Source: Rhizobium sp. N324
Lineage (GTDB): Bacteria > Pseudomonadota > Alphaproteobacteria > Rhizobiales > Rhizobiaceae
DNA length: 64,000 nt
Direction: 5' to 3'
Assembly (NCBI RefSeq): GCF_001664485.1
Contig: NZ_CP013630.1
Location: 623,001-687,000 of the forward strand
Shown here: piece after piece, positions 1-64,000 of the stretch
Numbering within the stretch: position 1 is the first letter of the stretch
Layout of the letters: every line of letters starts with the position of its first letter
The notes under the pieces: generated by a model
Databases searched by the model: none
The model's input: the letters and a program-made list of their open reading frames with translations, nothing else
What the model was told of the DNA's origin: nothing
Position numbers and translations under genes: made by a program

Positions 1-800
1 CCTGGCCGAATATAGCCGCCGCCCTCGAAATCGCGGGCGCGTGCTCGGTCGGCGTCGAGCTGCAGTTCGAAGGCGGCAGATGGGCGGTCGATCTGAACCG
101 CGTCGAAGCCGCCATCACCCCGAAGACCAGGGGCATCTTCGTCAACACCCCGTCGAACCCGACGGGCTGGACGGCGACGAAAAAGGATCTGGCCGATATC
201 CTGGCGCTGGCCCGCCGGCACGACCTCTGGATCATGGCGGATGAAATCTACGCCCTCTATTATTTTGCCGGCGGACGGGCGCCCTCTTTCCTCGATGTGA
301 TGGAGCCCGACGACAAGATCGTCTTCGTCAATTCCTTCTCGAAGAACTGGTCGATGACCGGTTGGCGCGTCGGCTGGATCGTCGCCCCGCCCGAGATGGG
401 ACAGGTGCTGGAAAATCTCATCCAGTATTCGACATCGGGTGTCGCCCAGTTCATGCAGAAGGGTGCCGTCGCAGCCCTTAATCAGGGCGACGATTTCGTT
501 GCCGCCAATATCGCCAAGGCGGCCCGCTCCCGCGATATTCTCTGCGATGCGCTTGTTGCCACCAACCGCGTCGAGACGCTGAAGCCGGACGGCGCGCTTT
601 ACGCCTTCCTGAAGATCGACGGCGTCGCCGACAGCCGCAGTGCTGCGATCGACATCGTCGACAAGACAGGCGTCGGCCTTGCCCCCGGAGCCGCGTTCGG
701 CGCCGGCGGCGAACTCTTCCTGCGCGCCTGTTTTCTGCGCGATCCCGTCCAGGTGGCGGTCGCCGCCGAGCGTCTCTGCGACTATATCCTCAAGCGCTGA
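1..800 (+). CDS. PLP-dependent class I/II aminotransferase, 5' end cut by the window
   Basis: The frame is open from base 3, giving 265 visible residues; the first ATG inside (234) is only an internal methionine because homologous sequence continues upstream of it. Fold type I aminotransferase features are visible: the NTPSNPTG stretch, the DEIY motif whose Asp pairs with the PLP pyridine nitrogen (about visible residue 80), and SFSKNWSMTGWRVGW with the Schiff-base lysine at about residue 114. An arginine in FLRACF fits the carboxylate-binding position. The missing N-terminus would be roughly 120 residues. It transfers an amino group between an amino acid and a 2-oxo acid in the cytoplasm; the substrate (aspartate-like is common in this group) cannot be told from sequence. 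It ends before a RIME-like palindrome, so it is probably not co-transcribed with galE. Confidence 0.9.
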   Translation, partial: WPNIAAALEIAGACSVGVELQFEGGRWAVDLNRVEAAITPKTRGIFVNTPSNPTGWTATKKDLADILALARRHDLWIMADEIYALYYFAGGRAPSFLDVMEPDDKIVFVNSFSKNWSMTGWRVGWIVAPPEMGQVLENLIQYSTSGVAQFMQKGAVAALNQGDDFVAANIAKAARSRDILCDALVATNRVETLKPDGALYAFLKIDGVADSRSAAIDIVDKTGVGLAPGAAFGAGGELFLRACFLRDPVQVAVAAERLCDYILKR

Positions 801-860
801 CATCGGTCCGGCCTGTTGCGAAAAGGAGCGTCATCCACGGTCCAGGAGATAGGTGAGGGC

Positions 861-1000
861 TGCCCCTCATCCGGCTGCCGCCACCTTCTCCCCGCTCGCG
901 GGGCGAAGGGGATGTGCCGCAACCTCTCCGTCCCCCGCCAGCCTCTCGCAGGGCACGTCCCCTCGCCCCGCAAGCGGGGAGAGGGTTAGGGTGAGGGGCA
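861..1000. repeat. RIME1-like rhizobial intergenic palindrome
   Basis: The ends are inverted copies: TGCCCCTCAT at 861-870 pairs with GTGAGGGGCA at 991-1000, and inner arms around CTTCTCCCCGC and GCGGGGAGAGGG also pair. The element lies in the 395-base gap between the aminotransferase and galE. This matches the general form of the Rhizobium-specific intergenic mosaic element 1. It contains no plausible gene; ORFs through it on both strands are artefacts of its symmetry. RNA read through it could fold into a long stem and may limit read-through. Confidence 0.75.
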
Positions 1001-1195
1001 GTCATCAGGCGCGAATGCCGCGATTTCGTGCCGGAATCGGCCGATCGATAAAACTTGAGCAAAGCCTGAAATCGGCCTCTAACCACAAGTCCAAACATAC
1101 CGGTTCAAAGGCCCTCGAACGGCCATTCGATAAGAAAATTGGAAAGAAAAACCGGGCCTGATGCCCCTGCTATAAACAAGGCAGGGATGCGGGAC

Positions 1196-2230
1196 ATGGC
1201 GGTTTTGGTGACGGGCGGCGCCGGATATATCGGCAGTCACATGGTTTGGGCGCTGCTCGATGCGGGTGAGGATGTGGTCGTGCTCGACCGCCTCTCCACG
1301 GGCTTTCGCTGGGCCGTGGCGCCGGCGGCGCGTTTCTATCTCGGCGATGTCGCCGATCCCGCCATATTGAAGAAGATCTTCATCGAAAACGACATCGAGG
1401 CGATCATCCATTTCGCCGGCTCCGCCGTCGTCCCGGTCTCGGTCGCCGATCCACTCTCCTATTACGACAACAACTCAGGCAAGACCCGGGCGCTGCTTAC
1501 CGCTTCGGTCCAAGCCGGCATCCGCAACTTCGTCTTCTCCTCGACCGCGGCCGTGTATGGTCAGCAAAAGACCGACCTGCCGGTGAAGGAGACGGCCCCG
1601 CTCAATCCGGAAAATCCCTACGGCCAGTCGAAGCTGATGACCGAATTCATGCTGCGCGATGCCGCCGCCGCCTATGATTTCAACTACGTCGCGCTTCGCT
1701 ACTTCAACGTCGCCGGCGCCGATCCGGATCACCGCGCCGGCCAGTCGACCTCGGGCGCCACCCACCTGATCAAGGTCGCCTGCGAGGCCGCGCTCGGCAG
1801 GCGCGACAGCGTCAATGTCTATGGCATCGATTATCCGACCCATGACGGCACCGGCGTGCGCGACTACATCCACGTCAGCGATCTTGTCGATGCCCATCTG
1901 AAAGCGCTGCAGCACCTGCGCCGGGACAAGGGCTCGCTCGTTGCCAATTGCGGTTATGGCAGCGGCTATTCCGTGCTCGACGTCTTGAACATGGTCACCC
2001 GCCTGCACGGACATTCCTTCAAGATCCACATGGCGCCGCGCCGCGCCGGCGATTCGGCCAGCGTCGTCGCCGACGCCTCGCTCGCCCGCCAGGTGCTCGA
2101 CTGGAAGCCCAAGCACGATTCGCTGGAAACCATCGTCCAGAGCTCGCTCGACTGGGAACTCTTCCTGGCAAACAGAAACGTCGACGACCTGAACAGCATC
2201 CACCGGGCACTCGCAGCCGCTTCCTTCTGA
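1196..2230 (+). CDS. galE: UDP-glucose 4-epimerase
   Basis: Interconverts UDP-glucose and UDP-galactose in the cytoplasm, supplying galactosyl units for exopolysaccharide and lipopolysaccharide; rhizobial orthologues are called exoB. The 344-residue protein opens with the NAD-binding GGAGYIGS loop at residues 7-14, has the SST segment near residue 116 and the catalytic YGQSK (Tyr about 142, Lys about 146), and the ALRYFNVAGADP stretch typical of GalE. Length is normal. An in-frame ATG at 1187 with AGGCAGGG just before it is an alternative start; 1196 was chosen because the Rossmann strand then begins directly after Met, as in rhizobial homologues. A second galE copy elsewhere in the genome would not be unusual. 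Confidence 0.93.
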   Translation: MAVLVTGGAGYIGSHMVWALLDAGEDVVVLDRLSTGFRWAVAPAARFYLGDVADPAILKKIFIENDIEAIIHFAGSAVVPVSVADPLSYYDNNSGKTRALLTASVQAGIRNFVFSSTAAVYGQQKTDLPVKETAPLNPENPYGQSKLMTEFMLRDAAAAYDFNYVALRYFNVAGADPDHRAGQSTSGATHLIKVACEAALGRRDSVNVYGIDYPTHDGTGVRDYIHVSDLVDAHLKALQHLRRDKGSLVANCGYGSGYSVLDVLNMVTRLHGHSFKIHMAPRRAGDSASVVADASLARQVLDWKPKHDSLETIVQSSLDWELFLANRNVDDLNSIHRALAAASF

Positions 2231-2338
2231 GCGGCGTGAGCGCTGACCATCCCCGTGCTTGCGGGCCTCGTATGCCGTCACGTGAATAAGGATTGATCAA
2301 GCTTTCTCTGGCCGGCTCGGGCCGACGGAAAAGGGAAG

Positions 2339-4300
2339 ATGAAGAACTTTCTGGCCTCATTGCGGTTGCAAAAAGACAATCCCACGCTTCTGACGGCGCA
2401 GTTCCGGGCCTTGTCGTCGCAGATTCCCATTCTCTATATCCTGCTGGTTATCAACGCCCTTGCGGTGGCGATCACCCACCTCGAATCCGCGCCGCTCTGG
2501 CTCTCGCTCTACATTCCCATTGCCTTGAGCATCGTCTGTGTCTTCCGTCTCTGCTGGTGGGAGATTAAGGGCAAGGAAAACGTCACGCCCGAACGGGCCT
2601 TCAGACTGATGAAGCTCACCATATCGGGCGCCGCCGTCCTCGCGATCGCTTTCGGCAGCTGGGCGATCGCGCTTTATCAGTATGGCGATGCTTCGCAGCA
2701 GGGCCAGATCGCCTATTTCCTGGTCGTCACCGGCATTTCCTGCATCTTCTGCCTGATGCATCTGCCGATGGCCGCAGCGCTGACCACCGTGATCACCTTC
2801 TTGGCCATGGTCGCGAGCTTCATGTTCTCGGGCAACCCCGTTTTCGTCGCGACCGCCGTCAGCGGCCTCTTCCTGGTCCTGCCCTTCCTCAGGGTGATCA
2901 ACAGTTATTTCCAGAATTTCGTCGGCTTGGTGCAATTGACCAAGGAATTGAAGCAGAAGCGGGCGGAAGCCGAGGAGCTGAACCTCGTCAACAGCCGCAA
3001 TGCGCTGCATGACCAGCTGACCGGCCTCGCCAACCGCCGCAGCTTCTTTCAATCGCTGGAACAGCGGCTGCAGAAGAATCCGTCCGCGCCGCCGGTCCTC
3101 GGCATTCTCGATCTCGACGGCTTCAAGCCGGTCAACGACGTCTTCGGCCATGCCGCCGGCGATCTCGTGCTCAAGGAGACCGCCCGCCGCTTCACCGCCC
3201 TGGTCGGCGAAGCGGGCATCGTCTCGCGTCTCGGCGGCGACGAGTTCGGCATCATCTTTCCCTGCTCGATGACGCGCCAGGCGATTGCCGATCTCGGCCA
3301 GGCGCTCTGCGCCGCCGTCCGCGATCCCTACGAAATCCCCGATGGCTCGGTCCGCGTTTTCGGTTCCTGCGGCATCGTCTATCCCGAGATCGGCAGATAC
3401 AGCGCCGAGGATCTCTACGAGAAAGCCGATTTTGCCCTCTACCAGGTCAAGAGCAAGCGCAGCAGCGGTGTCGAATTCTTCTCGAGCGAGCACGAGAAGA
3501 TCCTGACGCAGCGCCACCTGATCGAACTCGAGCTGCAGGCGAATGATTTTGCCGGCGAATTGAAGCTCGAATATCAGCCGATCGTCGAATTGAAGAGCGG
3601 CCGCGTCGTCGGCTACGAGGCGCTTGCCCGCTGGGACAGCGCCCGCTTCGGCCGCATCAGTCCCGATGCCTTCATTCCCGCCGCCGAGCGCACCGCCGTC
3701 ATCGGCCGGATGACGCGCATCCTCTTTGCCAAGGCGCTCGAAGCGCTGGCGATCATTCCACGCCATCTCAAGCTGTCTTTCAATCTCTCGGCCCGCGATA
3801 TTTGCGACCATGAGACATCGACGGCGCTGCTTGGCATGATCACCCGCTCCGGCATCGATCCCCGGCGCATCGAATTCGAGATCACCGAGACGGCGCTGCT
3901 CTCCGATTTCGATACCGCCGACCAGGTCATTTCAATGCTGCGCGCCGCCGGCATCTCGATCGCGCTCGACGATTTCGGCACCGGCTATTCGAGCCTCAGC
4001 CATATCCACCGGCTCGGTTTCGACAAGCTGAAGATCGACAAGGCCTTCGTGATGAATCTCGATCGCGACGCCCGTTGCCTGAACATTACCCGCTCGGTCG
4101 CCAATCTCTGCCAGAATCTCGGCATTGCCTCCGTCGCCGAAGGCGTCGAAAGCGAAGCGATCGCCGAGGGTTTGAAGGCGATGGGCGTTCGTCTGGCGCA
4201 GGGTTATCATTTTTCGCGGCCGCTGCCGCTGGAACTCGCCATCGACTACGCCGCCCGCTGCGAAGCCGCAGCACCCGCCCGGGATTCGCTGTCTGCTTGA
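2339..4300 (+). CDS. Membrane GGDEF-EAL cyclic-di-GMP protein
   Basis: A 653-residue protein that can both make and degrade cyclic di-GMP. The first 190 residues contain about six hydrophobic helices and act as an uncharacterised membrane sensor; a short coiled linker (about 200-222) leads to a diguanylate cyclase domain with intact GGDEF at 299-303, followed by a phosphodiesterase domain with EAL at 427-429, the metal-binding DDFGTG at 544-549, KIDKAF and the VAEGVE loop. Because both catalytic motifs are intact, the net activity cannot be predicted. An AAGGGAAG ribosome-binding site immediately precedes the ATG. It follows galE by about 110 bases and could influence exopolysaccharide, but co-regulation is an inference from position only. 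Confidence 0.93.
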   Translation: MKNFLASLRLQKDNPTLLTAQFRALSSQIPILYILLVINALAVAITHLESAPLWLSLYIPIALSIVCVFRLCWWEIKGKENVTPERAFRLMKLTISGAAVLAIAFGSWAIALYQYGDASQQGQIAYFLVVTGISCIFCLMHLPMAAALTTVITFLAMVASFMFSGNPVFVATAVSGLFLVLPFLRVINSYFQNFVGLVQLTKELKQKRAEAEELNLVNSRNALHDQLTGLANRRSFFQSLEQRLQKNPSAPPVLGILDLDGFKPVNDVFGHAAGDLVLKETARRFTALVGEAGIVSRLGGDEFGIIFPCSMTRQAIADLGQALCAAVRDPYEIPDGSVRVFGSCGIVYPEIGRYSAEDLYEKADFALYQVKSKRSSGVEFFSSEHEKILTQRHLIELELQANDFAGELKLEYQPIVELKSGRVVGYEALARWDSARFGRISPDAFIPAAERTAVIGRMTRILFAKALEALAIIPRHLKLSFNLSARDICDHETSTALLGMITRSGIDPRRIEFEITETALLSDFDTADQVISMLRAAGISIALDDFGTGYSSLSHIHRLGFDKLKIDKAFVMNLDRDARCLNITRSVANLCQNLGIASVAEGVESEAIAEGLKAMGVRLAQGYHFSRPLPLELAIDYAARCEAAAPARDSLSA

Positions 4301-4430
4301 CCGGTCGATCCCCTGCCGGTCTTAAATCGACTGGAGCCACGCTGCATCGTCGTCTATGCATGATCTCAAGCCTTTCCTGGGCAGAAGGCTTCAATCTGAC
4401 CAGGAAAGGCTGGAACAGCGGAGGCGAACC

Positions 4431-5483
4431 ATGCAGGACAACGAAGTCATCATTGAACGCCGGGGCACCGCCGGCATCATCCGGCTCAACCGGCCGCGGG
4501 CGTTGAACAGCCTGACGCTGCCGATGATCCGGATGATCACCGACGCGCTTGATGGCTTTGCCGATGATGCCGCGGTGGCGAGTGTCGTGGCGACGGGCGA
4601 GGGGGAGCGCGGCTTCTGCGCCGGCGGCGATATCCGCGCCCTGCATGAGAGCGCCCGCGCCGGCGACGGCCTCGCCGGAACCTTCTGGCGCGAGGAATTC
4701 CGCCTCAACCATCAGATCGCCTCCTACCCCAAACCCTATATCGCGCTGATGGACGGCATCACCATGGGCGGCGGCGTCGGGCTCTCTTCGCATGGCCGCC
4801 ACCGCATCGTCACCGAGCGCACCCGGCTCGCCATGCCCGAAACCGGCATCGGCTATGTCCCCGATGTCGGGGCCACCTGGCTGCTGCCGAAGGCGCCCGG
4901 CGAAGCCGGAACATGGCTCGGCCTGACCGGGCTCGATATCGGTGCCGCCGACGCGATCCACGCCGGGCTGGCCGATCGTCACATCGCATCGTCGCGGCTC
5001 GGCGCGGTGATCGAGGCGCTGTCGGTCCTGCCCCGCGGCAGCGCATCCAGCGACGTCGATACCCTCTTGCAGCAGCTTGCGGAACCTGCCGGAGAAAGCC
5101 GGCTCAGGCAGAACGCGGCGATGATCGACCGCGCCTTTCGTTTCGACAGCGTCGAGCAGATCCTGGCGGCACTGGCCGGAGAGGAGGGCGACTTCGCCGC
5201 CGAGACCCGCCGGGTGCTGCTGACGCGCTCGCCGACCAGCCTGAAACTTGCTTTGGCACTGCTGAGAGCCGGCCGCCGCAGCGCCTCGCTGGCCGAATGC
5301 CTCGGCCGTGAACTCGGCGCCTGCCTGCAGATGCTCGATAATCCGGATTTCTTCGAAGGCATCCGCGCCGCCGTCATCGACAAGGACCGCAACCCGAAAT
5401 GGTCGCCGGCCTCGGTCGAGGCGGTGGGAGCTGCAAGGATCGAGCATTTTCTGAAGCCGGCCGAACCGCCGCTGTCTCTCTGA
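4431..5483 (+). CDS. Enoyl-CoA hydratase/isomerase family, 3-hydroxyisobutyryl-CoA hydrolase-like
   Basis: A crotonase-fold enzyme of 350 residues, the length of 3-hydroxyisobutyryl-CoA hydrolases of valine breakdown and longer than simple enoyl-CoA hydratases (about 260). The oxyanion-hole segments FCAGGDI and GITMGGGVGL are present, and MPETGIGYVPDVG carries the Glu and Asp positions used by the hydrolase branch. The start is ATG at 4431 with GGAGG nine bases upstream; an open frame back to 4356 lacks such a site. The hydrolase is known to release 3-hydroxyisobutyrate from its CoA ester. No other valine-degradation gene is adjacent, so the exact CoA substrate is inferred from family resemblance. 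Confidence 0.85.
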   Translation: MQDNEVIIERRGTAGIIRLNRPRALNSLTLPMIRMITDALDGFADDAAVASVVATGEGERGFCAGGDIRALHESARAGDGLAGTFWREEFRLNHQIASYPKPYIALMDGITMGGGVGLSSHGRHRIVTERTRLAMPETGIGYVPDVGATWLLPKAPGEAGTWLGLTGLDIGAADAIHAGLADRHIASSRLGAVIEALSVLPRGSASSDVDTLLQQLAEPAGESRLRQNAAMIDRAFRFDSVEQILAALAGEEGDFAAETRRVLLTRSPTSLKLALALLRAGRRSASLAECLGRELGACLQMLDNPDFFEGIRAAVIDKDRNPKWSPASVEAVGAARIEHFLKPAEPPLSL

Positions 5484-5496
5484 GACGATAGTCGAT

Positions 5497-7581
5497 TTAT
5501 CGCCACATGCCGCGCATGCGGGCGCCGACATCGATGCGCATCTGCCGCACATGGGTTTGCGCGGCAGTCTCCGATTTCACCTGCGGCCAGCTGCAGGCCT
5601 CGAAGAACTGCAGCAGCGTTGCCGGAATGAAGCGGCTGCGCGAGGCATAGACGTGCCGGTCGCCCTGCGCATTCTGCCCATAGGTGAAGAAGCGCTGCGG
5701 CACGACGAGGTCGAGACCGTCGCGCGCACGGGTCATCGCCACATAGAGCAGCCGGCGCTCCTCCTCGATTTCGGCGCTGGCGCCGACGGCGAGATCGCTT
5801 GGAATGCAGCCGTCGACGACATTCAGCATGAAGACCCTCGTCCATTCCTGGCCCTTGGCGGAATGAATTGTGGAAAGGATGAGATAGTCCTCGTCGAGCA
5901 GCGGCACGCCGGCCTGGTCGCTTGTCGCATCCGGCGGATCGAGGGTGAGTTCGGTGAGGAAACGCTCGCGCGAGGCATAACCGCCGGCAATCTGCTCGAG
6001 CTGCAGCAGGTCGGCCTGCCGGGTCGCCGCGTCCTCATGCAGCCGCTCCAGATGCGGCGCGTACCATTGCCGCGCCAGCTCGATCTCCGCGGGCCAGCCG
6101 GCCTTGCCGGATTTCATCTCCTGCAGCATCGAAACGAAAGCCGTCCAGTCCTCGCCGGAGCGCGGCGGCGCCGGCATGGCGGCGAGCGCGGCGAGTGGGT
6201 TCGCATCCTCGGCCATCAGGTCGAGCGCCTTCTGCGCCGTCGACGGTCCGACGCCCGGCAGGATCTGCATCAGCCGGAAGCCCGCCACCCGGTCGCGTGG
6301 GTTCTGGGCGAAGCGAAGGGCGGCCAGCATGTCCTTGACATGGGCGCTGTCGAGAAATTTCAGTCCGCCGAACTTGACGAAGGGAATGTTGCGCCGGGTC
6401 AGCTCGACCTCGAGCGGCCCGCTGTGATGCGAGGTGCGGAACAGCACGGCCTGCTGCTTGAGCGTCAGGCCTTCCTCGCGATTGTCGAGCACCATGTCGG
6501 CGATATAACGCGCCTGCTCGGCCTCGTCGCGCACGGTGACGAGGCGCGGCCGCTCGGTGGATTGCCGCTCGGTCCAGAGATTCTTGGTGAAGCGCTCCGA
6601 GGCGAGATCGATGACGGCGTTGGCCGCCGCCAGGATCGGCTGCGTCGATCGATAGTTGCGGTCGAGCGTGACGATATTGGCGGGCGGGCTGAAGGCGGCG
6701 GGAAAATCCAGGATGTTGCGCACTGTCGCCGCGCGGAAGGAATAGATCGACTGCGCATCGTCGCCGACGACAGTCAGCCCCTGGCCTTGGGGTTTCAGCG
6801 CCAGCAGGATCGAAGCCTGCAGCCGGTTAGTATCCTGATATTCGTCGACCAGCACATGGTCGAAGCGGCTGCCGATATCCTCGGCAATCACGCTCTCGCC
6901 GACCATCTGCGCCCAGTAGAGCAACAGATCATCGTAATCGAGCACGTTCTGGCTCTGCTTGGCTTCGACATAGCAGGCGAAAAGCTCGCGCAGCTGTTGT
7001 TCCCAGGCCGCGCACCACGGAAAGGCGTCGCGCAGCACCTGGTCGAGCGCCGTCTCGGAGTTCACCGCCCTGCTATAGATGGCAAGGCAGGTGCCCTTGG
7101 CCGGAAACCGGCTTTCCGTTTTGGAGAAGCCGAGATCGTGCCGGATGAGGTTCATCAGGTCGGCGCTGTCTTCGCGGTCATGGATGGTGAAATCGGCATC
7201 GAGGCCGATCTGCTGGGCATAATCGCGCAGCAGCCGCGCGCCGATGCCGTGGAAGGTGCCGGACCAGTTGAGCGCATCCGCCATCACACCGGCATTCGTA
7301 CCCAGCACGTCGCGGCAGATGCGCTCGACGCGCCGCGCCATTTCGGCGGCGGCCCGCCGCGAGAAGGTCATCAGCAGGATGCGGCGGGGATCGGCGCCCT
7401 TGACGATCAGATGCGCGACCCGGTGCGCCAGCGTATTCGTCTTGCCCGAGCCGGCGCCGGCAATCACCAGCAGCGGTCCGGCAATATGGCTGCCGTCGGT
7501 GAGCGTGCCATGCTCGACGGCCATGCGCTGCTGGGGATTGAGCTTTTCGAGATACATCCAGCCGTCCGGTCGGGCTCCCAC
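5497..7581 (-). CDS. UvrD/Rep/PcrA-family ATP-dependent DNA helicase
   Basis: A superfamily 1A helicase of up to 694 residues. Motif I (GAGSGKT), motif II (LVDEYQDTN), the QSIYSFRAA motif III region, LDRNYRST motif IV, TIHSAKGQEW motif V and VAMTRARDGL motif VI are all visible in order. It unwinds duplex DNA 3'-5' and is expected to work in repair or replication restart; it is shorter than classic UvrD and lacks its extended C-terminus, so it is probably a second paralogue. The frame opens with GTG at 7581; an ATG at 7557 is an equally plausible start. It is convergent with the crotonase gene, with only 13 bases between stops. Confidence 0.93.
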   Translation of the reverse strand: MGARPDGWMYLEKLNPQQRMAVEHGTLTDGSHIAGPLLVIAGAGSGKTNTLAHRVAHLIVKGADPRRILLMTFSRRAAAEMARRVERICRDVLGTNAGVMADALNWSGTFHGIGARLLRDYAQQIGLDADFTIHDREDSADLMNLIRHDLGFSKTESRFPAKGTCLAIYSRAVNSETALDQVLRDAFPWCAAWEQQLRELFACYVEAKQSQNVLDYDDLLLYWAQMVGESVIAEDIGSRFDHVLVDEYQDTNRLQASILLALKPQGQGLTVVGDDAQSIYSFRAATVRNILDFPAAFSPPANIVTLDRNYRSTQPILAAANAVIDLASERFTKNLWTERQSTERPRLVTVRDEAEQARYIADMVLDNREEGLTLKQQAVLFRTSHHSGPLEVELTRRNIPFVKFGGLKFLDSAHVKDMLAALRFAQNPRDRVAGFRLMQILPGVGPSTAQKALDLMAEDANPLAALAAMPAPPRSGEDWTAFVSMLQEMKSGKAGWPAEIELARQWYAPHLERLHEDAATRQADLLQLEQIAGGYASRERFLTELTLDPPDATSDQAGVPLLDEDYLILSTIHSAKGQEWTRVFMLNVVDGCIPSDLAVGASAEIEEERRLLYVAMTRARDGLDLVVPQRFFTYGQNAQGDRHVYASRSRFIPATLLQFFEACSWPQVKSETAAQTHVRQMRIDVGARMRGMWR

Positions 7582-7664
7582 AGAATCACTGCGGAAAGAT
7601 TAGATGTTCCTTGAATGTTCGCGATTTCCGCCGCTGTCAAGCATTCTGCCGCAGGAGGGCTGCC

Positions 7665-7931
7665 TCAATCGGGGAAATCCGGCCCCACCACGCGCCGCAC
7701 CAGCTTCAGGCTGCGATCCGGCTGAAGAATATAGGTTTCCTCGACGCGCTGGCCGGTCCCGTTGTAGAACTGGTGGTGGACGGCGCTGCCGACCGGCGAT
7801 TTGGTAAGCTTCGTCCGCGGCTGGCCGCCATAGGTGATGCTGCCGGGAATGGGATCCAACCCCGGGCTATCGGCCGACGAGCAGCCGGCCAGCAACACTC
7901 CGGCAAACAAAACGGGCAGCAGCACTTTCAT
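7665..7931 (-). CDS. Small putative lipoprotein
   Basis: An 88-residue protein with a short basic start, a hydrophobic core and a lipobox LLAGC, so it should be exported, lipidated on Cys about 16 and anchored in the membrane. The mature part contains ITYGGQPRTKLTKSP and ends VVGPDFPD; I do not recognise a named domain. ATG at 7931 was preferred to ATG at 7940 because AGAGG lies nine bases upstream of it. It lies upstream of and on the same strand as the helicase gene, about 83 bases away. Function unknown. Confidence 0.75.
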   Translation of the reverse strand: MKVLLPVLFAGVLLAGCSSADSPGLDPIPGSITYGGQPRTKLTKSPVGSAVHHQFYNGTGQRVEETYILQPDRSLKLVRRVVGPDFPD

Positions 7932-8104
7932 CGTCGTCATCCTCTTTCGGCTGCAGAAAGATATGGAAGCCGCGGCACCTTCCGCCAAGAGTGGGCCAAG
8001 CCTGACGCGCAGAAATCATGCGAATATCCGGTCGAGACCAGCGGGCCGCAACGAAAGCGCTGTTGCGGCGTTAACCGGATATACCAATCTCAGGAGACGC
8101 TTCA

Positions 8105-8365
8105 GTGATCGGGTATCCTGTATTCCCCGACCATGACGAGCCCGGCCGGCAGGGCCATGGCGATGCGGCGACACGTGCTTCGGTGGAGGGCGCTCTTCAT
8201 GCCGCCGATGATCTCGACGCTGCGGAAATTGCTGTGAGCATGCTCGGTTCGTTTGTCGTTCTCGAAGGTTTCGTGCGCCGGCGCGGCGATGTCGAGCGGG
8301 CGGTCGGGATCGCCGAGAGCATCGTCGGCCGCGGTTATGTGCACAGTCGCCTGTTGCGGCGCTGA
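8105..8365 (+). CDS. Small BON-like domain protein
   Basis: An 86-residue protein starting with GTG, supported by AGGAG (8092-8096) eight bases upstream. The C-terminal half (IAVSMLGSFVVLEGFVRR, then AVGIAESIVG and YVHSRL) has the beta-alpha-beta-beta spacing and hydrophobic pattern of BON domains, which bind phospholipid or larger partners in periplasmic proteins. There is no signal peptide or lipobox, which is unusual for a BON protein, and the resemblance is weak. A long antisense ORF over it looks like a shadow. The following secreted protein gene starts 57 bases downstream, so the two may be co-transcribed. Confidence 0.55.
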   Translation: MIGYPVFPDHDEPGRQGHGDAATRASVEGALHAADDLDAAEIAVSMLGSFVVLEGFVRRRGDVERAVGIAESIVGRGYVHSRLLRR

Positions 8366-8422
8366 GGGAACCAAGTTCCCTCCTGCGGGTTGAAATGCCG
8401 GATCGAAAAGCTGGAGACCCTC

Positions 8423-8683
8423 ATGCAGTCGCTTCCTCGCCTCTCGGCAATCACCTTGATGTCGGCCGGTGTCTTTGCCGGCTCCGCCTATGCCGCACTC
8501 GAAACCGGCACGAATTATTCGGCGCTGCCGAAAGACCAGATCGCGCTCAACGAATATACCGGAGCCGTCGCCTGCACGCCGGCCGAGCCGCACTATCTCC
8601 CCTCCTTCATCCGCGCGGGAGACGGCACGATCATCGGCGTCGGATATGTCGAGGTGGAGAATGAGGGCGCCACAGACTGTTGA
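8423..8683 (+). CDS. Small secreted protein, function unknown
   Basis: An 86-residue protein beginning at an ATG with GGAG seven bases upstream. The first 24 residues form a clear Sec signal peptide ending AGSAYA, leaving a mature periplasmic protein of about 62 residues starting ALETG. The mature part has two cysteines (VACTPAE and the final ATDC) that could form a disulfide, and a GDGTIIGVGYVEVE strand-turn-strand stretch. A longer frame from a TTG at 8390 would bury the signal peptide and was not chosen. I recognise no family. An 8-bp inverted repeat (GAGGCTCG/CGAGCCTC, 8700-8736) lies just downstream but has no U tract. Confidence 0.7.
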   Translation: MQSLPRLSAITLMSAGVFAGSAYAALETGTNYSALPKDQIALNEYTGAVACTPAEPHYLPSFIRAGDGTIIGVGYVEVENEGATDC

Positions 8684-8950
8684 GACAGCCTGCTCGAACG
8701 AGGCTCGCCTGCGTTGCCGCAGAGGTGACGAGCCTCTGACCATCATCATGATGGCTGGGCATCTTCTATGAATGGACCTGTCCCGGACGCAACGCCCGTT
8801 GCACCAAAACCCGCCACAAGTTCGATGCAGGGTTAAGTAAATTAAAGCATTGCCCCGTTCCGGCACACTCCGTTTACGGAAATGCCGGCCGAAGGAGCCA
8901 GTTCAACGGGGCCGAGCGTGCCTTCGCGTCCTGTAGGACGCTTGGGCGCT

Positions 8951-9193
8951 CTAATGCAGCTTCAGCTTCGCCTCTTCGGCCGCCGCCAGAAACTCGGCTC
9001 TCGCCTCTTCCACGCTCTTGCGCCCATCGAGCGCTGCCCGGCAGGTGCTACGGGCCTTGATATAACGCAGCCCGCGCGAATTCGGCCAGAAATCCGCCAG
9101 GCATTTCAACGCATCGAACGGACCATTGACCGTTCTAAGATCGGCTCCCTCGAAACCGACCTTGACCGGGCTGTTCCATTTTTCAGTTGCCAT
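8951..9193 (-). CDS. DUF982 family protein
   Basis: An 80-residue protein with the pattern of DUF982, a family found almost only in Rhizobiales: W and PV near the N-terminus, TVNGPFDALKCLADFWP, GLRYIKARSTCRAALDG, then AREEF-like EARAEFLAAAEEA. The long frame extends to 9433, but GGAGGAGCATCG immediately before ATG 9193 fixes the start there. Members often occur in many copies per rhizobial genome; no biochemical role is known to me. It has no neighbour on its strand to suggest an operon. Confidence 0.8.
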   Translation of the reverse strand: MATEKWNSPVKVGFEGADLRTVNGPFDALKCLADFWPNSRGLRYIKARSTCRAALDGRKSVEEARAEFLAAAEEAKLKLH

Positions 9194-9456
9194 CGATGCT
9201 CCTCCACGATTGTCGACAGAACAAAGGATGCAGCGTCTCCCATTCCTCCGCGGAGCCGCCGCCATAACAGGCATTCTAGCGGGATTTTCACGGCCAACAA
9301 TGGTGAATCGTCTGTTGCTGATGAGGCGAAATGTCAGCTGGTGTGGGAGGGATCGCGGGGGGCGTGTTCGATGGGAGAATTTCGAATAGTCGCAGATAGG
9401 TTGTATGCGTTCGCGCGTTACTGCCGCTGCCATGCTCGAAAAGCTAAGGGCTTGAC

Positions 9457-9585
9457 ATGGGTTTAGATCGAAAATTGATCCAGGCTGCTTTTCTCTGCGG
9501 GGCGCTGGTCATGCCAGCACTTATCCGTGCTGTCCAAATTTCCCGAGACAGCTCTCTGTATGGCAACGCGCAGCCACCCACCTAA
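9457..9585 (+). CDS. Possible 42-residue membrane peptide
   Basis: ATG at 9457 opens a 42-codon frame with a hydrophobic segment (LIQAAFLCGALVMPALI) that could be a signal anchor. CTTGACA at 9451-9457 overlaps the start, so it could as well be part of a promoter. There is no convincing ribosome-binding site and no homologue I recognise. It may be the 5' remnant of a longer gene. Confidence 0.2.
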   Translation: MGLDRKLIQAAFLCGALVMPALIRAVQISRDSSLYGNAQPPT

Positions 9586-9958
9586 CGAATGGCGTAGTAA
9601 AGCTGTGCCTCACTTTGTTCATCTGGTGTCGGCACACGAGTTTCAATCAATGGAAATCTCATGCCGCGTCGTCGCATTACTATGCCGCCAAGGGTTCCTT
9701 TTTCTTCGGAAGGGAAGGGCGTCCATTTATTCGAACAACTCAGCCAGGAAAGCCATGCAAAAAGTTTCAAAGCGAATTATCTCTACTGACTTTGGGCGGT
9801 TTCGCTGACTTGATTGCAAGTGAATATCCCCAACACGTCGAGATGATCGAAATAGTGCCAAAAGACAATCGTGATTTTTTGGGAGATTTGTCGTGAGCGC
9901 CAGACTTTTATTGGGGAGCCAGGAGTAAAGTGTTATCCCGCCTGGCGGGCTCAGGCGT

Positions 9959-10162
9959 TCATTCTAAGAACTTCAAAATCCCATCTTTGGAAAGCTCGAG
10001 CGGATAGGGATCCCAAAAGTCAATTTTCTCCTGCAGGAACAGAAGGGATTTATCGCAGCTGACGCGGAGGTCGTTAGCTGGGCGCAAGTGTCTCGAAAGA
10101 ACGTTCATGAAACACTCTGCACGGATTTCCCGCGCAATTCGCGTTCTGTTCTGCTTTTTCAT
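9959..10162 (-). CDS. Possible small protein downstream of tRNA-Thr
   Basis: A frame of 67 codons from ATG 10162 (or 49 from ATG 10108), ending SKDGILKFLE. The longer frame running back to 10636 is an artefact because it reads through the tRNA gene. Composition is plausible for a soluble protein (basic start, later acidic and aromatic residues), but no family is recognised and no strong ribosome-binding site is seen. It is directly downstream of the tRNA 3' end on the same strand, where integrase genes often lie, yet it shows no integrase motif. Confidence 0.3.
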   Translation of the reverse strand: MKKQNRTRIAREIRAECFMNVLSRHLRPANDLRVSCDKSLLFLQEKIDFWDPYPLELSKDGILKFLE

Positions 10163-10227
10163 GCTGAATTGCGCAGCGTATGAAAACGCAGGCGCTGCGG
10201 TATCGCTATGATGTTGCTGAAGAAAAC

Positions 10228-10302
10228 TGGTGCTGCCGAGTGGGATTGAACCACCGACCTCACCCTTACCAAGGGTGTGCTCTACCACTGAGCTACGGCA
10301 GC
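10228..10302 (-). tRNA. tRNA-Thr (anticodon GGU)
   Basis: The reverse complement folds as a complete cloverleaf: acceptor GCTGCCG pairing with CGGCAGC, D-arm TAGCTCAGTGGTAGAGCA, anticodon stem CACCC/GGGTG with loop TTGGTAA giving anticodon GGU, and T-arm GGTTCAATCC. CCA is encoded (10228-10230). It reads codon ACC, common in this GC-rich genome. The frame containing SSVVEHTLGKGEVGGSIPLG across it is the usual false translation of a tRNA. Confidence 0.97.
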
Positions 10303-10458
10303 AGGACCAGGACCCGTGCGAGCCGGGTGGCTCAAATCGCGGGAACGGGGCGGCTATTGCCACAGCTTGACGGCAAGCGCAAGCAACAAATTCCAACTTC
10401 GCGTGGATTGGGCCGCAAGGGCCTTTTGGATCGGCGCGAATTCGGCTAATCCTGTGGC

Positions 10459-10653
10459 ATGAACGACAAGACCGAAACCGGCCAGCAGAGCCGCAAGCAA
10501 GCGCTCGAGGCACAGGCGAAACTGCGCCGCGAACGCGCCGCCGAAAAACTTCGGGAAAATCTTTCAAGGCGTAAACAGCAGGTGCGCGCCCGCCGTTCGG
10601 GCCAGGCCGACGAAACAAGTGGACTGCCCGCCGCAAAAATGGACGAATCGTAA
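10459..10653 (+). CDS. Small basic coiled protein upstream of murA
   Basis: A 64-residue, highly charged protein (many Arg, Lys, Glu, Gln) with a long predicted helix from about residue 10 to 45 (QALEAQAKLRRERAAEKLRE). It has no cysteines, signal or membrane segment. It precedes murA by about 107 bases in the same direction. A gene like this next to murA is, to my recollection, common in rhizobia, where it is annotated only as conserved hypothetical. The ribosome-binding site is weak (TGTGGC). Function unknown. Confidence 0.65.
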   Translation: MNDKTETGQQSRKQALEAQAKLRRERAAEKLRENLSRRKQQVRARRSGQADETSGLPAAKMDES

Positions 10654-10759
10654 TGTTCCGTCCGTCGCGAATTGAAGCGTCTCGAAAAATCCCCTAAACA
10701 CCCCACTCCTATTCCAAGGCAGTATTTTCAGGAAAGGCGGGCGCGGCCCGTAAGCGCAC

Positions 10760-12052
10760 ATGGATCGTATCAGAATCGTCGGCGGTAATGAGCTGAATGG
10801 CATCATTCCGATTTCCGGCGCCAAGAATGCCGCATTGCCGCTGATGATCGCCTCGCTTCTGACCAGCGATACGCTGACGCTGGAAAATGTGCCGCATCTG
10901 GCCGATGTCGAACTGCTGATGCGCATCCTCGGCAATCACGGCGTCGATGTCGCCGTCAACGGCCGCCGCGAGCGCCAGGAAGATTCCTACGCCCGCACGA
11001 TCCATTTCACCTGCCGCACCATCGTCGATACCACCGCTTCCTATGAACTGGTCTCGAAGATGCGCGCCTCCTTCTGGGTCATCGGCCCGCTCCTGGCGCG
11101 CGAGGGCCACTGCCGCGTGTCGCTGCCGGGCGGCTGCGCCATCGGCACGCGTCCCGTCGATCTCTTCATCGAAGGCTTGACGGCGCTCGGCGCCACCATG
11201 GAGATCGACGCCGGTTACATCAACGCCAAGGCGCCGAATGGTGGCCTGATCGGCGCGCGCTACACCTTCCCGAAAGTCTCCGTCGGCGCCACCCACGTGC
11301 TGATGATGGCGGCAACGCTTGCCCGCGGCACGACCGTCATCGGCAACGCCGCCCGCGAGCCCGAGGTCGTCGATCTCGCCAACTGCCTGAACGCCATGGG
11401 CGCCAAGATCTCGGGCGCCGGCACGGCGACCATCACCATCGAAGGCGTCACTTCGCTCTCCGGCGCCCGCCACCGCGTGCTGCCGGATCGCATCGAGACG
11501 GGCACCTATGCCATGGCCGTCGCCATGGCCGGCGGTGATGTCGTGCTCGAAAATACCGATATGGCGCTGCTCGACACCGCATTGGAAACGCTGCGCCGCG
11601 CCGGCGCCGACATCTCGTCGACCAACAACGGCATGCGCGTCAGGCGCAATGGCGCCGGCATCAAGCCGGTCGATATCGTCACCGATCCCTTCCCGGGCTT
11701 CCCCACCGACCTGCAGGCGCAGTTCATGGCGCTGATGACCCGATCCTCCGGCATCTCGCATGTCACCGAGACCATCTTCGAAAACCGCTTCATGCATGTG
11801 CAGGAGCTGGCCCGCCTCGGCGCCAGGATCACGCTCTCCGGCCAGACGGCGAAGATCGAGGGTGTCCCGCGCCTGCGCGGCGCGCCCGTCATGGCGACCG
11901 ATCTGCGCGCTTCCGTCTCGCTCGTCATCGCCGGCCTTGCCGCCGAAGGCGAAACCACGGTCTCCCGCGTCTATCACCTCGACCGCGGTTTCGAGCGGCT
12001 CGAGGAAAAGCTGACCCGCTGCGGCGCCGTCGTCGAGCGCATCAGCGAGTAA
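10760..12052 (+). CDS. murA: UDP-N-acetylglucosamine 1-carboxyvinyltransferase
   Basis: Transfers enolpyruvate from phosphoenolpyruvate to UDP-GlcNAc, the first committed step of peptidoglycan synthesis, in the cytoplasm. The 430-residue length is standard. The start [14 protein letters not shown] and the [10 protein letters not shown] loop are characteristic; the mobile loop with the catalytic cysteine, [13 protein letters not shown], lies at about residue 126, and its cysteine makes the enzyme a fosfomycin-sensitive type. It leads a block continued by the DUF2948 gene and hisD, an order conserved across Rhizobiales. Confidence 0.98.
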
Positions 12053-12146
12053 GCAGCGCTCATCCCGGTTGCGTAATTGCCCGCAGCATCTTATTTCCCT
12101 TGTCAACGCATCGCCATTCCGGCGGTGCCTGCCGGGGTAAGACTGA

Positions 12147-12578
12147 ATGACCGATCTGAAGCTTGTTGCGCTCGATGACGAGGACCTCGCGGTCATTTCC
12201 GCGCATATGCAGGACAGCGTCTTCAAGGTCGGTGATATCGACTGGTCGCCGCGCGACGCGCAGTTCGCCCTTGCCGTCAATCGGTTCGTCTGGGAAGGTG
12301 CCGAGCGCAAGCGCCGGGGTTTCGAGCGCCGCCGCGCCGCCCTGGTGTTCAAGCGGGTGCTGGCCGTGCGCTCGCTCGGCATCGACCGGGGCAAACGGGA
12401 CGAGGTGCTGTCGCTGCTGGCGCTGCGTTTCGAGCGGAAGGGCGAGGGGCCGGAAGGCACGATCGAGCTGTCGCTGTCCGGCACCGCCTCGATTGCGCTC
12501 GATGTCGAATGCATCGAGGTGCAGCTCGCCGATATCGGGGGTGCCTGGGAGGCTTCGTCAAAGCCTCGTCACCGCTAA
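12147..12578 (+). CDS. DUF2948 family protein
   Basis: A 143-residue cytoplasmic protein beginning MTDLKLVALDDEDLAVISAHMQD, the hallmark start of the alphaproteobacterial DUF2948 family, followed by VGDIDWSPRDAQFALAVNRFVWE and a C-terminal IALDVECIEVQLADIGG. It lies between murA (94 bases upstream) and hisD, as in many Rhizobiales. No catalytic motif stands out and its function is not known to me. Confidence 0.9.
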   Translation: MTDLKLVALDDEDLAVISAHMQDSVFKVGDIDWSPRDAQFALAVNRFVWEGAERKRRGFERRRAALVFKRVLAVRSLGIDRGKRDEVLSLLALRFERKGEGPEGTIELSLSGTASIALDVECIEVQLADIGGAWEASSKPRHR

Positions 12579-12634
12579 AGCATGTCGCCCGGAAGTGTGC
12601 TGCGGTTCCGGGATAACGACATGCATAAAACAAT
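12577..12634. repeat. Mosaic intergenic repeat, copy 1
   Basis: Starts at the DUF2948 stop codon with TAAAGCATGTCGC and contains TGTGCTGCGGTTCCGGGATAA-like sequence followed by ACGACATGCATAAAACA. CATGTCG near the start is inverted as CGACATG near the end, so the RNA can fold. Related copies are at 16222-16350 and, inverted, at 60304-60365. It fills most of the gap before hisD. Confidence 0.65.
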
Positions 12635-12693
12635 GAGTGTTTGACGCTTGACGTTTGAACATCGCAGTTTCGAGTTGAGAAGGAATATCGGCC

Positions 12694-13992
12694 TTGGCAA
12701 TCTGGCTGGATCAGGCATCGGAAGGTTTCGAGCAGCATTTCGCTGCCTTTCTGACGACGAAGCGTGAAGTCTCCGAGGATGTGAACGCCGTCGTTCGCGC
12801 CATCATCGATGATGTCAGGGCCCGCGGCGATGTGGCGCTTGCCGAATATTCGCGGAAGTTCGACGGTATCGATTTCGCCACCGTGCCGATGCGCGTCGCG
12901 CCTGAGGAGTTCGACGCGGCCGTCGAGGCAGTGCCTGCGGAAGTGCTGGGAGCGCTGAAGCTTGCAGCGCTGCGCATCGAATCCCATCATCGCCGGCAGC
13001 TGCCGAAGGACGATATCTACGAGGACGACCTCGGCGTCGGTCTCGGCTCGCGCTGGACGGCGATCGAGGCCGTCGGGCTCTATGTTCCGGGCGGCACCGC
13101 GAGCTATCCGAGCTCGGTGCTGATGAATGCCGTGCCGGCCAAGGTTGCCGGCGTCGATCGCATCGTCATCGCCGTTCCCGCCACCGGCGGTACCGTCAAT
13201 CCGGCGGTGCTTGCCGCCGCCAGGCTGGCCGGTGTCACCGAGGTTTATCGTGTCGGCGGCGCCCAGGCGATCGCCGCTCTTGCCTATGGCACCGAGACCA
13301 TCGCCCCGGTCGCCAAGATCACCGGCCCCGGCAACGCCTATGTCGCCGCCGCCAAGCGCCATGTCTTCGGCACCGTCGGGATCGATATGATCGCCGGCCC
13401 CTCCGAAGTGCTCGTCATTGCCGACAAGGACAACAATCCGGATTGGATCGCCGCCGACCTCCTGGCGCAGGCCGAGCACGATGTCAGCGCCCAGGCGATC
13501 CTGATCACCGATAGTGCCGAATTCGGCAAGGCGGTGGAGCAGGCGGTCGAACGCCAGCTGAAGACGCTGAACCGCGCCGAGACAGCCGCGGCGAGCTGGC
13601 GCGATTTCGGCGCGGTCATCCTGGTTGCCGATCTGCAGCAGGCCATACCGCTCGCCAACCGCATCGCCGCCGAACATCTCGAGCTTGCCGTCGCCGATCC
13701 GGACCGGCTGCTCGACGGCATCCGCAATGCCGGCGCCATCTTCATCGGCGCCCATACGCCCGAGGTGATCGGCGATTATGTCGGCGGCTCGAACCATGTG
13801 CTGCCGACGGCGCGGTCGGCTCGCTTCTCCTCCGGCCTTTCGGTGCTCGATTTCGTCAAGCGCACCTCGATCCTGCGGCTCGGACCGGGTGAGCTGCGCA
13901 CCCTCGGCCCGGCGGCGATCGCGCTGGCCGTCTCCGAAGGTCTCGATGCCCATGCGCGATCGGTTGCGATCCGCCTCAACCTCGAAAGGTGA
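12694..13992 (+). CDS. hisD: Histidinol dehydrogenase
   Basis: Catalyses the last two steps of histidine biosynthesis, L-histidinol to L-histidine with two NAD. The 432-residue protein has [18 protein letters not shown], the NAD-site region, [12 protein letters not shown], the [11 protein letters not shown] signature and [11 protein letters not shown] with zinc/catalytic Glu-His. The start is TTG, with AAGGA at about 10 bases upstream; no ATG lies near the expected N-terminus. It overlaps nothing upstream but is followed after 4 bases by the UPF0262 gene, so these two and the phosphatase gene form a tight operon. Other his genes are elsewhere. Confidence 0.97.
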
Positions 13993-13996
13993 GGGG

Positions 13997-14470
13997 ATGG
14001 TGGCGGGCGATTTCCGGCTTTGCGACGTCGTCCTCGACGATACGATCGGCCGTTCGACGCCCGATGTCGAGCATGAGCGCGCCGTCGCCATCTTCGATCT
14101 GATCGAGGAGAACAGCTTTGCGCCGATCGGCCATGCCGGCGGGCCTTACCGGCTGAACATCTCGCTGGTCGATTCCAAGCTGGTCTTCGCCATCACCACC
14201 GAGGAAGGCGGCAATGTCGCCACCCATATCCTGTCGCTCACCCCCTTCCGGCGGATCGTCAAGGACTACTTCATGATCTGCGAGAGCTATTATGAAGCGA
14301 TCCGTTCGGCGACGCCAAGCCGCATCGAGGCGATCGACATGGGCCGACGCGGTATCCACAATGAAGGTTCGCAGACGCTGAAGGACAGGCTGGCCGGCAA
14401 GATCGAGGTCGATTTCGACACCGCCAGGCGGCTGTTCACCCTGGTCTGCGTGCTCCACTGGCGCGGATGA
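13997..14470 (+). CDS. UPF0262 family protein
   Basis: 157 residues, the normal size for UPF0262, an alphaproteobacterial family. The start is ATG 13997, four bases after the hisD stop, with GTGAGGGG overlapping that stop; the long open frame back into hisD is a shadow. Typical segments are [54 protein letters not shown] and [12 protein letters not shown]. Its stop overlaps the next start (ATGA), suggesting translational coupling with the phosphatase. Function unknown. Confidence 0.95.
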
Positions 14471-14952
14471 CGGCAATGGATCGGCCCGTCGACATCGAGG
14501 AGGGAAAGAGGCCGGGCGCCATCCTCTTCATGTGCGGGATGAACGCCATCCGCTCGCCGATGGCCGAAGCCATCGCCCGTAGCATTCTGCCGTCCAATAT
14601 CTATATAAGGTCCGCCGGCGTTCGCGCCGGCGAGCGCGATCCCTTCGTCGATGTCGTGCTCGAGGAGATCGGGCTTTCCCTCGGGCGCCGCCTGCCGCAA
14701 ACCCTTGATGAGCTCGAGGACGATTATTTTGATCTGATCATCACGCTGTCGCCGCCGGCCCATCACGCGGCCCTCGAGCTGACCCGCTCGAATGCGATCG
14801 ACGTCGTCTATTGGCCGACCATGGATCCGACCGTCGTCAGCGGCACGCGCGAGCAGATTCTGGAGAGCTACCGTGAGGTCCGCGATCACCTGGCCGGCCT
14901 CATCGAAAGCCGGCTGCTCAAACGAAATGGCATTGCCGCGCAATCGGCATGA
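14467..14952 (+). CDS. Low-molecular-weight protein-tyrosine phosphatase / ArsC-type protein
   Basis: A 161-residue protein with the P-loop CGMNAIRS (Cys23, Arg29; C-x5-R-S) of low-molecular-weight tyrosine phosphatases and thioredoxin-type arsenate reductases, and a late acidic YWPTMDP segment at the general-acid position. The extra two cysteines needed by arsenate reductases are not evident, so phosphatase activity is more likely. It overlaps the UPF0262 stop by four bases and sits between hisD and infA, a conserved rhizobial order that says little about substrate. It acts in the cytoplasm. Confidence 0.88.
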
Positions 14953-14973
14953 AAACAAATAAAGGAAAGCCTG

Positions 14974-15002
14974 ATCAACAAGGTTCACAAACCTTCGTTG
15001 AT
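14974..15002 (+). terminator. Strong hairpin between phosphatase gene and infA
   Basis: ATCAACAAGGTT (14974-14985) pairs with AACCTTCGTTGAT (14990-15002) around a CACA loop, with one bulged C. It lies 22 bases after the phosphatase stop and 73 before infA. It is followed by a mixed TGTGTAGTTTCC rather than a clean U tract, so it may be a weak terminator of the hisD operon or a stem in the infA leader. Confidence 0.55.
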
Positions 15003-15075
15003 TGTGTAGTTTCCGCCCAAATTTTAAGGGCGCGCGCTGCGCTGCCTCTTCAACCCACAGGAAGAAAACACTTAT

Positions 15076-15294
15076 ATGCCGAAAGAAGAAGTCCTCGAAT
15101 TCCCGGGTATCGTTACCGAACTTCTGCCGAATGCGACGTTCCGCGTGAAGCTCGAAAACGAACACGAGATCATCGCCCATACCGCCGGCCGCATGCGCAA
15201 GAACCGCATCCGCGTTCTCGCCGGCGACAAGGTGCTTGTGGAAATGACGCCCTACGATCTGACCAAGGGCCGCATCACCTACCGTTTCAAGTAA
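15076..15294 (+). CDS. infA: Translation initiation factor IF-1
   Basis: 72 residues forming a single S1/OB fold, the exact family length. [39 protein letters not shown] and the C-terminal [10 protein letters not shown] are near-invariant. It binds the 30S A site during initiation. AGGAAG precedes the ATG. It is followed 55 bases later by maf; infA-maf-yacG is a conserved rhizobial order. Confidence 0.99.
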
Positions 15295-15349
15295 GCTTGC
15301 CCAAGATCCTGCAAGGGGTTTTCTCCCGTCTGCCGATGGTCGAGGTTCC

Positions 15350-15970
15350 ATGGCGCTGAAATACAAGCTCATTCTGGCCTCGGGCTCGCCCCGCCGTGTC
15401 GACCTGCTCAACCAGGCGGGCATCGAACCGTCGCGGCTGATGCCGATGGATATCGACGAGACGCCGAAGAAGTCGGAGCATCCGCGTTCGCTGGCGCGCC
15501 GGCTTTCGGCCGAGAAGGCGGAAGCGGCCCTTGCCGCCATCAAGAGCGATATCACCTGGAAGGGCAGCTATATTCTCTCGGCCGATACGGTGGTCGCCGT
15601 CGGCCGGCGCATTCTCGGCAAGGCCGAGTTCGCCGACGAGGCGTTGAGCTCGCTGCATCTTTTGTCCGGACGCAACCATCTCGTCTATACCGGCGTTTGC
15701 CTGGTGACGCCGGATCGCAAGATCCGCCAGAAGATCGTCGAGACCAAGGTGCGCTTCAAGCGCCTCTCCGGTTTCGAGATCGAAAACTACCTGGCCTCCG
15801 GCCAGTGGCGCGGCAAGGCGGGCGCCTATGGCATCCAGGGTCTTGCCGGCACCTTCGTGCAGAAGATGGTCGGCTCCTACACCAATGTCGTCGGCCTGCC
15901 GCTGTATGAAACCATTGTGCTTCTGACCGGCGAAGGCTTCGATGTGCATAGCCGGTGGCCGGAGGGCTGA
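15350..15970 (+). CDS. maf: Maf-like nucleotide pyrophosphatase
   Basis: A 206-residue Maf-family enzyme that hydrolyses nucleoside triphosphates (dTTP/UTP or modified nucleotides) to monophosphates and was first noted as a septum inhibitor. The ASGSPRR loop at residues 10-16, SADTVV around residue 82 and [16 protein letters not shown] are the conserved active-site segments. The ATG follows GAGGTTCC, a weak site. It lies between infA and yacG in one direction and is probably co-transcribed with yacG, 38 bases later. Confidence 0.95.
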
Positions 15971-16008
15971 AGCCCGAAGGCCGATTCCTGAATTAGGACG
16001 GACCGATC

Positions 16009-16221
16009 ATGCCCGAAGACAACAAAGCCGCCGCCAAGGTCGAGCCGCTGCGTAAGGCGCGCCCTTGCCCTGAATGCGGCAAACCCTCACATCGCGAACA
16101 TTACCCCTTCTGCTCCAACCGCTGCCGCGAGGTCGATCTCTCCCGCTGGCTGACCGGCGCCTACGCGATTCCCGTTGCCGACGACGAGACGAAGGCCGAA
16201 TATCCGGATGAGGAAAACTAA
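16009..16221 (+). CDS. yacG: DNA gyrase inhibitor YacG
   Basis: A 70-residue zinc protein: CPECGK near residue 22 and [15 protein letters not shown] near residue 42 provide the four zinc cysteines (C-x2-C, C-x3-C) and the conserved RCR-DL-RWL signature. It is known to bind GyrB and inhibit DNA gyrase. AGGACGGACC lies just before the ATG. It ends the infA-maf-yacG group and is followed directly by a mosaic repeat. Confidence 0.96.
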
Positions 16222-16350
16222 AGCGTGTCGCGCAAAACTGTGCAGCGGTTTTCCCAGTCAAAGCGCGAAGCGCTTTTGCCGTAACGACATGCGTAAAACA
16301 AAGAACTAAAGCGCAAGGAGCGAATCTGAAAGATCGCGACGCGCTTTAGA
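16222..16350. repeat. Mosaic intergenic repeat, copy 2
   Basis: Begins right after the yacG stop: AAAGCGTGTCGCGCAAAACT, then GCAGCGGTTTTCCCAG, AAAGCGCGAAGCGCTTTTGC (perfect short hairpin GCGC-GAA-GCGC), ACGACATGCGTAAAACAAAG and a closing AAAGATCGCGACGCGCTTTA. It is the longest copy; its middle part matches 47528-47562 and its outer parts match 12577-12634 and the inverse of 60264-60365. It accounts for most of the 300-base gap before tRNA-Phe. Confidence 0.7.
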
Positions 16351-16430
16351 GAAGTCGCCCAGCGAAGCTGTTATTTTTCCTCATGAATCCGCAAAACGCG
16401 CAAGGCCGTCAAAAAAGTGTCGTTTGACCG

Positions 16431-16459
16431 CTTGCCATGAGCGAACAAGATGCTATAAC
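16431..16459 (+). promoter_or_regulatory. Probable tRNA-Phe promoter
   Basis: CTTGCCA (16431-16437) resembles the rhizobial CTTGAC -35 element and is followed, after 16 bases, by TATAAC at 16454-16459. It lies about 70 bases before the mature tRNA 5' end. A TTGACC at 16424 has too long a spacer (24 bases) to serve. Confidence 0.5.
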
Positions 16460-16528
16460 CCCGCTCGCTTCCGGGGCGCACCAAGGCTCCGCGGTTCTTT
16501 TCCTAAAAAGATCCATCGGAAGCAGGTT

Positions 16529-16604
16529 GCCCAGGTAGCTCAGTTGGTAGAGCAGCGGATTGAAAATCCGCGTGTCACTGGTTCGATTCCGGTCCTGGGC
16601 ACCA
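16529..16604 (+). tRNA. tRNA-Phe (anticodon GAA)
   Basis: A full cloverleaf of 76 bases with encoded CCA: acceptor GCCCAGG pairing with CCTGGGC, D-arm AGCTCAGTTGGTAGAGCA, anticodon stem GCGGA/TCCGC with loop TTGAAAA giving GAA, variable GTGTC and T-arm GGTTCGATTCC. ORFs over it are artefacts. Confidence 0.98.
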
Positions 16605-16754
16605 TTAAGACAAGCCAATACTTTCAGAAAATATCGCGCATTCCCAATGCGTCCTATCCCCTTTCTGAGGCTCGTTGTGGGCCAGCTCGTAACACGGGGG
16701 CGGTGCAAGCGGTGACGTTGCCGGACTTTTGCGAATGGCCCGGCTCGTCGAGGC

Positions 16755-17834
16755 TTACGACAGCTTCCTGATGGCGCTGTAAATGATGTTGCGGTTGGCA
16801 CCGAACCAGACCGTGTTATCGACCGGGTTTTCCGTCGCGCTATTGGCAATATGCCGCATGTTGGCCTCGGAACGCTGGAGGAGCTCCCAGTTCATATAGG
16901 ATTCCATGTATCCGTCATCGGCCATTTCGTCGGAGAAGTTGGCAAATAGAAAGACGCCACCGGGCTTCAGCATTTCCATGGAAATCTGCGTCAGTCGGAT
17001 TGCGACCTTATCGGTGAGGTAATCGTACAGCCCTGCGGCGTAGATCAGATCGAAGGTGCCGATCTGGTGCTTTCGCGCCAGTAGACCGCGCACGGATCCG
17101 TTGATCGGCTCGACGGACGTTCCCTGGAATTGGCGTGAGATCGAGCCGATACTTTCGGGGTCCTGATCAAGGGCAACCCAGCGTTTGAGGCGGCCTTCCG
17201 CAAGTGCTTTGGATGCCTCCGCTTCGCGAAGGTGACCGGCGGCGATGGCGAGGATCTCCGTACCCGAACCCGTTCGCGCAGCGGTCTCATCAACGTAGCG
17301 GGTCAGGGTGTCGCGACGTTCCCTGACGGCGACCGGGCCGGGAGCGTTTATCGTGTATTCGAAGATATTCAGACCGTGCAGGGTGGACTTGGCCACTTCT
17401 TCGGCCACCGCCGGGTGCCCATAGATAAAGTCTATAAGACTGGCATCGCCGGAATAGCCGCGAGGTTTTTCAAACGACCAACGCGTGAACGGGCACTGCT
17501 GCAGAATCTTTGCCGAGGGATGGGCCTGAATAAGCGGGATGAGCTTCTGCCATACAGCCGCGCCGTATTTATGCCGGATGTCATGGAGCTGGCCAATCAA
17601 CCACCTGACTGCGTCCGGCAGGTCTTTGCCCGCGGCGAACCGCTGCATTGCAATGTTGATGACAATTGCAAACTCAGCCTCCGCAATTCTGAGGCGTTCT
17701 GTTTCATTGTCTTTGTTAGGTGAGGGGAACCTGTTGCTGACGGATTGCGGTGTAATCAAGCTTTGGCCATCGAGAGAAAAGAGGGGCTGCGCCACGGAAA
17801 CCTCATCGGTGAATAGAGATTTAAAACATTGCAT
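16755..17834 (-). CDS. SAM-dependent methyltransferase, PhcB-like architecture
   Basis: A 359-residue cytoplasmic protein in two parts. Residues about 45-165 form a helical region ending in CPFTRWSFEKPRGYSGDASL and IDFIYGH; the KPRGYSGDA signature recurs in proteins annotated as 3-hydroxypalmitic acid methyl ester (extracellular factor) biosynthesis. The second half is a Rossmann methyltransferase: ILAIAAGHLREAEASK as the SAM loop, WVALDQDPES as motif II, FDLIYAAGLYDYL and MLKPGGVFLFANFS as motifs IV-V. The link to a fatty-acid methyl ester signal is inference from this resemblance. It is transcribed away from the GGDEF-EAL gene at 18056; no sensor like PhcS/PhcR is adjacent. Confidence 0.75.
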   Translation of the reverse strand: MQCFKSLFTDEVSVAQPLFSLDGQSLITPQSVSNRFPSPNKDNETERLRIAEAEFAIVINIAMQRFAAGKDLPDAVRWLIGQLHDIRHKYGAAVWQKLIPLIQAHPSAKILQQCPFTRWSFEKPRGYSGDASLIDFIYGHPAVAEEVAKSTLHGLNIFEYTINAPGPVAVRERRDTLTRYVDETAARTGSGTEILAIAAGHLREAEASKALAEGRLKRWVALDQDPESIGSISRQFQGTSVEPINGSVRGLLARKHQIGTFDLIYAAGLYDYLTDKVAIRLTQISMEMLKPGGVFLFANFSDEMADDGYMESYMNWELLQRSEANMRHIANSATENPVDNTVWFGANRNIIYSAIRKLS

Positions 17835-18055
17835 AAAATCTTCAGCATTCTCATGAAGGTCAAGCGTTAAAGTTGGAGAAAGTGTCCCTGGTGCACGTCT
17901 TAGCTTTAGAAAATATTAGTGAACCCAAGAGATACTCCGCCCGCTTTGGCATCGTTCGAGCGTTATCGGTTGATGAGGGGTCTGCGTAGGGCTATCCAAC
18001 TTCAGCTAGCGGTTTGCGTCGGGCAACTGCTGCAAGGATGTTGGGTGGCAGGGGC

Positions 18056-20062
18056 ATGATGCACGTGTTAGCCGAGACCGCAGTCGCCGCCGCGCGGCCG
18101 ACACTGTCGCCAGAACAGTTGCGTGGTCTTTATAAGCAGGAGAGCGAGAGCAGCCGAACGAGCGCTACGCGCAAGGGCCTCTGGATCGCGGTCGCAGCTT
18201 ACCTTGCCTACTCTGTCACCGACTATCTCTTTATCGGCGATGTCGTCCAGTACACGATCGCCGGCCGATTGGCGGTTGGCGCCGGTGCGCTCTGCATTCT
18301 GGAACTCTTACTTTACTGCAAGGCAAAGGCCGATACGGTGGACATGGCCGCGGCGGTGTCCGTGCTGGCAGCCTATCTTGTCTGGCTTCTGACCGGCCAG
18401 ATGACCACGGTCAGGGACGCATTCTCATATTACATGGTTTTTGGCGCGATCTTCATGATGAGCGTCAACCTGTTCTTCAGTTTCCGTTTTCCGGTTGCTC
18501 TTGCCGCTTCCGCAACGAACGTGCTTATCTTCATCGGCGCCCTCTATCTGTTCGTGCCGATGTTGATTCTGCACAAGCTGATCCTCGGCGCGTTCTGCAT
18601 TTCCTGCTTTATTTTTACCTCTTACGTGAACCTTCAGCTCAATAGAGAGCGCTACAAGGTGTTCCTCAATGCTCTTGAAGCTCGTCGTCAGCAAGCTGCT
18701 GCCGACGAGCGGGGCAAGGCTCTTTTGCACCTCTCGAACACCGACGCGTTGACCGGCCTGGAAAATCGCCGGGCAATCGATCAACGCCTGCGTGATCATT
18801 GGCAACGCTGGCAGGATCAGAGGACGCCCTTTGCCGTCCTGCTGATCGATGTGGATTATTTCAAACGCTACAACGACTGTTACGGTCACCAGGAAGGCGA
18901 CCGGTGCCTCGTGGCTGTCTCCCAGCTTCTCCAAAACGTGGCCTCCTCCTGGGGCTCGATCATCGGACGATACGGAGGTGAGGAATTCCTGGTCGTCACA
19001 CCAATGCCCAGTTTAGAAACAGCGACCGAACTCGCAGAAGCAATGTGTGCTGCCGTCCGCGCATTGGCTTGGCCCCACGAGCACAGACGAGACGGGACCA
19101 CCGTCATCACCGTGAGTGTCGGCCTGTCCTATACGCGCGACCAGACCAAGCAGGTCGACAAGGTCATTCACGAAGCCGATCGTGCGCTTTATGCCGCCAA
19201 GGCGACGGGTCGTGACAGCCTCGTGGTCTTCGATGCTGATGATCCGCATTGCAGCGATGACAGCGAGGATATAGCCACGACCCTGAAGATCGCGCTTGAA
19301 CACGGCCTTGTCTCGCTCGTCTATCAGCCGATCCGTAACGTCCAGACAGGCACGACTGACGCTGTCGAAGCTCTGATGCGTTTGCGGATGTTGGACGGGA
19401 CGCCTGTCGCGCCTGCCATATTTATACCAGTTGCGGAAAGAACCGGGTCGATCATTGAACTGGGCCGATGGGCAATTCGCACGGTTTGCCGAGACCTGCT
19501 GGCAACCGACCTGGTGCAAGTCGCCAGCGTCAACGTTTCGCCGATCGAACTGAAGATGCCAGGTTTCGCCAGCTATGTCGCAGCGACACTCGCAGAATTC
19601 GGCGTGACGGGCGCCCGGCTTGCTTTCGAAATTACCGAAGGAATGGAGCTGGAAATCGACCAGGACGTGGTGCGCTGCATCGGCGATCTGAGAAAGCTGG
19701 GCGCTCAAGTCTGGCTCGACGATTTTGGCACAGGGTTCGCGGGGCTCTCCTGGCTTCGCCTCATAGAATTTGACACCATCAAGATCGATCGCTCCTTCCT
19801 CCATGACTGCAGCACGGAGAGAGGCAAGAGGATGTTGCTCGACATCATCAGCCTGCTGCGCAATCGCGGCGTGAGGATCCTCATTGAAGGCGTCGAGACT
19901 ATCGAACATCAGCGACTGATGCAGCAGTACGGAATCAACCAGCTGCAGGGATATTACATTGGACGACCCGCGCCGGCCGCTCAGTTTGAAAATGATAATG
20001 TGCTGCCGTTCGGGATGGTCAGGAACCCTGACCCCAGACGCCTATTTCGGAATGGCCCATAG
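18056..20062 (+). CDS. Membrane GGDEF-EAL cyclic-di-GMP protein (second)
   Basis: About 668 residues. Residues about 40-190 hold five or six membrane helices with little periplasmic loop; then a linker, a diguanylate cyclase domain with RYGGEEFLVV (about 305-314), and a phosphodiesterase domain with VEALMRLR, NVSPIELK, FEITEG, LDDFGTGFAG, KIDRSF, EGVET and LQGYYIGRP, all metal- and substrate-binding residues retained. Both activities are therefore possible. The start is uncertain: ATGs at 18038, 18056 and 18059 are in frame and AGGGG lies near the latter two. It precedes a type I secretion operon on the opposite strand and may set cyclic di-GMP for that surface locus. Confidence 0.9.
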   Translation: MMHVLAETAVAAARPTLSPEQLRGLYKQESESSRTSATRKGLWIAVAAYLAYSVTDYLFIGDVVQYTIAGRLAVGAGALCILELLLYCKAKADTVDMAAAVSVLAAYLVWLLTGQMTTVRDAFSYYMVFGAIFMMSVNLFFSFRFPVALAASATNVLIFIGALYLFVPMLILHKLILGAFCISCFIFTSYVNLQLNRERYKVFLNALEARRQQAAADERGKALLHLSNTDALTGLENRRAIDQRLRDHWQRWQDQRTPFAVLLIDVDYFKRYNDCYGHQEGDRCLVAVSQLLQNVASSWGSIIGRYGGEEFLVVTPMPSLETATELAEAMCAAVRALAWPHEHRRDGTTVITVSVGLSYTRDQTKQVDKVIHEADRALYAAKATGRDSLVVFDADDPHCSDDSEDIATTLKIALEHGLVSLVYQPIRNVQTGTTDAVEALMRLRMLDGTPVAPAIFIPVAERTGSIIELGRWAIRTVCRDLLATDLVQVASVNVSPIELKMPGFASYVAATLAEFGVTGARLAFEITEGMELEIDQDVVRCIGDLRKLGAQVWLDDFGTGFAGLSWLRLIEFDTIKIDRSFLHDCSTERGKRMLLDIISLLRNRGVRILIEGVETIEHQRLMQQYGINQLQGYYIGRPAPAAQFENDNVLPFGMVRNPDPRRLFRNGP

Positions 20063-20213
20063 GTTCTGATCCACAGCGGCCACCTTGTGATCGAGCCGGC
20101 TGCTTTTCGAACAGCATCTCGTTGTCCCCATTGGGGGAGGCGCCCTCGTCCAACAATATCATGCCGCGCCCCTGATAGGGTCGGGAGGCGGCCAACGAAC
20201 CGCTGTTCAGGCG

Positions 20214-20492
20214 TTAGTTTCGCCCTTTCGATGTCTTCGCCAGCATCTCGCTCAGCGTTGCCGCCGAGAGCATGGATTCGGCCAAGAGCTTTTTGAGCTT
20301 CTGGTTCTCCTCCTCCAGGGCTCGCACCCTTCTGGCATGGAGGCCGAGATTTCCAAACTGCAGCGATTGCCACCGATAGAAGGTCGGCTCGCTGATGCCG
20401 TATCTGTGGCAAACATCTGCCACCGTCACCCCCGCCTGGTGCTCCTTCAGAATGCCCGTAATCTGGTCGTCGTCGAACTTTCGCTTGCCCAT
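20214..20492 (-). mobile_element. Orphan IS3-family transposase OrfA (remnant)
   Basis: A 92-residue protein typical of IS3/IS407-group OrfA: MGKRKFDDDQITGILKEHQA, a helix-turn-helix (VADVCHRYGISEPTFYRWQ) and a leucine-rich coiled end (RVRALEEENQKLKKLLAESM). Normally a frameshift joins it to OrfB, which carries the DDE catalytic core; no OrfB sequence follows in 20063-20213, so it cannot transpose itself. Its ATG lies 8 bases beyond the secretion adaptor stop, and the C-terminus of that adaptor looks intact, so the insertion ended at the gene boundary. No clear terminal inverted repeats were found. Confidence 0.85.
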
Positions 20493-20499
20493 CACCGCA

Positions 20500-21939
20500 T
20501 CAATCCTCACGAAATGCTCTGTTGAAACTGTCGAGCAGTGGTCTGACGGCATAGAGTGCGACGCTGCTTTTGCCTGTTTCGATCAGTGTCTGCACGGGCA
20601 TGCCCGCGACCAGTTCGACATCCTTCATCTTCGCCAGCCGCTCATCGGTTACGCGGATCGTCGCGGCAAAATAGGGCTGGCCGCTCTGAGTGTCGGTGAG
20701 ACGATCGGCTGATACATACTCGACTCGGCCTTTCAGCAGTGGAACGCGCCGCTGATTGTAGGGAAGGAGGTGAACCTGTGCCTCCAGCCCCGCATGAACG
20801 AGATTGATGTCCTCGGGTCTGACATGGGCAGACACGATCAGGCGATCGGCGCGTGGCAGAAGATCGACGAGCGGTTCACCCGCGCCGATCACCCCGCCTG
20901 ACGTGTGGATGCGCAGGTTCATGATTGTTCCGTCTTCGGGCGCCCGGATATCGGTCCTTGAAAGCTGATCGTCGATCGCCCGCAAGCGCTCGCGCAATTG
21001 CATGATCTGGCTTTCCGCGGCCCGCATGCCCTGGGCGACTTCGCTCAGCCGGTCGCTCTCGATCTTTGCGAGATCGGCCTGCGTCTCGCTGATCACCTGG
21101 TAGGCGCGAGAGATCTGTGCCGCGACTTGACCCTGCTGGCCATCAATGTCTGCTTTCTCCCGCTGGAGGTTGAGAAGCCTGCTCCTTGTTTCCAGTCCTT
21201 TGGCGTTGAGGGCCGTCACCTGCTCCAGTTCCTGGGCCGAAATTGCGGCTCTGTCGGCCAATGAAGCCTTCTGCGCGCCAAGTCCGACGATTTCCTGCCG
21301 CACCTGGGCGATTTTTTCATCGGCGATCTGAATTTCCGCCTGCACGACCCGGCGACGGGCTTCGAAGATTTTCTGCTGGCCGATCAGAACCGCGCTGACC
21401 GAAGGATATTTGTCGATTGCTGCGCTGAGATCCTCGGGATAGGCGACATGGTCGTCGCCCGTCTGCTCCGCGGACAGGCGCGCGCGGCTTCCTTCGGCGT
21501 CCCAAAGCTGCCCTTGAATGCTGTCTCGCTCCGAGCGAAACTTCGTGTCGTCGAGTTCTATCACGATTTGCCCGGCCATCACCGCATCGCCGTTTCTGAC
21601 GAGGATCCGTCGCACGATTCCGCCTTCGAGATGCTGAATGGTCTTGCGGCTGAACTCCGGTTCGATAACGCCCGATGCGATTGCAGCGCTTTTCAGCGGC
21701 GCCAGAACCGACCAGATTCCCAAGCCGACGATGAAAACCAGGATCAACAGGTTCCCCGTCCAGACAACACCTCTGAGCCTCGGCATGGGCGAAGGGGGAG
21801 CGGGTCCGCGCTGTTTCTGTTCGATCACCGGCGCATAGGCGGTTTGCTGCCTGGCTGTCGGTCGTTGAGCGAACCGCTGGTCCATCCTTGACGAATTTGA
21901 ATATCTCGCCGGCGTGGCGTTCATTGGAACAAGGGTCAT
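20500..21939 (-). CDS. Type I secretion periplasmic adaptor (HlyD/PrsE family)
   Basis: A 479-residue membrane-fusion protein linking an inner-membrane ABC exporter to an outer-membrane TolC-type channel. A disordered proline/glutamine-rich N-terminus of about 55 residues precedes one membrane helix (NLLILVFIVGLGIWSVL), then the biotinyl-lipoyl half motif SGVIEPEFSRKTIQHLEGGIV, a long coiled coil (about 150-330), the second lipoyl half with DIRAPEDGTIMNL, and a beta-barrel ending LLDSFNRAFRED, as in rhizobial PrsE. GGAGG precedes the ATG. It starts 17 bases after the ABC gene stop, so the two form an operon. No outer-membrane channel gene is in the window. Confidence 0.92.
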   Translation of the reverse strand: MTLVPMNATPARYSNSSRMDQRFAQRPTARQQTAYAPVIEQKQRGPAPPSPMPRLRGVVWTGNLLILVFIVGLGIWSVLAPLKSAAIASGVIEPEFSRKTIQHLEGGIVRRILVRNGDAVMAGQIVIELDDTKFRSERDSIQGQLWDAEGSRARLSAEQTGDDHVAYPEDLSAAIDKYPSVSAVLIGQQKIFEARRRVVQAEIQIADEKIAQVRQEIVGLGAQKASLADRAAISAQELEQVTALNAKGLETRSRLLNLQREKADIDGQQGQVAAQISRAYQVISETQADLAKIESDRLSEVAQGMRAAESQIMQLRERLRAIDDQLSRTDIRAPEDGTIMNLRIHTSGGVIGAGEPLVDLLPRADRLIVSAHVRPEDINLVHAGLEAQVHLLPYNQRRVPLLKGRVEYVSADRLTDTQSGQPYFAATIRVTDERLAKMKDVELVAGMPVQTLIETGKSSVALYAVRPLLDSFNRAFRED

Positions 21940-21956
21940 GGCAGCGTCCCTCCTTC

Positions 21957-23672
21957 CTACGTTCCTGTTCGAGACGGTGGTTGAAGATAGGTTTCATAAA
22001 TCCGCTCGCTGTCGCCGAAGGCAGCCACGGTCCCGTTGCGCATGATGGCGATCTTGTTGGTGACCGGCAGGATCCCCATCCGGTGTGTTATGATAACGAC
22101 GGTCATCCCCCTCGATCTCATGCGCTCGATGGCCATAAACAGCATGCGTTCGCCGTCGTAATCCAGGCTCGAATTGGGATCGTCGAGAACGATCAGAGAC
22201 GGATTTCCATAGGCCGCCCTTGCCAGTCCCAGCTGTTGGCGCTGCGCCCGGAGGAGCAGGTTCCCGCCTTCGCCGATATCGGTATCGTAACCCTGCGGCA
22301 GCCGCATGATCGCCTCGTGCAATCCAACCAGCTTTGCGGCGTCGATCGCCTTGCCGGGATCTCCTCCATCAAGCCGGCCGATCACATCCCTGATTGCGCC
22401 GCCGAAGAGTTCGATGTCCTGCGGCAGATATCCGACGTGGCCGCTCCCCCCGCAACGGCGCAGAGCCGAGATATCGACCCCACCGAGAAGCGCATATCCG
22501 CTCGTTGCCGGCACAACGCCTGCCATCACGCGACCCAGCGTCGATTTCCCCGATCCCGATGGACCGATGAGCGCTATGCAATCGCCAGGTGCCAGGCGCA
22601 AGGTGATATCACTCAATATCGGCCGATCGGCGAATGGCTTGATATAGCTGACATTATCGAGAAGCAGGCCATTGGGTTCCGGCAGCGGCACGATGCCGGC
22701 ATCGCGTTCCGATGCGACTGTTATCAGCATTCCGTTCAAGCGATTGAACGCGTTGCGCGCAAACGCAAAGGAGCGCCATGCCCCTATTGCACCCTCGATA
22801 GGCGCAAGCCCGCGCCCGAGCAGCAGACTTGAGACGAAGATGATCCCGGGACTGCCGCTGTTGACGAGCACCAGCCATGTCGCCGATCCCATCATCAGGA
22901 TCTGCGCGAGTGTGCGGATCGATTTGGAGATACCCAGTATGATCTCCGTGCGATGCATCGCGATGTCCTGGGCCCTTCTTGCCATTTCCGCATCGCGGTA
23001 GACGATCAGCGCTGCGCCGTCCTGCATGCCCATGGCCCGGATGACCTCGAGGTTTTTCAGCGCGGTCGCAAATCGCACATAACTCCTCGAAAGGGCAAGA
23101 TTGGCGTGGGCAAGCGGCTCTCGTGTCGCCAGTTCCGTCATCAACGCAGACAGCAGCAGCGCAACTGCGCAGAGAAGACCGATGGTCCCAAGCAGCGGAT
23201 GAACAAGAAAGAGCAGGAGCAGGAATACCGGCGCCCAGGGAACGTCAAAAAACAGCGAGCTGGCCGGTGAATCGAGGAACTGGCGCAATGCAGCCAGGTC
23301 CCTGTAGCACTCCGTGGCGGCTCCCGTATCGGCGCGGGCGGCATATTCGAACGAGGCGGTGAGCACCATGGGCCGGAGCCTATGGTCCAGCCAGCTGCCG
23401 ATGCGCGAAAGAGCTGCCCTGCGCACAATATCCAGCGTGGACCCGACCAGCACGGCGGCGGCGATGATGATCGTCAGCATCACCAGCGTGTCGGCGCTTC
23501 GGCTCGACATGACCCTGTCATAGATTTGCAGAAGATAGAGGGAAGGGGCGAGAAGAAAGAGATTGTAGCCGCAGCTATAAAGGAAGACCAACCCGAAGGC
23601 CCCGGCACAAGCCCGAAGCGCAACAACGAGCTGTGTCGGCGGTCGCGGTGGCTTTATGGAAATCGTTGTCAT
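21957..23672 (-). CDS. Type I secretion ABC permease/ATPase with degenerate catalytic motifs
   Basis: A 571-residue half-transporter of the PrtD/PrsD type. Five to six membrane helices (about 15-300) precede the nucleotide-binding domain. Walker A (GPSGSGKST), the Q-loop (YLPQDIELFGG), D-loop (SSLD) and switch histidine (IITHRMG) are normal. However, the ABC signature expected as LSGGQ reads LLRAQ within GEGGNLLLRAQRQQ, and Walker B is LIVLDDPN, with Asp where the catalytic Glu normally lies. Homodimers would have two altered sites. Start ATG 23672 (MTTISIKPP) was preferred to the open frame from 23732. It is downstream of a glycine-rich protein gene, its probable cargo, and upstream of the adaptor. 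Confidence 0.92.
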   Translation of the reverse strand: MTTISIKPPRPPTQLVVALRACAGAFGLVFLYSCGYNLFLLAPSLYLLQIYDRVMSSRSADTLVMLTIIIAAAVLVGSTLDIVRRAALSRIGSWLDHRLRPMVLTASFEYAARADTGAATECYRDLAALRQFLDSPASSLFFDVPWAPVFLLLLFLVHPLLGTIGLLCAVALLLSALMTELATREPLAHANLALSRSYVRFATALKNLEVIRAMGMQDGAALIVYRDAEMARRAQDIAMHRTEIILGISKSIRTLAQILMMGSATWLVLVNSGSPGIIFVSSLLLGRGLAPIEGAIGAWRSFAFARNAFNRLNGMLITVASERDAGIVPLPEPNGLLLDNVSYIKPFADRPILSDITLRLAPGDCIALIGPSGSGKSTLGRVMAGVVPATSGYALLGGVDISALRRCGGSGHVGYLPQDIELFGGAIRDVIGRLDGGDPGKAIDAAKLVGLHEAIMRLPQGYDTDIGEGGNLLLRAQRQQLGLARAAYGNPSLIVLDDPNSSLDYDGERMLFMAIERMRSRGMTVVIITHRMGILPVTNKIAIMRNGTVAAFGDSERIYETYLQPPSRTGT

Positions 23673-23740
23673 TATCAGATCTCGCTGCTGCACTTGATAC
23701 TGACAAAAGGAGGCTGCTTGCAGGTTTGGCAATTGAGGAG

Positions 23741-23764
23741 GGTCGCCGGCCGAAACCGGCGACC
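23741..23764 (-). terminator. Intercistronic hairpin before the secretion ATPase
   Basis: GGTCGCCGG (23741-23749) and CCGGCGACC (23756-23764) form a perfect 9-bp GC stem around CCGAAA. It lies 15 bases after the glycine-rich gene's stop and about 70 before the ATPase start on the same strand. No U tract follows, so it is better read as a partial terminator or mRNA-stabilising stem that would let cargo mRNA exceed transporter mRNA. Confidence 0.6.
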
Positions 23765-23778
23765 TTCAGGGCCTGACT

Positions 23779-24354
23779 TCACGAGCCGAGATGGTCGACG
23801 TCGATATGGCCGAAGGCGTTGATGAAGTGATCGAGAGAATTGTTCACCGTCGTCGTGTCGGGATTGGTGTGAACCAGAGCTGACGAGATATCGCCGCCTA
23901 GTGCGTTGTTCCCGTTGCCGCCGTTGCCGCCGACGCCTGCGAGGATGGTGGCATGCTGATCGGCCACAAGCTGCGTATATTGGGTGGCGGTCGTCGCCGC
24001 AGCCACCGCAGCCGTGTCATGGCCGCTTGAGTTTCCTTGACTGCCGTTGGAGTTGGAATCTCCGCCCGCGCCGCCGGCGCCGCTGTTCGATATTGCCGCC
24101 AGGAAGCCGTTCTGGGCCTGGGTAAAGCCACCGGGTCCGCCATGGCCGGCGTCCCAACCTGCCGTCTGCCAAACGTGATCGCCGTTGTGCAGATGGGTAG
24201 ATGCCCCGTCGACCGTTTGCACGGGGTCTACATAGGCAACCGGGTTGTAGTTGATGTTTCCATTGTTGTGGCCATCACCGCCGTTGCCGGCATTCGCGTC
24301 TCCTGCATCTGGGTGATTGAGGTGAATCGTGTCAGATATTTGTGGAATAGGCAT
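23779..24354 (-). CDS. Glycine/asparagine-rich protein, probable type I secretion cargo
   Basis: 191 residues starting MPIPQISDTIHLNHPD, with AAGGAG upstream; the longer frame to 24426 lacks a ribosome-binding site. It has no Sec signal, is rich in Gly, Asn, Ala and His, and contains runs such as AGNGGDGHNNGNINYN, SNSGAGGAGGDSNSNG and AGVGGNGGNGNN. Its C-terminus (SSALVHTNPDTTTVNNSLDHFINAFGHIDVDHLGS) is hydrophobic-acidic, as often seen in C-terminal type I secretion signals. It is the first gene of the ATPase-adaptor operon. Classical GGxGxDxxx calcium-binding repeats are absent. The GGNGG motif is shared with the divergent gene at 24832. Role as an exported surface or matrix protein is inferred. 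Confidence 0.75.
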   Translation of the reverse strand: MPIPQISDTIHLNHPDAGDANAGNGGDGHNNGNINYNPVAYVDPVQTVDGASTHLHNGDHVWQTAGWDAGHGGPGGFTQAQNGFLAAISNSGAGGAGGDSNSNGSQGNSSGHDTAAVAAATTATQYTQLVADQHATILAGVGGNGGNGNNALGGDISSALVHTNPDTTTVNNSLDHFINAFGHIDVDHLGS

Positions 24355-24831
24355 TGATGTCACTCCTTCTACTTTGTTGCGTCTGAGTTCGTTTGACGGC
24401 GTCCCCCTGCGGCCTGCGTCCAGCATGTCGCCGCAGCCAATACAACCGCCGGGGAATATTGCCTGCGATTTAATCTGTGGCCTATCTAGATATTCGGCGG
24501 CATTCCTTCGGATGTATACTTCGAGAAGATGGAGCGTTATTTGGATTGGTACTCGATGATTTGGGTCAAGGTGGCATGGTCACGATCACGTCTGCCACCT
24601 CGTCGAGGCGACGCCAGGGCCTTTCATCCAAAAGCGGATTTAGTGCTCGAAGGCGCACGCAACGGTCGCTGCTGTCGTGACAGCCAAATGGCTATAGACC
24701 TAGCCGACAGGATGTAGACGAATTGCAGGCTCTGCTTTTCCCACGTTCGGATGCACAATGCCCGAACGATTCAGGCTGCACGGCGCCATACTCGGTGAAC
24801 GTGTGGTCGTCGACCGCGAATGGAGACGGTA
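24355..24831. promoter_or_regulatory. Shared upstream region of the two glycine-rich genes
   Basis: 477 bases between divergent starts. It must contain both promoters, but I cannot point to a convincing -35/-10 pair. The middle part (about 24450-24540) is less GC-rich than its surroundings (TTTAATCTGTGG, TCTAGATATTCGG). Short ORFs here lack coding bias. I see no inverted repeat strong enough to name as an operator. Confidence 0.4.
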
Positions 24832-25920
24832 ATGGCGGAAACTCGTCCCTTATTGGAAGACCAGCCCAAGTCGGGCACAGATCAACACCTCGCCTCCAAT
24901 GTGGCCGCGGGGCATCTGGCACTGGTGCCGACCTGGCTTCCATTGGATGTGACGTCCGGTCCAAGTCATAGTTCGGCCGGCAGCGGGGGTGACGGGATCA
25001 GCGAAGGCGTGATCAGCAGCAATGCCTTGGCCGTCTTCATGCCGTCCAATGCGGCGATTGCGGGGCCGCATTCGGGTGCCGACGCCTTCCAGGGCAACAA
25101 TGCGCTCATCAATCAGCATCCCACCGAAATGGCGGGGATCGGCGGCAATGGCGGAAGCGGCAATGTTGCCATCGGCAGCGGCGACGGCGGCAGTCATGCC
25201 GGCACCGGGGGCAACGGGGTCTTCTACGGTGGGCTGGTCAGCACCGAAGTCGCGCTGTTTGCCCCAGTGAATACTGCTGTGGCTGCGGGCCCCGGCGCGG
25301 AGGCTCACGCCGAGCAATCGAACAACGCAATGTTCCTGCAGGGCGCAACCCAGATCGGCGGCATGGGCGGCTCGGGCGGAGACCATAACACCGCGGGCCA
25401 TGGCTCGTCGATGAGCCCGGGAACTGCGCTGACATTGACCGGTGATTTTTATGCCGGCCACGGCGGCGACGGTTATTTCGTCGGCAGCATGGTCGACGTC
25501 AGTATTGCCATCTTCTCGCCGATCAACATCGCCATTGGCGCCGCAGGCGGCTCGGCGGAGGCGCATCAGACAAACAATGTCATTTTCGATCAGGGCACGG
25601 TGCAGATCGCGGGCATCGGCGGCAATGGCGGCGGCTTCAATCTGTCGTCGGACACGATTTTTACCGGCAATCATGCCGGTGGCGGTGGCGGCGTCGGATC
25701 GTCGACCGGCAGCATGGTCGACGTCAATTTCGGCTATTTCCATCCCATCAACATTGCCGTTCCCGCCGGTGGGACCGCGGACGCCCAGCAGACCGATCAT
25801 GTTCTCTACGATCAGCACGCGCTTCAGCTGGCCGGCATCGCGGGCCACGGCGGGGAGGGTAACCTGACGGACGCCCATTCGGCTCTGGTAGACGACATTC
25901 TGAGCTTCATGCACAGCTAA
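24832..25920 (+). CDS. Glycine-rich protein with four approximate 75-residue repeats, probable secreted
   Basis: 362 residues beginning MAETRPLLEDQPKSG; GGAG seven bases upstream supports this ATG over the one at 24820. After an approximately 45-residue leader, four degenerate units follow, each with G-D/N-G-hydrophobic-x-G-x-hydrophobic, a conserved (A/I)F-x-P-(S/V/I)N-x-A core, A-(D/E)-A-x-Q-x-N(N/D) and ending Q-x-A-G-I-G-G-N-G-G. Examples are AIFSPINIAIGAAGG and GYFHPINIAVPAGG. Regular alternation of hydrophobic and glycine residues suggests a beta-roll or beta-solenoid. No Sec signal is seen. The C-terminus ends DDILSFMHS, hydrophobic and acidic. It is divergent from the secretion operon and is inferred to use it. 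I recognise no named family. Confidence 0.75.
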   Translation: MAETRPLLEDQPKSGTDQHLASNVAAGHLALVPTWLPLDVTSGPSHSSAGSGGDGISEGVISSNALAVFMPSNAAIAGPHSGADAFQGNNALINQHPTEMAGIGGNGGSGNVAIGSGDGGSHAGTGGNGVFYGGLVSTEVALFAPVNTAVAAGPGAEAHAEQSNNAMFLQGATQIGGMGGSGGDHNTAGHGSSMSPGTALTLTGDFYAGHGGDGYFVGSMVDVSIAIFSPINIAIGAAGGSAEAHQTNNVIFDQGTVQIAGIGGNGGGFNLSSDTIFTGNHAGGGGGVGSSTGSMVDVNFGYFHPINIAVPAGGTADAQQTDHVLYDQHALQLAGIAGHGGEGNLTDAHSALVDDILSFMHS

Positions 25921-26592
25921 CAGATAGCCTCCCCACCTCCATGGCGCGGGCTCAACTGCACGACATCGTTCTTCGTGCGACTTTTCAGGCCACGTGTTGA
26001 TCCCTTCCTTCGCCGGCTTTCGTCTCTTGGCCCGACATGGCGTCCAGCGGCCGTCTCGCTGAAATACCGACCATTCCACCATAAACCAATCTGCTCGTCG
26101 GCGACTTCGAGGAGGTCGCCGGCGCCTGCGCGGTATTTCTTGAGGGAATTGCGTCTTTAGAGCGCAGTTTTTACTAATCATAACGGGTAGGCGGTGTTCC
26201 CAGGCTTTTGTTGCTTTTCCCTGTTGTCGTTTTGCTGTCGAGATATGCAACCACTTTGAGTTGAGATTGCGCAACAAAGCCCAGCCGATCGGCCGCTGTT
26301 TTTGTCCAGCAGGTCGTTGCTAATAGGTCTGTAGAATATTGTTTGTTTTTTCAGCGCCTTTGAAAGTTTTGTTGACTTGCTCGCCATGCGTAAACTCGAA
26401 GACGTTTGGAAAGTCTTTAATAGAAAGTCGAACCGGCATATAATCGTGAACAATCTCTTGAATGTGTTTTGCGGGGCCAGTTGTCGCTCGCAGAAATTTT
26501 ATAGACTATAAGAATTATCATGAGAGATACGGCTGTTTATATCGACAATACACTCGCTTTTTATCATGACATGTAGCAAGAACAGGGATAGG
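25921..26592. other. Gap between glycine-rich gene and LuxR-type regulator
   Basis: About 670 bases without a credible gene. Near 26099-26121 a short stem CGGCGAC/GTCGCCG could form. From about 26160 to 26565 the base composition is clearly more AT-rich than the rest of the window (for example TATTGTTTGTTTTT near 26337 and TTTTATAGACTATAAGAATTATC near 26496), as expected for a regulatory region or horizontally acquired DNA. Frames on both strands lack coding bias. Confidence 0.4.
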
Positions 26593-27366
26593 ATGAGTGA
26601 CTGTTGGGTTGCACACATTCTGGGGAGCACGCAAGTGTCCGACAGTGCTGGAATAAAGCGCCGGCGCAATGCACCAACTGTGATCATTATTGAGCATTCT
26701 ACACTGGCGCGCACGACCGTGGTGAAGCTTCTGGAGCGGGAACTCGCCGGGTGGAACTTTATCGATTTGATTTCGACCGAGAGTCTCGACCGAGCGCTCG
26801 GCGCCGAGGTACGTCTGATCGCATTGGATCTGGCGGGCAGAGACGTCGAGAGCGCCAGCCTGCGTGATGATCTCGCCGCGATTGCTGCACGTTTTCCTGA
26901 GGCGCCTATCACGTTGCTCTCAGCTACGGATGACGCCATCATAGCGCGTCAGGCGCTCAAGATCGGCATCCGCGGCTTTTTCTCGACTTCACTTCAAATC
27001 GACATTGCCCTTGCCGGTCTTCGGCTCGTTCTGGCAGGAGGAACATTTTTCCCGCAGCTCTTGGGAGCCGCTGCAAACGGCTCAAACGAGCATAGCCCGG
27101 CCAGAAATGAGGCCGAAAAAAGCTTGGATGACAGGACGCAGTACCTGGCGCTTGCCGATTTCACGCCCCGGGAGGCGGATGTCCTCGCGGAGTTGCAATC
27201 CGGCTGCTCAAACAAGGTCATTGCCGGAAAACTCAATTTGTCGGGGCATACGGTGAAGATGCATCTGCAGCACATCATGCGCAAGCTGCAGGCGCAGAAC
27301 CGCACTGAAGTGGTTGCCCGCCTGATTCAAAGAGCCGCCGGTGGCCCTGACGCCTCGCCGAGCTAG
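26593..27366 (+). CDS. LuxR-family response regulator with atypical receiver
   Basis: A 257-residue transcription factor. The N-terminal domain resembles a receiver: VIIIEHSTLART, LIALDLAGRD (possible phospho-acceptor Asp), TLLSATDD and GIRGFFSTS. One of the paired N-terminal acids is His and the conserved Lys near the end is replaced, so phosphorylation may not control it. The C-terminus has a GerE/LuxR helix-turn-helix: FTPREADVLAELQSGCSNKVIAGKLNLSGHTVKMHLQHIMRKL. ATG 26593 follows AGGGATAGG; ATG 26566 is an alternative without a site. It is convergent with the diguanylate cyclase (5 bases apart). Position suggests it controls the glycine-rich/secretion genes. Confidence 0.85.
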   Translation: MSDCWVAHILGSTQVSDSAGIKRRRNAPTVIIIEHSTLARTTVVKLLERELAGWNFIDLISTESLDRALGAEVRLIALDLAGRDVESASLRDDLAAIAARFPEAPITLLSATDDAIIARQALKIGIRGFFSTSLQIDIALAGLRLVLAGGTFFPQLLGAAANGSNEHSPARNEAEKSLDDRTQYLALADFTPREADVLAELQSGCSNKVIAGKLNLSGHTVKMHLQHIMRKLQAQNRTEVVARLIQRAAGGPDASPS

Positions 27367-27371
27367 AGTTT

Positions 27372-29354
27372 TTAGGCGCCTATCTGCTGTATCGGCGTGT
27401 CAGCAGAAGGCTCGGCAACGACGGCCTGATTTCGCCCTGCCTGCTTGGCGCGATAGAGCGCGCGATCAGCTTCGAGCAATAGCGCTTCCGGAGAGATATT
27501 CTCGTTCGGCGCTGCCAGCGCAATGCCGACGCTGAGCGTCACGTGCCCGAAAGGCGATCCTTCATGCGCCAGCTTGACGACCGCCATTGCCGAACACAGG
27601 GCCTGTCCGATGGCGGGCGCGTTCTTGGCTGAGGCGATCCGTGCAATGATGGCGAATTCCTCTCCGCCATAGCGGGCAACGAGGTCCTGTTGGCTGCGCG
27701 TATTGCGTTCCAGCACCCCGGCGATTTCCTTCAGGCAGGCGTCTCCCGCCGGATGGCCGTATCGGTCGTTGTAACCTTTGAACCAGTCGGCATCCACCAT
27801 GGCAAGCATCAGCAGGTCCTGACCTTGCCCAAGCCCGGCGAGCTCGCTTGCGAGAACCGCGTCGAAGCGACGGCGATTGGCGACGCCCGTCATCTCGTCC
27901 GTCTGGCTGATCGTCACGAGCTTCTGATTGAGCCGCTCCAGCTCGGAGGTTCGATCCCGTATCTTGCCCTCAAGCGCCTCATGGGCTGCGTGAACGCGCG
28001 CGGCCATCGACGCAAAATCGCGGGCAAGCTCGCCGATCTCGTCGTCGGAGTGCGTGGGCAGGGCGTCGTTGGCAACGGTAACGCCGGAGCGGCCGACCAG
28101 CTGCGTGGCGTGAATCAATCGCACCAACGGTTCGGCGACCTGCTTTTGCAAGATCGAACGGAGGATGAAGAGTTCGACGAACAGGGTGAGCAACCCGACC
28201 GCGACGACGATCCCGAGATTGGTGAGGACGGCGGGCCGCATCAGAGATTTCGGATAGTGGACGGCAAGCACCCAGGGCGTATCCGGAATCCGGCCGACCG
28301 CGGCAATTTCGCTGGCGCTGTCGACGAGCGACACCGAACCCGCTCCGATCGACCGGCTCGCCTTCAGCAATGGCTGGTAGTCGGCGAGTGCCAAGGAGGA
28401 AATCGAGGCTTCGCCAGCGCTGGCCGTGATCGCATCGGCATATTTGCTGTCGAAGATCAGAGTTCCCTGATCATCGGCCGCAAAGATCGTCGCGCGTGCG
28501 CCCGGCAGCGTCGGATTTGCGGTTCGTTTCATCAGATCGGCGAGCAGCACGTCGACGCAGGCCATGATGCGATGCTTGCCTGAAGCGTCAGGCGCATCGG
28601 GCGTCGCGATCGTCGTCATCCATGCATTGTTGGAGGGATCCCAATAGATGCGCGTAAAGAACGTATCGTTTTGAGGCCCGCCGAAGCCGCGGGAGAAAAA
28701 TTCGAAAGTCTCGAGCTTCAGCGCATCCGGGCCTTCATATTTGAAAACCTTGGCGATGTCGGCAGCCTGATAGATCGGGAAGCCTTTTTCCGGAACCACG
28801 CCGTAGAAATTGAAGAGGCGGCCCTTGGTGGCAGAACCGAATTGGTAAGAGAGCAGGTAAGACAGCGCAAACCGCGTTTTCACGTCCTCATCCGGCGTCA
28901 CGTCGGGCGCGTAGGTCGCCGACATGTCGGGAAATCTGCGCCCATCGGGCAAAGGCTCGCCTTCAAACAATCCGGGACGCTGGGTGTAGGATCCATCCTC
29001 ATGGCGATAGAAAATATCATCGAAACTCCGTGCCAAGGATTGCCGGGCTTCCGGTATCGCGTAGATCCTGCTGAATTCGGCAAGGAAATTCTTTTGGAGG
29101 TCCTTCACTTCGCGGAAGGGCAGCGACTCGCGCTGCAAAGCCTGCTCCGTCGAAAAGGAGAGCTGCGAGCGCAACGAGCGCTCAAGCGCGGAATGATTGA
29201 TGAAATAGGACACGCCGCCGGCACAGGCGCAGACCAGCGCGATCCGCAGTGCCGCAAGCCGCAACGCCCGCGACGCCAGAGTATGGCGTGTTTTCTGCTT
29301 CACCTTCGGTCTGAAGACCATCCTCAACAACGTGCTCATGCCGGTGCCGCTCAT
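27372..29354 (-). CDS. Membrane-bound diguanylate cyclase with periplasmic sensor and HAMP
   Basis: About 660 residues. A first membrane helix (ALRIALVCACAGGVSYFI) precedes a large periplasmic sensor of roughly 310 residues, which resembles a double Cache/dCache fold (TLIFDSKYAD, TPWVLAVHYPKS near its end). A second helix (NLGIVVAVGLLTLFVELFIL), a HAMP region (EPLVRLIHATQLVGRSG to DDEIGELARDFASMAARV), a coiled coil and a GGDEF domain with VDADWFKGYND and RYGGEEFAII follow; the cyclase motif is intact and there is no EAL domain. GGAG seven bases before ATG 29354 fixes the start over the frame from 29441. It should raise cyclic di-GMP in response to an external ligand. Confidence 0.92.
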   Translation of the reverse strand: MSGTGMSTLLRMVFRPKVKQKTRHTLASRALRLAALRIALVCACAGGVSYFINHSALERSLRSQLSFSTEQALQRESLPFREVKDLQKNFLAEFSRIYAIPEARQSLARSFDDIFYRHEDGSYTQRPGLFEGEPLPDGRRFPDMSATYAPDVTPDEDVKTRFALSYLLSYQFGSATKGRLFNFYGVVPEKGFPIYQAADIAKVFKYEGPDALKLETFEFFSRGFGGPQNDTFFTRIYWDPSNNAWMTTIATPDAPDASGKHRIMACVDVLLADLMKRTANPTLPGARATIFAADDQGTLIFDSKYADAITASAGEASISSLALADYQPLLKASRSIGAGSVSLVDSASEIAAVGRIPDTPWVLAVHYPKSLMRPAVLTNLGIVVAVGLLTLFVELFILRSILQKQVAEPLVRLIHATQLVGRSGVTVANDALPTHSDDEIGELARDFASMAARVHAAHEALEGKIRDRTSELERLNQKLVTISQTDEMTGVANRRRFDAVLASELAGLGQGQDLLMLAMVDADWFKGYNDRYGHPAGDACLKEIAGVLERNTRSQQDLVARYGGEEFAIIARIASAKNAPAIGQALCSAMAVVKLAHEGSPFGHVTLSVGIALAAPNENISPEALLLEADRALYRAKQAGRNQAVVAEPSADTPIQQIGA

Positions 29355-29502
29355 TTCAGTGCTCCGGCCTGCATGATCGACAACCCGATTGCGTCGACCG
29401 CTCGCATGCCAATAACCAGCAGGCTGCTCGAGATCATGCATTTACCTCAGTCGTTGGAAGCAAGCCCGTCCGGCTGCCCCTCGAGAGCAGCATCAAGACG
29501 TC

Positions 29503-29691
29503 GTGCATTTATGGGCATCGGGGAAAGCGCCACAATTCATTCGTGGCGTGACGAGTTCGGCAGCGGCGCCGAAGCTCGGCCAGCGCATCGAGACATTGCT
29601 CGAAGGACTGGAGCCATTAAGGCGTGGCGAGAAGTTAACAAAGGATGCCGACGTCGAAGCGCCGCCGAAGTTGCCTGCGCGATTCGGATAA
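29503..29691 (+). CDS. Possible small protein, weak support
   Basis: A GTG-started frame of 62 codons with a plausible amphipathic helix (GQRIETLLEGLEPLRRGEKL). Codon third-position bias is weaker than in surrounding genes and there is no clear ribosome-binding site. It lies in the 487-base gap between the diguanylate cyclase start (29354) and the gene at 29842; apart from this frame I see nothing in that gap. Confidence 0.25.
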   Translation: MHLWASGKAPQFIRGVTSSAAAPKLGQRIETLLEGLEPLRRGEKLTKDADVEAPPKLPARFG

Positions 29692-29841
29692 ACTTCGCAA
29701 AACGGATCAGACGGTTGCGCTGGCGGTCGCGCGGCGTGTCAGCCCTCGGGTGTTCGTTTCAGCTGGTCTCATATCGTGAATCCCAGGTGGGAACCGCGAG
29801 TCCGGCCGTCCGTTACTCCTAAAGGAATGGAGGACATGGAC

Positions 29842-30039
29842 ATGCGCAAGAAGAAGAAAGCCATCGTCGAGGCGGCGCTCGAGTCCGAGTATGAGCGCCA
29901 GCCGCTCGGGATCATGAATACGGAACAGGCGCTGGAGCTTGAGGATTCCGACGGTCTTGTGTTCAGTCATCCGGACAAAGAGGCCGGGGTAACCGATCAT
30001 TTCGTCGATCAGGACCAGTTGCGCCGATTGGTGCAGTAG
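29842..30039 (+). CDS. Small acidic protein, function unknown
   Basis: 65 residues from ATG 29842 (MRKKKKAIVEAALES), preceded by GGAGG at eight bases; ATGs at 29827 and 29836 are in frame but poorly spaced from a site. The N-terminus is lysine-rich and the rest acidic, with ALELEDSDGLVFSHPDKEAG. No membrane segment or cysteine. It converges on the SDR gene with 32 bases between stops. I do not recognise the family. Confidence 0.6.
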   Translation: MRKKKKAIVEAALESEYERQPLGIMNTEQALELEDSDGLVFSHPDKEAGVTDHFVDQDQLRRLVQ

Positions 30040-30071
30040 CCGACGCCGCCGCGAGCGCCGCCCTGCCGGCC

Positions 30072-30797
30072 TCACGCAATCATATAGCCGCCGTCCACCG
30101 GCATCGATATCCCGTTCACCATGGCCGCCTGATCGGAGAGCAGGAAAAGCACGACCTCGGCGACGTCTTCCGGCTCGGCGAACCGGCCGACCGGAATTCG
30201 CTGCTTCATTCCCGCCGCCTTTTCGGGATCGCTCCATGCCTTCACCGCCATCGGCGTCAGCGTCACCGTCGGGTGGACGCCGTTTGCGCGGATGCCGTGC
30301 GGCCCAAGCTCCTTTGCCATGACACGCGTCAAGCCGTCCAATCCACCCTTCGAGGCACAATAGGCGGCGTGGTCGGGAATGCCGATGAAGGAGGCGACCG
30401 ACGAGACATTGACGATGGCGCCGTTGCGGCCTTGCTTTATCAGCGAGCGGGCGTATTCCTGCGCCACGATCATCGGCGCACGTGTGTTGACCGCAATAAG
30501 ACGGTCGAATGCTTCAACTGTCGTCTCCAGGAACGGCTGCAATTCGGTCGTGCCGGCGCAGTTGACGAGGAAATCCGCGGGCAGGGCCGCAATCGCCGCC
30601 TCCCGCGTCGCCTCGGCGTCGGCGAGATCGACCTCGATGGCGCGGCAGCCGAATTCCTCTCGCAGCACAGCGACATCGGCGGCACTCCGCGTCAGGGCGA
30701 CGACATCAGCACCCCGTTCGGTGAGCATCACGGCAATTTCCCGTCCGATGCCTTTGCCGGCGCCGGTCACGATGACCGTCTTTCCTTTGAAGTCCAT
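30072..30797 (-). CDS. SDR oxidoreductase, L-xylulose reductase-like
   Basis: A 241-residue classical short-chain dehydrogenase: TGAGKGIGR cofactor loop (residues 12-20), NCAGT, catalytic NVSSVAS Ser, YCASK Tyr/Lys, and a C-terminal GGYMIA. The segments VTGAGKGIGRE, ELGPHGIRANGVHPTVTLTPM resemble dicarbonyl/L-xylulose reductases, which reduce L-xylulose to xylitol or the reverse. AGGAG eight bases before ATG 30797 sets the start. It is the last gene of the ABC transporter operon, 11 bases after the ATPase stop, so it probably oxidises or reduces the imported polyol or ketose. Confidence 0.88.
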   Translation of the reverse strand: MDFKGKTVIVTGAGKGIGREIAVMLTERGADVVALTRSAADVAVLREEFGCRAIEVDLADAEATREAAIAALPADFLVNCAGTTELQPFLETTVEAFDRLIAVNTRAPMIVAQEYARSLIKQGRNGAIVNVSSVASFIGIPDHAAYCASKGGLDGLTRVMAKELGPHGIRANGVHPTVTLTPMAVKAWSDPEKAAGMKQRIPVGRFAEPEDVAEVVLFLLSDQAAMVNGISMPVDGGYMIA

Positions 30798-30808
30798 TGC
30801 TCGTCTCC

Positions 30809-31870
30809 TCACAGTCTCTGGCCCGTTTCCCGATCGAAGATGTGCGCACGCCGGGGATCGATGTGGAAATACACCGTCCGTCCGGGATCTACCTCGATAC
30901 GCTCGCGGATCAAGGCGTCGATCGGCACACCTTGCGTACGGCCGAAGATCAACGTCTCCGAACCGGTGGGCTCGAACACCGAGACTTCAACGGGAACGCC
31001 GTCGTCGCCGATCGTGATATGCTCCGGTCGGATGCCGTAGGTCACGGCTCGTCCATCGTCCGCATTCGTCTTGTCGAGGGGCAGGACGACACCCTGGTCG
31101 GTGACGACGACCTTCGTGCCGTCGCGGGTGGCGATGCGGCCCTGAAGGAAGTTCATCGATGGGCTGCCGATGAAGCCGGCGACGAAGAGGTTGACCGGGA
31201 AGTCGTAAAGATCGAGAGGCTTGCCGATCTGCTCGACCCTGCCGTCGCGCATCACCACGATCTTGCTTGCCATCGTCATCGCCTCGATCTGGTCGTGGGT
31301 GACGTAAACGGTGGTGGTCTTCAGCCGCTGGTGAAGCTCCTTGATTTCAACGCGCATGGTGACGCGCAGTTTGGCGTCAAGGTTCGACAGCGGCTCGTCG
31401 AACAGGAAGACCTGCGGATCGCGGACGATGGCGCGGCCCATCGCCACGCGTTGACGCTGCCCGCCCGACAATTGCTTCGGGTAGCGGTCGAGATAACGCG
31501 TCAGGTCGAGGATCTCGGCCGCCTTGCCGACCTTTTCGTCAATTTCCGCCTTGGGACGCCTGGCCATCTTCAGCGGAAAGCCCATGTTTTCGGCGACCGT
31601 CTTGTGGGGATAGAGCGCGTAGCTCTGAAAGACCATCGCAATGTCGCGCTCCTTCGGCGGAGCGTTGGTGACGACACGGCCGCCGATCCGGATGTCGCCG
31701 CCGCTGACGGTCTCGAGACCGGCGATCATCCGCAGCAGGGTGGATTTGCCGCAGCCGGAGGGGCCGACCAGCACGACGAATTCGCCGTCCTCGATGTCGA
31801 CGCTGACGCCGTGCATGACCTGAAGCGCGCCATACCGCTTGGTGACGTCGCTAACCTGTACGTTTGCCAA
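30809..31870 (-). CDS. ABC transporter ATPase of MalK/UgpC type
   Basis: 353 residues. Walker [11 protein letters not shown]-loop [11 protein letters not shown], signature [14 protein letters not shown], Walker [13 protein letters not shown] and switch [12 protein letters not shown] are all normal, followed by the regulatory OB-fold extension (about 235-350, YGIRPEHI) of carbohydrate-uptake importers. The start is TTG, supported by GGAGG seven bases upstream. It energises the permease pair encoded upstream. Confidence 0.96.
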
Positions 31871-31922
31871 TGTCGTTCCTCCCTAAACCAGCGCGGCTTG
31901 TGTGTTGACGCAAGCCATCGGC

Positions 31923-32129
31923 TCATCCCTTCCAGACGATATAGGCGCCGAGAACCGCCGAGATTGCGGCCGCGCACCATACCGAAAGCCCGACCGGCTC
32001 GATGAACCGCATCCAGAACAGCGAGAGCGCGACCCAGATCACCACCGAGATGAAAAGCCGGTCGAACCAGTTCGTTTCGATCGGCAGAAATCCCGGCTTG
32101 CGTTCATTGTTTCCTGATGGAGAGGTCAT
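31923..32129 (-). CDS. Small two-helix membrane protein in the polyol ABC operon
   Basis: 68 residues with two hydrophobic helices (LFISVVIWVALSLFWM and LSVWCAAAISAVLGAYIVW) and a charged N-terminus. It starts five bases after the permease stop, so it is translated with the transporter. Small membrane proteins of this kind are seen inside some rhizobial polyol/glycerol ABC operons (DUF2160-like), but I cannot assign it to that family with certainty. An accessory role in the transporter is inferred from position. Confidence 0.75.
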   Translation of the reverse strand: MTSPSGNNERKPGFLPIETNWFDRLFISVVIWVALSLFWMRFIEPVGLSVWCAAAISAVLGAYIVWKG

Positions 32130-32133
32130 GGCT

Positions 32134-32970
32134 TCACCCTTTCACCGCACCGAAGGTCAGGCCGGCCACGATGTGACGCTGCACCACCGAAAAGACGATG
32201 AGCGCCGGAACCAATGTCAGCATCGAGATCGCAGCCATGATCCCCCAGGCCGTGCCCGTGGTCGTCACATATTCCGACAGGCCGGTGGTCAGGGTCCGCG
32301 CATTGAAGTTGGTGAGCGTCGCCGCCAGCAGATATTCGTTCCACGCAAATACCCAGGTCAGGATCAGCGTCACCGCAAGTCCGGGCCGCGCCAGGGGAAA
32401 GACGATGTCGTAAAGGACGGTCCATGGGCTGGCGCCATCCATATAGGCCGCTTCGTCCAACTCCTTCGGGATTCCTTCCACCGTCGGGCGCAGCGTCCAG
32501 ATGGCGAAGGGCAGGTTGAAGGAACAGTAGACCAGGATCATGCCCAGTCGGGAATCGGCGAGCGAGAAGTCGCCGATTTTGTAGACCTGCGTCAAAAGCA
32601 GGAAAAGCGGCAGTAGAAAGACCGCCGGCGGCGCCATGCGGTTGGTGATCGTCCAGAAGAAGATGCTTTCCTTGCCGGCAAGGTCGAAGCGCGTCAGCGC
32701 GTAGCAGGCGAAAAAGCCGAGCGTCGTGACGAGCAGCGCGTTGCCTGACGAAATGATCATCGAGTTGAGCATGTATCCGCGCAAGGTCGGATTGGTCAGC
32801 ACATCCTGGTAATTTTTCCAGAAGAAACTGCGGAGAACGACATCGGGCGTCGAGAACAGGTCGAAGGGCTGTTTCACCGATATGACGAAGAGCCAGTAGA
32901 TTGGGAAAAGCGTCGCGAGGCTGATCAAGATCCACAGCACGACCGGCAGCCAGGGATTCTGGGTCTTCAT
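32134..32970 (-). CDS. Carbohydrate ABC permease, MalG-type
   Basis: 278 residues with six membrane helices and the cytoplasmic EAA loop that docks the ATPase (EGIPKELDEAAYMDGASPW). N-terminus LATLFPIYWLFVISVKQ is typical of MalG-like subunits. Its start lies 4 bases after the stop of the other permease gene. A 269-codon frame overlapping it is a shadow. Confidence 0.95.
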   Translation of the reverse strand: MKTQNPWLPVVLWILISLATLFPIYWLFVISVKQPFDLFSTPDVVLRSFFWKNYQDVLTNPTLRGYMLNSMIISSGNALLVTTLGFFACYALTRFDLAGKESIFFWTITNRMAPPAVFLLPLFLLLTQVYKIGDFSLADSRLGMILVYCSFNLPFAIWTLRPTVEGIPKELDEAAYMDGASPWTVLYDIVFPLARPGLAVTLILTWVFAWNEYLLAATLTNFNARTLTTGLSEYVTTTGTAWGIMAAISMLTLVPALIVFSVVQRHIVAGLTFGAVKG

Positions 32971-32974
32971 CGCG

Positions 32975-33850
32975 TCAACCTCTCTTCACGCGGGGCGCGA
33001 TCAGGCCGACATAGAGCAGCCAGCAGACGACGATTGTGAGGTAGAGGACGATGACGGAGATCGCCGAACCGTAGCCGTAATTCGTCTTGGGGAACACTTC
33101 CCTGAAGATATGGACGCCGATGTAGCGCGTCGATGAACCCGGGCCGCCGCCGGTCAGCATCAGGACTTCGTCGACGGTGCGCAGCGCATCCATCAGCCGG
33201 ATGAACACCGTGGCGAGCAGAGCCGGGCGGATCAGGGGAAGCGTAATATGCCAGAAGATCTGGCTCTTGCCGGCGCCGTCGATTTGCGCCTGCTCGAACG
33301 GATCCGGCGGAAGCGAGACGAGCGCGGCGATCAGCGACAGGGTGACGAGCGGCGTCCAGTGCCAGATGTCCATGATGACAGTGACGGTGAAGGCTGCGGC
33401 GGCACTCTGGCCGATATTCAGATCGTAGCCGAACCAGTTCCTCAGAAGATAGGGAATGATGCCGATCGACGGTGTGGTCATCAGCTTCCAGACGGAGCCG
33501 ACGATGATCGGCGCCATGATCAGCGGCAGGGTATGGATGGTGCGAAACAGCGCTTTTCCAGGAAAGTCCTTCAGCAGCGCCTGGGCGAGGATATAGCCGA
33601 GGACCAGCTCCGACACGACCGCGAAGAAGACGAAGGCCAGGGTTATGCCGAGCGAGGCCAGGAACTGGGCGTCGAAGACGAGCCGCCGATAGTTGTCGGC
33701 CCAGTTGAAGACCATGCCGGGGTTGGCCGCGAACGGGTTCCATGCATGGAACGAGACCCAGAGGACATAGATGAACGGAAAGATCCCGAACAGCCCGAGG
33801 ATTATTATGGTCGGTGACAGCAACAGCCACCCGAGCTTCTGCGAATGCAT
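32975..33850 (-). CDS. Carbohydrate ABC permease, MalF-type
   Basis: 291 residues from ATG 33850, which has GGGGGATAG just upstream; the open frame to 33922 runs through non-coding sequence. Six membrane helices; the EAA-like loop reads LVSLPPDPFEQAQIDGAGKSQ. The ending VCWLLYVGLIAPRVKRG is typical of the family. Co-transcribed with the binding-protein gene 96 bases upstream. Confidence 0.95.
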   Translation of the reverse strand: MHSQKLGWLLLSPTIIILGLFGIFPFIYVLWVSFHAWNPFAANPGMVFNWADNYRRLVFDAQFLASLGITLAFVFFAVVSELVLGYILAQALLKDFPGKALFRTIHTLPLIMAPIIVGSVWKLMTTPSIGIIPYLLRNWFGYDLNIGQSAAAAFTVTVIMDIWHWTPLVTLSLIAALVSLPPDPFEQAQIDGAGKSQIFWHITLPLIRPALLATVFIRLMDALRTVDEVLMLTGGGPGSSTRYIGVHIFREVFPKTNYGYGSAISVIVLYLTIVVCWLLYVGLIAPRVKRG

Positions 33851-33945
33851 CGCTATCCCCCATTGAACTTGATGTCGACGTCCGCTCCACCCAGGAGCGA
33901 AAGATGACGGGTCGTAGGACACGACCCGTCAGTTGGGGAGGATGT

Positions 33946-35379
33946 TTATTTGCGATAGCCGAGCGAGGTGAGTTCCTCTTCGGCCTTGGCCGCCATCTGG
34001 TCGAGGCCTTCATCGGGACCGATCTTGCCGGTCAGGATGTCGTAGAAGATCGGCGCTGTGGCTTCACGCACCTGCGCATGGAAGGGGTAGGGAGGAGCGC
34101 CGGCGAAGAGTTTGCCCTCGTCCTTCAGCATCGTGTAGAAGCCGCCGAGCTTGGTATCCATCTCCTTCACCTTAGGATCGTCGAACGTCGCCTTGTTGGT
34201 GATGCGCGGGGCGGCGATGGCCCAATCGGGCTGCACCTCGTTCTGACCGATGAATTCGAGAAACAGCAGCGATGCTTCCTTGTTCTTCGACGTGACCGGC
34301 ACGCCGAAGGCGCCGCCGTCATAATAGCCGATATAGCCCTTTCCGGCTTTCGCAGCGTCCAGCACGCCCGGCTCCAGCGGCGGCAGTGCGAACCCGACCT
34401 TTCCCACAACCTTCGACTGCGCAGGGTCGCTGGCGATCCACGCGGCGTTCTCACCATAGATCAGCCCTTGGGCGACGCGGCCCGCGGCGAAGGTCGTTGC
34501 GGTTTCCGTCCAGGTTGACTGCGTCGATTCCGGCGGAGCGATGTCGCGCAGGTGCAGCCAATATTTCAGCGCGGCCTTCGCCTTGTCGCCGTTCATCGAA
34601 CCGCCGTGTTCGACCGTCGCCGCATAATTGTTCTTGGCGTCGATGCCCCAATTGTAGACGCCGAATGTCGGCACGATGGACTCGAAGAATTCATACCAGG
34701 ACGCCGGATGGCCGGTATGGGCCTGAGCGGTCGTGCCCCAGAGCTCCATGCCGTTGTCCTTGCCGTACTTGGTGAAGAATTCGGCGATCTGCGTATATTC
34801 TTCGTGGGTGGTCGCCGGCTTCAGGTCCTTGCCGGTTTCCGTCTTGAATGCCTCCTTGATCTTCGGATCGTCGAAGAGGTCCTTGCGATAGAGATAGGTC
34901 TTCAGGAAGGCTTCCATCGGCGTGCCGAAGAGATCGCCGCTGGCATCCTTGAAGTAGTCGGCAAAGCTGGTGAAGTTCGCGTCGTCATAGGTCGGCGCCT
35001 TCAGATCCGGCTGGTCCTTCAGCGTCTTGGTGATGTCGACGAGGAAATTCCTGGCGAGATAGGAGTAGATGATGTCCTGCTCGATATAGACCATGTCATA
35101 GATGCCGGTCTTGGCTTCCATGTCCTTGATCGCCTTGTCGTACATCTGATCCCAGGACGTCGTCTCGATTTCGACCTTGATGCCCGTCTTCTTTTCGAAT
35201 TCCGGCGCGAGCACGTTCTTGATGTAATTCGACGGCGGCGTGCTTTCGGTGACGCCGTGCAGGGTCACGCCCTTGTATTTGGCGCCGGCGTCAGACCAGA
35301 AATCAGCCCGGGCCGGCGAAGCAGTCGTGGCGAGGCCGAGCGTCAGCGCAAGCGCGCTAGCCTTCAAAGCATAGTGCAT
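33946..35379 (-). CDS. Polyol/sugar ABC transporter substrate-binding protein
   Basis: 477 residues; ATG 35379 has GGAGG at seven bases (a TTG two codons earlier is less well spaced). Residues 1-26 form a Sec signal ending SPARA, so the mature periplasmic protein starts DFWSDAG. It belongs to the extracellular solute-binding protein family 1 group ([43 protein letters not shown]). First gene of the importer operon, divergent from the epimerase-like gene at 35674, with probable ROK operators between. Ligand is unknown; neighbouring enzymes point to a hexitol or pentitol. Confidence 0.95.
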
Positions 35380-35450
35380 TTCCAATCCTCCCAGATAGCA
35401 GCGAGATCATTTCGCCGGTGCTTGTGTAGGCCAAAAAAACCGACAGCGCA

Positions 35451-35477
35451 ATATTTGTTGTCTAAACGTGCAAATAT
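35451..35477. promoter_or_regulatory. Candidate ROK-repressor operator 1
   Basis: ATATTTG (35451-35457) and CAAATAT (35471-35477) are perfect inverted arms around 13 bases, with the right-hand end of the spacer AAACGTG. The segment TATTTGTTGTCT is repeated exactly at 35602. It lies about 70 bases upstream of the binding-protein start. ROK regulators of the NagC/XylR group bind AT-rich palindromes of this form. Confidence 0.55.
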
Positions 35478-35601
35478 ACGGCCTATCCCATTGATTTCTG
35501 CTGAACTAATCTCACGCAAAGAAGCAACGGCAATAGCAATCGAGATAAATTGCTGCATCGCAAGGGAATTTTGCGAAGCAGCAAAGAGCCATCGCGAAAA
35601 T

Positions 35602-35626
35602 TATTTGTTGTCTTGCCAAACTAAAT
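35602..35626. promoter_or_regulatory. Candidate ROK-repressor operator 2
   Basis: TATTTGTTGTCTTGCCAAAC followed by TAAAT: the left half repeats operator 1 exactly for 12 bases, and the right half (AAACTAAAT) is an imperfect inverted arm. It lies about 48 bases before the ATG of the epimerase-like gene, where a repressor would block transcription. Confidence 0.55.
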
Positions 35627-35673
35627 GGCATAGCACTGTGCGCAATCACCGGCATATCGCGGAGGAAAAACCT

Positions 35674-36558
35674 ATGCGTCGATTGGGTATCCATTCATTT
35701 GTATGGACAGGCGGCCAAACGCAGGAAGGGCTGGAGATGGCCCTCAACAAGACCGCCCAACACGGATATCGCACCATCGAATTTGCCTATCTGCGGCCCG
35801 AGAAATTCAATCTCGACCGGCTGGCAAAGCTGGCGCAATCCCTCGATGTGGAGATCGGCGTGACCATGGGTCTGCCGCTCGACAAGGACGTTTCGAGCGA
35901 GGATGCCTCCGCGGTGTCGGCCGGCCGGAAGACGCTGGCCGACGCCGTTCGTGCGGTCCGCGATATCGGCGGCAACAAGCTCGGCGGGATCCTTTATTCC
36001 GCGCACACCAAGTACAATCGTCAGCCGACGAAGAAGGGCTGGGACAACAGCGTCGCCGCGATCGCCGCGACCGGCGAGGTCGCCAGGCACGCGAATGTCG
36101 ATCTCGTGCTGGAGGTGGTCAACCGGTTCGAGACCAACCTGCTGAACACCACGGCCCAGGGGCTGAAATTCATCTCCGAGACGGGATCGGCGCATGTTCG
36201 TCTCCATCTCGATACGTTCCACATGAATATCGAAGAGGCCAATCCGGCCGCCGCCATCCGTCTTGCCGGCGACAGGATCGGTTACTTCCACATCGGCGAA
36301 AGCAATCGCGGCTATCTCGGCGACGGCGTCATCGACTTCGATCTGATCTTCGACGCCCTGCTCGACATCGGCTACGCCGGCGACATCGTGTTCGAAAGCT
36401 TCTCGACGGCGGTCGTCGATGAAGGCCTGTCGCTCGCCTGCGCGATCTGGCGCGATACCTGGGAGGATAATGATCTGCTTGCGGCGCACGCCAGGCGCTA
36501 CATCGAGCTGAAATATGACGAGGCCAAGCGCCGCCGTGCCACAAGCGCGCGGCCCTGA
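35674..36558 (+). CDS. TIM-barrel sugar epimerase, D-tagatose/D-psicose 3-epimerase-like
   Basis: 294 residues; GGAGG eight bases before ATG 35674 sets the start far inside a longer open frame. The fold and metal site match ketose 3-epimerases: LEVVNRFE with Glu about 147, LDTFHMNIEE with Asp about 180, YFHIGESNR with His about 206, and a late Glu about 241 in VFESFS. These enzymes use Mn or Co to epimerise free ketoses at C3 (for example D-tagatose to D-sorbose, L-ribulose to L-xylulose). It is divergent from the importer and followed by the ROK repressor gene. Confidence 0.85.
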   Translation: MRRLGIHSFVWTGGQTQEGLEMALNKTAQHGYRTIEFAYLRPEKFNLDRLAKLAQSLDVEIGVTMGLPLDKDVSSEDASAVSAGRKTLADAVRAVRDIGGNKLGGILYSAHTKYNRQPTKKGWDNSVAAIAATGEVARHANVDLVLEVVNRFETNLLNTTAQGLKFISETGSAHVRLHLDTFHMNIEEANPAAAIRLAGDRIGYFHIGESNRGYLGDGVIDFDLIFDALLDIGYAGDIVFESFSTAVVDEGLSLACAIWRDTWEDNDLLAAHARRYIELKYDEAKRRRATSARP

Positions 36559-36619
36559 TTATCCTTCTGACAGCCTGTTCCAGTCGTGTAAGGGTGGGCG
36601 GCTTGAAGGGAATTGACAT

Positions 36620-37834
36620 ATGAACGACACCGTCTCCATCGGAAGTTCGCCGCGCAGGATCCGGCAGAACAATATCGTCGCCGCCCTGCAGACGATCTAC
36701 GCCCACCGAAGCCTCAGCCGGGCCGATCTCGCCCGCAAGCTCGGCATGAACCGCTCATCCTCGGGGGAGATCGTCGCCGAGCTGACTGAGGGCGGATTCG
36801 TTCGGGAGTCGGAGGAGAGCGGCAAGCCGCGCCTGGAGCATTCCCGTGCCGGCCGTCCCGGCATCATGCTCGAACTGGTTCCCGACGCCGCCTTCTTCGT
36901 CGGCATCGAGATCGGCGTCGAACATATATCGGCTGTCGTTGTCGATCTCTCCGCCGACGTTCGGGCGTGCCGGAAAATGGCGTTCGACACACCGTCTTCG
37001 ACGGTGGAGGAGGCCGTGGCGCAGGGGATCGAGCTCATCATCGGCGCCATGGCGAAGAGCATGATCGACCGATGCAGAGGCCTGGGCCTATCGACGCCGT
37101 CCCACGTCCGCCCGGATGGATTTGTCACGCTGGCGCCGATCATCGGTTGGCGAGACGTGCCGCTGAAGGAAATTGCGCGGTCAGCCTTCCCGGCCGCCGT
37201 CCCGATCGCGGTCGAAAACGACGCCAACGCCTTTGCGATCGGCGACAGCTATCGCCACGGCGCCGCAGGGGTGACCCTGTTCCTGCTGATGGAAACGGGC
37301 GTCGGCGGCGGCATCATGATCGACGGCAAGCTGTTTCGTGGCGGCCACGGCTTGGCGGGAGAGATCGGCCACACCCTGGTGCCGGGAAGCGGCGGTCAGA
37401 AGCTCGAACAACTGATCGGTCGCGAGGTGCTGATCGGGCAGTATCGCGAGGCCGTCGGGCGCGAGGACGCCGATCTGCAGGACTTTCTTGGCGACGTTCG
37501 TGACCGTGTCCCGGCCGCGGTCAACATCGCCGAAACCTGGTCGCGCCATCTCGCCTATGCATTGCTGCAGGCCTGCCGTCTGCTCGACCCGGACAGGATC
37601 GTGCTGGGCGGCTCCGTGGCATCGCTCTATCCGATGGTGGCTGCCCGCGTGGCGGTCCATATGTCGGAAGGCCAGAATATCGCTTTCCCCACGCCGGAGA
37701 TCGTCGTGGACGATGATGCGGAGTTCGATTCCGCCTTCGGGGCGGCATGCATGCTGCACCGGCGCTTTCTGTCGCTGGAGAATGAGGAGTTCGGCAGCGA
37801 CGACGGTGCGCCGGTCCAACCGGCGCTGAGCTAA
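36620..37834 (+). CDS. ROK-family transcriptional repressor
   Basis: 404 residues: an N-terminal winged helix-turn-helix (LSRADLARKLGMNRSSSGEIVAELTEGGFV, about 33-62) and a ROK sugar-binding/kinase-like domain with ENDANAFAIG, ETGVGGGIMIDG and GLAGEIGHT. The usual zinc-binding CxCGxxGC motif after GEIGH is replaced by PGSGGQKLEQLIGRE, with no cysteines, so the domain is either zinc-free or built differently. It probably represses the importer operon and its own side of the intergenic region until a sugar binds. It lies 61 bases after the epimerase-like gene. Confidence 0.9.
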   Translation: MNDTVSIGSSPRRIRQNNIVAALQTIYAHRSLSRADLARKLGMNRSSSGEIVAELTEGGFVRESEESGKPRLEHSRAGRPGIMLELVPDAAFFVGIEIGVEHISAVVVDLSADVRACRKMAFDTPSSTVEEAVAQGIELIIGAMAKSMIDRCRGLGLSTPSHVRPDGFVTLAPIIGWRDVPLKEIARSAFPAAVPIAVENDANAFAIGDSYRHGAAGVTLFLLMETGVGGGIMIDGKLFRGGHGLAGEIGHTLVPGSGGQKLEQLIGREVLIGQYREAVGREDADLQDFLGDVRDRVPAAVNIAETWSRHLAYALLQACRLLDPDRIVLGGSVASLYPMVAARVAVHMSEGQNIAFPTPEIVVDDDAEFDSAFGAACMLHRRFLSLENEEFGSDDGAPVQPALS

Positions 37835-37863
37835 GACAACAGGGATCGAAAGCAGGATTGCAC

Positions 37864-38841
37864 ATGGCATCGATACTGGCTCCGGACGCGCTTGGTCCGA
37901 CGGTTTGCGTCGGGGAGATCCTCGTCGAGATCGTCGCAACGACGGTTGGAAACGGGTTCCGCGAAGCCCAGCCGCTCGTCGGTCCGTTTGCGAGCGGAGC
38001 GCCGGCGATCTTCATTTCGCAATGCGGCCGGCTCGGCGGCCAGGCGGCAATGGTGGGCGCCGTCGGCGATGATGATTTCGGCCGTCTCAATACCGATCGC
38101 CTCAAACGCGACGGCGTCGATATCTCGGCGATCTCGATCGATCCCGACTATCCCTCGGGAAGCGCTTTCGTGCGCTACCGGAAGGACGGCTCCAGAGATT
38201 TCGTCTACAACATCGCCACCTCGGCAGCCGCGCGCTTCGGCTGGTCTCCCTTGGTCGGCGATCTGATCGGTCGAAGCGGGCATCTTCACGTGATGGGTTC
38301 CGCGCTGTCGGTGCCGAGTGCGCGGGCGGTGATCGACAAGGCGGTCGACATCGTCAAGGCGCGCGGCGGAACGCTGTCGGTCGATCCGAACATCCGCAAG
38401 GAATTGAAGCTCGATGAAGACACCGAGCGCCGGTTTGCCAGGCTTGTCGCCGCTGCCGATCTGCTTCTGCCGTCCGGAGAGGAGCTTGAGCGTGCCGCAG
38501 GCATCGAAGGCGAGGCGGCAGCGATCCGCCGCTTGTTCGAGCTTGGCGTCAGGGAGATCGTGCTGAAGCGCGGAGTCGGCGGTGCAACCTACTTCGCCAG
38601 CGGGGGAGACCGCATCGAGGCTCCCGCCTTTGTCGTTCAGGAGGTCGACCCTACGGGTGCCGGCGACTGCTTCGGCGGTGCCTATCTCACCTGCCGGCGG
38701 CTCGGAATGTCTCCAAAGCAGGCTCTGACCTATGCCTCGGCCGCCGGCGCCCGCAACGTGACGGTGCTGGGCCCGATGGAAGGTGCGGGCACCCGCCCGG
38801 AACTCGATGCATTTATCGCGTCAACGGAAAGGCGGCGGTGA
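37864..38841 (+). CDS. PfkB-family sugar kinase, possible D-tagatose 6-kinase
   Basis: 325 residues with the ribokinase/PfkB fold: N-terminal GEILVEIVAT, a GQAAMVGAVGDDDFG stretch, and the C-terminal signature DPTGAGDCFGGAYL, whose Asp is the catalytic base. AGGATTG precedes the ATG. The stop overlaps the PF08013 gene start (TGATG), implying paired translation. In Agrobacterium, a PF00294 kinase paired with a PF08013 protein was shown to phosphorylate D-tagatose at C6; assigning that reaction here is by genomic analogy. Confidence 0.85.
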   Translation: MASILAPDALGPTVCVGEILVEIVATTVGNGFREAQPLVGPFASGAPAIFISQCGRLGGQAAMVGAVGDDDFGRLNTDRLKRDGVDISAISIDPDYPSGSAFVRYRKDGSRDFVYNIATSAAARFGWSPLVGDLIGRSGHLHVMGSALSVPSARAVIDKAVDIVKARGGTLSVDPNIRKELKLDEDTERRFARLVAAADLLLPSGEELERAAGIEGEAAAIRRLFELGVREIVLKRGVGGATYFASGGDRIEAPAFVVQEVDPTGAGDCFGGAYLTCRRLGMSPKQALTYASAAGARNVTVLGPMEGAGTRPELDAFIASTERRR

Positions 38842-40136
38842 TGGAGGTGCATCTCAACGAACTGGCAAGGCTCAGGATCAAAGGCGATCCCAGGGGTGTG
38901 ACCTCGGTCTGCTCCGCCCATCCGATCGTGCTGCGCGCCGCACTCCGGCACGGCCGGCAACAGCAAAGCACAGTGCTGATCGAGGCAACCTGCAACCAGG
39001 TCAATCACCTCGGCGGCTATACCGGGATGACGCCAAGCGATTTCGCGTCCCTGGTCATGAGGATCGCGGCGGAGGAGGGGTGCCCTGAAAAACTCATCGT
39101 TCTCGGCGGCGACCACCTCGGCCCCAATCCGTGGCGCGACCGCCCGGCACAAGAGGCCGTGGCCGAGGCGGAAAAAATGGTTGCCGCCTATGTCGACGCC
39201 GGCTTCCGCAAGATTCACCTCGACGCCTCGATGGGTTGCCAGGGCGAGCCGGTGGCGCTCGACGACGAAACCACGGCCCATCGCGCCGCCCGGCTTGCCG
39301 CGGTCGCCGAGGCCGCGGCGAACAAGGCCGGCGGCGCGATGCCGGTTTACGTCATCGGCACCGAGGTGCCGCCGCCGGGCGGGGCCGATCATGCCCTGAC
39401 GACGATCGAACCGACGGCTGCCGCGGCGGCGCTGAAGACGATCGACGTCCACCGCCGGGTCTTTGCGGAGGCGGGACTCGGCCAAGCGTTCGGACGCGCC
39501 ATCGGCCTGGTCGTTCAGCCGGGTGTCGAATTCGGCAATCACAACGTCATCCTCTACGACAGCAGCAAGATCGAGGCGCTGCAATCGGCGCTCGGCGAGG
39601 AGCCGCAATTCGTGTTCGAGGCCCACTCGACGGATTATCAGGGCACCGGGCCGTTGGCCGCGCTGGTGAAGGCCGGGTTTCCGATTCTGAAAGTCGGTCC
39701 CGAACTGACCTTCGTCCTGCGCGAGGCGCTCTATGGGCTCGATGCGATCGCTTCGGACCTGCTGCCCGATTACGGCCAGCGTCCGCTCTATGCAGCAATG
39801 GACGCGCTGATGCTCGATCAGCCGGGTAATTGGCGCCGGCACTACCACGGCACAGAGGCCGAGATGCGTTGGCTGCGGCATTACTCGCTCTCCGACCGCA
39901 TCCGCTATTATTGGGCAGCGGCTGAAGCGCAAGAGGCCGTGCGGCGCCTGTGCGAGGCGCTTCGGGGGCAATCAGTGCCACTGCCATTGCTTTGGCAGCA
40001 TATGCCGGCCGCGCAGCATTTCGCAGACGCGCCGCTCGATCCGGAAGAGGTTCTGATCTGGAGAGTGACGAAGAGTCTCGCCGACTATCACGCGGCCTGC
40101 GGCGTCGGGAAGAATGAGCAATCGGGATCAAGATAG
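38841..40136 (+). CDS. PF08013 protein (GatZ/KbaZ-like), possible D-tagatose 6-phosphate 4-epimerase
   Basis: 431 residues covering the full family: VLIEATCNQVNHLGGYTGMTP, LGGDHLGPNPW, DAGFRKIHLDASMGCQGEP, YVIGTEVPPPGG, FEAHSTDYQ, and a C-terminal DRIRYYW. These residues form a class II aldolase-like barrel. In enteric bacteria GatZ/KbaZ are called non-catalytic subunits of tagatose-bisphosphate aldolase, but an Agrobacterium member was shown to convert D-tagatose 6-phosphate to D-fructose 6-phosphate. No GatY/KbaY partner is present here, which favours the stand-alone epimerase role. It overlaps the kinase gene by one base. Confidence 0.88.
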   Translation: MEVHLNELARLRIKGDPRGVTSVCSAHPIVLRAALRHGRQQQSTVLIEATCNQVNHLGGYTGMTPSDFASLVMRIAAEEGCPEKLIVLGGDHLGPNPWRDRPAQEAVAEAEKMVAAYVDAGFRKIHLDASMGCQGEPVALDDETTAHRAARLAAVAEAAANKAGGAMPVYVIGTEVPPPGGADHALTTIEPTAAAAALKTIDVHRRVFAEAGLGQAFGRAIGLVVQPGVEFGNHNVILYDSSKIEALQSALGEEPQFVFEAHSTDYQGTGPLAALVKAGFPILKVGPELTFVLREALYGLDAIASDLLPDYGQRPLYAAMDALMLDQPGNWRRHYHGTEAEMRWLRHYSLSDRIRYYWAAAEAQEAVRRLCEALRGQSVPLPLLWQHMPAAQHFADAPLDPEEVLIWRVTKSLADYHAACGVGKNEQSGSR

Positions 40137-40148
40137 GAGGAGAAAACG

Positions 40149-40874
40149 ATGACGGAATTGACTGGAAAGATCGCGGCGGTCACGGGTGCGGCCTCAGGCA
40201 TAGGATTGGCCTCGACCGAGGCAATGCTCGCCGCCGGCGCAACGGTCGTGCTGGTGGATCGGGATGAAAAGGCGCTCGAGGCTGTCTGCAGCCGGCTCGG
40301 CGAGCGCGCCATTCCGCTGGTGATCAACCTGCTGAATCCGAACGAGTGCGCGGGATTGCTCGAGGGCGTCCTGTCGAAGACGGGCAGACTCGATATCCTG
40401 CATGCCAATGCCGGCACCTATATCGGCGGCGACCTAGTTGAAACCGACCTCGACACGATCGATCGGATGCTCAATCTCAATGTGAATGTCGTCATCAAGA
40501 ACGTTCACAATGTCATTCCGCACATGATCGAACGCGGCACCGGCGACATCGTCGTCACAAGCTCCGTCGCCGGGCATTCGGCAATCCCATGGGAGCCGGT
40601 CTATTCGTCGTCGAAATGGGCGATGACCTGCTTCGTCCAGACGATGCGGCGCCAGCTTCTGAAAAACGGCATTCGCGTCGGCTCGGTCTCTCCCGGGCCG
40701 GTGATCAGCGCTCTGCTCGCGGACTGGCCGGAGGAAAACCTTCGCAAGGCCAAGGAGGCCGGCGCTCTGATCGAGCCCAAGGAGGTCGCCGACGCGATCA
40801 TCTTCATGCTGACCCGGCCGCGCAACGTCACCATCCGCGATATCGTGGTGCTTCCCAGCGCATTCGACATTTGA
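40149..40874 (+). CDS. SDR polyol dehydrogenase, ribitol 2-dehydrogenase-like
   Basis: 241 residues; AGGAGG directly upstream. Classical SDR features: TGAASGIGLA loop, HANAGTYIGGDLVE, catalytic SSVAG Ser and YSSSK Tyr/Lys. The stretches LDILHANAGTYIGG, WEPVYSSSKWA, RVGSVSPGPVISALLADWPEE and NVTIRDIVVLPSAFDI match ribitol dehydrogenases (ribitol + NAD to D-ribulose) closely. Because the operon context is hexitol-like, related polyols such as galactitol or altritol may also be substrates. It starts 13 bases after the PF08013 gene. Confidence 0.85.
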   Translation: MTELTGKIAAVTGAASGIGLASTEAMLAAGATVVLVDRDEKALEAVCSRLGERAIPLVINLLNPNECAGLLEGVLSKTGRLDILHANAGTYIGGDLVETDLDTIDRMLNLNVNVVIKNVHNVIPHMIERGTGDIVVTSSVAGHSAIPWEPVYSSSKWAMTCFVQTMRRQLLKNGIRVGSVSPGPVISALLADWPEENLRKAKEAGALIEPKEVADAIIFMLTRPRNVTIRDIVVLPSAFDI

Positions 40875-40885
40875 GGAGCCTTGAT

Positions 40886-41659
40886 ATGAGTTACCTGCAG
40901 AAATTTCGCCTCGACGGCGACCGTGCGGTGATCACCGGCGGAGGGCGTGCGATCGGGCTCTGCTGCACCGAGGCGCTGGCGGAGGCGGGTGCTGCCGTCG
41001 TCGTCATCGAACGCGCCGAGGCCGACGCCCGGCAAGCGCTCGCACTGCGCGACAAGGGCTACGACGTCGACGTCCGGCTGGGCGACGTCACCGACGCCGG
41101 CCGCATGGAAGAGATCGCGACGGAGCTTGCCGACGCCGGCCGGCCGGCGACGATCCTCGTCAACAATGCCGGCATTGGCCAGAGCGGCATCCCGGCGGAG
41201 GATCTGACCGATGCGGATTGGCTGCGCATGATGGATGTCAATCTCAACGGCGTCTTCTGGTGCTCGCGGGCTTTCGGCCGCCACATGGTCTCGATGAAAC
41301 GCGGCGCCATCGTCAATCTCGGCTCGATGTCGGGGCATATCTGCAATCGGCCGCAGCCACAGACGGCCTACAACGTCTCCAAGGCGGCCGTCCATCATCT
41401 CACCCGTTCGTTGGCCGCCGAATGGGCGCAGCACGGCATCAGGGTAAACGCCGTCGCGCCCACCTATATCGAGACGCCGATGGTGGTCGCCGTCGAAGCC
41501 AATCGGGAGCGCATTCCGCTCTGGCTCGCCGACACGCCGATGGGCAGGATGGGAACGCCGGAGGAAGTCGCAAGCGCAGTCCTCTTCCTCGCATCGGGCG
41601 CCGCCAGCCTGATGACCGGCGCAATCGTCAACGTGGATGCCGGATTCACCTGCTGGTAG
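40886..41659 (+). CDS. SDR, galactitol 2-dehydrogenase-like
   Basis: 257 residues from ATG 40886 with GAGGAG eight bases upstream. FRLDGDRAVITGGGRAIG, NNAGIG, GVFWCSRAFGRHMV, AIVNLGSMSG (catalytic Ser), AYNVSKAAVHHLTRSLAAEW (Tyr, Lys) and the C-terminal TCW tail resemble the Rhodobacter and Rhizobium galactitol dehydrogenases that form L-tagatose using NAD. The glycine loop reads GGGRAIG rather than the usual GGxxGIG, with Ala for Gly. Last gene of the ROK-linked series; the next operon starts 150 bases on with its own operators. Confidence 0.85.
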   Translation: MSYLQKFRLDGDRAVITGGGRAIGLCCTEALAEAGAAVVVIERAEADARQALALRDKGYDVDVRLGDVTDAGRMEEIATELADAGRPATILVNNAGIGQSGIPAEDLTDADWLRMMDVNLNGVFWCSRAFGRHMVSMKRGAIVNLGSMSGHICNRPQPQTAYNVSKAAVHHLTRSLAAEWAQHGIRVNAVAPTYIETPMVVAVEANRERIPLWLADTPMGRMGTPEEVASAVLFLASGAASLMTGAIVNVDAGFTCW

Positions 41660-41723
41660 TTCCTCGGGCGGAGGCTCGAGCGGCGCCTCCTCCCGCAGTT
41701 GAAAAGCCGGTGGCAACAGCGAA

Positions 41724-41795
41724 TATGGAAACGTTACCACATTTTCTTGACTCTTAATTTCGCGCCGTTTATCGAATGTGGAAACGTTGCCACAT
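41724..41795 (+). promoter_or_regulatory. Promoter flanked by two LacI-type operators
   Basis: TGGAAACGTTACCA (41726-41739) and TGTGGAAACGTTGCCACA (41777-41794) are near-perfect palindromes centred on the CpG of AACGTT, the classic LacI/GalR-family operator core. Centres are 53 bases apart (about five helical turns), suitable for looping. Between them TTGACT (41747-41752) and TTATCG (41769-41774) form a plausible -35/-10 pair with a 16-base spacer. The second operator covers the start region. The likely regulator is the LacI protein at 47581-48615. Confidence 0.8.
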
Positions 41796-41809
41796 CTGGG
41801 AGAAACTTG

Positions 41810-42634
41810 ATGAAATCCGCACGGTTGAACCGACTTTTCGGCGTGTCCGGCAATTGCTTCGACGTTGCCATCGACCACGGCATGTTCAATGAACGGACCT
41901 TCCTCGCCGGCATCGAGAATATGAAGACCGCCATCGAGGTGATCGCTGAGGCCGGCCCGGATGCCATTCAGTTGCCGCCGGGCACCGCGCCCATGCTGCA
42001 GGCCATTCCCGGCAAGCATCGCCCGGCGCTGGTGCTGCGCACCGACATCGCCAACATCTACGGCAATCCACTGCCGTATGTGCTGTTTTCCGAAATGATC
42101 GACAGGGCGGTGGAACAGGGCGTTGTATTGGATGCCGCCTGTGTCGTCGTCAACCTGCTGCTGCTGCCGGACCAGCCGGAAGTCTATCGGGCCTGCGTGC
42201 GCAATGTGAACAGCCTGAAGCGCCAATGCGAGATCTATGGCATGCCGCTGATGGTCGAGCCATTGGTCATGCAGGACAATTCCAAGGGCGCCTATATGGT
42301 CGATGGCGCGATCGACAAGATCCTGCCGCTGGTGCGCCAGGCGGCCGAACTCGGCGCCGACATCATCAAGGCCGACCCCTGCGACAATGTCGAGGAATAT
42401 CACCGCGTGGTCGAGATCGCCCAGGGCCTGCCGGTGCTGGTGCGCGGCGGCGGCCGCGTTTCGGATCAGGAAATCCTGTGCCGCACCAAGCAGTTGATGG
42501 AGCAGGGCGCCCGTGGCATCGTCTATGGCCGCAACGTCATTCAGCATCACAATCCCGGCGGCATGACGCGCGCCTTGATGGCGATCGTCCATGACAAGGC
42601 CTCGGTCGACCAGGCCTCGCTGCATATTGGCTGA
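41810..42634 (+). CDS. Class I aldolase of the DeoC/FbaB(DhnA)/LsrF group
   Basis: 274 residues; GGGAG seven bases before ATG 41810. A TIM barrel with VAIDHGMFN near residue 20 and the probable Schiff-base lysine in ADIIKADPCDN (about 187), then VLVRGGGRVSD and ARGIVYGRNVIQH, the phosphate-binding loops of the FbaB/LsrF group. Such enzymes cleave or transfer phosphorylated ketoses without metal. It opens the LacI-controlled operon. In this context it could split the phosphorylated product of the kinase at 44483 into triose pieces; the true substrate is not deducible. Confidence 0.8.
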   Translation: MKSARLNRLFGVSGNCFDVAIDHGMFNERTFLAGIENMKTAIEVIAEAGPDAIQLPPGTAPMLQAIPGKHRPALVLRTDIANIYGNPLPYVLFSEMIDRAVEQGVVLDAACVVVNLLLLPDQPEVYRACVRNVNSLKRQCEIYGMPLMVEPLVMQDNSKGAYMVDGAIDKILPLVRQAAELGADIIKADPCDNVEEYHRVVEIAQGLPVLVRGGGRVSDQEILCRTKQLMEQGARGIVYGRNVIQHHNPGGMTRALMAIVHDKASVDQASLHIG

Positions 42635-42657
42635 CGCGCGTCTGGGGAGGACATGTC

Positions 42658-43812
42658 ATGACGAAAATATTCCGCTTCGGCGTCATCGGCTGCGGTCTGA
42701 TGGGGCGCGAATTCGCCAGTGCCGCGGCGCGCTGGCTGCATCTGGCCGACGTGAAGGCGCGGCCGGAAATCGTCGCCGTCTGCGACACCAACGCGACGCT
42801 GCTCGACTGGTTCAGGGATCATGTGCCGAGTGTTCGCCAGTTCACCGCCGACTATAAGGAGCTGCTGGCCAACCCCGAAGTCGATGCGGTCTATTGCGCC
42901 GTCCCGCATGTGCTGCACCAGCAATTCTATGTCGATGTCGTAAAGGCCGGAAAGCATCTTCTCGGCGAAAAGCCCTTCGGCATGGACGCTGCCCAGAACC
43001 GGGAGATCATGGCGGCTCTTGCCGAACACCCCGAACTCCTGGTCCGCTGCTCGTCGGAAATGCCTTTCTTCCCCGGCGCCCAGAAGCTCATCGCGCTGGC
43101 GAAAAGCGGCGAGATGGGGGAGATTGTCGAAGTCGAGGCGGGTTTCCTGCATTCGTCGGATATCGACCGGCAGAAGCCGATCAACTGGAAGCGCATGGCC
43201 GATATCAACGGCGACTACGGCTGCATGGGCGATCTCGGCATGCATGTGCTGCATGTGCCGCTGCGTCTCGGCTGGCGCCCGACGACCCTGCATGCGCAAC
43301 TGGTCAAGAAGGTCACCGAACGTCCCGACGGCAAAGGCGGCACGCTGCCCTGCACCACCTGGGACAATGCCACGATCAGCAGCCGTGTGCGCACCGGCGA
43401 TCAGGATTTTCCGATGGTGCTGAAAACCTGGCGTATTGCGCCCGGCGAATCCAACACTTGGTACATCAGGGTTCTCGGCATGAAGAAGAGTGCCTTCTTC
43501 AGCACGAAGTCGCCACGCCAGTGGCAGTGGATGGATTATCATGGCGGCGCGCAGGCCTGGAGCACCGAGGATCTCGGCTATGGCTCGCTGTTTCCCGCCA
43601 TCACCGGCAAGATCTTCGAATTCGGCTTTGCCGATGCTATCCAGCAGATGTGGGCGGCCTTCGTCGATGAGCTTGCCGGAGGCAACGCGAACGGTTTCGG
43701 CTGCGCCACGCCGGCGGAAGCGCAAGCCCATCATGCCGTCCTGACGGCGGCCCTCAAATCCGGCCGCGAGGATGTCGTCGTGCCGGTCGACTATGACCGG
43801 GCGTCCGTCTGA
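42658..43812 (+). CDS. Gfo/Idh/MocA-family oxidoreductase
   Basis: 384 residues: N-terminal Rossmann fold (FGVIGCGLMGREFA, residues 7-20), VAVCDTN, AVPHVLHQ, and the signature GEKPFGMD with the catalytic Lys of the EKP motif; the C-terminal half is the mixed sheet domain with GCMGDLGMHVLHVPL. The family oxidises or reduces sugars, inositols and their derivatives with NAD(P). GGGGAGG precedes the ATG. Its stop overlaps the next gene start (TGATG). Confidence 0.9.
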   Translation: MTKIFRFGVIGCGLMGREFASAAARWLHLADVKARPEIVAVCDTNATLLDWFRDHVPSVRQFTADYKELLANPEVDAVYCAVPHVLHQQFYVDVVKAGKHLLGEKPFGMDAAQNREIMAALAEHPELLVRCSSEMPFFPGAQKLIALAKSGEMGEIVEVEAGFLHSSDIDRQKPINWKRMADINGDYGCMGDLGMHVLHVPLRLGWRPTTLHAQLVKKVTERPDGKGGTLPCTTWDNATISSRVRTGDQDFPMVLKTWRIAPGESNTWYIRVLGMKKSAFFSTKSPRQWQWMDYHGGAQAWSTEDLGYGSLFPAITGKIFEFGFADAIQQMWAAFVDELAGGNANGFGCATPAEAQAHHAVLTAALKSGREDVVVPVDYDRASV

Positions 43813-44483
43813 TGCAGCGTTCCGAGATCAACGCGGCTTTGGTGCGGGCAACCGCGACCCTTAAGCGCTGGCATTGGTCCCTGCCGGCATGGGGCTCTTG
43901 GACGGCGGCGGATTTTGCCGCGCATCCCGCGGAATCGGCCTATTTGCGCGCTCATCAACTCGGCTGGGACGTCACCGATTTCGGCTTGAACCGGTTTGCC
44001 GAATGCGGCCTCGTGCTATTCTGCTTGCGCAATGGCATCGTCGATGTCGAGGGTGAACGGAGCTATGCCGAGAAGCTGCTCTTCGTCGAGGAAGGGCAGT
44101 TGACGCCGACACACCGGCATGCGGCGAAGATGGAAGACATCATCAATCGCGCCGGCGGCGATCTCGTCGTCGAATTCGCCGCAACCGATATCGATGGTCG
44201 CGTGCTGGAGGAGGATGTGACGGTTCCGGTCGACGGGCTGCCGCGCCGGCTCGCTGCATGGGAGCCGCTGGTTCTTCAGCCTGGCCAGAGCGTGACGATC
44301 CGCACCGGGCTCTACCACCGCTTTTATGGCCGGAAAGGCGGCGGACCTGTCCTCGTCGGCGAGGTCAGCCAGGTCAACGACGACAACAGCGATAATTTCT
44401 TTCTGGAGCTGATTGGCCGCTTTGCCGCGATCGACGAAGACGAGCCGCCGTTCAGGCTCTTGTGGAACGAGGGAGGCCGCTGA
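43812..44483 (+). CDS. D-lyxose/D-mannose ketol-isomerase-like cupin
   Basis: 223 residues. The cupin metal motif is clear: LFVEEGQLTPTHRHAAKMEDIINRAGG (two His, Lys and Glu), and a later GLYHRFYG His, as in the D-lyxose isomerase family (for example Bacillus YdaE), which interconverts D-lyxose and D-xylulose or D-mannose and D-fructose with Mn. The start overlaps the stop of the oxidoreductase gene, and its own stop overlaps the kinase start, both as TGATG. Confidence 0.82.
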   Translation: MQRSEINAALVRATATLKRWHWSLPAWGSWTAADFAAHPAESAYLRAHQLGWDVTDFGLNRFAECGLVLFCLRNGIVDVEGERSYAEKLLFVEEGQLTPTHRHAAKMEDIINRAGGDLVVEFAATDIDGRVLEEDVTVPVDGLPRRLAAWEPLVLQPGQSVTIRTGLYHRFYGRKGGGPVLVGEVSQVNDDNSDNFFLELIGRFAAIDEDEPPFRLLWNEGGR

Positions 44484-45535
44484 TGCAAACCGGGGAGGAG
44501 GTTCACCATCAGGGCGGTCTGAAGCAGGGCGGTATCGTTTGCGCCGGAAATTTCATTGTCGATCGCGTCCACACCCTGTCCTATTGGCCCGAACAGGGCA
44601 ATCTCGCCCACATCCTGCACCAGGATCTGGGCGTCGGGGGCGGCGCTGCCAATGTCGTCACCGATCTGGCCTCGCTCGGATTTCCCGGAAAACTGGCGGC
44701 CGCCGGGTGCATCGGCGCCGATCCGGACGGTGAGATCGTCAAGGCCCGGCTTGCGGCGGCCGGCGTCGATATCAGTGGTCTCACCGCGCTTGCCGACCGG
44801 GTGACGGCGCATACGCATGTGATGAATGTGCCCGGCCAGAACCGGACCTTCTTCTATCATGGCGGCGCCAACGATGCGGTCACGGATGAGCGCGTCTCAC
44901 CTGCGGCCTTCGCCGAGGCCGGATATCGGCTATTCTATCTCGGTTACCTCATGCTGTTGCCGGGTCTCGACCGCATCGGCCCCGACGGTCTGTCGGGAGC
45001 CTCGCGCCTGCTCGAAGCCGCCCGCCGGGCGGGGCTGACGACCTGTGTGGATTTCGTCTCGAGCGAAGACCCGGAATTTGCGGCCAAGGTCGGCGTCGCT
45101 CTGCCCTTCTGCGATTTCCTGATCATCAACGAAATGGAGGCCGGCCGGGCAACCGGCCTTGTCGTTCGCGATGCGAACGGAGATTTGATCGAGTCGCAGC
45201 TTATGAAAGCCGGCGAGCGACTGCTGGCCGCAGGCGTCACCAAGGGAGCGGTCATCCACGCGCCGGAGATCTGCTTCTGGTTTACATCGGGCGCTGCCCC
45301 GATCATGACGCGGTCACGATCCGTCGATCCTGATGACATTGTCAGCACGGTCGGCGCCGGAGACGCCTTCTGTGCCGCCGTGCTCTACGGCCTGCATGAG
45401 AACTGGCCTGTCGAGCATATCTGCACTGTCGCCCATGCTGCGGCTGCGCATTGCCTGATGGGTGCGACGGCTACCGACGGCATCCCCGACATGTCTGTCC
45501 TCCTGCGGGAGGCGAAGGAGACGAATCCCGCCTGA
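44483..45535 (+). CDS. PfkB-family carbohydrate kinase (second)
   Basis: 350 residues. IVCAGNFIVDRV start strand, GVGGGAANVVTDLASLG for sugar contact, and the C-terminal VGAGDAFCAAVLYG signature with the catalytic Asp. ATG 44483 overlaps the isomerase stop; a few earlier codons of the frame lie inside that gene. It should phosphorylate the ketose delivered by the isomerase or dehydrogenases. Sequence differs clearly from the kinase at 37864, so the two operons probably treat different sugars. Confidence 0.88.
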   Translation: MQTGEEVHHQGGLKQGGIVCAGNFIVDRVHTLSYWPEQGNLAHILHQDLGVGGGAANVVTDLASLGFPGKLAAAGCIGADPDGEIVKARLAAAGVDISGLTALADRVTAHTHVMNVPGQNRTFFYHGGANDAVTDERVSPAAFAEAGYRLFYLGYLMLLPGLDRIGPDGLSGASRLLEAARRAGLTTCVDFVSSEDPEFAAKVGVALPFCDFLIINEMEAGRATGLVVRDANGDLIESQLMKAGERLLAAGVTKGAVIHAPEICFWFTSGAAPIMTRSRSVDPDDIVSTVGAGDAFCAAVLYGLHENWPVEHICTVAHAAAAHCLMGATATDGIPDMSVLLREAKETNPA

Positions 45536-45578
45536 AACAGGCGGCTGCGATCAGCGTCCAGTCAAAAGGGAGGAGCAG

Positions 45579-45653
45579 ATGAAGCTATTCACCATGGCAG
45601 CCGCGCACGGCAGCTTTGTCGGTTTGGATGCGGCCAGGGAGGCAGCGCGATGA
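45579..45653 (+). CDS. 24-codon leader ORF coupled to the SDR gene
   Basis: ATG 45579 is preceded by GGGAGGAG at an ideal distance, the best ribosome-binding site nearby, and encodes a peptide beginning MKLFTMAAAHGSFVGLD and ending at a TGA that overlaps the next ATG (ATGA, 45650). It could be a translational-coupling leader or the stump of a deleted gene (its start faintly resembles fumarylacetoacetate hydrolase-family N-termini). There is no sign of regulation by attenuation. Confidence 0.5.
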   Translation: MKLFTMAAAHGSFVGLDAAREAAR

Positions 45654-46438
45654 CGTATACGGAAAACACGCGGCTCTCCGGCAAGGTGGCATTGGTCACG
45701 GGCGGCGCCAGCGGCATCGGCAAGGCGGTCTGCCAACGCTTCGCCGCAGAAGGCGCCAGGGTTGTCGTGGCGGACCTCGACGGCGAGAAATGCGCGCGGG
45801 TGGCGGAGGCGATCGGCCCTCAAGCCTGGGGTGTGGCGCTCGATGTGACCAGCCAGGACAGCATCGAGGACGCCGTGCGGTTTTCCATCGCCGCCGCCGG
45901 TCAGATCGACATCCTGGTCAACGCCGCCGGCATTTACGAGGTCGAGTCGATCCTGGAAATATCCCGGGAGCGCACCGCCAAGGTATTCCAGGTCAATATC
46001 GAAGGCCTGATCTTCATGACACAGGCTGTTGCCCGGCACATGGTGGAGAGAGGCGCAGGTGGACGCATCATCAACTTCTCCTCCCAGGCAGGCCGGCGCG
46101 GCGAAGGACCGGCGGTAGCTTACTGCGCTTCCAAGGCGGCCGTCATCAGCATCACGCAAAGCTGCGCTCTGGAGCTGGTCCGTTACGGCATCAACGTCAA
46201 CGCCATCGCTCCCGGCGTCGTCGATACGCCGATGTGGGACGTCGTCGACGCAAAACTCGGCAGCCGGGAAGGCTTGCAACCCGGCGAGGTGAAGGTCCGC
46301 GTGGCTGCAGCCGTCCCCGCCGGACGATTCGGCGCGGCTGAGGAACAAGCCGCCATGGCGGCCTTCCTGGCTGGGCCTGATGCAGCATACATCGTGGCGC
46401 AGTGCTACAATGTCGATGGCGGCAATGTCATGAGCTGA
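45650..46438 (+). CDS. SDR oxidoreductase, polyol dehydrogenase type
   Basis: 262 residues. TGGASGIGKAV loop, DLDGEKC with Asp after the second strand favouring NAD, NAAGIYEV, catalytic NFSSQAG Ser and YCASK Tyr/Lys, and the C-terminal YNVDGGNVMS. Related proteins oxidise sorbitol, galactitol and similar polyols. Translation is probably coupled to the 24-codon ORF that overlaps its start. Confidence 0.88.
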   Translation: MTYTENTRLSGKVALVTGGASGIGKAVCQRFAAEGARVVVADLDGEKCARVAEAIGPQAWGVALDVTSQDSIEDAVRFSIAAAGQIDILVNAAGIYEVESILEISRERTAKVFQVNIEGLIFMTQAVARHMVERGAGGRIINFSSQAGRRGEGPAVAYCASKAAVISITQSCALELVRYGINVNAIAPGVVDTPMWDVVDAKLGSREGLQPGEVKVRVAAAVPAGRFGAAEEQAAMAAFLAGPDAAYIVAQCYNVDGGNVMS

Positions 46439-46492
46439 GCGCTTGGTCTCATCAGCAGCAATAGGCAATCGAACGTGGTCTGGAGGAGTGGA

Positions 46493-47503
46493 ATGAGGGC
46501 GGTACGCTTGGAGTCGATCGGGTCTTTGACCATGCGCAGCGTCGAGAAACCGGCTGCAGGGCCTGGCGAGCTGCTTGTCCGGGTCGCGGCGGCAGGTATC
46601 TGCGGTTCCGATCGCCACATGTACAAGGGCGAATATCCGACGTCTATCCCCGTCACCATGGGCCACGAATTTTGCGGCATAGTGGAAGAGGTCGGCGAGG
46701 GTGTCGCCCGCTTCGCCGGTGGTGAACTGGTGACGGTCGACCCGAACATCGCCTGCGGCACCTGCCGGGCCTGTGCGCAGGCGCGGCCGAATCTATGCGA
46801 GAGCCTGACCGCCATCGGTGTGACGCGCGATGGCGGCTTTGCCGAATATGTGGCGGTGCCGCAGGCGCAAGCCTTCCTGCTGCCGGCCGGCCTCGATCCC
46901 GTTCACGGCGCCTTCTGCGAACCGCTGGCCTGCTGTATTCACGCCATCGACAAGGCAAGGATCCGCCCGGGCGACGGCGTCGCTATCCTCGGCGGGGGCG
47001 TGATCGGCCTGCTGATGGTGCAGCTTGCCCGCCTGGCCGGGGCAGGCACGGTGCTTTTGATAACGCGCCAGCAATCGAGACGCGAAACCGCCCTGCGCCT
47101 GGGGGCCACGCACGCCTTCGACCCGAACTCTTCGGACACGATCGCTTCGGTTCGGGAGGTCATCAAAGGCGGCGCAGACGTGGTCATCGAGTGCGCCGGC
47201 GTCAGCGACACACTTCAAAGCGGCCTCAGGATGGCGCGGCGCGGTGGCGTCTTTGTGCTTTTCGGCGTCACGCCGGCGGGCGTCGAGGTGCCGGTTCTGC
47301 CCTTCGATCTGCTGATCAACGAAGTCGACATAAGACCGGCCTACCTCAACCCTTTCACCCATTCGCGCGCTGCGGCACTGGTGGCAAACGGGGCATTGCA
47401 ACTGGATGCATTGGTCACCAAAACCATAGGTCTCGAAGAGGTCGCCGACGTGGTCGGCAACGCGCCGTTACCGGGCGAGATCAAGGTCATCGTCCGGCCC
47501 TAA
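46493..47503 (+). CDS. Zinc-dependent medium-chain alcohol/polyol dehydrogenase
   Basis: 336 residues; TGGAGGAGTGGA precedes ATG 46493. Catalytic zinc ligands Cys37 (GICGSD) and His58-Glu59 (GHEF), the structural-zinc cysteine cluster in NIACGTCRACAQ and NLC, and the NAD loop GGGVIGLLMVQLA are present. PF00107 members oxidise sorbitol, xylitol or threonine; an Agrobacterium member in a comparable cluster oxidises D-altritol to D-tagatose. That role here would link this operon to the kinase and PF08013 pair upstream. Last gene of the operon. Confidence 0.88.
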   Translation: MRAVRLESIGSLTMRSVEKPAAGPGELLVRVAAAGICGSDRHMYKGEYPTSIPVTMGHEFCGIVEEVGEGVARFAGGELVTVDPNIACGTCRACAQARPNLCESLTAIGVTRDGGFAEYVAVPQAQAFLLPAGLDPVHGAFCEPLACCIHAIDKARIRPGDGVAILGGGVIGLLMVQLARLAGAGTVLLITRQQSRRETALRLGATHAFDPNSSDTIASVREVIKGGADVVIECAGVSDTLQSGLRMARRGGVFVLFGVTPAGVEVPVLPFDLLINEVDIRPAYLNPFTHSRAAALVANGALQLDALVTKTIGLEEVADVVGNAPLPGEIKVIVRP

Positions 47504-47509
47504 GCAATT

Positions 47510-47575
47510 CCAGGAAAAGTGCGAAGCGGTTTTCCCAGGCAAAGCGCGAAGCGCTTTTGCCGGGAATTGTGTAAC
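47510..47575. repeat. Mosaic intergenic repeat, copy 3
   Basis: CCAGGAAAAGTGCGAAGCGG, then TTTTCCCAGGCAAAGCGCGA and AGCGCTTTTGCCGGGAATTG. The AAAGCGC-GAA-GCGCTTT hairpin and flanks match 16240-16285 almost base for base, while the outer parts (CAATTCC/GGGAATTG) differ from that copy. It occupies the convergent gap between the dehydrogenase and lacI-like genes, where it could terminate transcription from both sides. Confidence 0.7.
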
Positions 47576-47580
47576 CGCTT

Positions 47581-48615
47581 TTAAAGCGGGTTTTCTGCGC
47601 TGCGGACCGGGCCGGTGGAATCGCGCGCGATCAGCGTAACCGGCACTTTGACGATCGCAGCCTGTCGCGATCCGTCCCCCGTTTGCTGGTCCTCAATCAG
47701 CGCCTCCAGCAGCCGTGCTGCCTGCTGCCCGACATTGCGGATCGGCTGTGCGACCGTTGTCAGCCGCGGAAAGGCGTAGGCCGCCTCCGGCAGGTCGTCG
47801 AAGCCGACGACGGAATAATCCCTCGGAACGGAAAAACCGTGATCCTGGACGGCATGGATTGCGGCAATCGCGGAAATATCGGTGGTGCCGATGATCGCTG
47901 TGATATCGGGTCGAGACGCCAGCAATTTATGCGCCAGCCGGTAGGTTTCCGCAAAGCTGTGCTCTTCCGCCATCGCCACGGCGGCAGGCGTGATGCCGTC
48001 TTTCGCCATTTCCGCCGTGATGCCCTGGAGCCGCAGCTGGATAGGCTGGCTGTGGGCCGGCGCCCCGACGATGGCGATCACCCGGTGGCCGAGGCCGATC
48101 AGATGGCGGGCCATCAGCCGTCCGCCTTCCTCATGATCGGCCATGACGGCGTCATCGGCGATGCCGTTCAGCTCGCGGTCGATGGCGATGATCGGAATGC
48201 CAGCGTCCCGCAGCACCCCGAAATGCTCGATGCTGCCGAAAGCGCTTGCGACGATGACGCCATCGACGCGCTGGGCAAGCAGCATGGAAATATAGCGCGC
48301 CTCGTGATCCATATTTTCCGCCGTGCTGCAGATCAGCGTCTGATAGCCGTGCTGAAACAATTCCTGTTCGATGGCGTGGGCGAGGATGCCGAAGAACGGC
48401 ACGTCGATCGACGGCAGCATCAGTCCGATCATCCGGCTTGGCGCACCGCGTAGCATGCGGGCGCCCTTGCTGGGTGTGTAGTTCAGCGTTCGGATCGCCG
48501 CCTCGACGCGGTCCCTGAGCTCAGGCGAGGCGTAACCGCTGTTGTTGAGCACCCGCGAGACCGAAGAGACCGACGTTCCTGCAAGTTTGGCGATATGTCT
48601 GATGCTGGTCGTCAC
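47581..48615 (-). CDS. LacI-family transcriptional repressor
   Basis: About 344 residues. With GTG 48615 as start the helix-turn-helix begins at once (TSIRHIAKLAGTSVSSVSRVLNNSGYAS), as usual for LacI proteins; a TTG at 48642 would add nine residues. The hinge (YTPSKGARMLRG) and the periplasmic-binding-like core (IGLMLPSIDVPFFGILAHAIE, DGVIVASAFG, VVGFDDLPEAAYAFPRLTTV) are complete. It lies at the far end of and opposite to the operon that starts with two LacI-type palindromes (41724-41795), its most likely targets. Confidence 0.93.
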   Translation of the reverse strand: MTTSIRHIAKLAGTSVSSVSRVLNNSGYASPELRDRVEAAIRTLNYTPSKGARMLRGAPSRMIGLMLPSIDVPFFGILAHAIEQELFQHGYQTLICSTAENMDHEARYISMLLAQRVDGVIVASAFGSIEHFGVLRDAGIPIIAIDRELNGIADDAVMADHEEGGRLMARHLIGLGHRVIAIVGAPAHSQPIQLRLQGITAEMAKDGITPAAVAMAEEHSFAETYRLAHKLLASRPDITAIIGTTDISAIAAIHAVQDHGFSVPRDYSVVGFDDLPEAAYAFPRLTTVAQPIRNVGQQAARLLEALIEDQQTGDGSRQAAIVKVPVTLIARDSTGPVRSAENPL

Positions 48616-48687
48616 GGGCCCCGCATTTCTTTCTTTCTGCAACGCCTAACGAAAGACGCTGTAGCACTTTGAATGCTGCACAACTTA

Positions 48688-48713
48688 TCCTTAAATCGAT
48701 TCCGATTTAAGGA
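48688..48713. repeat. Perfect 11-bp inverted repeat between divergent genes
   Basis: TCCTTAAATCG (48688-48698) and CGATTTAAGGA (48703-48713) are exact inverted copies around ATTC. It lies between the lacI-like gene and the hydrolase gene and could be an operator, but very similar TTAAATCGATTC-type palindromes are, to my recollection, dispersed in Rhizobium genomes, so a repeat element is as likely. It lacks the AACGTT core of the LacI operators above. Confidence 0.6.
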
Positions 48714-48764
48714 ATTCCTACGCCACAACCAAGCTTTCAAATCTATGGCTATTCGGGACATCTG

Positions 48765-49415
48765 ATGAACGACACAGTCATCCTTTTTCACGGTATTGCC
48801 CGGACGAAGAAAAGCATGCAGAGGCTCGCGGTCTTCCTGTCCGGCAACGGTTATCGGGTTGTGAATGTCGCTTACCCCTCCACCAGGTTTTCGATCAGCG
48901 ATCTCGTCGATATCGTTCGGCCGCAGATCGACGCGGCTGCCAAGGAGGCCGGCGACGGCCGTGTGCATTTTGTCGGTTATTCGATGGGTGGGCTCATCAT
49001 CCGCGCTTTCCTCAAGAGCGATCGCCCGCCCAACCTTGGCAGAGTGATCATGGTCGGAACGCCGAACAACGGCAGTGAGATTGCCGATTTCCTCAAGACA
49101 TGGCCGCCCTACAGGAAGTTCTATGGACCGGCGGGGCAACAGCTGATTACCGATCAAACCGAAATGACCGAGCTGTTCGGCACGGTCGACTACGAGCTTG
49201 GCATCATTGCAGGGAACCGGACCATCGACCCGGTCTCTTCCCTCATCATCGGCCTCAGGGTTCCGAGTGATGGAAAGGTGTCGGTGGAAAGCACCCGTCT
49301 CGACGGCGCGGCGGCCCATATCGTCATTCCCGCCAACCACACGTTCCTGCCCGTCAACAGGACCATGTGGCGCCAAGCCCTGTCGTTTCTGCAGGATGGC
49401 CGGTTCACGAGTTGA
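48765..49415 (+). CDS. Alpha/beta hydrolase, lipase/esterase type
   Basis: 216 residues. LFHGIART near the N-terminus provides the oxyanion-hole region; VGYSMGGLI is the G-x-S-x-G nucleophile elbow (Ser about 75); IVIPANHTFLPVN near the end holds the probable catalytic His. There is no signal peptide. MVGTPNNGSEIADFL resembles PGAP1/DUF676-type lipases. Substrate unknown. It is divergent from the lacI-like gene and convergent with the acyltransferase gene. Confidence 0.85.
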   Translation: MNDTVILFHGIARTKKSMQRLAVFLSGNGYRVVNVAYPSTRFSISDLVDIVRPQIDAAAKEAGDGRVHFVGYSMGGLIIRAFLKSDRPPNLGRVIMVGTPNNGSEIADFLKTWPPYRKFYGPAGQQLITDQTEMTELFGTVDYELGIIAGNRTIDPVSSLIIGLRVPSDGKVSVESTRLDGAAAHIVIPANHTFLPVNRTMWRQALSFLQDGRFTS

Positions 49416-49474
49416 ACGCGGACCGGGCTGTCTCATCGAGACGGTTTCAAGACAGACAATATGGGCCCAAGTCC

Positions 49475-51319
49475 TCACCGCTGAACGGTGAGGTCCTGTT
49501 TCACTTTTGAAATCAGAAGACGGGAGCCGTCGGCGGTGAAATGCCCGTAGTCGAATTGCACCGGGTCACCGCTATTTGTCCACACGACACAGTCCGGGTT
49601 GCACATGGTCTTATAGGTGGAGATGTAGAGTGCTCCGCTTCCGGCCAGAGCGTCGCGAATGTCGACGCCGATGTGCTGGCGAGGCGCCAAATGATCGGCG
49701 GCCTTAAATGGCTGCCTGTCGTAGAGACTGTGCGCGAGCAGCCGCGGCAAGGAAGATTTATACTCTGCCACCGGTCCGAAGACGACGATCTTTTTGGCAA
49801 AGGGCGAGAGGTAGTCCACCGTCTTTCTGATGAGTTTGGTGTCGTCTGCCGTCCAGCGTCCCGCCAACACGAGAACATCGACCTTGTGGCTCGGCAAAAA
49901 TTCGTTGAACACGTAGTTCATGAGTTCCAGGCAGCGCTCTTCGCCCTCGGCCTCAAGAGTCGGACGGCATCCCGATGCGTTCGCTTGAACGACGTTGATC
50001 CCGGGCAGCGCCTTCAAGCCGGGATAGAGGTGGGCGGCGTGGCTATCACCGATGAGCGCTATGTTTTGCTGACTGCTTGAGAGAGCCAGGCAGGCATCGC
50101 GATCGTATTTTTCGATACCGTCGTTTGAGGTGAGGAAGCATTTTCCGCTGCGGAAGGCTTTCGAGGGGTCGTAATCGGCAAATTCCGCCACGTGCTCGAC
50201 AAGCTTGTTGTCGTCCTTCATTTGATCGGCGGCGAGTTGTCCGACGAATGCCAGCATTGCCACTGAAGCAATTGAGGCAGCACCGGCGGCAACGGACACT
50301 GCGGGCCGGTATCGCATCGTTCGGAAGGGCGTTTCGATAAATCGCCAGGAGAAATATGCGACGACAAAACTGACAGTGACCGGCACCAATTGCCAGCCAT
50401 GCTCCCACGCCCCGTACTGGTTCGAAAACACCCAGATCGGCCAGTGCCACAGATAGAGAGAATAGGAGATCAAGCCGATAGAGGTGGCGACCCGCAATGA
50501 TAGAAGCTTGCTGACAAGCGTGCCTGGACCCGCCCAGATGATCAGAGCCGTGCCGACGGTCGCGGGCAAAGCCGCCAAGCCGGGAAACTCGGAGGTTTTC
50601 GACAGCAGCAGAGCGCTGAGGCCGATCGCCAAGGCGCCGATGGCCGAAAGCGCGCCGTTGATCCGCATATCGGCGAATTTCCTCAAGGCCGGTGCTGCGA
50701 TGAGAGAGCCTACCAGCAGTTCCCACGCGCGATATTGCACAAGGTAGAATGCCGCAGAGCGATTGATTGGCACAGTGACAACGGCAGCAATCATGCTGAC
50801 CGCGAAAAGTCCTGCTATGGCAATCCCTGCTGCTCTGCGCCCATACCGGCTCGCTGCCATGACGATCAGCGGAAAAATGACGTAGAACTGCTCTTCGACC
50901 GACAACGACCATGTGTGCAGGACCGGATTGAATTCCGCGGAGTCATCGAAATATCCAGTCGTCCAATAGAAGTATGCATTTGAGGCAAAAAGCGCCGAGG
51001 ACGTGACGGACTTGAAGACCCGCAAGCTTTCGTCGGGCAGCATCGTAAAATACGAAACCGCCATCACAACAGCATACATCACTACGACAGCGGGAAGAAT
51101 TCGTTTGGCTCGGCGGCTATAGAAGTTGCCGATCGAAAATCGGCCATCGCTCGCTTCCGCGAGAATGATTTTCGTAATCAGATACCCCGATATCACGAAG
51201 AAAATATCCACCCCGATAAATCCGCCGGGGAGAATGCGATCAAATCCACAGTGATAAAGAATCACAAAAATGACGGCTACGGCTCGCAAGCCGTCGATAT
51301 CTTGGCGATGCGTAATCAT
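49475..51319 (-). CDS. Membrane acyltransferase with C-terminal SGNH domain (OafA/YrhL type)
   Basis: 614 residues. The first 365 form an acyltransferase-3 membrane domain of about ten helices, starting IDGLRAVAVIFVILYH and containing FFVISGYLITK, RRAKRILPA, HTWSLSVEEQFY and LYLWHWPIWVF. A lumenal/periplasmic SGNH hydrolase-like domain follows with IGDSHAAHLYPG (Ser) and DYGHFTADG (Asp, His). Such two-domain proteins O-acetylate surface polysaccharides such as O-antigen, exopolysaccharide or Nod-related glycans. It shares the region with a beta-helix protein and an O-antigen ligase-family protein, which fits polysaccharide decoration. Confidence 0.95.
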   Translation of the reverse strand: MITHRQDIDGLRAVAVIFVILYHCGFDRILPGGFIGVDIFFVISGYLITKIILAEASDGRFSIGNFYSRRAKRILPAVVVMYAVVMAVSYFTMLPDESLRVFKSVTSSALFASNAYFYWTTGYFDDSAEFNPVLHTWSLSVEEQFYVIFPLIVMAASRYGRRAAGIAIAGLFAVSMIAAVVTVPINRSAAFYLVQYRAWELLVGSLIAAPALRKFADMRINGALSAIGALAIGLSALLLSKTSEFPGLAALPATVGTALIIWAGPGTLVSKLLSLRVATSIGLISYSLYLWHWPIWVFSNQYGAWEHGWQLVPVTVSFVVAYFSWRFIETPFRTMRYRPAVSVAAGAASIASVAMLAFVGQLAADQMKDDNKLVEHVAEFADYDPSKAFRSGKCFLTSNDGIEKYDRDACLALSSSQQNIALIGDSHAAHLYPGLKALPGINVVQANASGCRPTLEAEGEERCLELMNYVFNEFLPSHKVDVLVLAGRWTADDTKLIRKTVDYLSPFAKKIVVFGPVAEYKSSLPRLLAHSLYDRQPFKAADHLAPRQHIGVDIRDALAGSGALYISTYKTMCNPDCVVWTNSGDPVQFDYGHFTADGSRLLISKVKQDLTVQR

Positions 51320-51781
51320 TTTCGGCCTCGATATTTGGCCTCCCGGGATTTCGTAACGTGAGACCGCTCAAGATGCAACCACAGACAGGGTAAAATGAAA
51401 ACAACTCACCTTAGAAGCGCACTTTCGGCGCAGAGACAAAGACCCGGCGAGGAGATCGTCCAGGTTTCGAGATAGTGTCTATTTTACCATTCGCCCGATG
51501 ACGCCGGCGAAGAGAAAGGAGGCGTCCATCAGCTCAGCAATGATTGACTAAACAGCTGCCTTTCAACGGTCCACGACTCAGGCCACAGAGAAGACTGACG
51601 GGCGATTAAAATCGGCTGCTGAAATGCAGCGGCGGCGTTGCCAGGACGACATGCAGGAAAAATCGGGCGAACATGTGACGAGCCGGGCGGCCGTTCAGGG
51701 TAAGATAATTTTCGGATATTCAAACATCCGCCACACCACCACTCCCTATTGTCATCGGCAAGCCTTACGAAGGAAGATCTG
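51320..51781. other. Gap between divergent surface-polysaccharide genes
   Basis: 462 bases between the acyltransferase start and the beta-helix protein start. It must hold both promoters, but no convincing paired hexamers were found. No frame shows coding bias and no repeat or strong hairpin is evident. Confidence 0.4.
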
Positions 51782-52927
51782 ATGCCCGCCATCCTGCGAA
51801 AGAAAATTCATGGAGCATCCACACGCGGGCAGGTCATCGACGGTGCTGAGGATATCGGCGTCGCCTATCAGGTGTTTTCCGATACGGTGGTCGAAGACGT
51901 GGTGGTCAGGAACTCCCCCCGCGGCTTCAAATTTCACAACGGCAGGAATCTTGTCGTCAGGCGCTGCGAAACAGAAAATGTGAATGGCGACGGCATTTAC
52001 CTGACGATGACGTCGAATGTTTTGCTGGAAAACAACCGCGTCGGCGCGGCGCCCGGCCAGGGGGCGGATTGTTGCCAATTCGCCTACCAGAACAAAGATA
52101 GCAACATAAGTTCCAACGTAGTGGTCCGGGGCAACCTTTTTCTTCAGAGACCAAGCAGCGCCTCGAACAAGGGGGCGCTGGTTTGCGGCAGGACCCGAAA
52201 CTACTTGGTTGAATATAATTTCATCGGCGGGAAGAATTTTTCTTTTTCGTCGATCGGCGACGATGCGGTGGTGCGCAGCAACATCATGCGCGACGGCAGG
52301 ATGAACGATTATTCCTTCGGCTATGGCGTCGGCGATCAAGTCAGCCATGCCGGCCACCATGTTTATGACAACAGGATCGAGAACAGCAATCGCGGCGTGA
52401 GTTTGAGCGGTTATTCGGATCGAAATCTGGCATTTCGCAAAGATATGAATATCCACGACAACGTCATCAGCGAATGCGAGATCGCTTTTTTCGCCAATCG
52501 ACCATGGTCCGGAAGCTTTCGGCGCAACATATTCCTGCGGTGCAAGCAGGGCATTCTGCTGAAGGGAAACGGGGAGGCGACTGCAGGGGAAGTTGACGGC
52601 AACTATTTCAACGACGGCAGCTTTTTGAACGTCACGCCGCCGCCGCTTCGCGTCAAGCCCGACGGCAAGGCGTCCGTGTCTTCAGGCGAATGGACATCCG
52701 AGCCCGACGAAATCCGCATCCAGTGGCGTGACAAGGGGATCGACATACCGGGCGCCAACCGGCCTTCCATCACAGTCGAAGCCGGCATGGAATTGTCCTG
52801 CGTCTTGCTGGCCCGCAAGGAGCAGAATTGGATGCTGGCGATCGCTGAGACTGCCTATGACGATTTCACGCCGCGCGCGTGGCAAGAAAACATGCTGCCC
52901 TGGCAGAAGCGGTATTTCTCGATTTGA
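51782..52927 (+). CDS. Right-handed parallel beta-helix protein
   Basis: 381 residues; AAGGAAG lies upstream of ATG 51782. Repeated short strands with stacked Asn/Val ladders (VVEDVVVRNSPRGFKFHNGRN, VLLENNRV, VVVRGNLFL, YLVEYNFIGG, VRSNIMRDG, VYDNRIENSNRGVSL, NIHDNVISECEIAFF, FRRNIFLRC) form about ten coils of a pectate-lyase-like solenoid, followed by a 90-residue C-terminal domain. There is no Sec signal, so it is cytoplasmic or exported by another route. Beta-helix proteins in such loci often cleave or modify polysaccharides; no catalytic residues can be named. Confidence 0.85.
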   Translation: MPAILRKKIHGASTRGQVIDGAEDIGVAYQVFSDTVVEDVVVRNSPRGFKFHNGRNLVVRRCETENVNGDGIYLTMTSNVLLENNRVGAAPGQGADCCQFAYQNKDSNISSNVVVRGNLFLQRPSSASNKGALVCGRTRNYLVEYNFIGGKNFSFSSIGDDAVVRSNIMRDGRMNDYSFGYGVGDQVSHAGHHVYDNRIENSNRGVSLSGYSDRNLAFRKDMNIHDNVISECEIAFFANRPWSGSFRRNIFLRCKQGILLKGNGEATAGEVDGNYFNDGSFLNVTPPPLRVKPDGKASVSSGEWTSEPDEIRIQWRDKGIDIPGANRPSITVEAGMELSCVLLARKEQNWMLAIAETAYDDFTPRAWQENMLPWQKRYFSI

Positions 52928-53011
52928 ACGGCTGCGGCCGACGATATTGACCGATGCGACAAGAACGACGAAATGAGGCGCTCTGCCGCCAGACGTCGAA
53001 CGCACCTTCCC

Positions 53012-54346
53012 TCAAGGCTGGCGTTGATTCCGGTTTGTTCGCAACCTGGGACGCAGTTCCGAGAGTGCGATGACCATATGTGGCCAGCAAATGAAAGGTG
53101 CCAGCATCATGCCTGCCTCGGTCATGGCTCCAAGCATGATGAGGATGATGATAACAATCTCCTTTCGCCTGGCGCCGGATTCTGCCGGATCGGGGTCGAC
53201 GATTGTCATCTTCCGGAACACGCGGGTCAGCGCAAACACCGTCCATGCGGTAACGCCTGGAATGCCGATATTGAGCGCTAGCTCAAGATAGGTGTTATGG
53301 GTCGATCGTGCATCGAAGGTAACTCTGACGTACTCTTCCATGACATCGGGCTGACGAAACATCGCAAACCCATAACCTGTTAGGGGCCTATCCCAGATCA
53401 ATGGCAATAGCTGTTCCCAGATATTGGTGCGACCGGAGAAAGTAATATCTTTGCCGAATGCTTCTGCAACCGCTGAAGCCACGCCGAGGTAAACGAAGCT
53501 GGCGCCGAACCCGACGATCACGAACAACAGGAAAACGACGAAGGAACGAAAAAGACGGTTCGGGTAAATGTGAATGACGCGAATGCCATACAGCATCATG
53601 CTGCCGAACATCGTCAAGACGACAGCCGTCGAGGACTTCGTTGCCACAATCAAGGCGAGAAGGCAGAGCATTGCGGCCCAGCGTACCAGGGTACTGTAAC
53701 GAAGCCGGCCGAGTTTCTCCGTCGAGAGCAGGCAGACAAAACTGATCGAGGAAAACTGCCCCAACGTGTTCTTATGATAAAATGCGCCTTTGACCATGCC
53801 CGCATAGCTGCCGCGCATGATGGCGAATTGCGGGAAAGCTGCCGTGTAGAGAACGTTGATGAATGCGGCGGCAATCGCAAAACGCCCGAGGACTCGGAAG
53901 GCTTCGACATTGCCGTAGCGCGCGCGATACAGAAGAGGCGGGATGGCGAGAACGATGACCGCAGCCAATCCCTTTAAGGATGCGGTCTTGTCGATGGAGA
54001 AGACGATCGATGTCAGGCAGGAAATGCCGACAACCACGATGAACGGTGAAAACCTTGAAAAGACCCGTAGGAACTGTTTCTGTTCCAACAGAAAATATAA
54101 TCCTGACAAAGGGATAAGGCCGTAGAGCAATATTTTCATCGGCAGCGGATCGACCGCGGCTCCGTCGTCGAAGTTTGCAGGCAGGCCGTACCACATGCCT
54201 GTCGCCCGCCATAGAGACGCGTAAAATGCTATCGTAAGGACCAGCTTTGCCAGCACATCGCGCCGGACGCGCCACCGAGGCACAGACTGCCGGTGGTAGC
54301 CCGCCGGATAGTGGTGTCTTGCCAAAGCTGCATTTTCTATCGTCAT
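53012..54346 (-). CDS. O-antigen ligase/polymerase (Wzy/WaaL) family membrane protein
   Basis: 444 residues with about ten membrane helices and the Wzy_C-type motif TFSGRTNIWEQLLPLI in a large periplasmic loop, plus STHNTYLELALNIGIPG, both hallmarks of the O-antigen ligase family. The family polymerises or ligates lipid-linked oligosaccharides at the periplasmic face. ATG 54346 is one codon after a possible TTG; no strong ribosome-binding site. Together with the acyltransferase it suggests an exopolysaccharide or O-antigen assembly locus, though no glycosyltransferases are in the window. Confidence 0.88.
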   Translation of the reverse strand: MTIENAALARHHYPAGYHRQSVPRWRVRRDVLAKLVLTIAFYASLWRATGMWYGLPANFDDGAAVDPLPMKILLYGLIPLSGLYFLLEQKQFLRVFSRFSPFIVVVGISCLTSIVFSIDKTASLKGLAAVIVLAIPPLLYRARYGNVEAFRVLGRFAIAAAFINVLYTAAFPQFAIMRGSYAGMVKGAFYHKNTLGQFSSISFVCLLSTEKLGRLRYSTLVRWAAMLCLLALIVATKSSTAVVLTMFGSMMLYGIRVIHIYPNRLFRSFVVFLLFVIVGFGASFVYLGVASAVAEAFGKDITFSGRTNIWEQLLPLIWDRPLTGYGFAMFRQPDVMEEYVRVTFDARSTHNTYLELALNIGIPGVTAWTVFALTRVFRKMTIVDPDPAESGARRKEIVIIILIMLGAMTEAGMMLAPFICWPHMVIALSELRPRLRTNRNQRQP

Positions 54347-54792
54347 CAAAGGCTCATATAAATCAATCTGCAGAACCCCGACTGTTCGCCACGATCAAGG
54401 CGATGCCGGTATTCGATTGAACGGAGGCGGGAACTGATCTGCGCATCCTCGGCTTCCGCTCGCGAAGAACGAATTCGTATTTGGCGGTTTCGATAACGTC
54501 GTCCTAGTTTCCCAAACTGCCCGTCTCGGTGGGCGATTTGGCCAGGGCAATTTGACCAGTGGCCCCAAGCTTCTTGAGGCGGCACGTCTCACTTCGCCAT
54601 GCGGCGCGACTTTAAGCGAACTCATTCCGCGAATCCAGCCGATATAATCATGTCATCATGTCGCGCCGTTAACCGTCCGATCGACTCTGGACTATTGGCA
54701 CTACCCAGGCGATTTTACGGCGAACCCAATTTTCGGAACCAAACACCGAACCCGCCGTTGATGCCATGTCCAACCGTGTCGGGGAGACAGGC
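54347..54792. other. Gap between O-antigen ligase family gene and ku
   Basis: 446 bases between divergent starts. Frames on both strands lack coding bias. No clear promoter hexamers, repeats or hairpins found. Confidence 0.4.
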
Positions 54793-55596
54793 ATGGCACG
54801 TCAGACATTCTGGAAAGGCTATCTCAAGCTTTCGCTGGTCACCGCCGCCGTCTCGCTGACGCCGGCGACGACCGAAAGCAACAAGGTGCGTTTCCACGTT
54901 CTCAATCGCCAGACGAAGAATCGTGTTGAAAGCCGTTATGTCGACAGCGTCACCCGCAAGCCGGTGGCCGACCGGGACCAGGTGAAAGGGTATCCGCGCG
55001 GCGAGGACGACTATGTCCTGCTCGAAGACGAGGAGATCGAAGAGGTCGGGCTCGAAAGCACCCGAACCATCGATATTGCCAGTTTCGTGCCGCGCGGCTC
55101 GATCGACTGGATCTGGTACGACAAGCCGCATTTTCTGGCGCCCGAGGACAAGGTCGGGGTGGAAGCCTTCTGCGTCATCCGCGAGGCGATGAAGGCAAAC
55201 GACGTCGTCGGCATTGCCCGCCTGGTACTTTATCGCCGCGAGCGTGCCGTGCTCCTGGAACCTCAGGGCAAGGGCATCATTCTCTGGACCCTGCGGTATG
55301 GCGACGAGGTGCGTGCACCGACGGCCGAACTCGACAGCAAGGCCGAGATCGACAGCAATCTTTTGACGCTGATGAAACAGCTGGTGAAGGAAGAGACGAA
55401 AGATTGGAGCCCGGCCATGGTGCAGGATCCGATCCAGAAGCGTCTGAAGTCGATGATCCGCGGCAAGCAGAAGAGCCTGAAGAAAGCCGCGCCCGCGAAA
55501 AAGCCTGCACCGGTGAAATCGACCGGCAACGTCATCAACATCATGGATGCGTTGAAGAAGAGCCTTGCTGCAGAAGATGGGCGCAAGCCGCGTTAG
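54793..55596 (+). CDS. ku: Ku DNA end-binding protein (first copy)
   Basis: 267 residues; GGGGAG precedes ATG 54793. The bacterial Ku core is complete: MARQTFWKGYLKLSLVTAAVSL, VRFHVLNRQTKNRVESRYVD, DQVKGYPRGEDDYVLLEDEEI, ARLVLYRRERAVLLEPQGKG and MKQLVKEE. A lysine/proline-rich tail (KKAAPAKKPAPVKS) precedes a conserved end VINIMDALKKSL, which in other Ku proteins recruits LigD. Ku homodimers encircle DNA ends in non-homologous end joining. It converges on a second ku gene; no ligD is in the window. Confidence 0.96.
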   Translation: MARQTFWKGYLKLSLVTAAVSLTPATTESNKVRFHVLNRQTKNRVESRYVDSVTRKPVADRDQVKGYPRGEDDYVLLEDEEIEEVGLESTRTIDIASFVPRGSIDWIWYDKPHFLAPEDKVGVEAFCVIREAMKANDVVGIARLVLYRRERAVLLEPQGKGIILWTLRYGDEVRAPTAELDSKAEIDSNLLTLMKQLVKEETKDWSPAMVQDPIQKRLKSMIRGKQKSLKKAAPAKKPAPVKSTGNVINIMDALKKSLAAEDGRKPR

Positions 55597-55640
55597 CGGA
55601 AAGGCCGGGGAATTTCTCCCGATCGGTTTCGAGAACGATC

Positions 55641-56492
55641 TCAGCTCGCCTTTTTGCTGTGGCTGTCGCCACGCGCCGGCGCTTTCTTCGCCGGCGCCTT
55701 CTTTGCAACGTTCTTGCCGCTTATCCCGGCGCTCTGTCGCAGCGCCTCCATCAGGTTGACGACTTTGCTTTCCCTAGGCTGTTTCTTCTTCGGCGGGGCC
55801 CGGCCCTCGATTTTTGCCTTCACCAGCTCGACGAGGGCCGCCTCGTAACGATCCTCATATTCGCTCGGCTCGAAGCTGCCTTGCTTGGTCTTGAGGATAT
55901 GTCCTGCGAGTTCGAGCATCTCCTTGTCGAACTTGATATCCGGAATGTCGTTGAAGACGCTGTCGGGCGAGCGCACCTCGTAGTCGAAGTTCAGCATCGT
56001 CGCGACGATGTGGTCGTCGTGCGGGCGGATCAGCAGAGTCCGGTTGCGCCGGAAAAGCACGGCTTCGGCAAGCGCCGCCACCTTGCCGTCGCGCATGCCC
56101 CTGGCAATCAGCGCCAGCGCCTCTTCATCATGCTCGTCCACCGGCGCGAGATAGTAAGGCCGGTCGAAATAGAGCTTGTCGATACCGTCATAGGCGATGA
56201 AAGCCTTGATATTCAGCACCTTGTCGCTTTCCGGCATGAGGGCGGCAATCTCGTCGCCCTCGATGACGATGTAATCGCCATTCTCCATCTGGTAGCCCTT
56301 GACCTGATCGTCCCGTTCGACCGGTTTGCCGGTCTCGCTGTCGATGAATTGCCGTTCCACCCGATGGCCAGTCCTGCGGTTGATGATGTTGAAAGAGACG
56401 CGGTCGGAGGAGGAAACGGCCGTGTAAAGCCCGACAGCGCAGGCAAGGTCGCCCACTTTCAGATGACCTTTCCAGCTTGCCCGCGCGGCCAT
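55641..56492 (-). CDS. ku: Ku DNA end-binding protein (second copy)
   Basis: 283 residues: MAARASWKGHLKVGDLACAVGLYTAV, VSFNIINRRTGHRVERQFIDSETG, DQVKGYQMENGDYIVIEGDEI, FDRPYYLAP, FRRNRTLLIRPHDD and a VVNLMEALRQS segment before a strongly basic tail rich in KKAPAKK. It is clearly diverged from the first ku gene, so this is an old duplication; S. meliloti is known to carry several ku genes, some acting in pairs. Convergent, 45 bases from the other stop. It is followed on its strand by nothing; upstream lie two small stress-type genes. Confidence 0.96.
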   Translation of the reverse strand: MAARASWKGHLKVGDLACAVGLYTAVSSSDRVSFNIINRRTGHRVERQFIDSETGKPVERDDQVKGYQMENGDYIVIEGDEIAALMPESDKVLNIKAFIAYDGIDKLYFDRPYYLAPVDEHDEEALALIARGMRDGKVAALAEAVLFRRNRTLLIRPHDDHIVATMLNFDYEVRSPDSVFNDIPDIKFDKEMLELAGHILKTKQGSFEPSEYEDRYEAALVELVKAKIEGRAPPKKKQPRESKVVNLMEALRQSAGISGKNVAKKAPAKKAPARGDSHSKKAS

Positions 56493-56510
56493 TCCATCCT
56501 CCGTCGCAAA

Positions 56511-56744
56511 TCAGAGCCGACTGTTGCTCTTGTCGGTTTCGAGTTCCTGAAATGCCCAGCCGCGGCCATCGGGCGCGGGATAGGCGAGCAGCGCATCGCC
56601 ATCACCGATCTTCTGGCGCGACGCGGCGTCCCTGGCATGGACGATCGCTTCATCGGCGGTGGCATAGGTTTCCGACAGCGTATCGCCGAGCTTGTAAGCC
56701 CAGCCACTGTCATGCGGCACGACCTGATAGGTGATATCGGCCAT
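56511..56744 (-). CDS. DUF2188 family protein
   Basis: 77 residues from ATG 56744, with GAGGAG eight bases upstream. ITYQVVPHDSGWAYKLGDTLSETYATADEAIVHARDAA and DGDALLAYPAPDGRGW fit the DUF2188 pattern (W-V-P...a...s..f.t...A...ar..A). Such small proteins often sit near stress or end-joining genes; it starts upstream of the second ku gene on the same strand with an 18-base gap, so the three minus-strand genes may be one operon. Function unknown. Confidence 0.8.
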   Translation of the reverse strand: MADITYQVVPHDSGWAYKLGDTLSETYATADEAIVHARDAASRQKIGDGDALLAYPAPDGRGWAFQELETDKSNSRL

Positions 56745-56778
56745 TTCGGATCTCCTCTTTCGTTCCGATTTGGTTTGC

Positions 56779-57039
56779 TCAGTTCCGATTTGATTTGCGC
56801 CGCTCGTCGAGGGCGATGATTTTCTCCACGGAGGCGATATCCTCGCTGGTGACGACAGGCACCGGGTCGGCCGCGATCGCCTCCAACACCTCCCGCGAGA
56901 CCGCGCCATTGCGGATCGCCCATTCCAGTGTCTCGCGTGTTTCCCGCTCTGCCTTCAGCTGCGCATACAGCGCGACGATCAGCCGATCGCGGGCGTCCAT
57001 GCGCCGGCCCTGGCGATCCATGCTGCGGACATCGGGCAT
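56779..57039 (-). CDS. Small hypothetical protein upstream of DUF2188 gene
   Basis: 86 residues starting MPDVRSMDRQG. It is charged, predominantly helical (RDRLIVALYAQLKAERETRETLEWAIRNG), with no membrane segment. It lies 34 bases upstream of the DUF2188 gene in the same direction and probably shares its transcript with the ku gene. No family recognised. Confidence 0.65.
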   Translation of the reverse strand: MPDVRSMDRQGRRMDARDRLIVALYAQLKAERETRETLEWAIRNGAVSREVLEAIAADPVPVVTSEDIASVEKIIALDERRKSNRN

Positions 57040-57185
57040 CGCAATCCACCTTTGTCACTGATTTCGTTCAGGTGTAATCAACTGATGAAGGATGGAAAGG
57101 TTCCGAAACCGGCGAGCGGCACTTGCCTCTTGCGGCGCCGGGAAGGAGATTGCCATCTGCAGGATGCTTGTCAAAGGATTTCACC

Positions 57186-57614
57186 ATGGTCGATCTCAAG
57201 GCCCGTCCCCGCCCGACCGGCGCCACCGCCGCTCTCGGCCGCACCGGTTTTCCGCACGTCACCTCCGCCACCAGGGGCGAAATCGATATTGTCACCTCGC
57301 CGTCGCAGCCGGGCTTCAACCCGCTCGACCTGCTCTATGCCTCGCTCTCGGCCTGCCTCGTGCTCAGCGCCCGCATGGCCGCCAGCCAGATGGGGGTTCT
57401 CGACAGGATCAGCGACATCACCGCGGAGGTCAGCGGCGAGAAGGCGACGGAGGGCCTTTCGCGTGTCGCCAGATTCAACATCGCCTTTTCGATCAAGGGC
57501 GATATCGATGCGGCAACCCGGCAGAAGATCGTCCAGGCGGCCGAGGACGAGATCTGCACAGTGAGCAATACGATCCGCGGGAATCCCGATTTTTCGACGA
57601 CGATATCGGCATAG
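57186..57614 (+). CDS. OsmC-family protein
   Basis: 142 residues from ATG 57186. FNPLDLLYASLSACLVLSARMAA holds the peroxidatic-type cysteine and DEICTVSNTIRGN the second conserved cysteine, the pair used by OsmC/Ohr proteins to reduce organic hydroperoxides. AAAGGATTTC lies upstream. A longer in-frame start at 57123 lacks similarity to the family. Stop overlaps the start of a palindromic repeat. Confidence 0.87.
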   Translation: MVDLKARPRPTGATAALGRTGFPHVTSATRGEIDIVTSPSQPGFNPLDLLYASLSACLVLSARMAASQMGVLDRISDITAEVSGEKATEGLSRVARFNIAFSIKGDIDAATRQKIVQAAEDEICTVSNTIRGNPDFSTTISA

Positions 57615-57615
57615 A

Positions 57616-57659
57616 GCATGATGCCGAAAAGTGTGAGCGGTTTTCGGACGACATCATGC
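57616..57659. repeat. Mosaic intergenic repeat, variant copy 4
   Basis: GCATGATG (57616-57623) and CATCATGC (57652-57659) are inverted arms, with inner CCGAAAA/TTTTCGG also pairing around a GTGTGAGCGG loop. The CGAAAAGTGTG-x-GCGGTTTT core resembles the other mosaic copies (GCAAAACTGTGCAGCGGTTTT). It follows the osmC-like stop directly and could act as a terminator stem. Confidence 0.65.
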
Positions 57660-57676
57660 CCTAACTCTTTAATGTA

Positions 57677-57723
57677 GAACAGGATTCAGATTTTAGGCCG
57701 ACCGGGCCTAAATCATCCTGTTC
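57677..57723. repeat. Long hairpin upstream of the FAD oxidoreductase gene
   Basis: GAACAGGAT (57677-57685) pairs with ATCCTGTTC (57715-57723), and inside it TTTAGGCC (57692-57699) pairs with GGCCTAAA (57705-57712), giving a two-part stem 50 bases before the GTG start. Its position directly after another palindrome suggests a composite repeat element; a role in regulation is possible but unproven. Confidence 0.6.
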
Positions 57724-57772
57724 CAGGTTGAATCTACACAATATTTATAGACAATTGCCGAGGGAGGATTGC

Positions 57773-59254
57773 GTGACCCAAGCCCGGCTTCTATGCTTGG
57801 GCATCGAAAGTGATGATCCGGCCACCATGCAGTCCAAGCCTTTCTTGAAGTCCGAACGGCCTGTCGTCGCTATCATCGGCGGTGGTGTTTCCGGCGCCGG
57901 CGTTGCCTATCACCTCGCGCGGGCGACGCGCGACGCGCCTCCCCTCATCCTGGTCTTCGAGCCGCGCGCCGAGCTCGGCCGCGGTCTTGCCTATGACACG
58001 GATGATCCGGCTTACCGCATCAATGTCCCGGCCGCCAAGATGAGCCTGCAGCCCGACGAACTGGGCGAATTCCAGGCCTGGATCGAGGCCCGCGATGCCG
58101 TTGCCGACGATCCGGAGGCAAAGCGGCCGGAAGGCCTGCTCTTCCCACGGCGCCGGCTGTTTGGTGAATATGTCGCCTCCCTGCTGAAACCTTTGCTGCA
58201 AGAGGGGCGCGTGCGTCATTGCCGCGCCGCGGTGACCGGTGTCGAGCGCCGCGCCGGCCGCTGGTCGATCCGCGACGACAAGGGCGGCGTGATGGAGGCC
58301 GATATCGTGGCGATCGCCACCAGCCACCCGCCGCCGGCAGCCCCCGGCCGGCTGGCGAGCCGGCTTGCGGCCCATCCGCGTTTTGTCGCCGACACCACCA
58401 GACCAGGCGCGCTCGACGTCATCCGCCCGCATGACCGGGTGCTGGTCATCGGCAACGGCCTGACGGCGGCCGATGTCATCGCCTCGCTGGCCGAGCGCGG
58501 CCATGACGGTCCGGTGACGGCGATTTCGCGTCGCGGCCTGCGTTCGCGCGGGCATGCACCGGTGCCGCAGCCGCTTTTCGGCGATTTCCTTGCCGATGGA
58601 GCCCATTCCGCCGGCTCGCTGCTGGCAAGGATCCGCACCGCCATAGAGGCGGCAAAAGCGGAGGGCATAAGCTGGCACGGCGTAATCGATCAGGTGCGGG
58701 CGCAGGGATATGATCTGTGGCAGGCGCTGCCGGTTGCCGAGCGCCGCCGCCTTGTCCGTCATCTGCGTCCCTATTGGGATGTGCATCGTTTCCGCATCGC
58801 CCCGCAGGTCGAGGCCGTGCTCGACGCGGCGGTTGCCGCTGGCCGGCTGGAAATCCTTGCCGGCTCCGTCGCCGATGCGCGCATCGAAGGCGAGTTCATC
58901 CTGTCCACGCTGCAGCCGCGCCATCGGCCCCAGCCCTTGGAGCAGCGCTATGACGCCGTCATCGTCACCACCGGCCCGGCCCATGGCGGCATTCTCGATA
59001 CCCAGATCTGGCTCGCAGCCCTTGCGGCAAACGGCCACCTGTCGCTCGATCCCACCGGCCTCGGTCTTGCCTGCACCGGGCGCTCGGAGGCGATTGGCCC
59101 GTCGGGAGAAGCGGACCCGTCGCTGCTGATCTCCGGCCCGCTGGCGCGCGGCACCTTCGGCGAGCTGATGGGGCTGCCGCAGGTGACCGAGCACGCCTTC
59201 TTCGTCGCGACCGAGATTGCCGAAAAACTGCGGGCAGCAAAGACGCCGGCCTGA
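57773..59254 (+). CDS. FAD/NAD(P)-binding oxidoreductase (FAD_NAD_binding_9 type)
   Basis: 493 residues from GTG 57773, chosen because GGGAGG lies six bases upstream; ATG 57827 lacks a site. The FAD loop VAIIGGGVSGAGVAYHLAR is near residue 28, followed by ELGRGLAYDTDDPAYRINVPAAKM (a motif of HI0933-unrelated FAD_NAD_binding_9 proteins) and a second dinucleotide loop VLVIGNGLTAADVIASL. C-terminal VTTGPAHGGI and a proline-poor end. It should be a cytoplasmic flavoprotein; the substrate is unknown. No gene on its strand upstream is coupled to it. Confidence 0.85.
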   Translation: MTQARLLCLGIESDDPATMQSKPFLKSERPVVAIIGGGVSGAGVAYHLARATRDAPPLILVFEPRAELGRGLAYDTDDPAYRINVPAAKMSLQPDELGEFQAWIEARDAVADDPEAKRPEGLLFPRRRLFGEYVASLLKPLLQEGRVRHCRAAVTGVERRAGRWSIRDDKGGVMEADIVAIATSHPPPAAPGRLASRLAAHPRFVADTTRPGALDVIRPHDRVLVIGNGLTAADVIASLAERGHDGPVTAISRRGLRSRGHAPVPQPLFGDFLADGAHSAGSLLARIRTAIEAAKAEGISWHGVIDQVRAQGYDLWQALPVAERRRLVRHLRPYWDVHRFRIAPQVEAVLDAAVAAGRLEILAGSVADARIEGEFILSTLQPRHRPQPLEQRYDAVIVTTGPAHGGILDTQIWLAALAANGHLSLDPTGLGLACTGRSEAIGPSGEADPSLLISGPLARGTFGELMGLPQVTEHAFFVATEIAEKLRAAKTPA

Positions 59255-59364
59255 TTTTGCATTTCCCATGTCGCTTGCCGGCTGTCGTTCATGATCGACT
59301 TCTGATACTCACGGCAGCCAACATCCCATCGCCCTGCTTTCGGGCGACAAGAAATATCGAGATC

Positions 59365-60258
59365 ATGTCGCAGGCCGCCTCCACCCTTTCCGAAGCCTCG
59401 CCTTCCAACCGCCTCGCCCTTGCAGCCCTCATTCTCGGCGGGGCGGCAATCGGCGGCTCGCCGATCTTCGTCCGGCTGTCCGAGGTCGGGCCGATGGCGA
59501 CGGCCTTTTGGCGCGTGGCGCTGGCGCTGATCCCGATCTTCATCGTCTCGCTCATGAAGAAGAATGCGGGCCCGAAGCCGCAAAGCCTTGCCGACTATGG
59601 CATGCTGATCCTTCCCGGCCTCGTGCTGTCGCTCGATCTCGCCGCCTGGCACCTGTCGCTCACCATGACCTCGGTTGCCAATGCGACGCTGCTTGCCAAC
59701 CTTGCACCGGTCTTCGTGACGATGATCGCCTTCGTCTTTTTCCGGGCGAGGACAAGCGGCGTCTTCCTGCTCGGACTTGTCCTGGCGCTGGCGGGTGTCG
59801 TCATCTTGAAGGGCGGCCCGGCAGCCATCGGCAATGGCGACCTCGCCGGTGACGGCATCGCGATGATCGCCGCCTTCTTCTATGCCTGCTATATCCTGGC
59901 GATCGGCAGGCTGCGCAGCCGGTTCGATACGATCCGCATCATGCTGTGGAGCACGGCGTCGGCTGCCGTCTTCATCTTCCCGATTGCTCTCATCCATGAG
60001 GGCCATATGCTGCCGGCAAGCCTCTATGGCTGGTCGCTGCTCTTCGGTCTCGCCTTTATCAGCCATGCGGGCGGGCAGGTGGCGATCACCTATGCGCTGG
60101 CCTATCTGCCGCCGGCCTTCTCCTCGCTGACGCTGCTGCTGCAGCCGGTCGTCGCGGCAATCCTTGCCTGGGCCCTGCTGCACGAGGCGATCGGATCCAT
60201 GCAGGCGCTCGGCGGCGCCGTCGTGCTCGCCGGCATCATGGTCGCCCGCCGAGGCTGA
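59365..60258 (+). CDS. EamA/DMT-family transporter
   Basis: 297 residues with ten membrane helices in two EamA repeats (LAALILGGAAIGGSPIFVRL, ANATLLANLAPVFVTMIAFVFF; later AMIAAFFYACYILAIG and YALAYLPPAFSSLTLLLQPVVAAILAWALL). Such proteins export metabolites or amino acids, or import nucleotide precursors; the substrate is not predictable. ATG 59365 has only a weak GAG site. A strong terminator follows directly. Confidence 0.9.
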   Translation: MSQAASTLSEASPSNRLALAALILGGAAIGGSPIFVRLSEVGPMATAFWRVALALIPIFIVSLMKKNAGPKPQSLADYGMLILPGLVLSLDLAAWHLSLTMTSVANATLLANLAPVFVTMIAFVFFRARTSGVFLLGLVLALAGVVILKGGPAAIGNGDLAGDGIAMIAAFFYACYILAIGRLRSRFDTIRIMLWSTASAAVFIFPIALIHEGHMLPASLYGWSLLFGLAFISHAGGQVAITYALAYLPPAFSSLTLLLQPVVAAILAWALLHEAIGSMQALGGAVVLAGIMVARRG

Positions 60259-60263
60259 TCGTT

Positions 60264-60303
60264 AAAGCGCGTCGCGTCAAACTTGATTCATGCGACGCGC
60301 TTT
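60264..60303 (+). terminator. Rho-independent terminator after the DMT gene
   Basis: AAAGCGCGTCGC (60264-60275) pairs perfectly with GCGACGCGCTTT (60292-60303), followed by CGCTTTTTGTTTTT. The stem is part of a mosaic repeat copy, so the repeat serves as the transcription terminator here. Confidence 0.75.
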
Positions 60304-60365
60304 CGCTTTTTGTTTTTACGCATGTCGTTGCCGTAAAACCGCGGCACACTTTTGCGCGACATGCT
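60304..60365. repeat. Mosaic intergenic repeat, copy 5 (inverted)
   Basis: On the minus strand this reads CTAAAGCATGTCGCGCAAAA, then GTGTGCCGCGGTTTTACGG and AACGACATGCGTAAAAACAA, matching copies 1 and 2 closely. It abuts the terminator stem above, so a full element spans about 60264-60365 in the gap between two convergent genes. Confidence 0.7.
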
Positions 60366-61922
60366 TTAGCGGTTTTCCTGCAGCAGCCATTTCTGGATGA
60401 TCGGCACATCGGCATCGCCGAGATCATGGCCGCCGGGAATGACGTCGGAATCGACGGTGGCGCCCGAACTCTTCAGCCGCTCTTCCAACTCGCTCGCATA
60501 TTTGCCGTAGGCATCCGTCTTGCCGCTGATGACGAGCAGGTCGGTGCCTTTGAGGTCGGCATGCGGAAAGTCGCTGAGCACCGGCATGGAGCGCAGCAGC
60601 ACCGCCTTGTGCACCAGGTTCGGGTGCAGGTAGAGCAGCGAGTTCAACAGATTGGCGCCGTTGGAATAACCGACATAGACCACCTTCTGCGGGTCGAGCC
60701 CATAGGATTTGACGGCGCCCTCGATAAAGGCCGCGAAAGCCTCCGCCTCGGTCTTGATGTCGTTCTGGTCGAAGGAGAAGGGGGTGATGCGCTTGTACCA
60801 GCGCGGAAACCCTTCCTCCGTCGCCCGGCCGCGCACGCCGAGCAGCGTCGCACGCGGCGCGGCCTTGTTGAGCAGCGGCATCAGCGTCGTTTCGTTGCCG
60901 CCGGAGCCGTGCAGCAGCACGAAGACGCTGCCGTCGGGATCCGGCGGCGTATAGAAGCGATGGACGAAGGGCAGCTCGCGGTAATTGATGCGCGGCTGGC
61001 CGGGCATTGCAAATTGCGGCAGCACGACCTTCAGGTCGTGGAGATTGGTGATCGCTTCGGGCGGCGCGAACAGCTTCGTCCCAAGCGCCGCCTGCTCTTC
61101 GTCCACGGTCATGCCCGGCTTGTCGGTGGCCAGTTCTATCAGCGTGCCGCCGGGCTCGCGGGCATAGAGCGAGCGGAAATATTTGCGGTCATGCAGGTTG
61201 GTCGGCGATGCGTCGGTGGCCTCAAGGGCCTTGCGCACCGAAAGCAGCGTCTCCTCGTCGGCGGCGCGGAAGGCGACGTGATCGACCGTGCCGGTGCCCG
61301 GCGCGCCCGACCAGAAGCCGCGGGCATCGCGCACGTCGATGACGTCGCCGGACTGCGAAACCAGCCTGTCGATCGTTCCGCGATTGGCCAGGAAGCGATA
61401 GCCGAAATGGGTCTCGATGAAGCTGCGGCTTTCAGCCGGCTTCTCCGTCAGCATGGTTGCGCCGCGCACGCGCTGGATGGCGTGCTCGGCCGGGATCGAG
61501 GCGCCGTCCCAGACCGCCGGCGATGTGAGGTGCTTTGCGCCGGCGAGCTTGAGGATGATGTTGTCGGGGTCCTTCAGCCTCAGCACAGGCTCGCCGAATT
61601 CGTCGGCCGGTCCTTCCGAGCGCAGGCCGAAGCTCATGGCGCGTGTCAGCCAGTAGCCGATGCTGGCTGGGTCGATCGACAGTGAGATTTCGCTGATCTG
61701 GCCGTAGCCGGCCCGGCCCGGCGCGCCGTCTTCCCAGCTAAGGAAGGTGAGGAGGGAACCGGGCGTTCCCACGGCATCGCCGTAAAGGAGATGCAGTTGC
61801 GTCACATCTTCGTAGCCGGCCGTCTGCTTGACCAGCCGCATGCCGAGAAATCCAGCGTAGAAGTCCACGTTCGCCTGCACCTTGCGGGTGATGGCCGTCA
61901 CGTGATGTATGCCTGATACCAT
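60366..61922 (-). CDS. Fused VOC ring-cleaving dioxygenase-like and carboxylesterase protein
   Basis: 518 residues from ATG 61922. Residues 1-300 hold two VOC modules (SGIHHVTAITRKVQANVDFYAGFLGMRLVKQT and GTVDHVAFRAADEE) like Bacillus MhqO, LinE and PcpA extradiol dioxygenases; metal ligands His (HH), His (DHV) and Glu (LIEL) are visible. From about 300 a carboxylesterase domain follows with the nucleophile in VGYSNGA (Ser420), Asp about 470 (GKTDAYG) and His about 499 (GGHDLGD), resembling MhqD. In Bacillus these are separate genes induced by hydroquinones and quinones; here they are one polypeptide, implying a channel from ring cleavage to hydrolysis. Both substrates are inferred. Confidence 0.85.
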   Translation of the reverse strand: MVSGIHHVTAITRKVQANVDFYAGFLGMRLVKQTAGYEDVTQLHLLYGDAVGTPGSLLTFLSWEDGAPGRAGYGQISEISLSIDPASIGYWLTRAMSFGLRSEGPADEFGEPVLRLKDPDNIILKLAGAKHLTSPAVWDGASIPAEHAIQRVRGATMLTEKPAESRSFIETHFGYRFLANRGTIDRLVSQSGDVIDVRDARGFWSGAPGTGTVDHVAFRAADEETLLSVRKALEATDASPTNLHDRKYFRSLYAREPGGTLIELATDKPGMTVDEEQAALGTKLFAPPEAITNLHDLKVVLPQFAMPGQPRINYRELPFVHRFYTPPDPDGSVFVLLHGSGGNETTLMPLLNKAAPRATLLGVRGRATEEGFPRWYKRITPFSFDQNDIKTEAEAFAAFIEGAVKSYGLDPQKVVYVGYSNGANLLNSLLYLHPNLVHKAVLLRSMPVLSDFPHADLKGTDLLVISGKTDAYGKYASELEERLKSSGATVDSDVIPGGHDLGDADVPIIQKWLLQENR

Positions 61923-62006
61923 CGAGAGCTGTCCTGATTGAAGCGGCGTCGTCAGGAGCGCGAGTATGAAAGCTGCGAAGGTCATACCGTTGCCAATGAC
62001 CATCGC

Positions 62007-63602
62007 TTAGTTTTGTTCCGCACAAAGAGCAAGCGAATCGCCGCGCTGCAGCAATTCCAAATGGTCGACATATTCGAGCGCCTCTTCGAGTTGCTGCAGG
62101 GTCGGCGGCTTGACCATATAGGCGCGCGCACCGAGATTCCTGGCTCGCTGCCGGTCGGTCTCATCGCTTGACGTGCTGAGAATGCAGACGGGAATCTGCT
62201 TGAGGCGGATATCGGCGGAAAGCGCACGCAGCACCTCGAAGCCGTCCATGATCGGCATGTTGATGTCGAGCAGCATCAGGTCGATCTGCGGCACATCGGC
62301 AATACCGGCGCGCGTCTCCAGCAGCCGCATCGCCTCGCGCCCGTTGGTGGCTACATGCAGGTTGAAGTCCACCTTCTCCCGCCGCATCAGCTTGATCTTC
62401 AAAAGCTGGATGTCGGCCGGGCTATCCTCCACCAGCAGCACTTCGGCAAGCCTGCCCGCCCCTTCGCCCGGCTGCTCCGCCCCTTTGCCGCTGTGCGGGA
62501 CGGCCGCTGCGGCGGCCGGCTCCGGCCTCGTCACGGCGAGCGGCACGTCGAGAATGAAGGTGGCGCCCGGGCCATTTTCGGCTTCGCACCAGATCGCGCC
62601 GCCATGCAGCTGCGCGATGCGGCGGCAGATGGCAAGGCCGAGCCCGGTGCCCTCGATGCCGCGGCCGACGAGGCGCTTGAACGGCTGGAAGATCAGTTCG
62701 CGATGCTGGGGGTCGATGCCGGGCCCATTGTCACGCACGGTGAGCCGGCAGAAATCGCCCTGGGCTTCTCCCGAGATCGTCACCTCCGGAACCGTCTGCT
62801 CGCAATAGCGGATGGCATTCGACACGAGGTTCTGCAACAGTTGGGTCAGCAGCGTCGCGTCGCCCATGACCTCCGGCAGCGCTCCGCGGATGATCACGGC
62901 GCCGCGGCTTTCGGTCTGCTGGCGCAGATTGTCCTCCACCTGGTCGAGCACGGCAGAGAGCGAGACCGGCGTGAGTTCCGGCCCGCCGGAGGCCTCGAGG
63001 CGGGTGAAGCCGGAGACCTTGACGATCAGGTCTTCCATATGGTCGGCGGCGCTCAGCACATAGTCGAGCAGTTCCCGGTCGTCGGCCGGAAGCGCTGCAG
63101 AACCGGCCAGGATGCGGCTGAAGGATTTGATCGTCCTGAGCGGCTCCTTCAGATCATGGGCCATGGCGCGCGTGAAGATTTCGAGCGATTGCCGCTTCTG
63201 CTCCAGCTGCGCTTCCAGCATGCCGTGCATGATGGCATTCTGGATGCAGCGATGCAGTGTTTCGGGCGACAGCGAATCCTTGGTGAGATAGTCGCGCGCG
63301 CCGCTCTTCATCACCTCGACTGCGACGGTTTCACTACCCTGGCCGGTCAGCATGATGACGTTGGCGGCGGGATCGCTCTCCAGTATATCGGCAAGGACGC
63401 CGAGGCCGTTGCGGCCCGGCAGCGAATAGTCGAGCAGGATGCAGTTCGGCCGCTTGCGCCCGTTCAGCGCAAGACCCTCTTCGCCCGTTTCCGCCTCCAG
63501 AACGCTATAGGCGGTGCTGGAGACGCGGCTCAATATGCGGCGATAGACCTCGCGATCGTCGATATTGTCGTCGATGATGAGAATGCTGCAGACTTCTGCC
63601 AA
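62007..63602 (-). CDS. Hybrid histidine kinase with two receiver domains
   Basis: 531 residues. An N-terminal receiver (IDDNIDDREVY, phospho-acceptor Asp58 in LLDYS), a HisKA dimer helix with phosphorylated His149 (RAMAHDLKEPLRT), a HATPase_c domain (NLVSNAIRY, VRDNGPGID, GTGLGLAI), then a C-terminal receiver with LLDINMPIMDG and phospho-acceptor Asp. No sensor or membrane helix: it gets its signal from another protein. The start is TTG, with GAGGA eight bases upstream, four bases after the stop of the response regulator gene, so they are co-transcribed. The receiver-kinase-receiver order fits a phosphorelay, often fed by a bacteriophytochrome. Confidence 0.93.
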   Translation of the reverse strand: MAEVCSILIIDDNIDDREVYRRILSRVSSTAYSVLEAETGEEGLALNGRKRPNCILLDYSLPGRNGLGVLADILESDPAANVIMLTGQGSETVAVEVMKSGARDYLTKDSLSPETLHRCIQNAIMHGMLEAQLEQKRQSLEIFTRAMAHDLKEPLRTIKSFSRILAGSAALPADDRELLDYVLSAADHMEDLIVKVSGFTRLEASGGPELTPVSLSAVLDQVEDNLRQQTESRGAVIIRGALPEVMGDATLLTQLLQNLVSNAIRYCEQTVPEVTISGEAQGDFCRLTVRDNGPGIDPQHRELIFQPFKRLVGRGIEGTGLGLAICRRIAQLHGGAIWCEAENGPGATFILDVPLAVTRPEPAAAAAVPHSGKGAEQPGEGAGRLAEVLLVEDSPADIQLLKIKLMRREKVDFNLHVATNGREAMRLLETRAGIADVPQIDLMLLDINMPIMDGFEVLRALSADIRLKQIPVCILSTSSDETDRQRARNLGARAYMVKPPTLQQLEEALEYVDHLELLQRGDSLALCAEQN

Positions 63603-63606
63603 TCTG

Positions 63607-64000
63607 TCAGTCCTCGAGCGGCAGGATGGCGATTTCGAACCAGTATTCCTTCAGCCGCTGGATCGCAGCGAACAGCCCGTCGAGATCGACCGGCTTCTGC
63701 ACATAGGTATTGGCCCCGAGCGCATAGCAGCCTTCGATATCGCGCTCATCGTCCGAGGTGGTGAGGATCACCACCGGGATCTTGCGCCATCCGGCGTTCG
63801 ACTTGATCGCCTCCAGTGTCTTGCGGCCATCAAGGCCCGGCATGTTGAGATCGAGCAGGATCAGCCCCGGTTTCGGCACCATGGCGGTGAGCATGTCGAG
63901 CGCTTCCTGGCCGGAGGCGGCCCAGCGGATCGAATTGCGCAGGTTGGTGCGTTTGAAGGCGCGCATCGTTGCTTCGAAATCGTCTTCGCTGTCCTCGACG
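63607..64000 (-). CDS. Single-domain response regulator (Rcp1-like), 5' end beyond the window
   Basis: At least 131 residues visible. The frame stays open past ATG 63966, and translation further upstream gives VEDSEDDFEATMRAF, the expected acidic pocket of a receiver, so the true start lies outside the window. LILLDLNMPGLDG holds the phospho-acceptor Asp, VVILTTSDDE the Thr, and ANTYVQKPVD the Lys. The C-terminal RLKEYWFEIAIL is the dimerisation tail seen in Rcp1-type regulators of bacteriophytochrome pathways. It has no output domain and probably passes phosphate with the adjacent kinase. Confidence 0.92.
   Translation of the reverse strand, partial: VEDSEDDFEATMRAFKRTNLRNSIRWAASGQEALDMLTAMVPKPGLILLDLNMPGLDGRKTLEAIKSNAGWRKIPVVILTTSDDERDIEGCYALGANTYVQKPVDLDGLFAAIQRLKEYWFEIAILPLED

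Follow-up and report, generated by a model that had tools for sequence, protein, structure and literature searches.

A working ABC ATPase is conventionally recognised by its LSGGQ signature and its Walker B glutamate, and where one site of a transporter is altered, the usual explanation is that its second site is good. In TAP, MRP1, CFTR, Pdr5 and TmrAB, as described in the accessible parts of PMC7756269 and PMC8277102, an altered signature and a Glu-to-Asp replacement in Walker B are the hallmark changes; each half contributes one of them, and together they make up a single altered site beside a good one. The closest described system to the locus studied here is TobDE of Rhizobium leguminosarum bv. 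viciae 3841 (RL0623/RL0622), a PrsDE-like pair in which the ATPase lies beside the adaptor, as here; tobDE and toaDE were both named in that strain and called enigmatic (PMC2275737). According to the accessible text of that study, no secreted protein needing TobDE or ToaDE was found in single, double and triple mutants, a tobD mutant was unchanged in supernatant proteins, biofilm and nodulation, and TobD has a 52% identical relative with similar surroundings in B. japonicum. On TobD itself the same text mentions Walker A alone; a substrate, the glycine-rich proteins introduced below as GRP1 and GRP2, and altered motifs are absent from it. The accessible part of PMC10925705 merely repeats the names TobDE and ToaDE, and a search of mostly non-subscription literature returned nothing on altered motifs in TobD.

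The window, that is, the whole stretch of 64,000 nucleotides from Rhizobium sp. N324 that was analysed, contains the features given below. Coordinates of the motifs were derived from the residue number n as 23672-3(n-1), and the start of GRP1 was placed at 24354, from where its relatives align. The Arg clade comprises the loci whose ATPase has Arg at position 3 of the ABC signature; group III is its sister clade.

20214..20552, minus strand: small PF01527 helix-turn-helix (HTH) protein, possible regulator (PF01527 match; overlaps the end of the adaptor gene)
20500..21939, minus strand: HlyD-family membrane fusion (adaptor) protein, probable TobE (TIGR01843, 360.9 bits, cut-off 208.65)
21957..23672, minus strand: PrtD-type type I secretion permease/ATPase, probable TobD (TIGR01842, above cut-off)
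22172..22183, minus strand: altered Walker B LDDP, residues 496-499, with Asp498 replacing the catalytic Glu (from residue numbers)
22238..22252, minus strand: altered ABC signature LLRAQ, residues 473-477, with Arg475 at position 3 (from residue numbers)
23779..24354, minus strand: GRP1, glycine-rich, 191 aa, candidate cargo (beside the ATPase in 58/59 Arg-clade loci)
24820..25920, plus strand: GRP2, 366 aa, tandem glycine-rich modules, candidate cargo (in 57/59 Arg-clade loci)
26566..27366, plus strand: LuxR/NarL-type regulator linked to the cluster (PF00196; in 58/59 Arg-clade and 12/13 group III loci)

The ATPase frame runs from an ATG at 23672 to 21957 on the minus strand, a strand left unspecified in the first-pass annotation, and encodes 571 amino acids without an internal stop. 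The protein scores 540.4 bits against NCBIfam TIGR01842 (type_I_sec_PrtD; curated cut-off 510.15), and the closest solved structure is that of Aquifex PrtD (5l22), a 39-residue stretch of which was aligned with the segment IGEGGNLLLRAQRQQLGLARAAYGNPSLIVLDDPNSSLD. Gene order, the position among the paralogues and the identity to Bradyrhizobium relatives agree with PMC2275737. The ATPase is very probably the TobD known from R. leguminosarum, and we use this name below. Translation and alignment confirmed the reading, made in the first-pass annotation, of LLRAQ and LDDPN in a domain with intact Walker A (GPSGSGKS), Q-loop (YLPQD), D-loop (SSLD) and switch histidine (in ITHRMG). The signature is devoid of Ser2 and Gly4 of the LSGGQ type, and Walker B reads LDDPN, not LDEPN, without the catalytic Glu; Asp498 retains a carboxylate, and the loss of Glu is thus milder than a change to Gln or Ala. 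The same annotation held both LSGGQ and the Walker B Glu to be essential in ordinary exporters. That both are altered here stands, but their being essential was put too strongly, as there are related clades in which only the signature, or only the switch His, is lost, and known slow sites usually have Asp.

The homologue search produced 2291 matches, of which 120 were listed, two of them being fragments without the motif region. Arg occupies signature position 3 in all 118 listed homologues that contain the region (120 listed of 2291 matches), 68 of them with LDD and 50 with LDE. Among the matches listed, the LDD members are named Rhizobium, Ensifer/Sinorhizobium, Phyllobacterium, Mesorhizobium and Ochrobactrum/Brucella pituitosa, and the group that combines LSRGF, LPRGF or FSRGY with LDE is Bradyrhizobium wherever named (13 loci). 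These Bradyrhizobium relatives are 51-55% identical to TobD and have the same cluster. Fifteen plasmid records carry a relative, with identities of 51-93% (E <= 1e-150). Related strains were checked for LSGGQ/LDE at the altered positions, and no such orthologue was found within the Arg clade among the homologues examined, so the motifs are not a local mutation.

A phylogenetic tree was built for 89 rows after removal of the signature, Walker B and switch columns (a quick search with SH-aLRT support only and with several long outgroup branches). It joins 53 Arg rows (support 100), which split into a Bradyrhizobium-type branch (99) and the rest (99). In the latter, the earliest branch is P0067 (LLRAQ, LDE), followed by P0073 (FLRSQ, LDE; 94) and then by 28 LDD rows (99). 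Because the LDE rows P0067 and P0073 branch before the LDD rows, the signature Arg arose first and the Glu-to-Asp change later, each once on this tree. The distinct, conserved class that had been envisaged for this exporter was found: homologues with the altered signature form one clade, beside glycine-rich candidate cargo.

To describe selection we used 46 distinct coding sequences of the inner (non-Bradyrhizobium) part of the clade, the rows being selected by Asp. In this set Arg475 uses six codons and Asp498 two. By parsimony, Arg475 has undergone 13 codon changes and no residue change, and Asp498, by which the sequences were selected, 7 and none; the same count gives 6 and 0 for the switch His, 5 and 0 for the Walker A Lys, and means of 9.7 codon and 2.6 residue changes per site. 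The invariance of Arg475 and Asp498 is not unique, as 103 of the 231 sites of the nucleotide-binding domain never change in this set. Among 20 close sequences, the nucleotide-binding domain has a median dN/dS ratio of 0.086 (190 pairs) and the membrane domain one of 0.135 (189 pairs). The altered motifs are real, conserved and selected, under strong constraint. That they reflect decay, a local mutation or a sequencing error is extremely improbable, given that Arg and Asp occur also in the other 45 of these 46 Asp-selected sequences and in named isolates, and that the many codon changes at the two positions left the residues unchanged. Orthologues and codon data rule out decay and sequencing error, in agreement with the initial impression that decay was unlikely.

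The adaptor gene lies downstream of the ATPase gene; upstream of it are GRP1 on the same strand and GRP2 on the opposite strand. Cluster genes were counted by tblastn (E <= 1e-5) in 59 Arg-clade loci, comprising 43 inner loci, among which at least four pairs are the same genome reached twice, and 16 Bradyrhizobium-type loci. The inner loci contain GRP1 (43), GRP2 (42), the adaptor (43), the LuxR-type gene (42) and the HTH gene (39); the Bradyrhizobium-type loci contain GRP1 (15), GRP2 (15), the adaptor (16) and the LuxR-type gene (16), and the HTH gene in none. The adaptor is present in 59/59 loci, and GRP1 and GRP2 occur together in 57/59, the remaining two loci being cut by contig ends. GRP2 was unmatched at L105 and L121, whose contigs are 6201 and 7617 bases long. 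The earlier proposal that the ATPase sits beside glycine-rich cargo is borne out by the presence of both proteins at these 57 loci. Of 61 genomes, 23 contain GRP2, and these are precisely the ones that contain TobD; in the family sample of 394 genomes GRP2 was found in all 12 TobD genomes and in one other, G477. This co-conservation suggests that GRP1 and GRP2 are probably the exporter's cargo.

In G477 (Aminobacter-like; L230, 8890-9926, minus strand) the GRP2 relative is in two frames and lies 0.3 kb from the contig end. Neither GRP1 nor the adaptor was matched in the 10 kb around it, and no Arg-clade ATPase was found in this genome; the GRP2 relative is probably the remnant of a lost cluster.

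A comparison with Pfam and NCBIfam gave no match for GRP1 and no match above a curated cut-off for GRP2; neither protein matched an RTX family in Pfam (E <= 1) or has a recognised secretion signal. Not all PrtD cargo is RTX. The glycine-rich modules of GRP2 are arranged in tandem with a spacing of about 75-85 residues, and some GRP2 relatives are named PE-PGRS in UniRef.

As to the other neighbours, the HTH gene, of the transposase-like PF01527, shares 53 bases with the adaptor gene. An insertion sequence (IS) scar at 20214-20552 was considered and rejected because the gene is kept in 39/43 inner loci; it is a domesticated DNA-binding gene. The LuxR/NarL-type regulator has weak similarity to CsgD (54.5 bits, cut-off 250) and, judging by its sequence, may have an unusual acidic pocket, with IEH near the N-terminus. 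The cluster is flanked by a GGDEF/EAL gene (18014-20062, plus strand) and a GGDEF gene (27372-29441, minus strand), which do not belong to the conserved cluster, because near-identical copies (93-95%) were found in 1/16 loci (L038). A tRNA gene (16529-16601, plus strand) lies about 4 kb from the adaptor gene, and a search of 16000-30000 with Rfam detected nothing beyond this one tRNA. The scan of 20000-26600 for promoters and terminators was uninformative (2 and 5 sites, compared with 2.1 and 6.0 in shuffles), and the GC content between 18000 and 28000 is 0.51-0.63.

Canonical PrtD and PrsD ATPases, such as Aquifex PrtD (5l22) and the probable PrsD of the same genome (L004), share with TobD the TIGR01842 family, the domain order and the adjoining HlyD-type adaptor gene, but they keep LSGGQ or LSAGQ together with LDE, which TobD does not. 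Beside canonical PrtD loci, GRP1 and GRP2 were detected in 0/20 cases (tblastn, E <= 1e-5), five of these stretches being shorter than 12 kb. An alignment of PrtD sequences contained 82 rows outside the altered groups, and removal of L142 and L148 (group III with His-to-Gln) left 80. All 80 of these rows retain the Glu of Walker B together with Ser2 and Gly4 of the signature. At signature position 3, 71 rows have Gly, 6 have Ala, 2 have Val and 1 has Gln; at the switch, 77 rows have His and three (L002, L087, L095) have Gln. Within-clade counts from this alignment cannot show the invariance of Arg, by which the rows were selected; the homologue list and the tree are unselected for Arg. Two further residues, near-invariant elsewhere in PrtD, are changed: Asn430 is Val in the Arg clade and Ile in Bradyrhizobium, and Arg480, just after the signature, is Gln in the LDD clade. 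These changes are possible compensation for the altered motifs.

Such compensation, having appeared along with the clade, would suit a homodimeric GRP1/GRP2 exporter that tolerates its altered motifs and hydrolyses ATP at a normal rate, as would the variation of signature position 3 elsewhere in PrtD and the carboxylate kept by Asp. We consider this somewhat unlikely in view of the strict retention of Ser2, Gly4 and the Walker B Glu in all 80 rows outside the altered groups, the alteration of a different catalytic residue in the sister clade and in ToaD, and the slowness of known Glu-to-Asp sites reported in the accessible part of PMC7756269.

In its own genome, the nearest PrtD paralogues of TobD are L002, L003 and L004, which are 35-37% identical to it; by position, L002 is probably ToaD and L004 probably PrsD. 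A beta-helix/cadherin-like protein is encoded on the promoter side of L004, which fits the published plyA-prsDE order without proving it. A further PrtD-family ATPase (E <= 1e-120) is present in 34/34 TobD genomes searched, and mixed dimers would be possible with at least one such ATPase in each. Five TobD genomes have exactly one other PrtD-family ATPase, and it is of three different kinds: in G012 it is 95% identical to L004, in G031 53%, and in G607, G760 and G788 it is of a third kind, whose members share 84-90% identity with one another and no more than 41% with each reference. At E <= 1e-220, 7/23 TobD genomes lack probable ToaD. The idea of probable ToaD or PrsD as a fixed partner was not borne out. 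A second conserved half with a complementary site was not found, since no PrtD paralogue is common to all TobD genomes in the search of the PrtD family, and no other exporter half of this type was seen in the TobD cluster.

An obligate heterodimer is therefore unlikely, no single other exporter half being common to all TobD genomes. The arrangement of the changes points in the same direction. In the transporters named at the beginning the two changes come from different halves, whereas in TobD both are in one half-transporter, which gives a homodimer with two altered sites; a normal partner would leave one defect in each site. Pairing with a normal half-transporter, proposed in the first-pass annotation as an alternative to a distinct class, thus did not hold up, and a heterodimer of TobD with a PrtD-type half such as PrsD or ToaD appears quite improbable.

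We propose, with a probability of about 0.5, that TobD is a dedicated, probably homodimeric exporter of GRP1 and GRP2 with attenuated ATP hydrolysis, where export, dimer type and rate are all inferred from sequence comparison. The ATP chemistry would have been attenuated in stages, by the signature Arg and then by Glu-to-Asp, and kept by selection afterwards. TobD would form a homodimer with two identical altered sites, as suggested by the lack of a second PrtD paralogue present in every TobD genome. ATP would still bind and close the dimer, with Walker A, Q-loop, D-loop and switch His intact, and hydrolysis would be much slower than in canonical PrtD/PrsD, with the signature Ser gone and the catalytic carboxylate one carbon shorter. 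Slow chemistry is suggested because, according to the accessible part of PMC7756269, Glu-to-Asp sites seemingly still hydrolyse, though at a rate far below that of the transport cycle, and every human degenerate site has a changed signature. ATP would then act as a long-lived clamp or gate more than as a fast motor, and the clamp may be enough to thread short, flexible glycine-rich chains outside. Several observations speak against this proposal: PrtG secretion requires ATP hydrolysis by PrtD (PMC8277102, accessible part), the tobD mutant was without phenotype, the GRPs lack both a recognised secretion signal and an RTX family match, each of the 34 genomes encodes a further PrtD ATPase, and many other sites of the nucleotide-binding domain are equally invariant.

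The missing phenotype, which refers to the conditions tested in PMC2275737, would also be consistent with a TobD that binds ATP with hardly any turnover and works as a regulated channel, an anchor or a secretion gate, with a driver other than hydrolysis. Both hallmark changes of degenerate sites are in one chain, and the degenerate site of ABCC7 holds on to its ATP for minutes (PMC7756269, accessible part). A function of this kind is unlikely: a complete adaptor gene and the candidate cargo remain linked to the ATPase, as in a working exporter, and Asp can support slow hydrolysis.

Group III, sister to the Arg clade (union support 100), consists of PrtD-like ATPases of Mesorhizobium amorphae, Aminobacter, Phyllobacterium, Microvirga lenta and Ensifer adhaerens L18. 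Unlike TobD, these ATPases keep an LSGG signature and LDE, and their switch His is replaced by Gln in 11/11 distinct coding sequences. Their loci resemble the TobD cluster in having the adaptor (13/13) and a LuxR-type gene (12/13), whereas GRP1/GRP2 matches were found in 0/13; in the seven loci examined the candidate cargo is encoded by low-complexity Asp-repeat frames upstream of the ATPase, in place of the GRP1 and GRP2 of TobD. Each of these loci (L141-L145, L147, L148; frames at about 5000-7000) has one frame with a Phe/Asp-rich tail, and the candidate cargo of Microvirga lenta (L144) also has a glycine-rich core. Matches of the group III cargo to staphylococcal SD-repeat adhesins were dismissed as composition matches far below the cut-offs. 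Probable ToaD (L002, C1:74880-76487; L211-L229) has Gln at the switch (ITQRPA) in 20/20 sequences examined, L002 included, together with intact LSGGQ and LDEPN, and forms a separate branch.

A wider and more tentative reading, which we regard as rather doubtful, is that a family of homodimeric type I systems in Rhizobiaceae, Phyllobacteriaceae, Bradyrhizobium and Microvirga gave up fast hydrolysis in both sites by different routes, one through signature Arg followed by Asp in Walker B, the other through replacement of the switch His by Gln. Their substrates would be flexible repeat proteins rich in Gly or Asp, and ATP would serve chiefly as a binding clamp; TobDE and ToaDE would both be such machines.

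A half-transporter that is maintained by selection with both marks altered, that has candidate cargo of its own and no conserved partner would provide a test of the need for ATP hydrolysis in protein export. TobDE and, probably, ToaDE, which were published without a substrate, gain a concrete peculiarity to test, and TobDE also gains two candidate substrates, GRP1 and GRP2. Soil and root-nodule bacteria retain an export pump with altered sites together with two glycine-rich proteins, which it probably exports.
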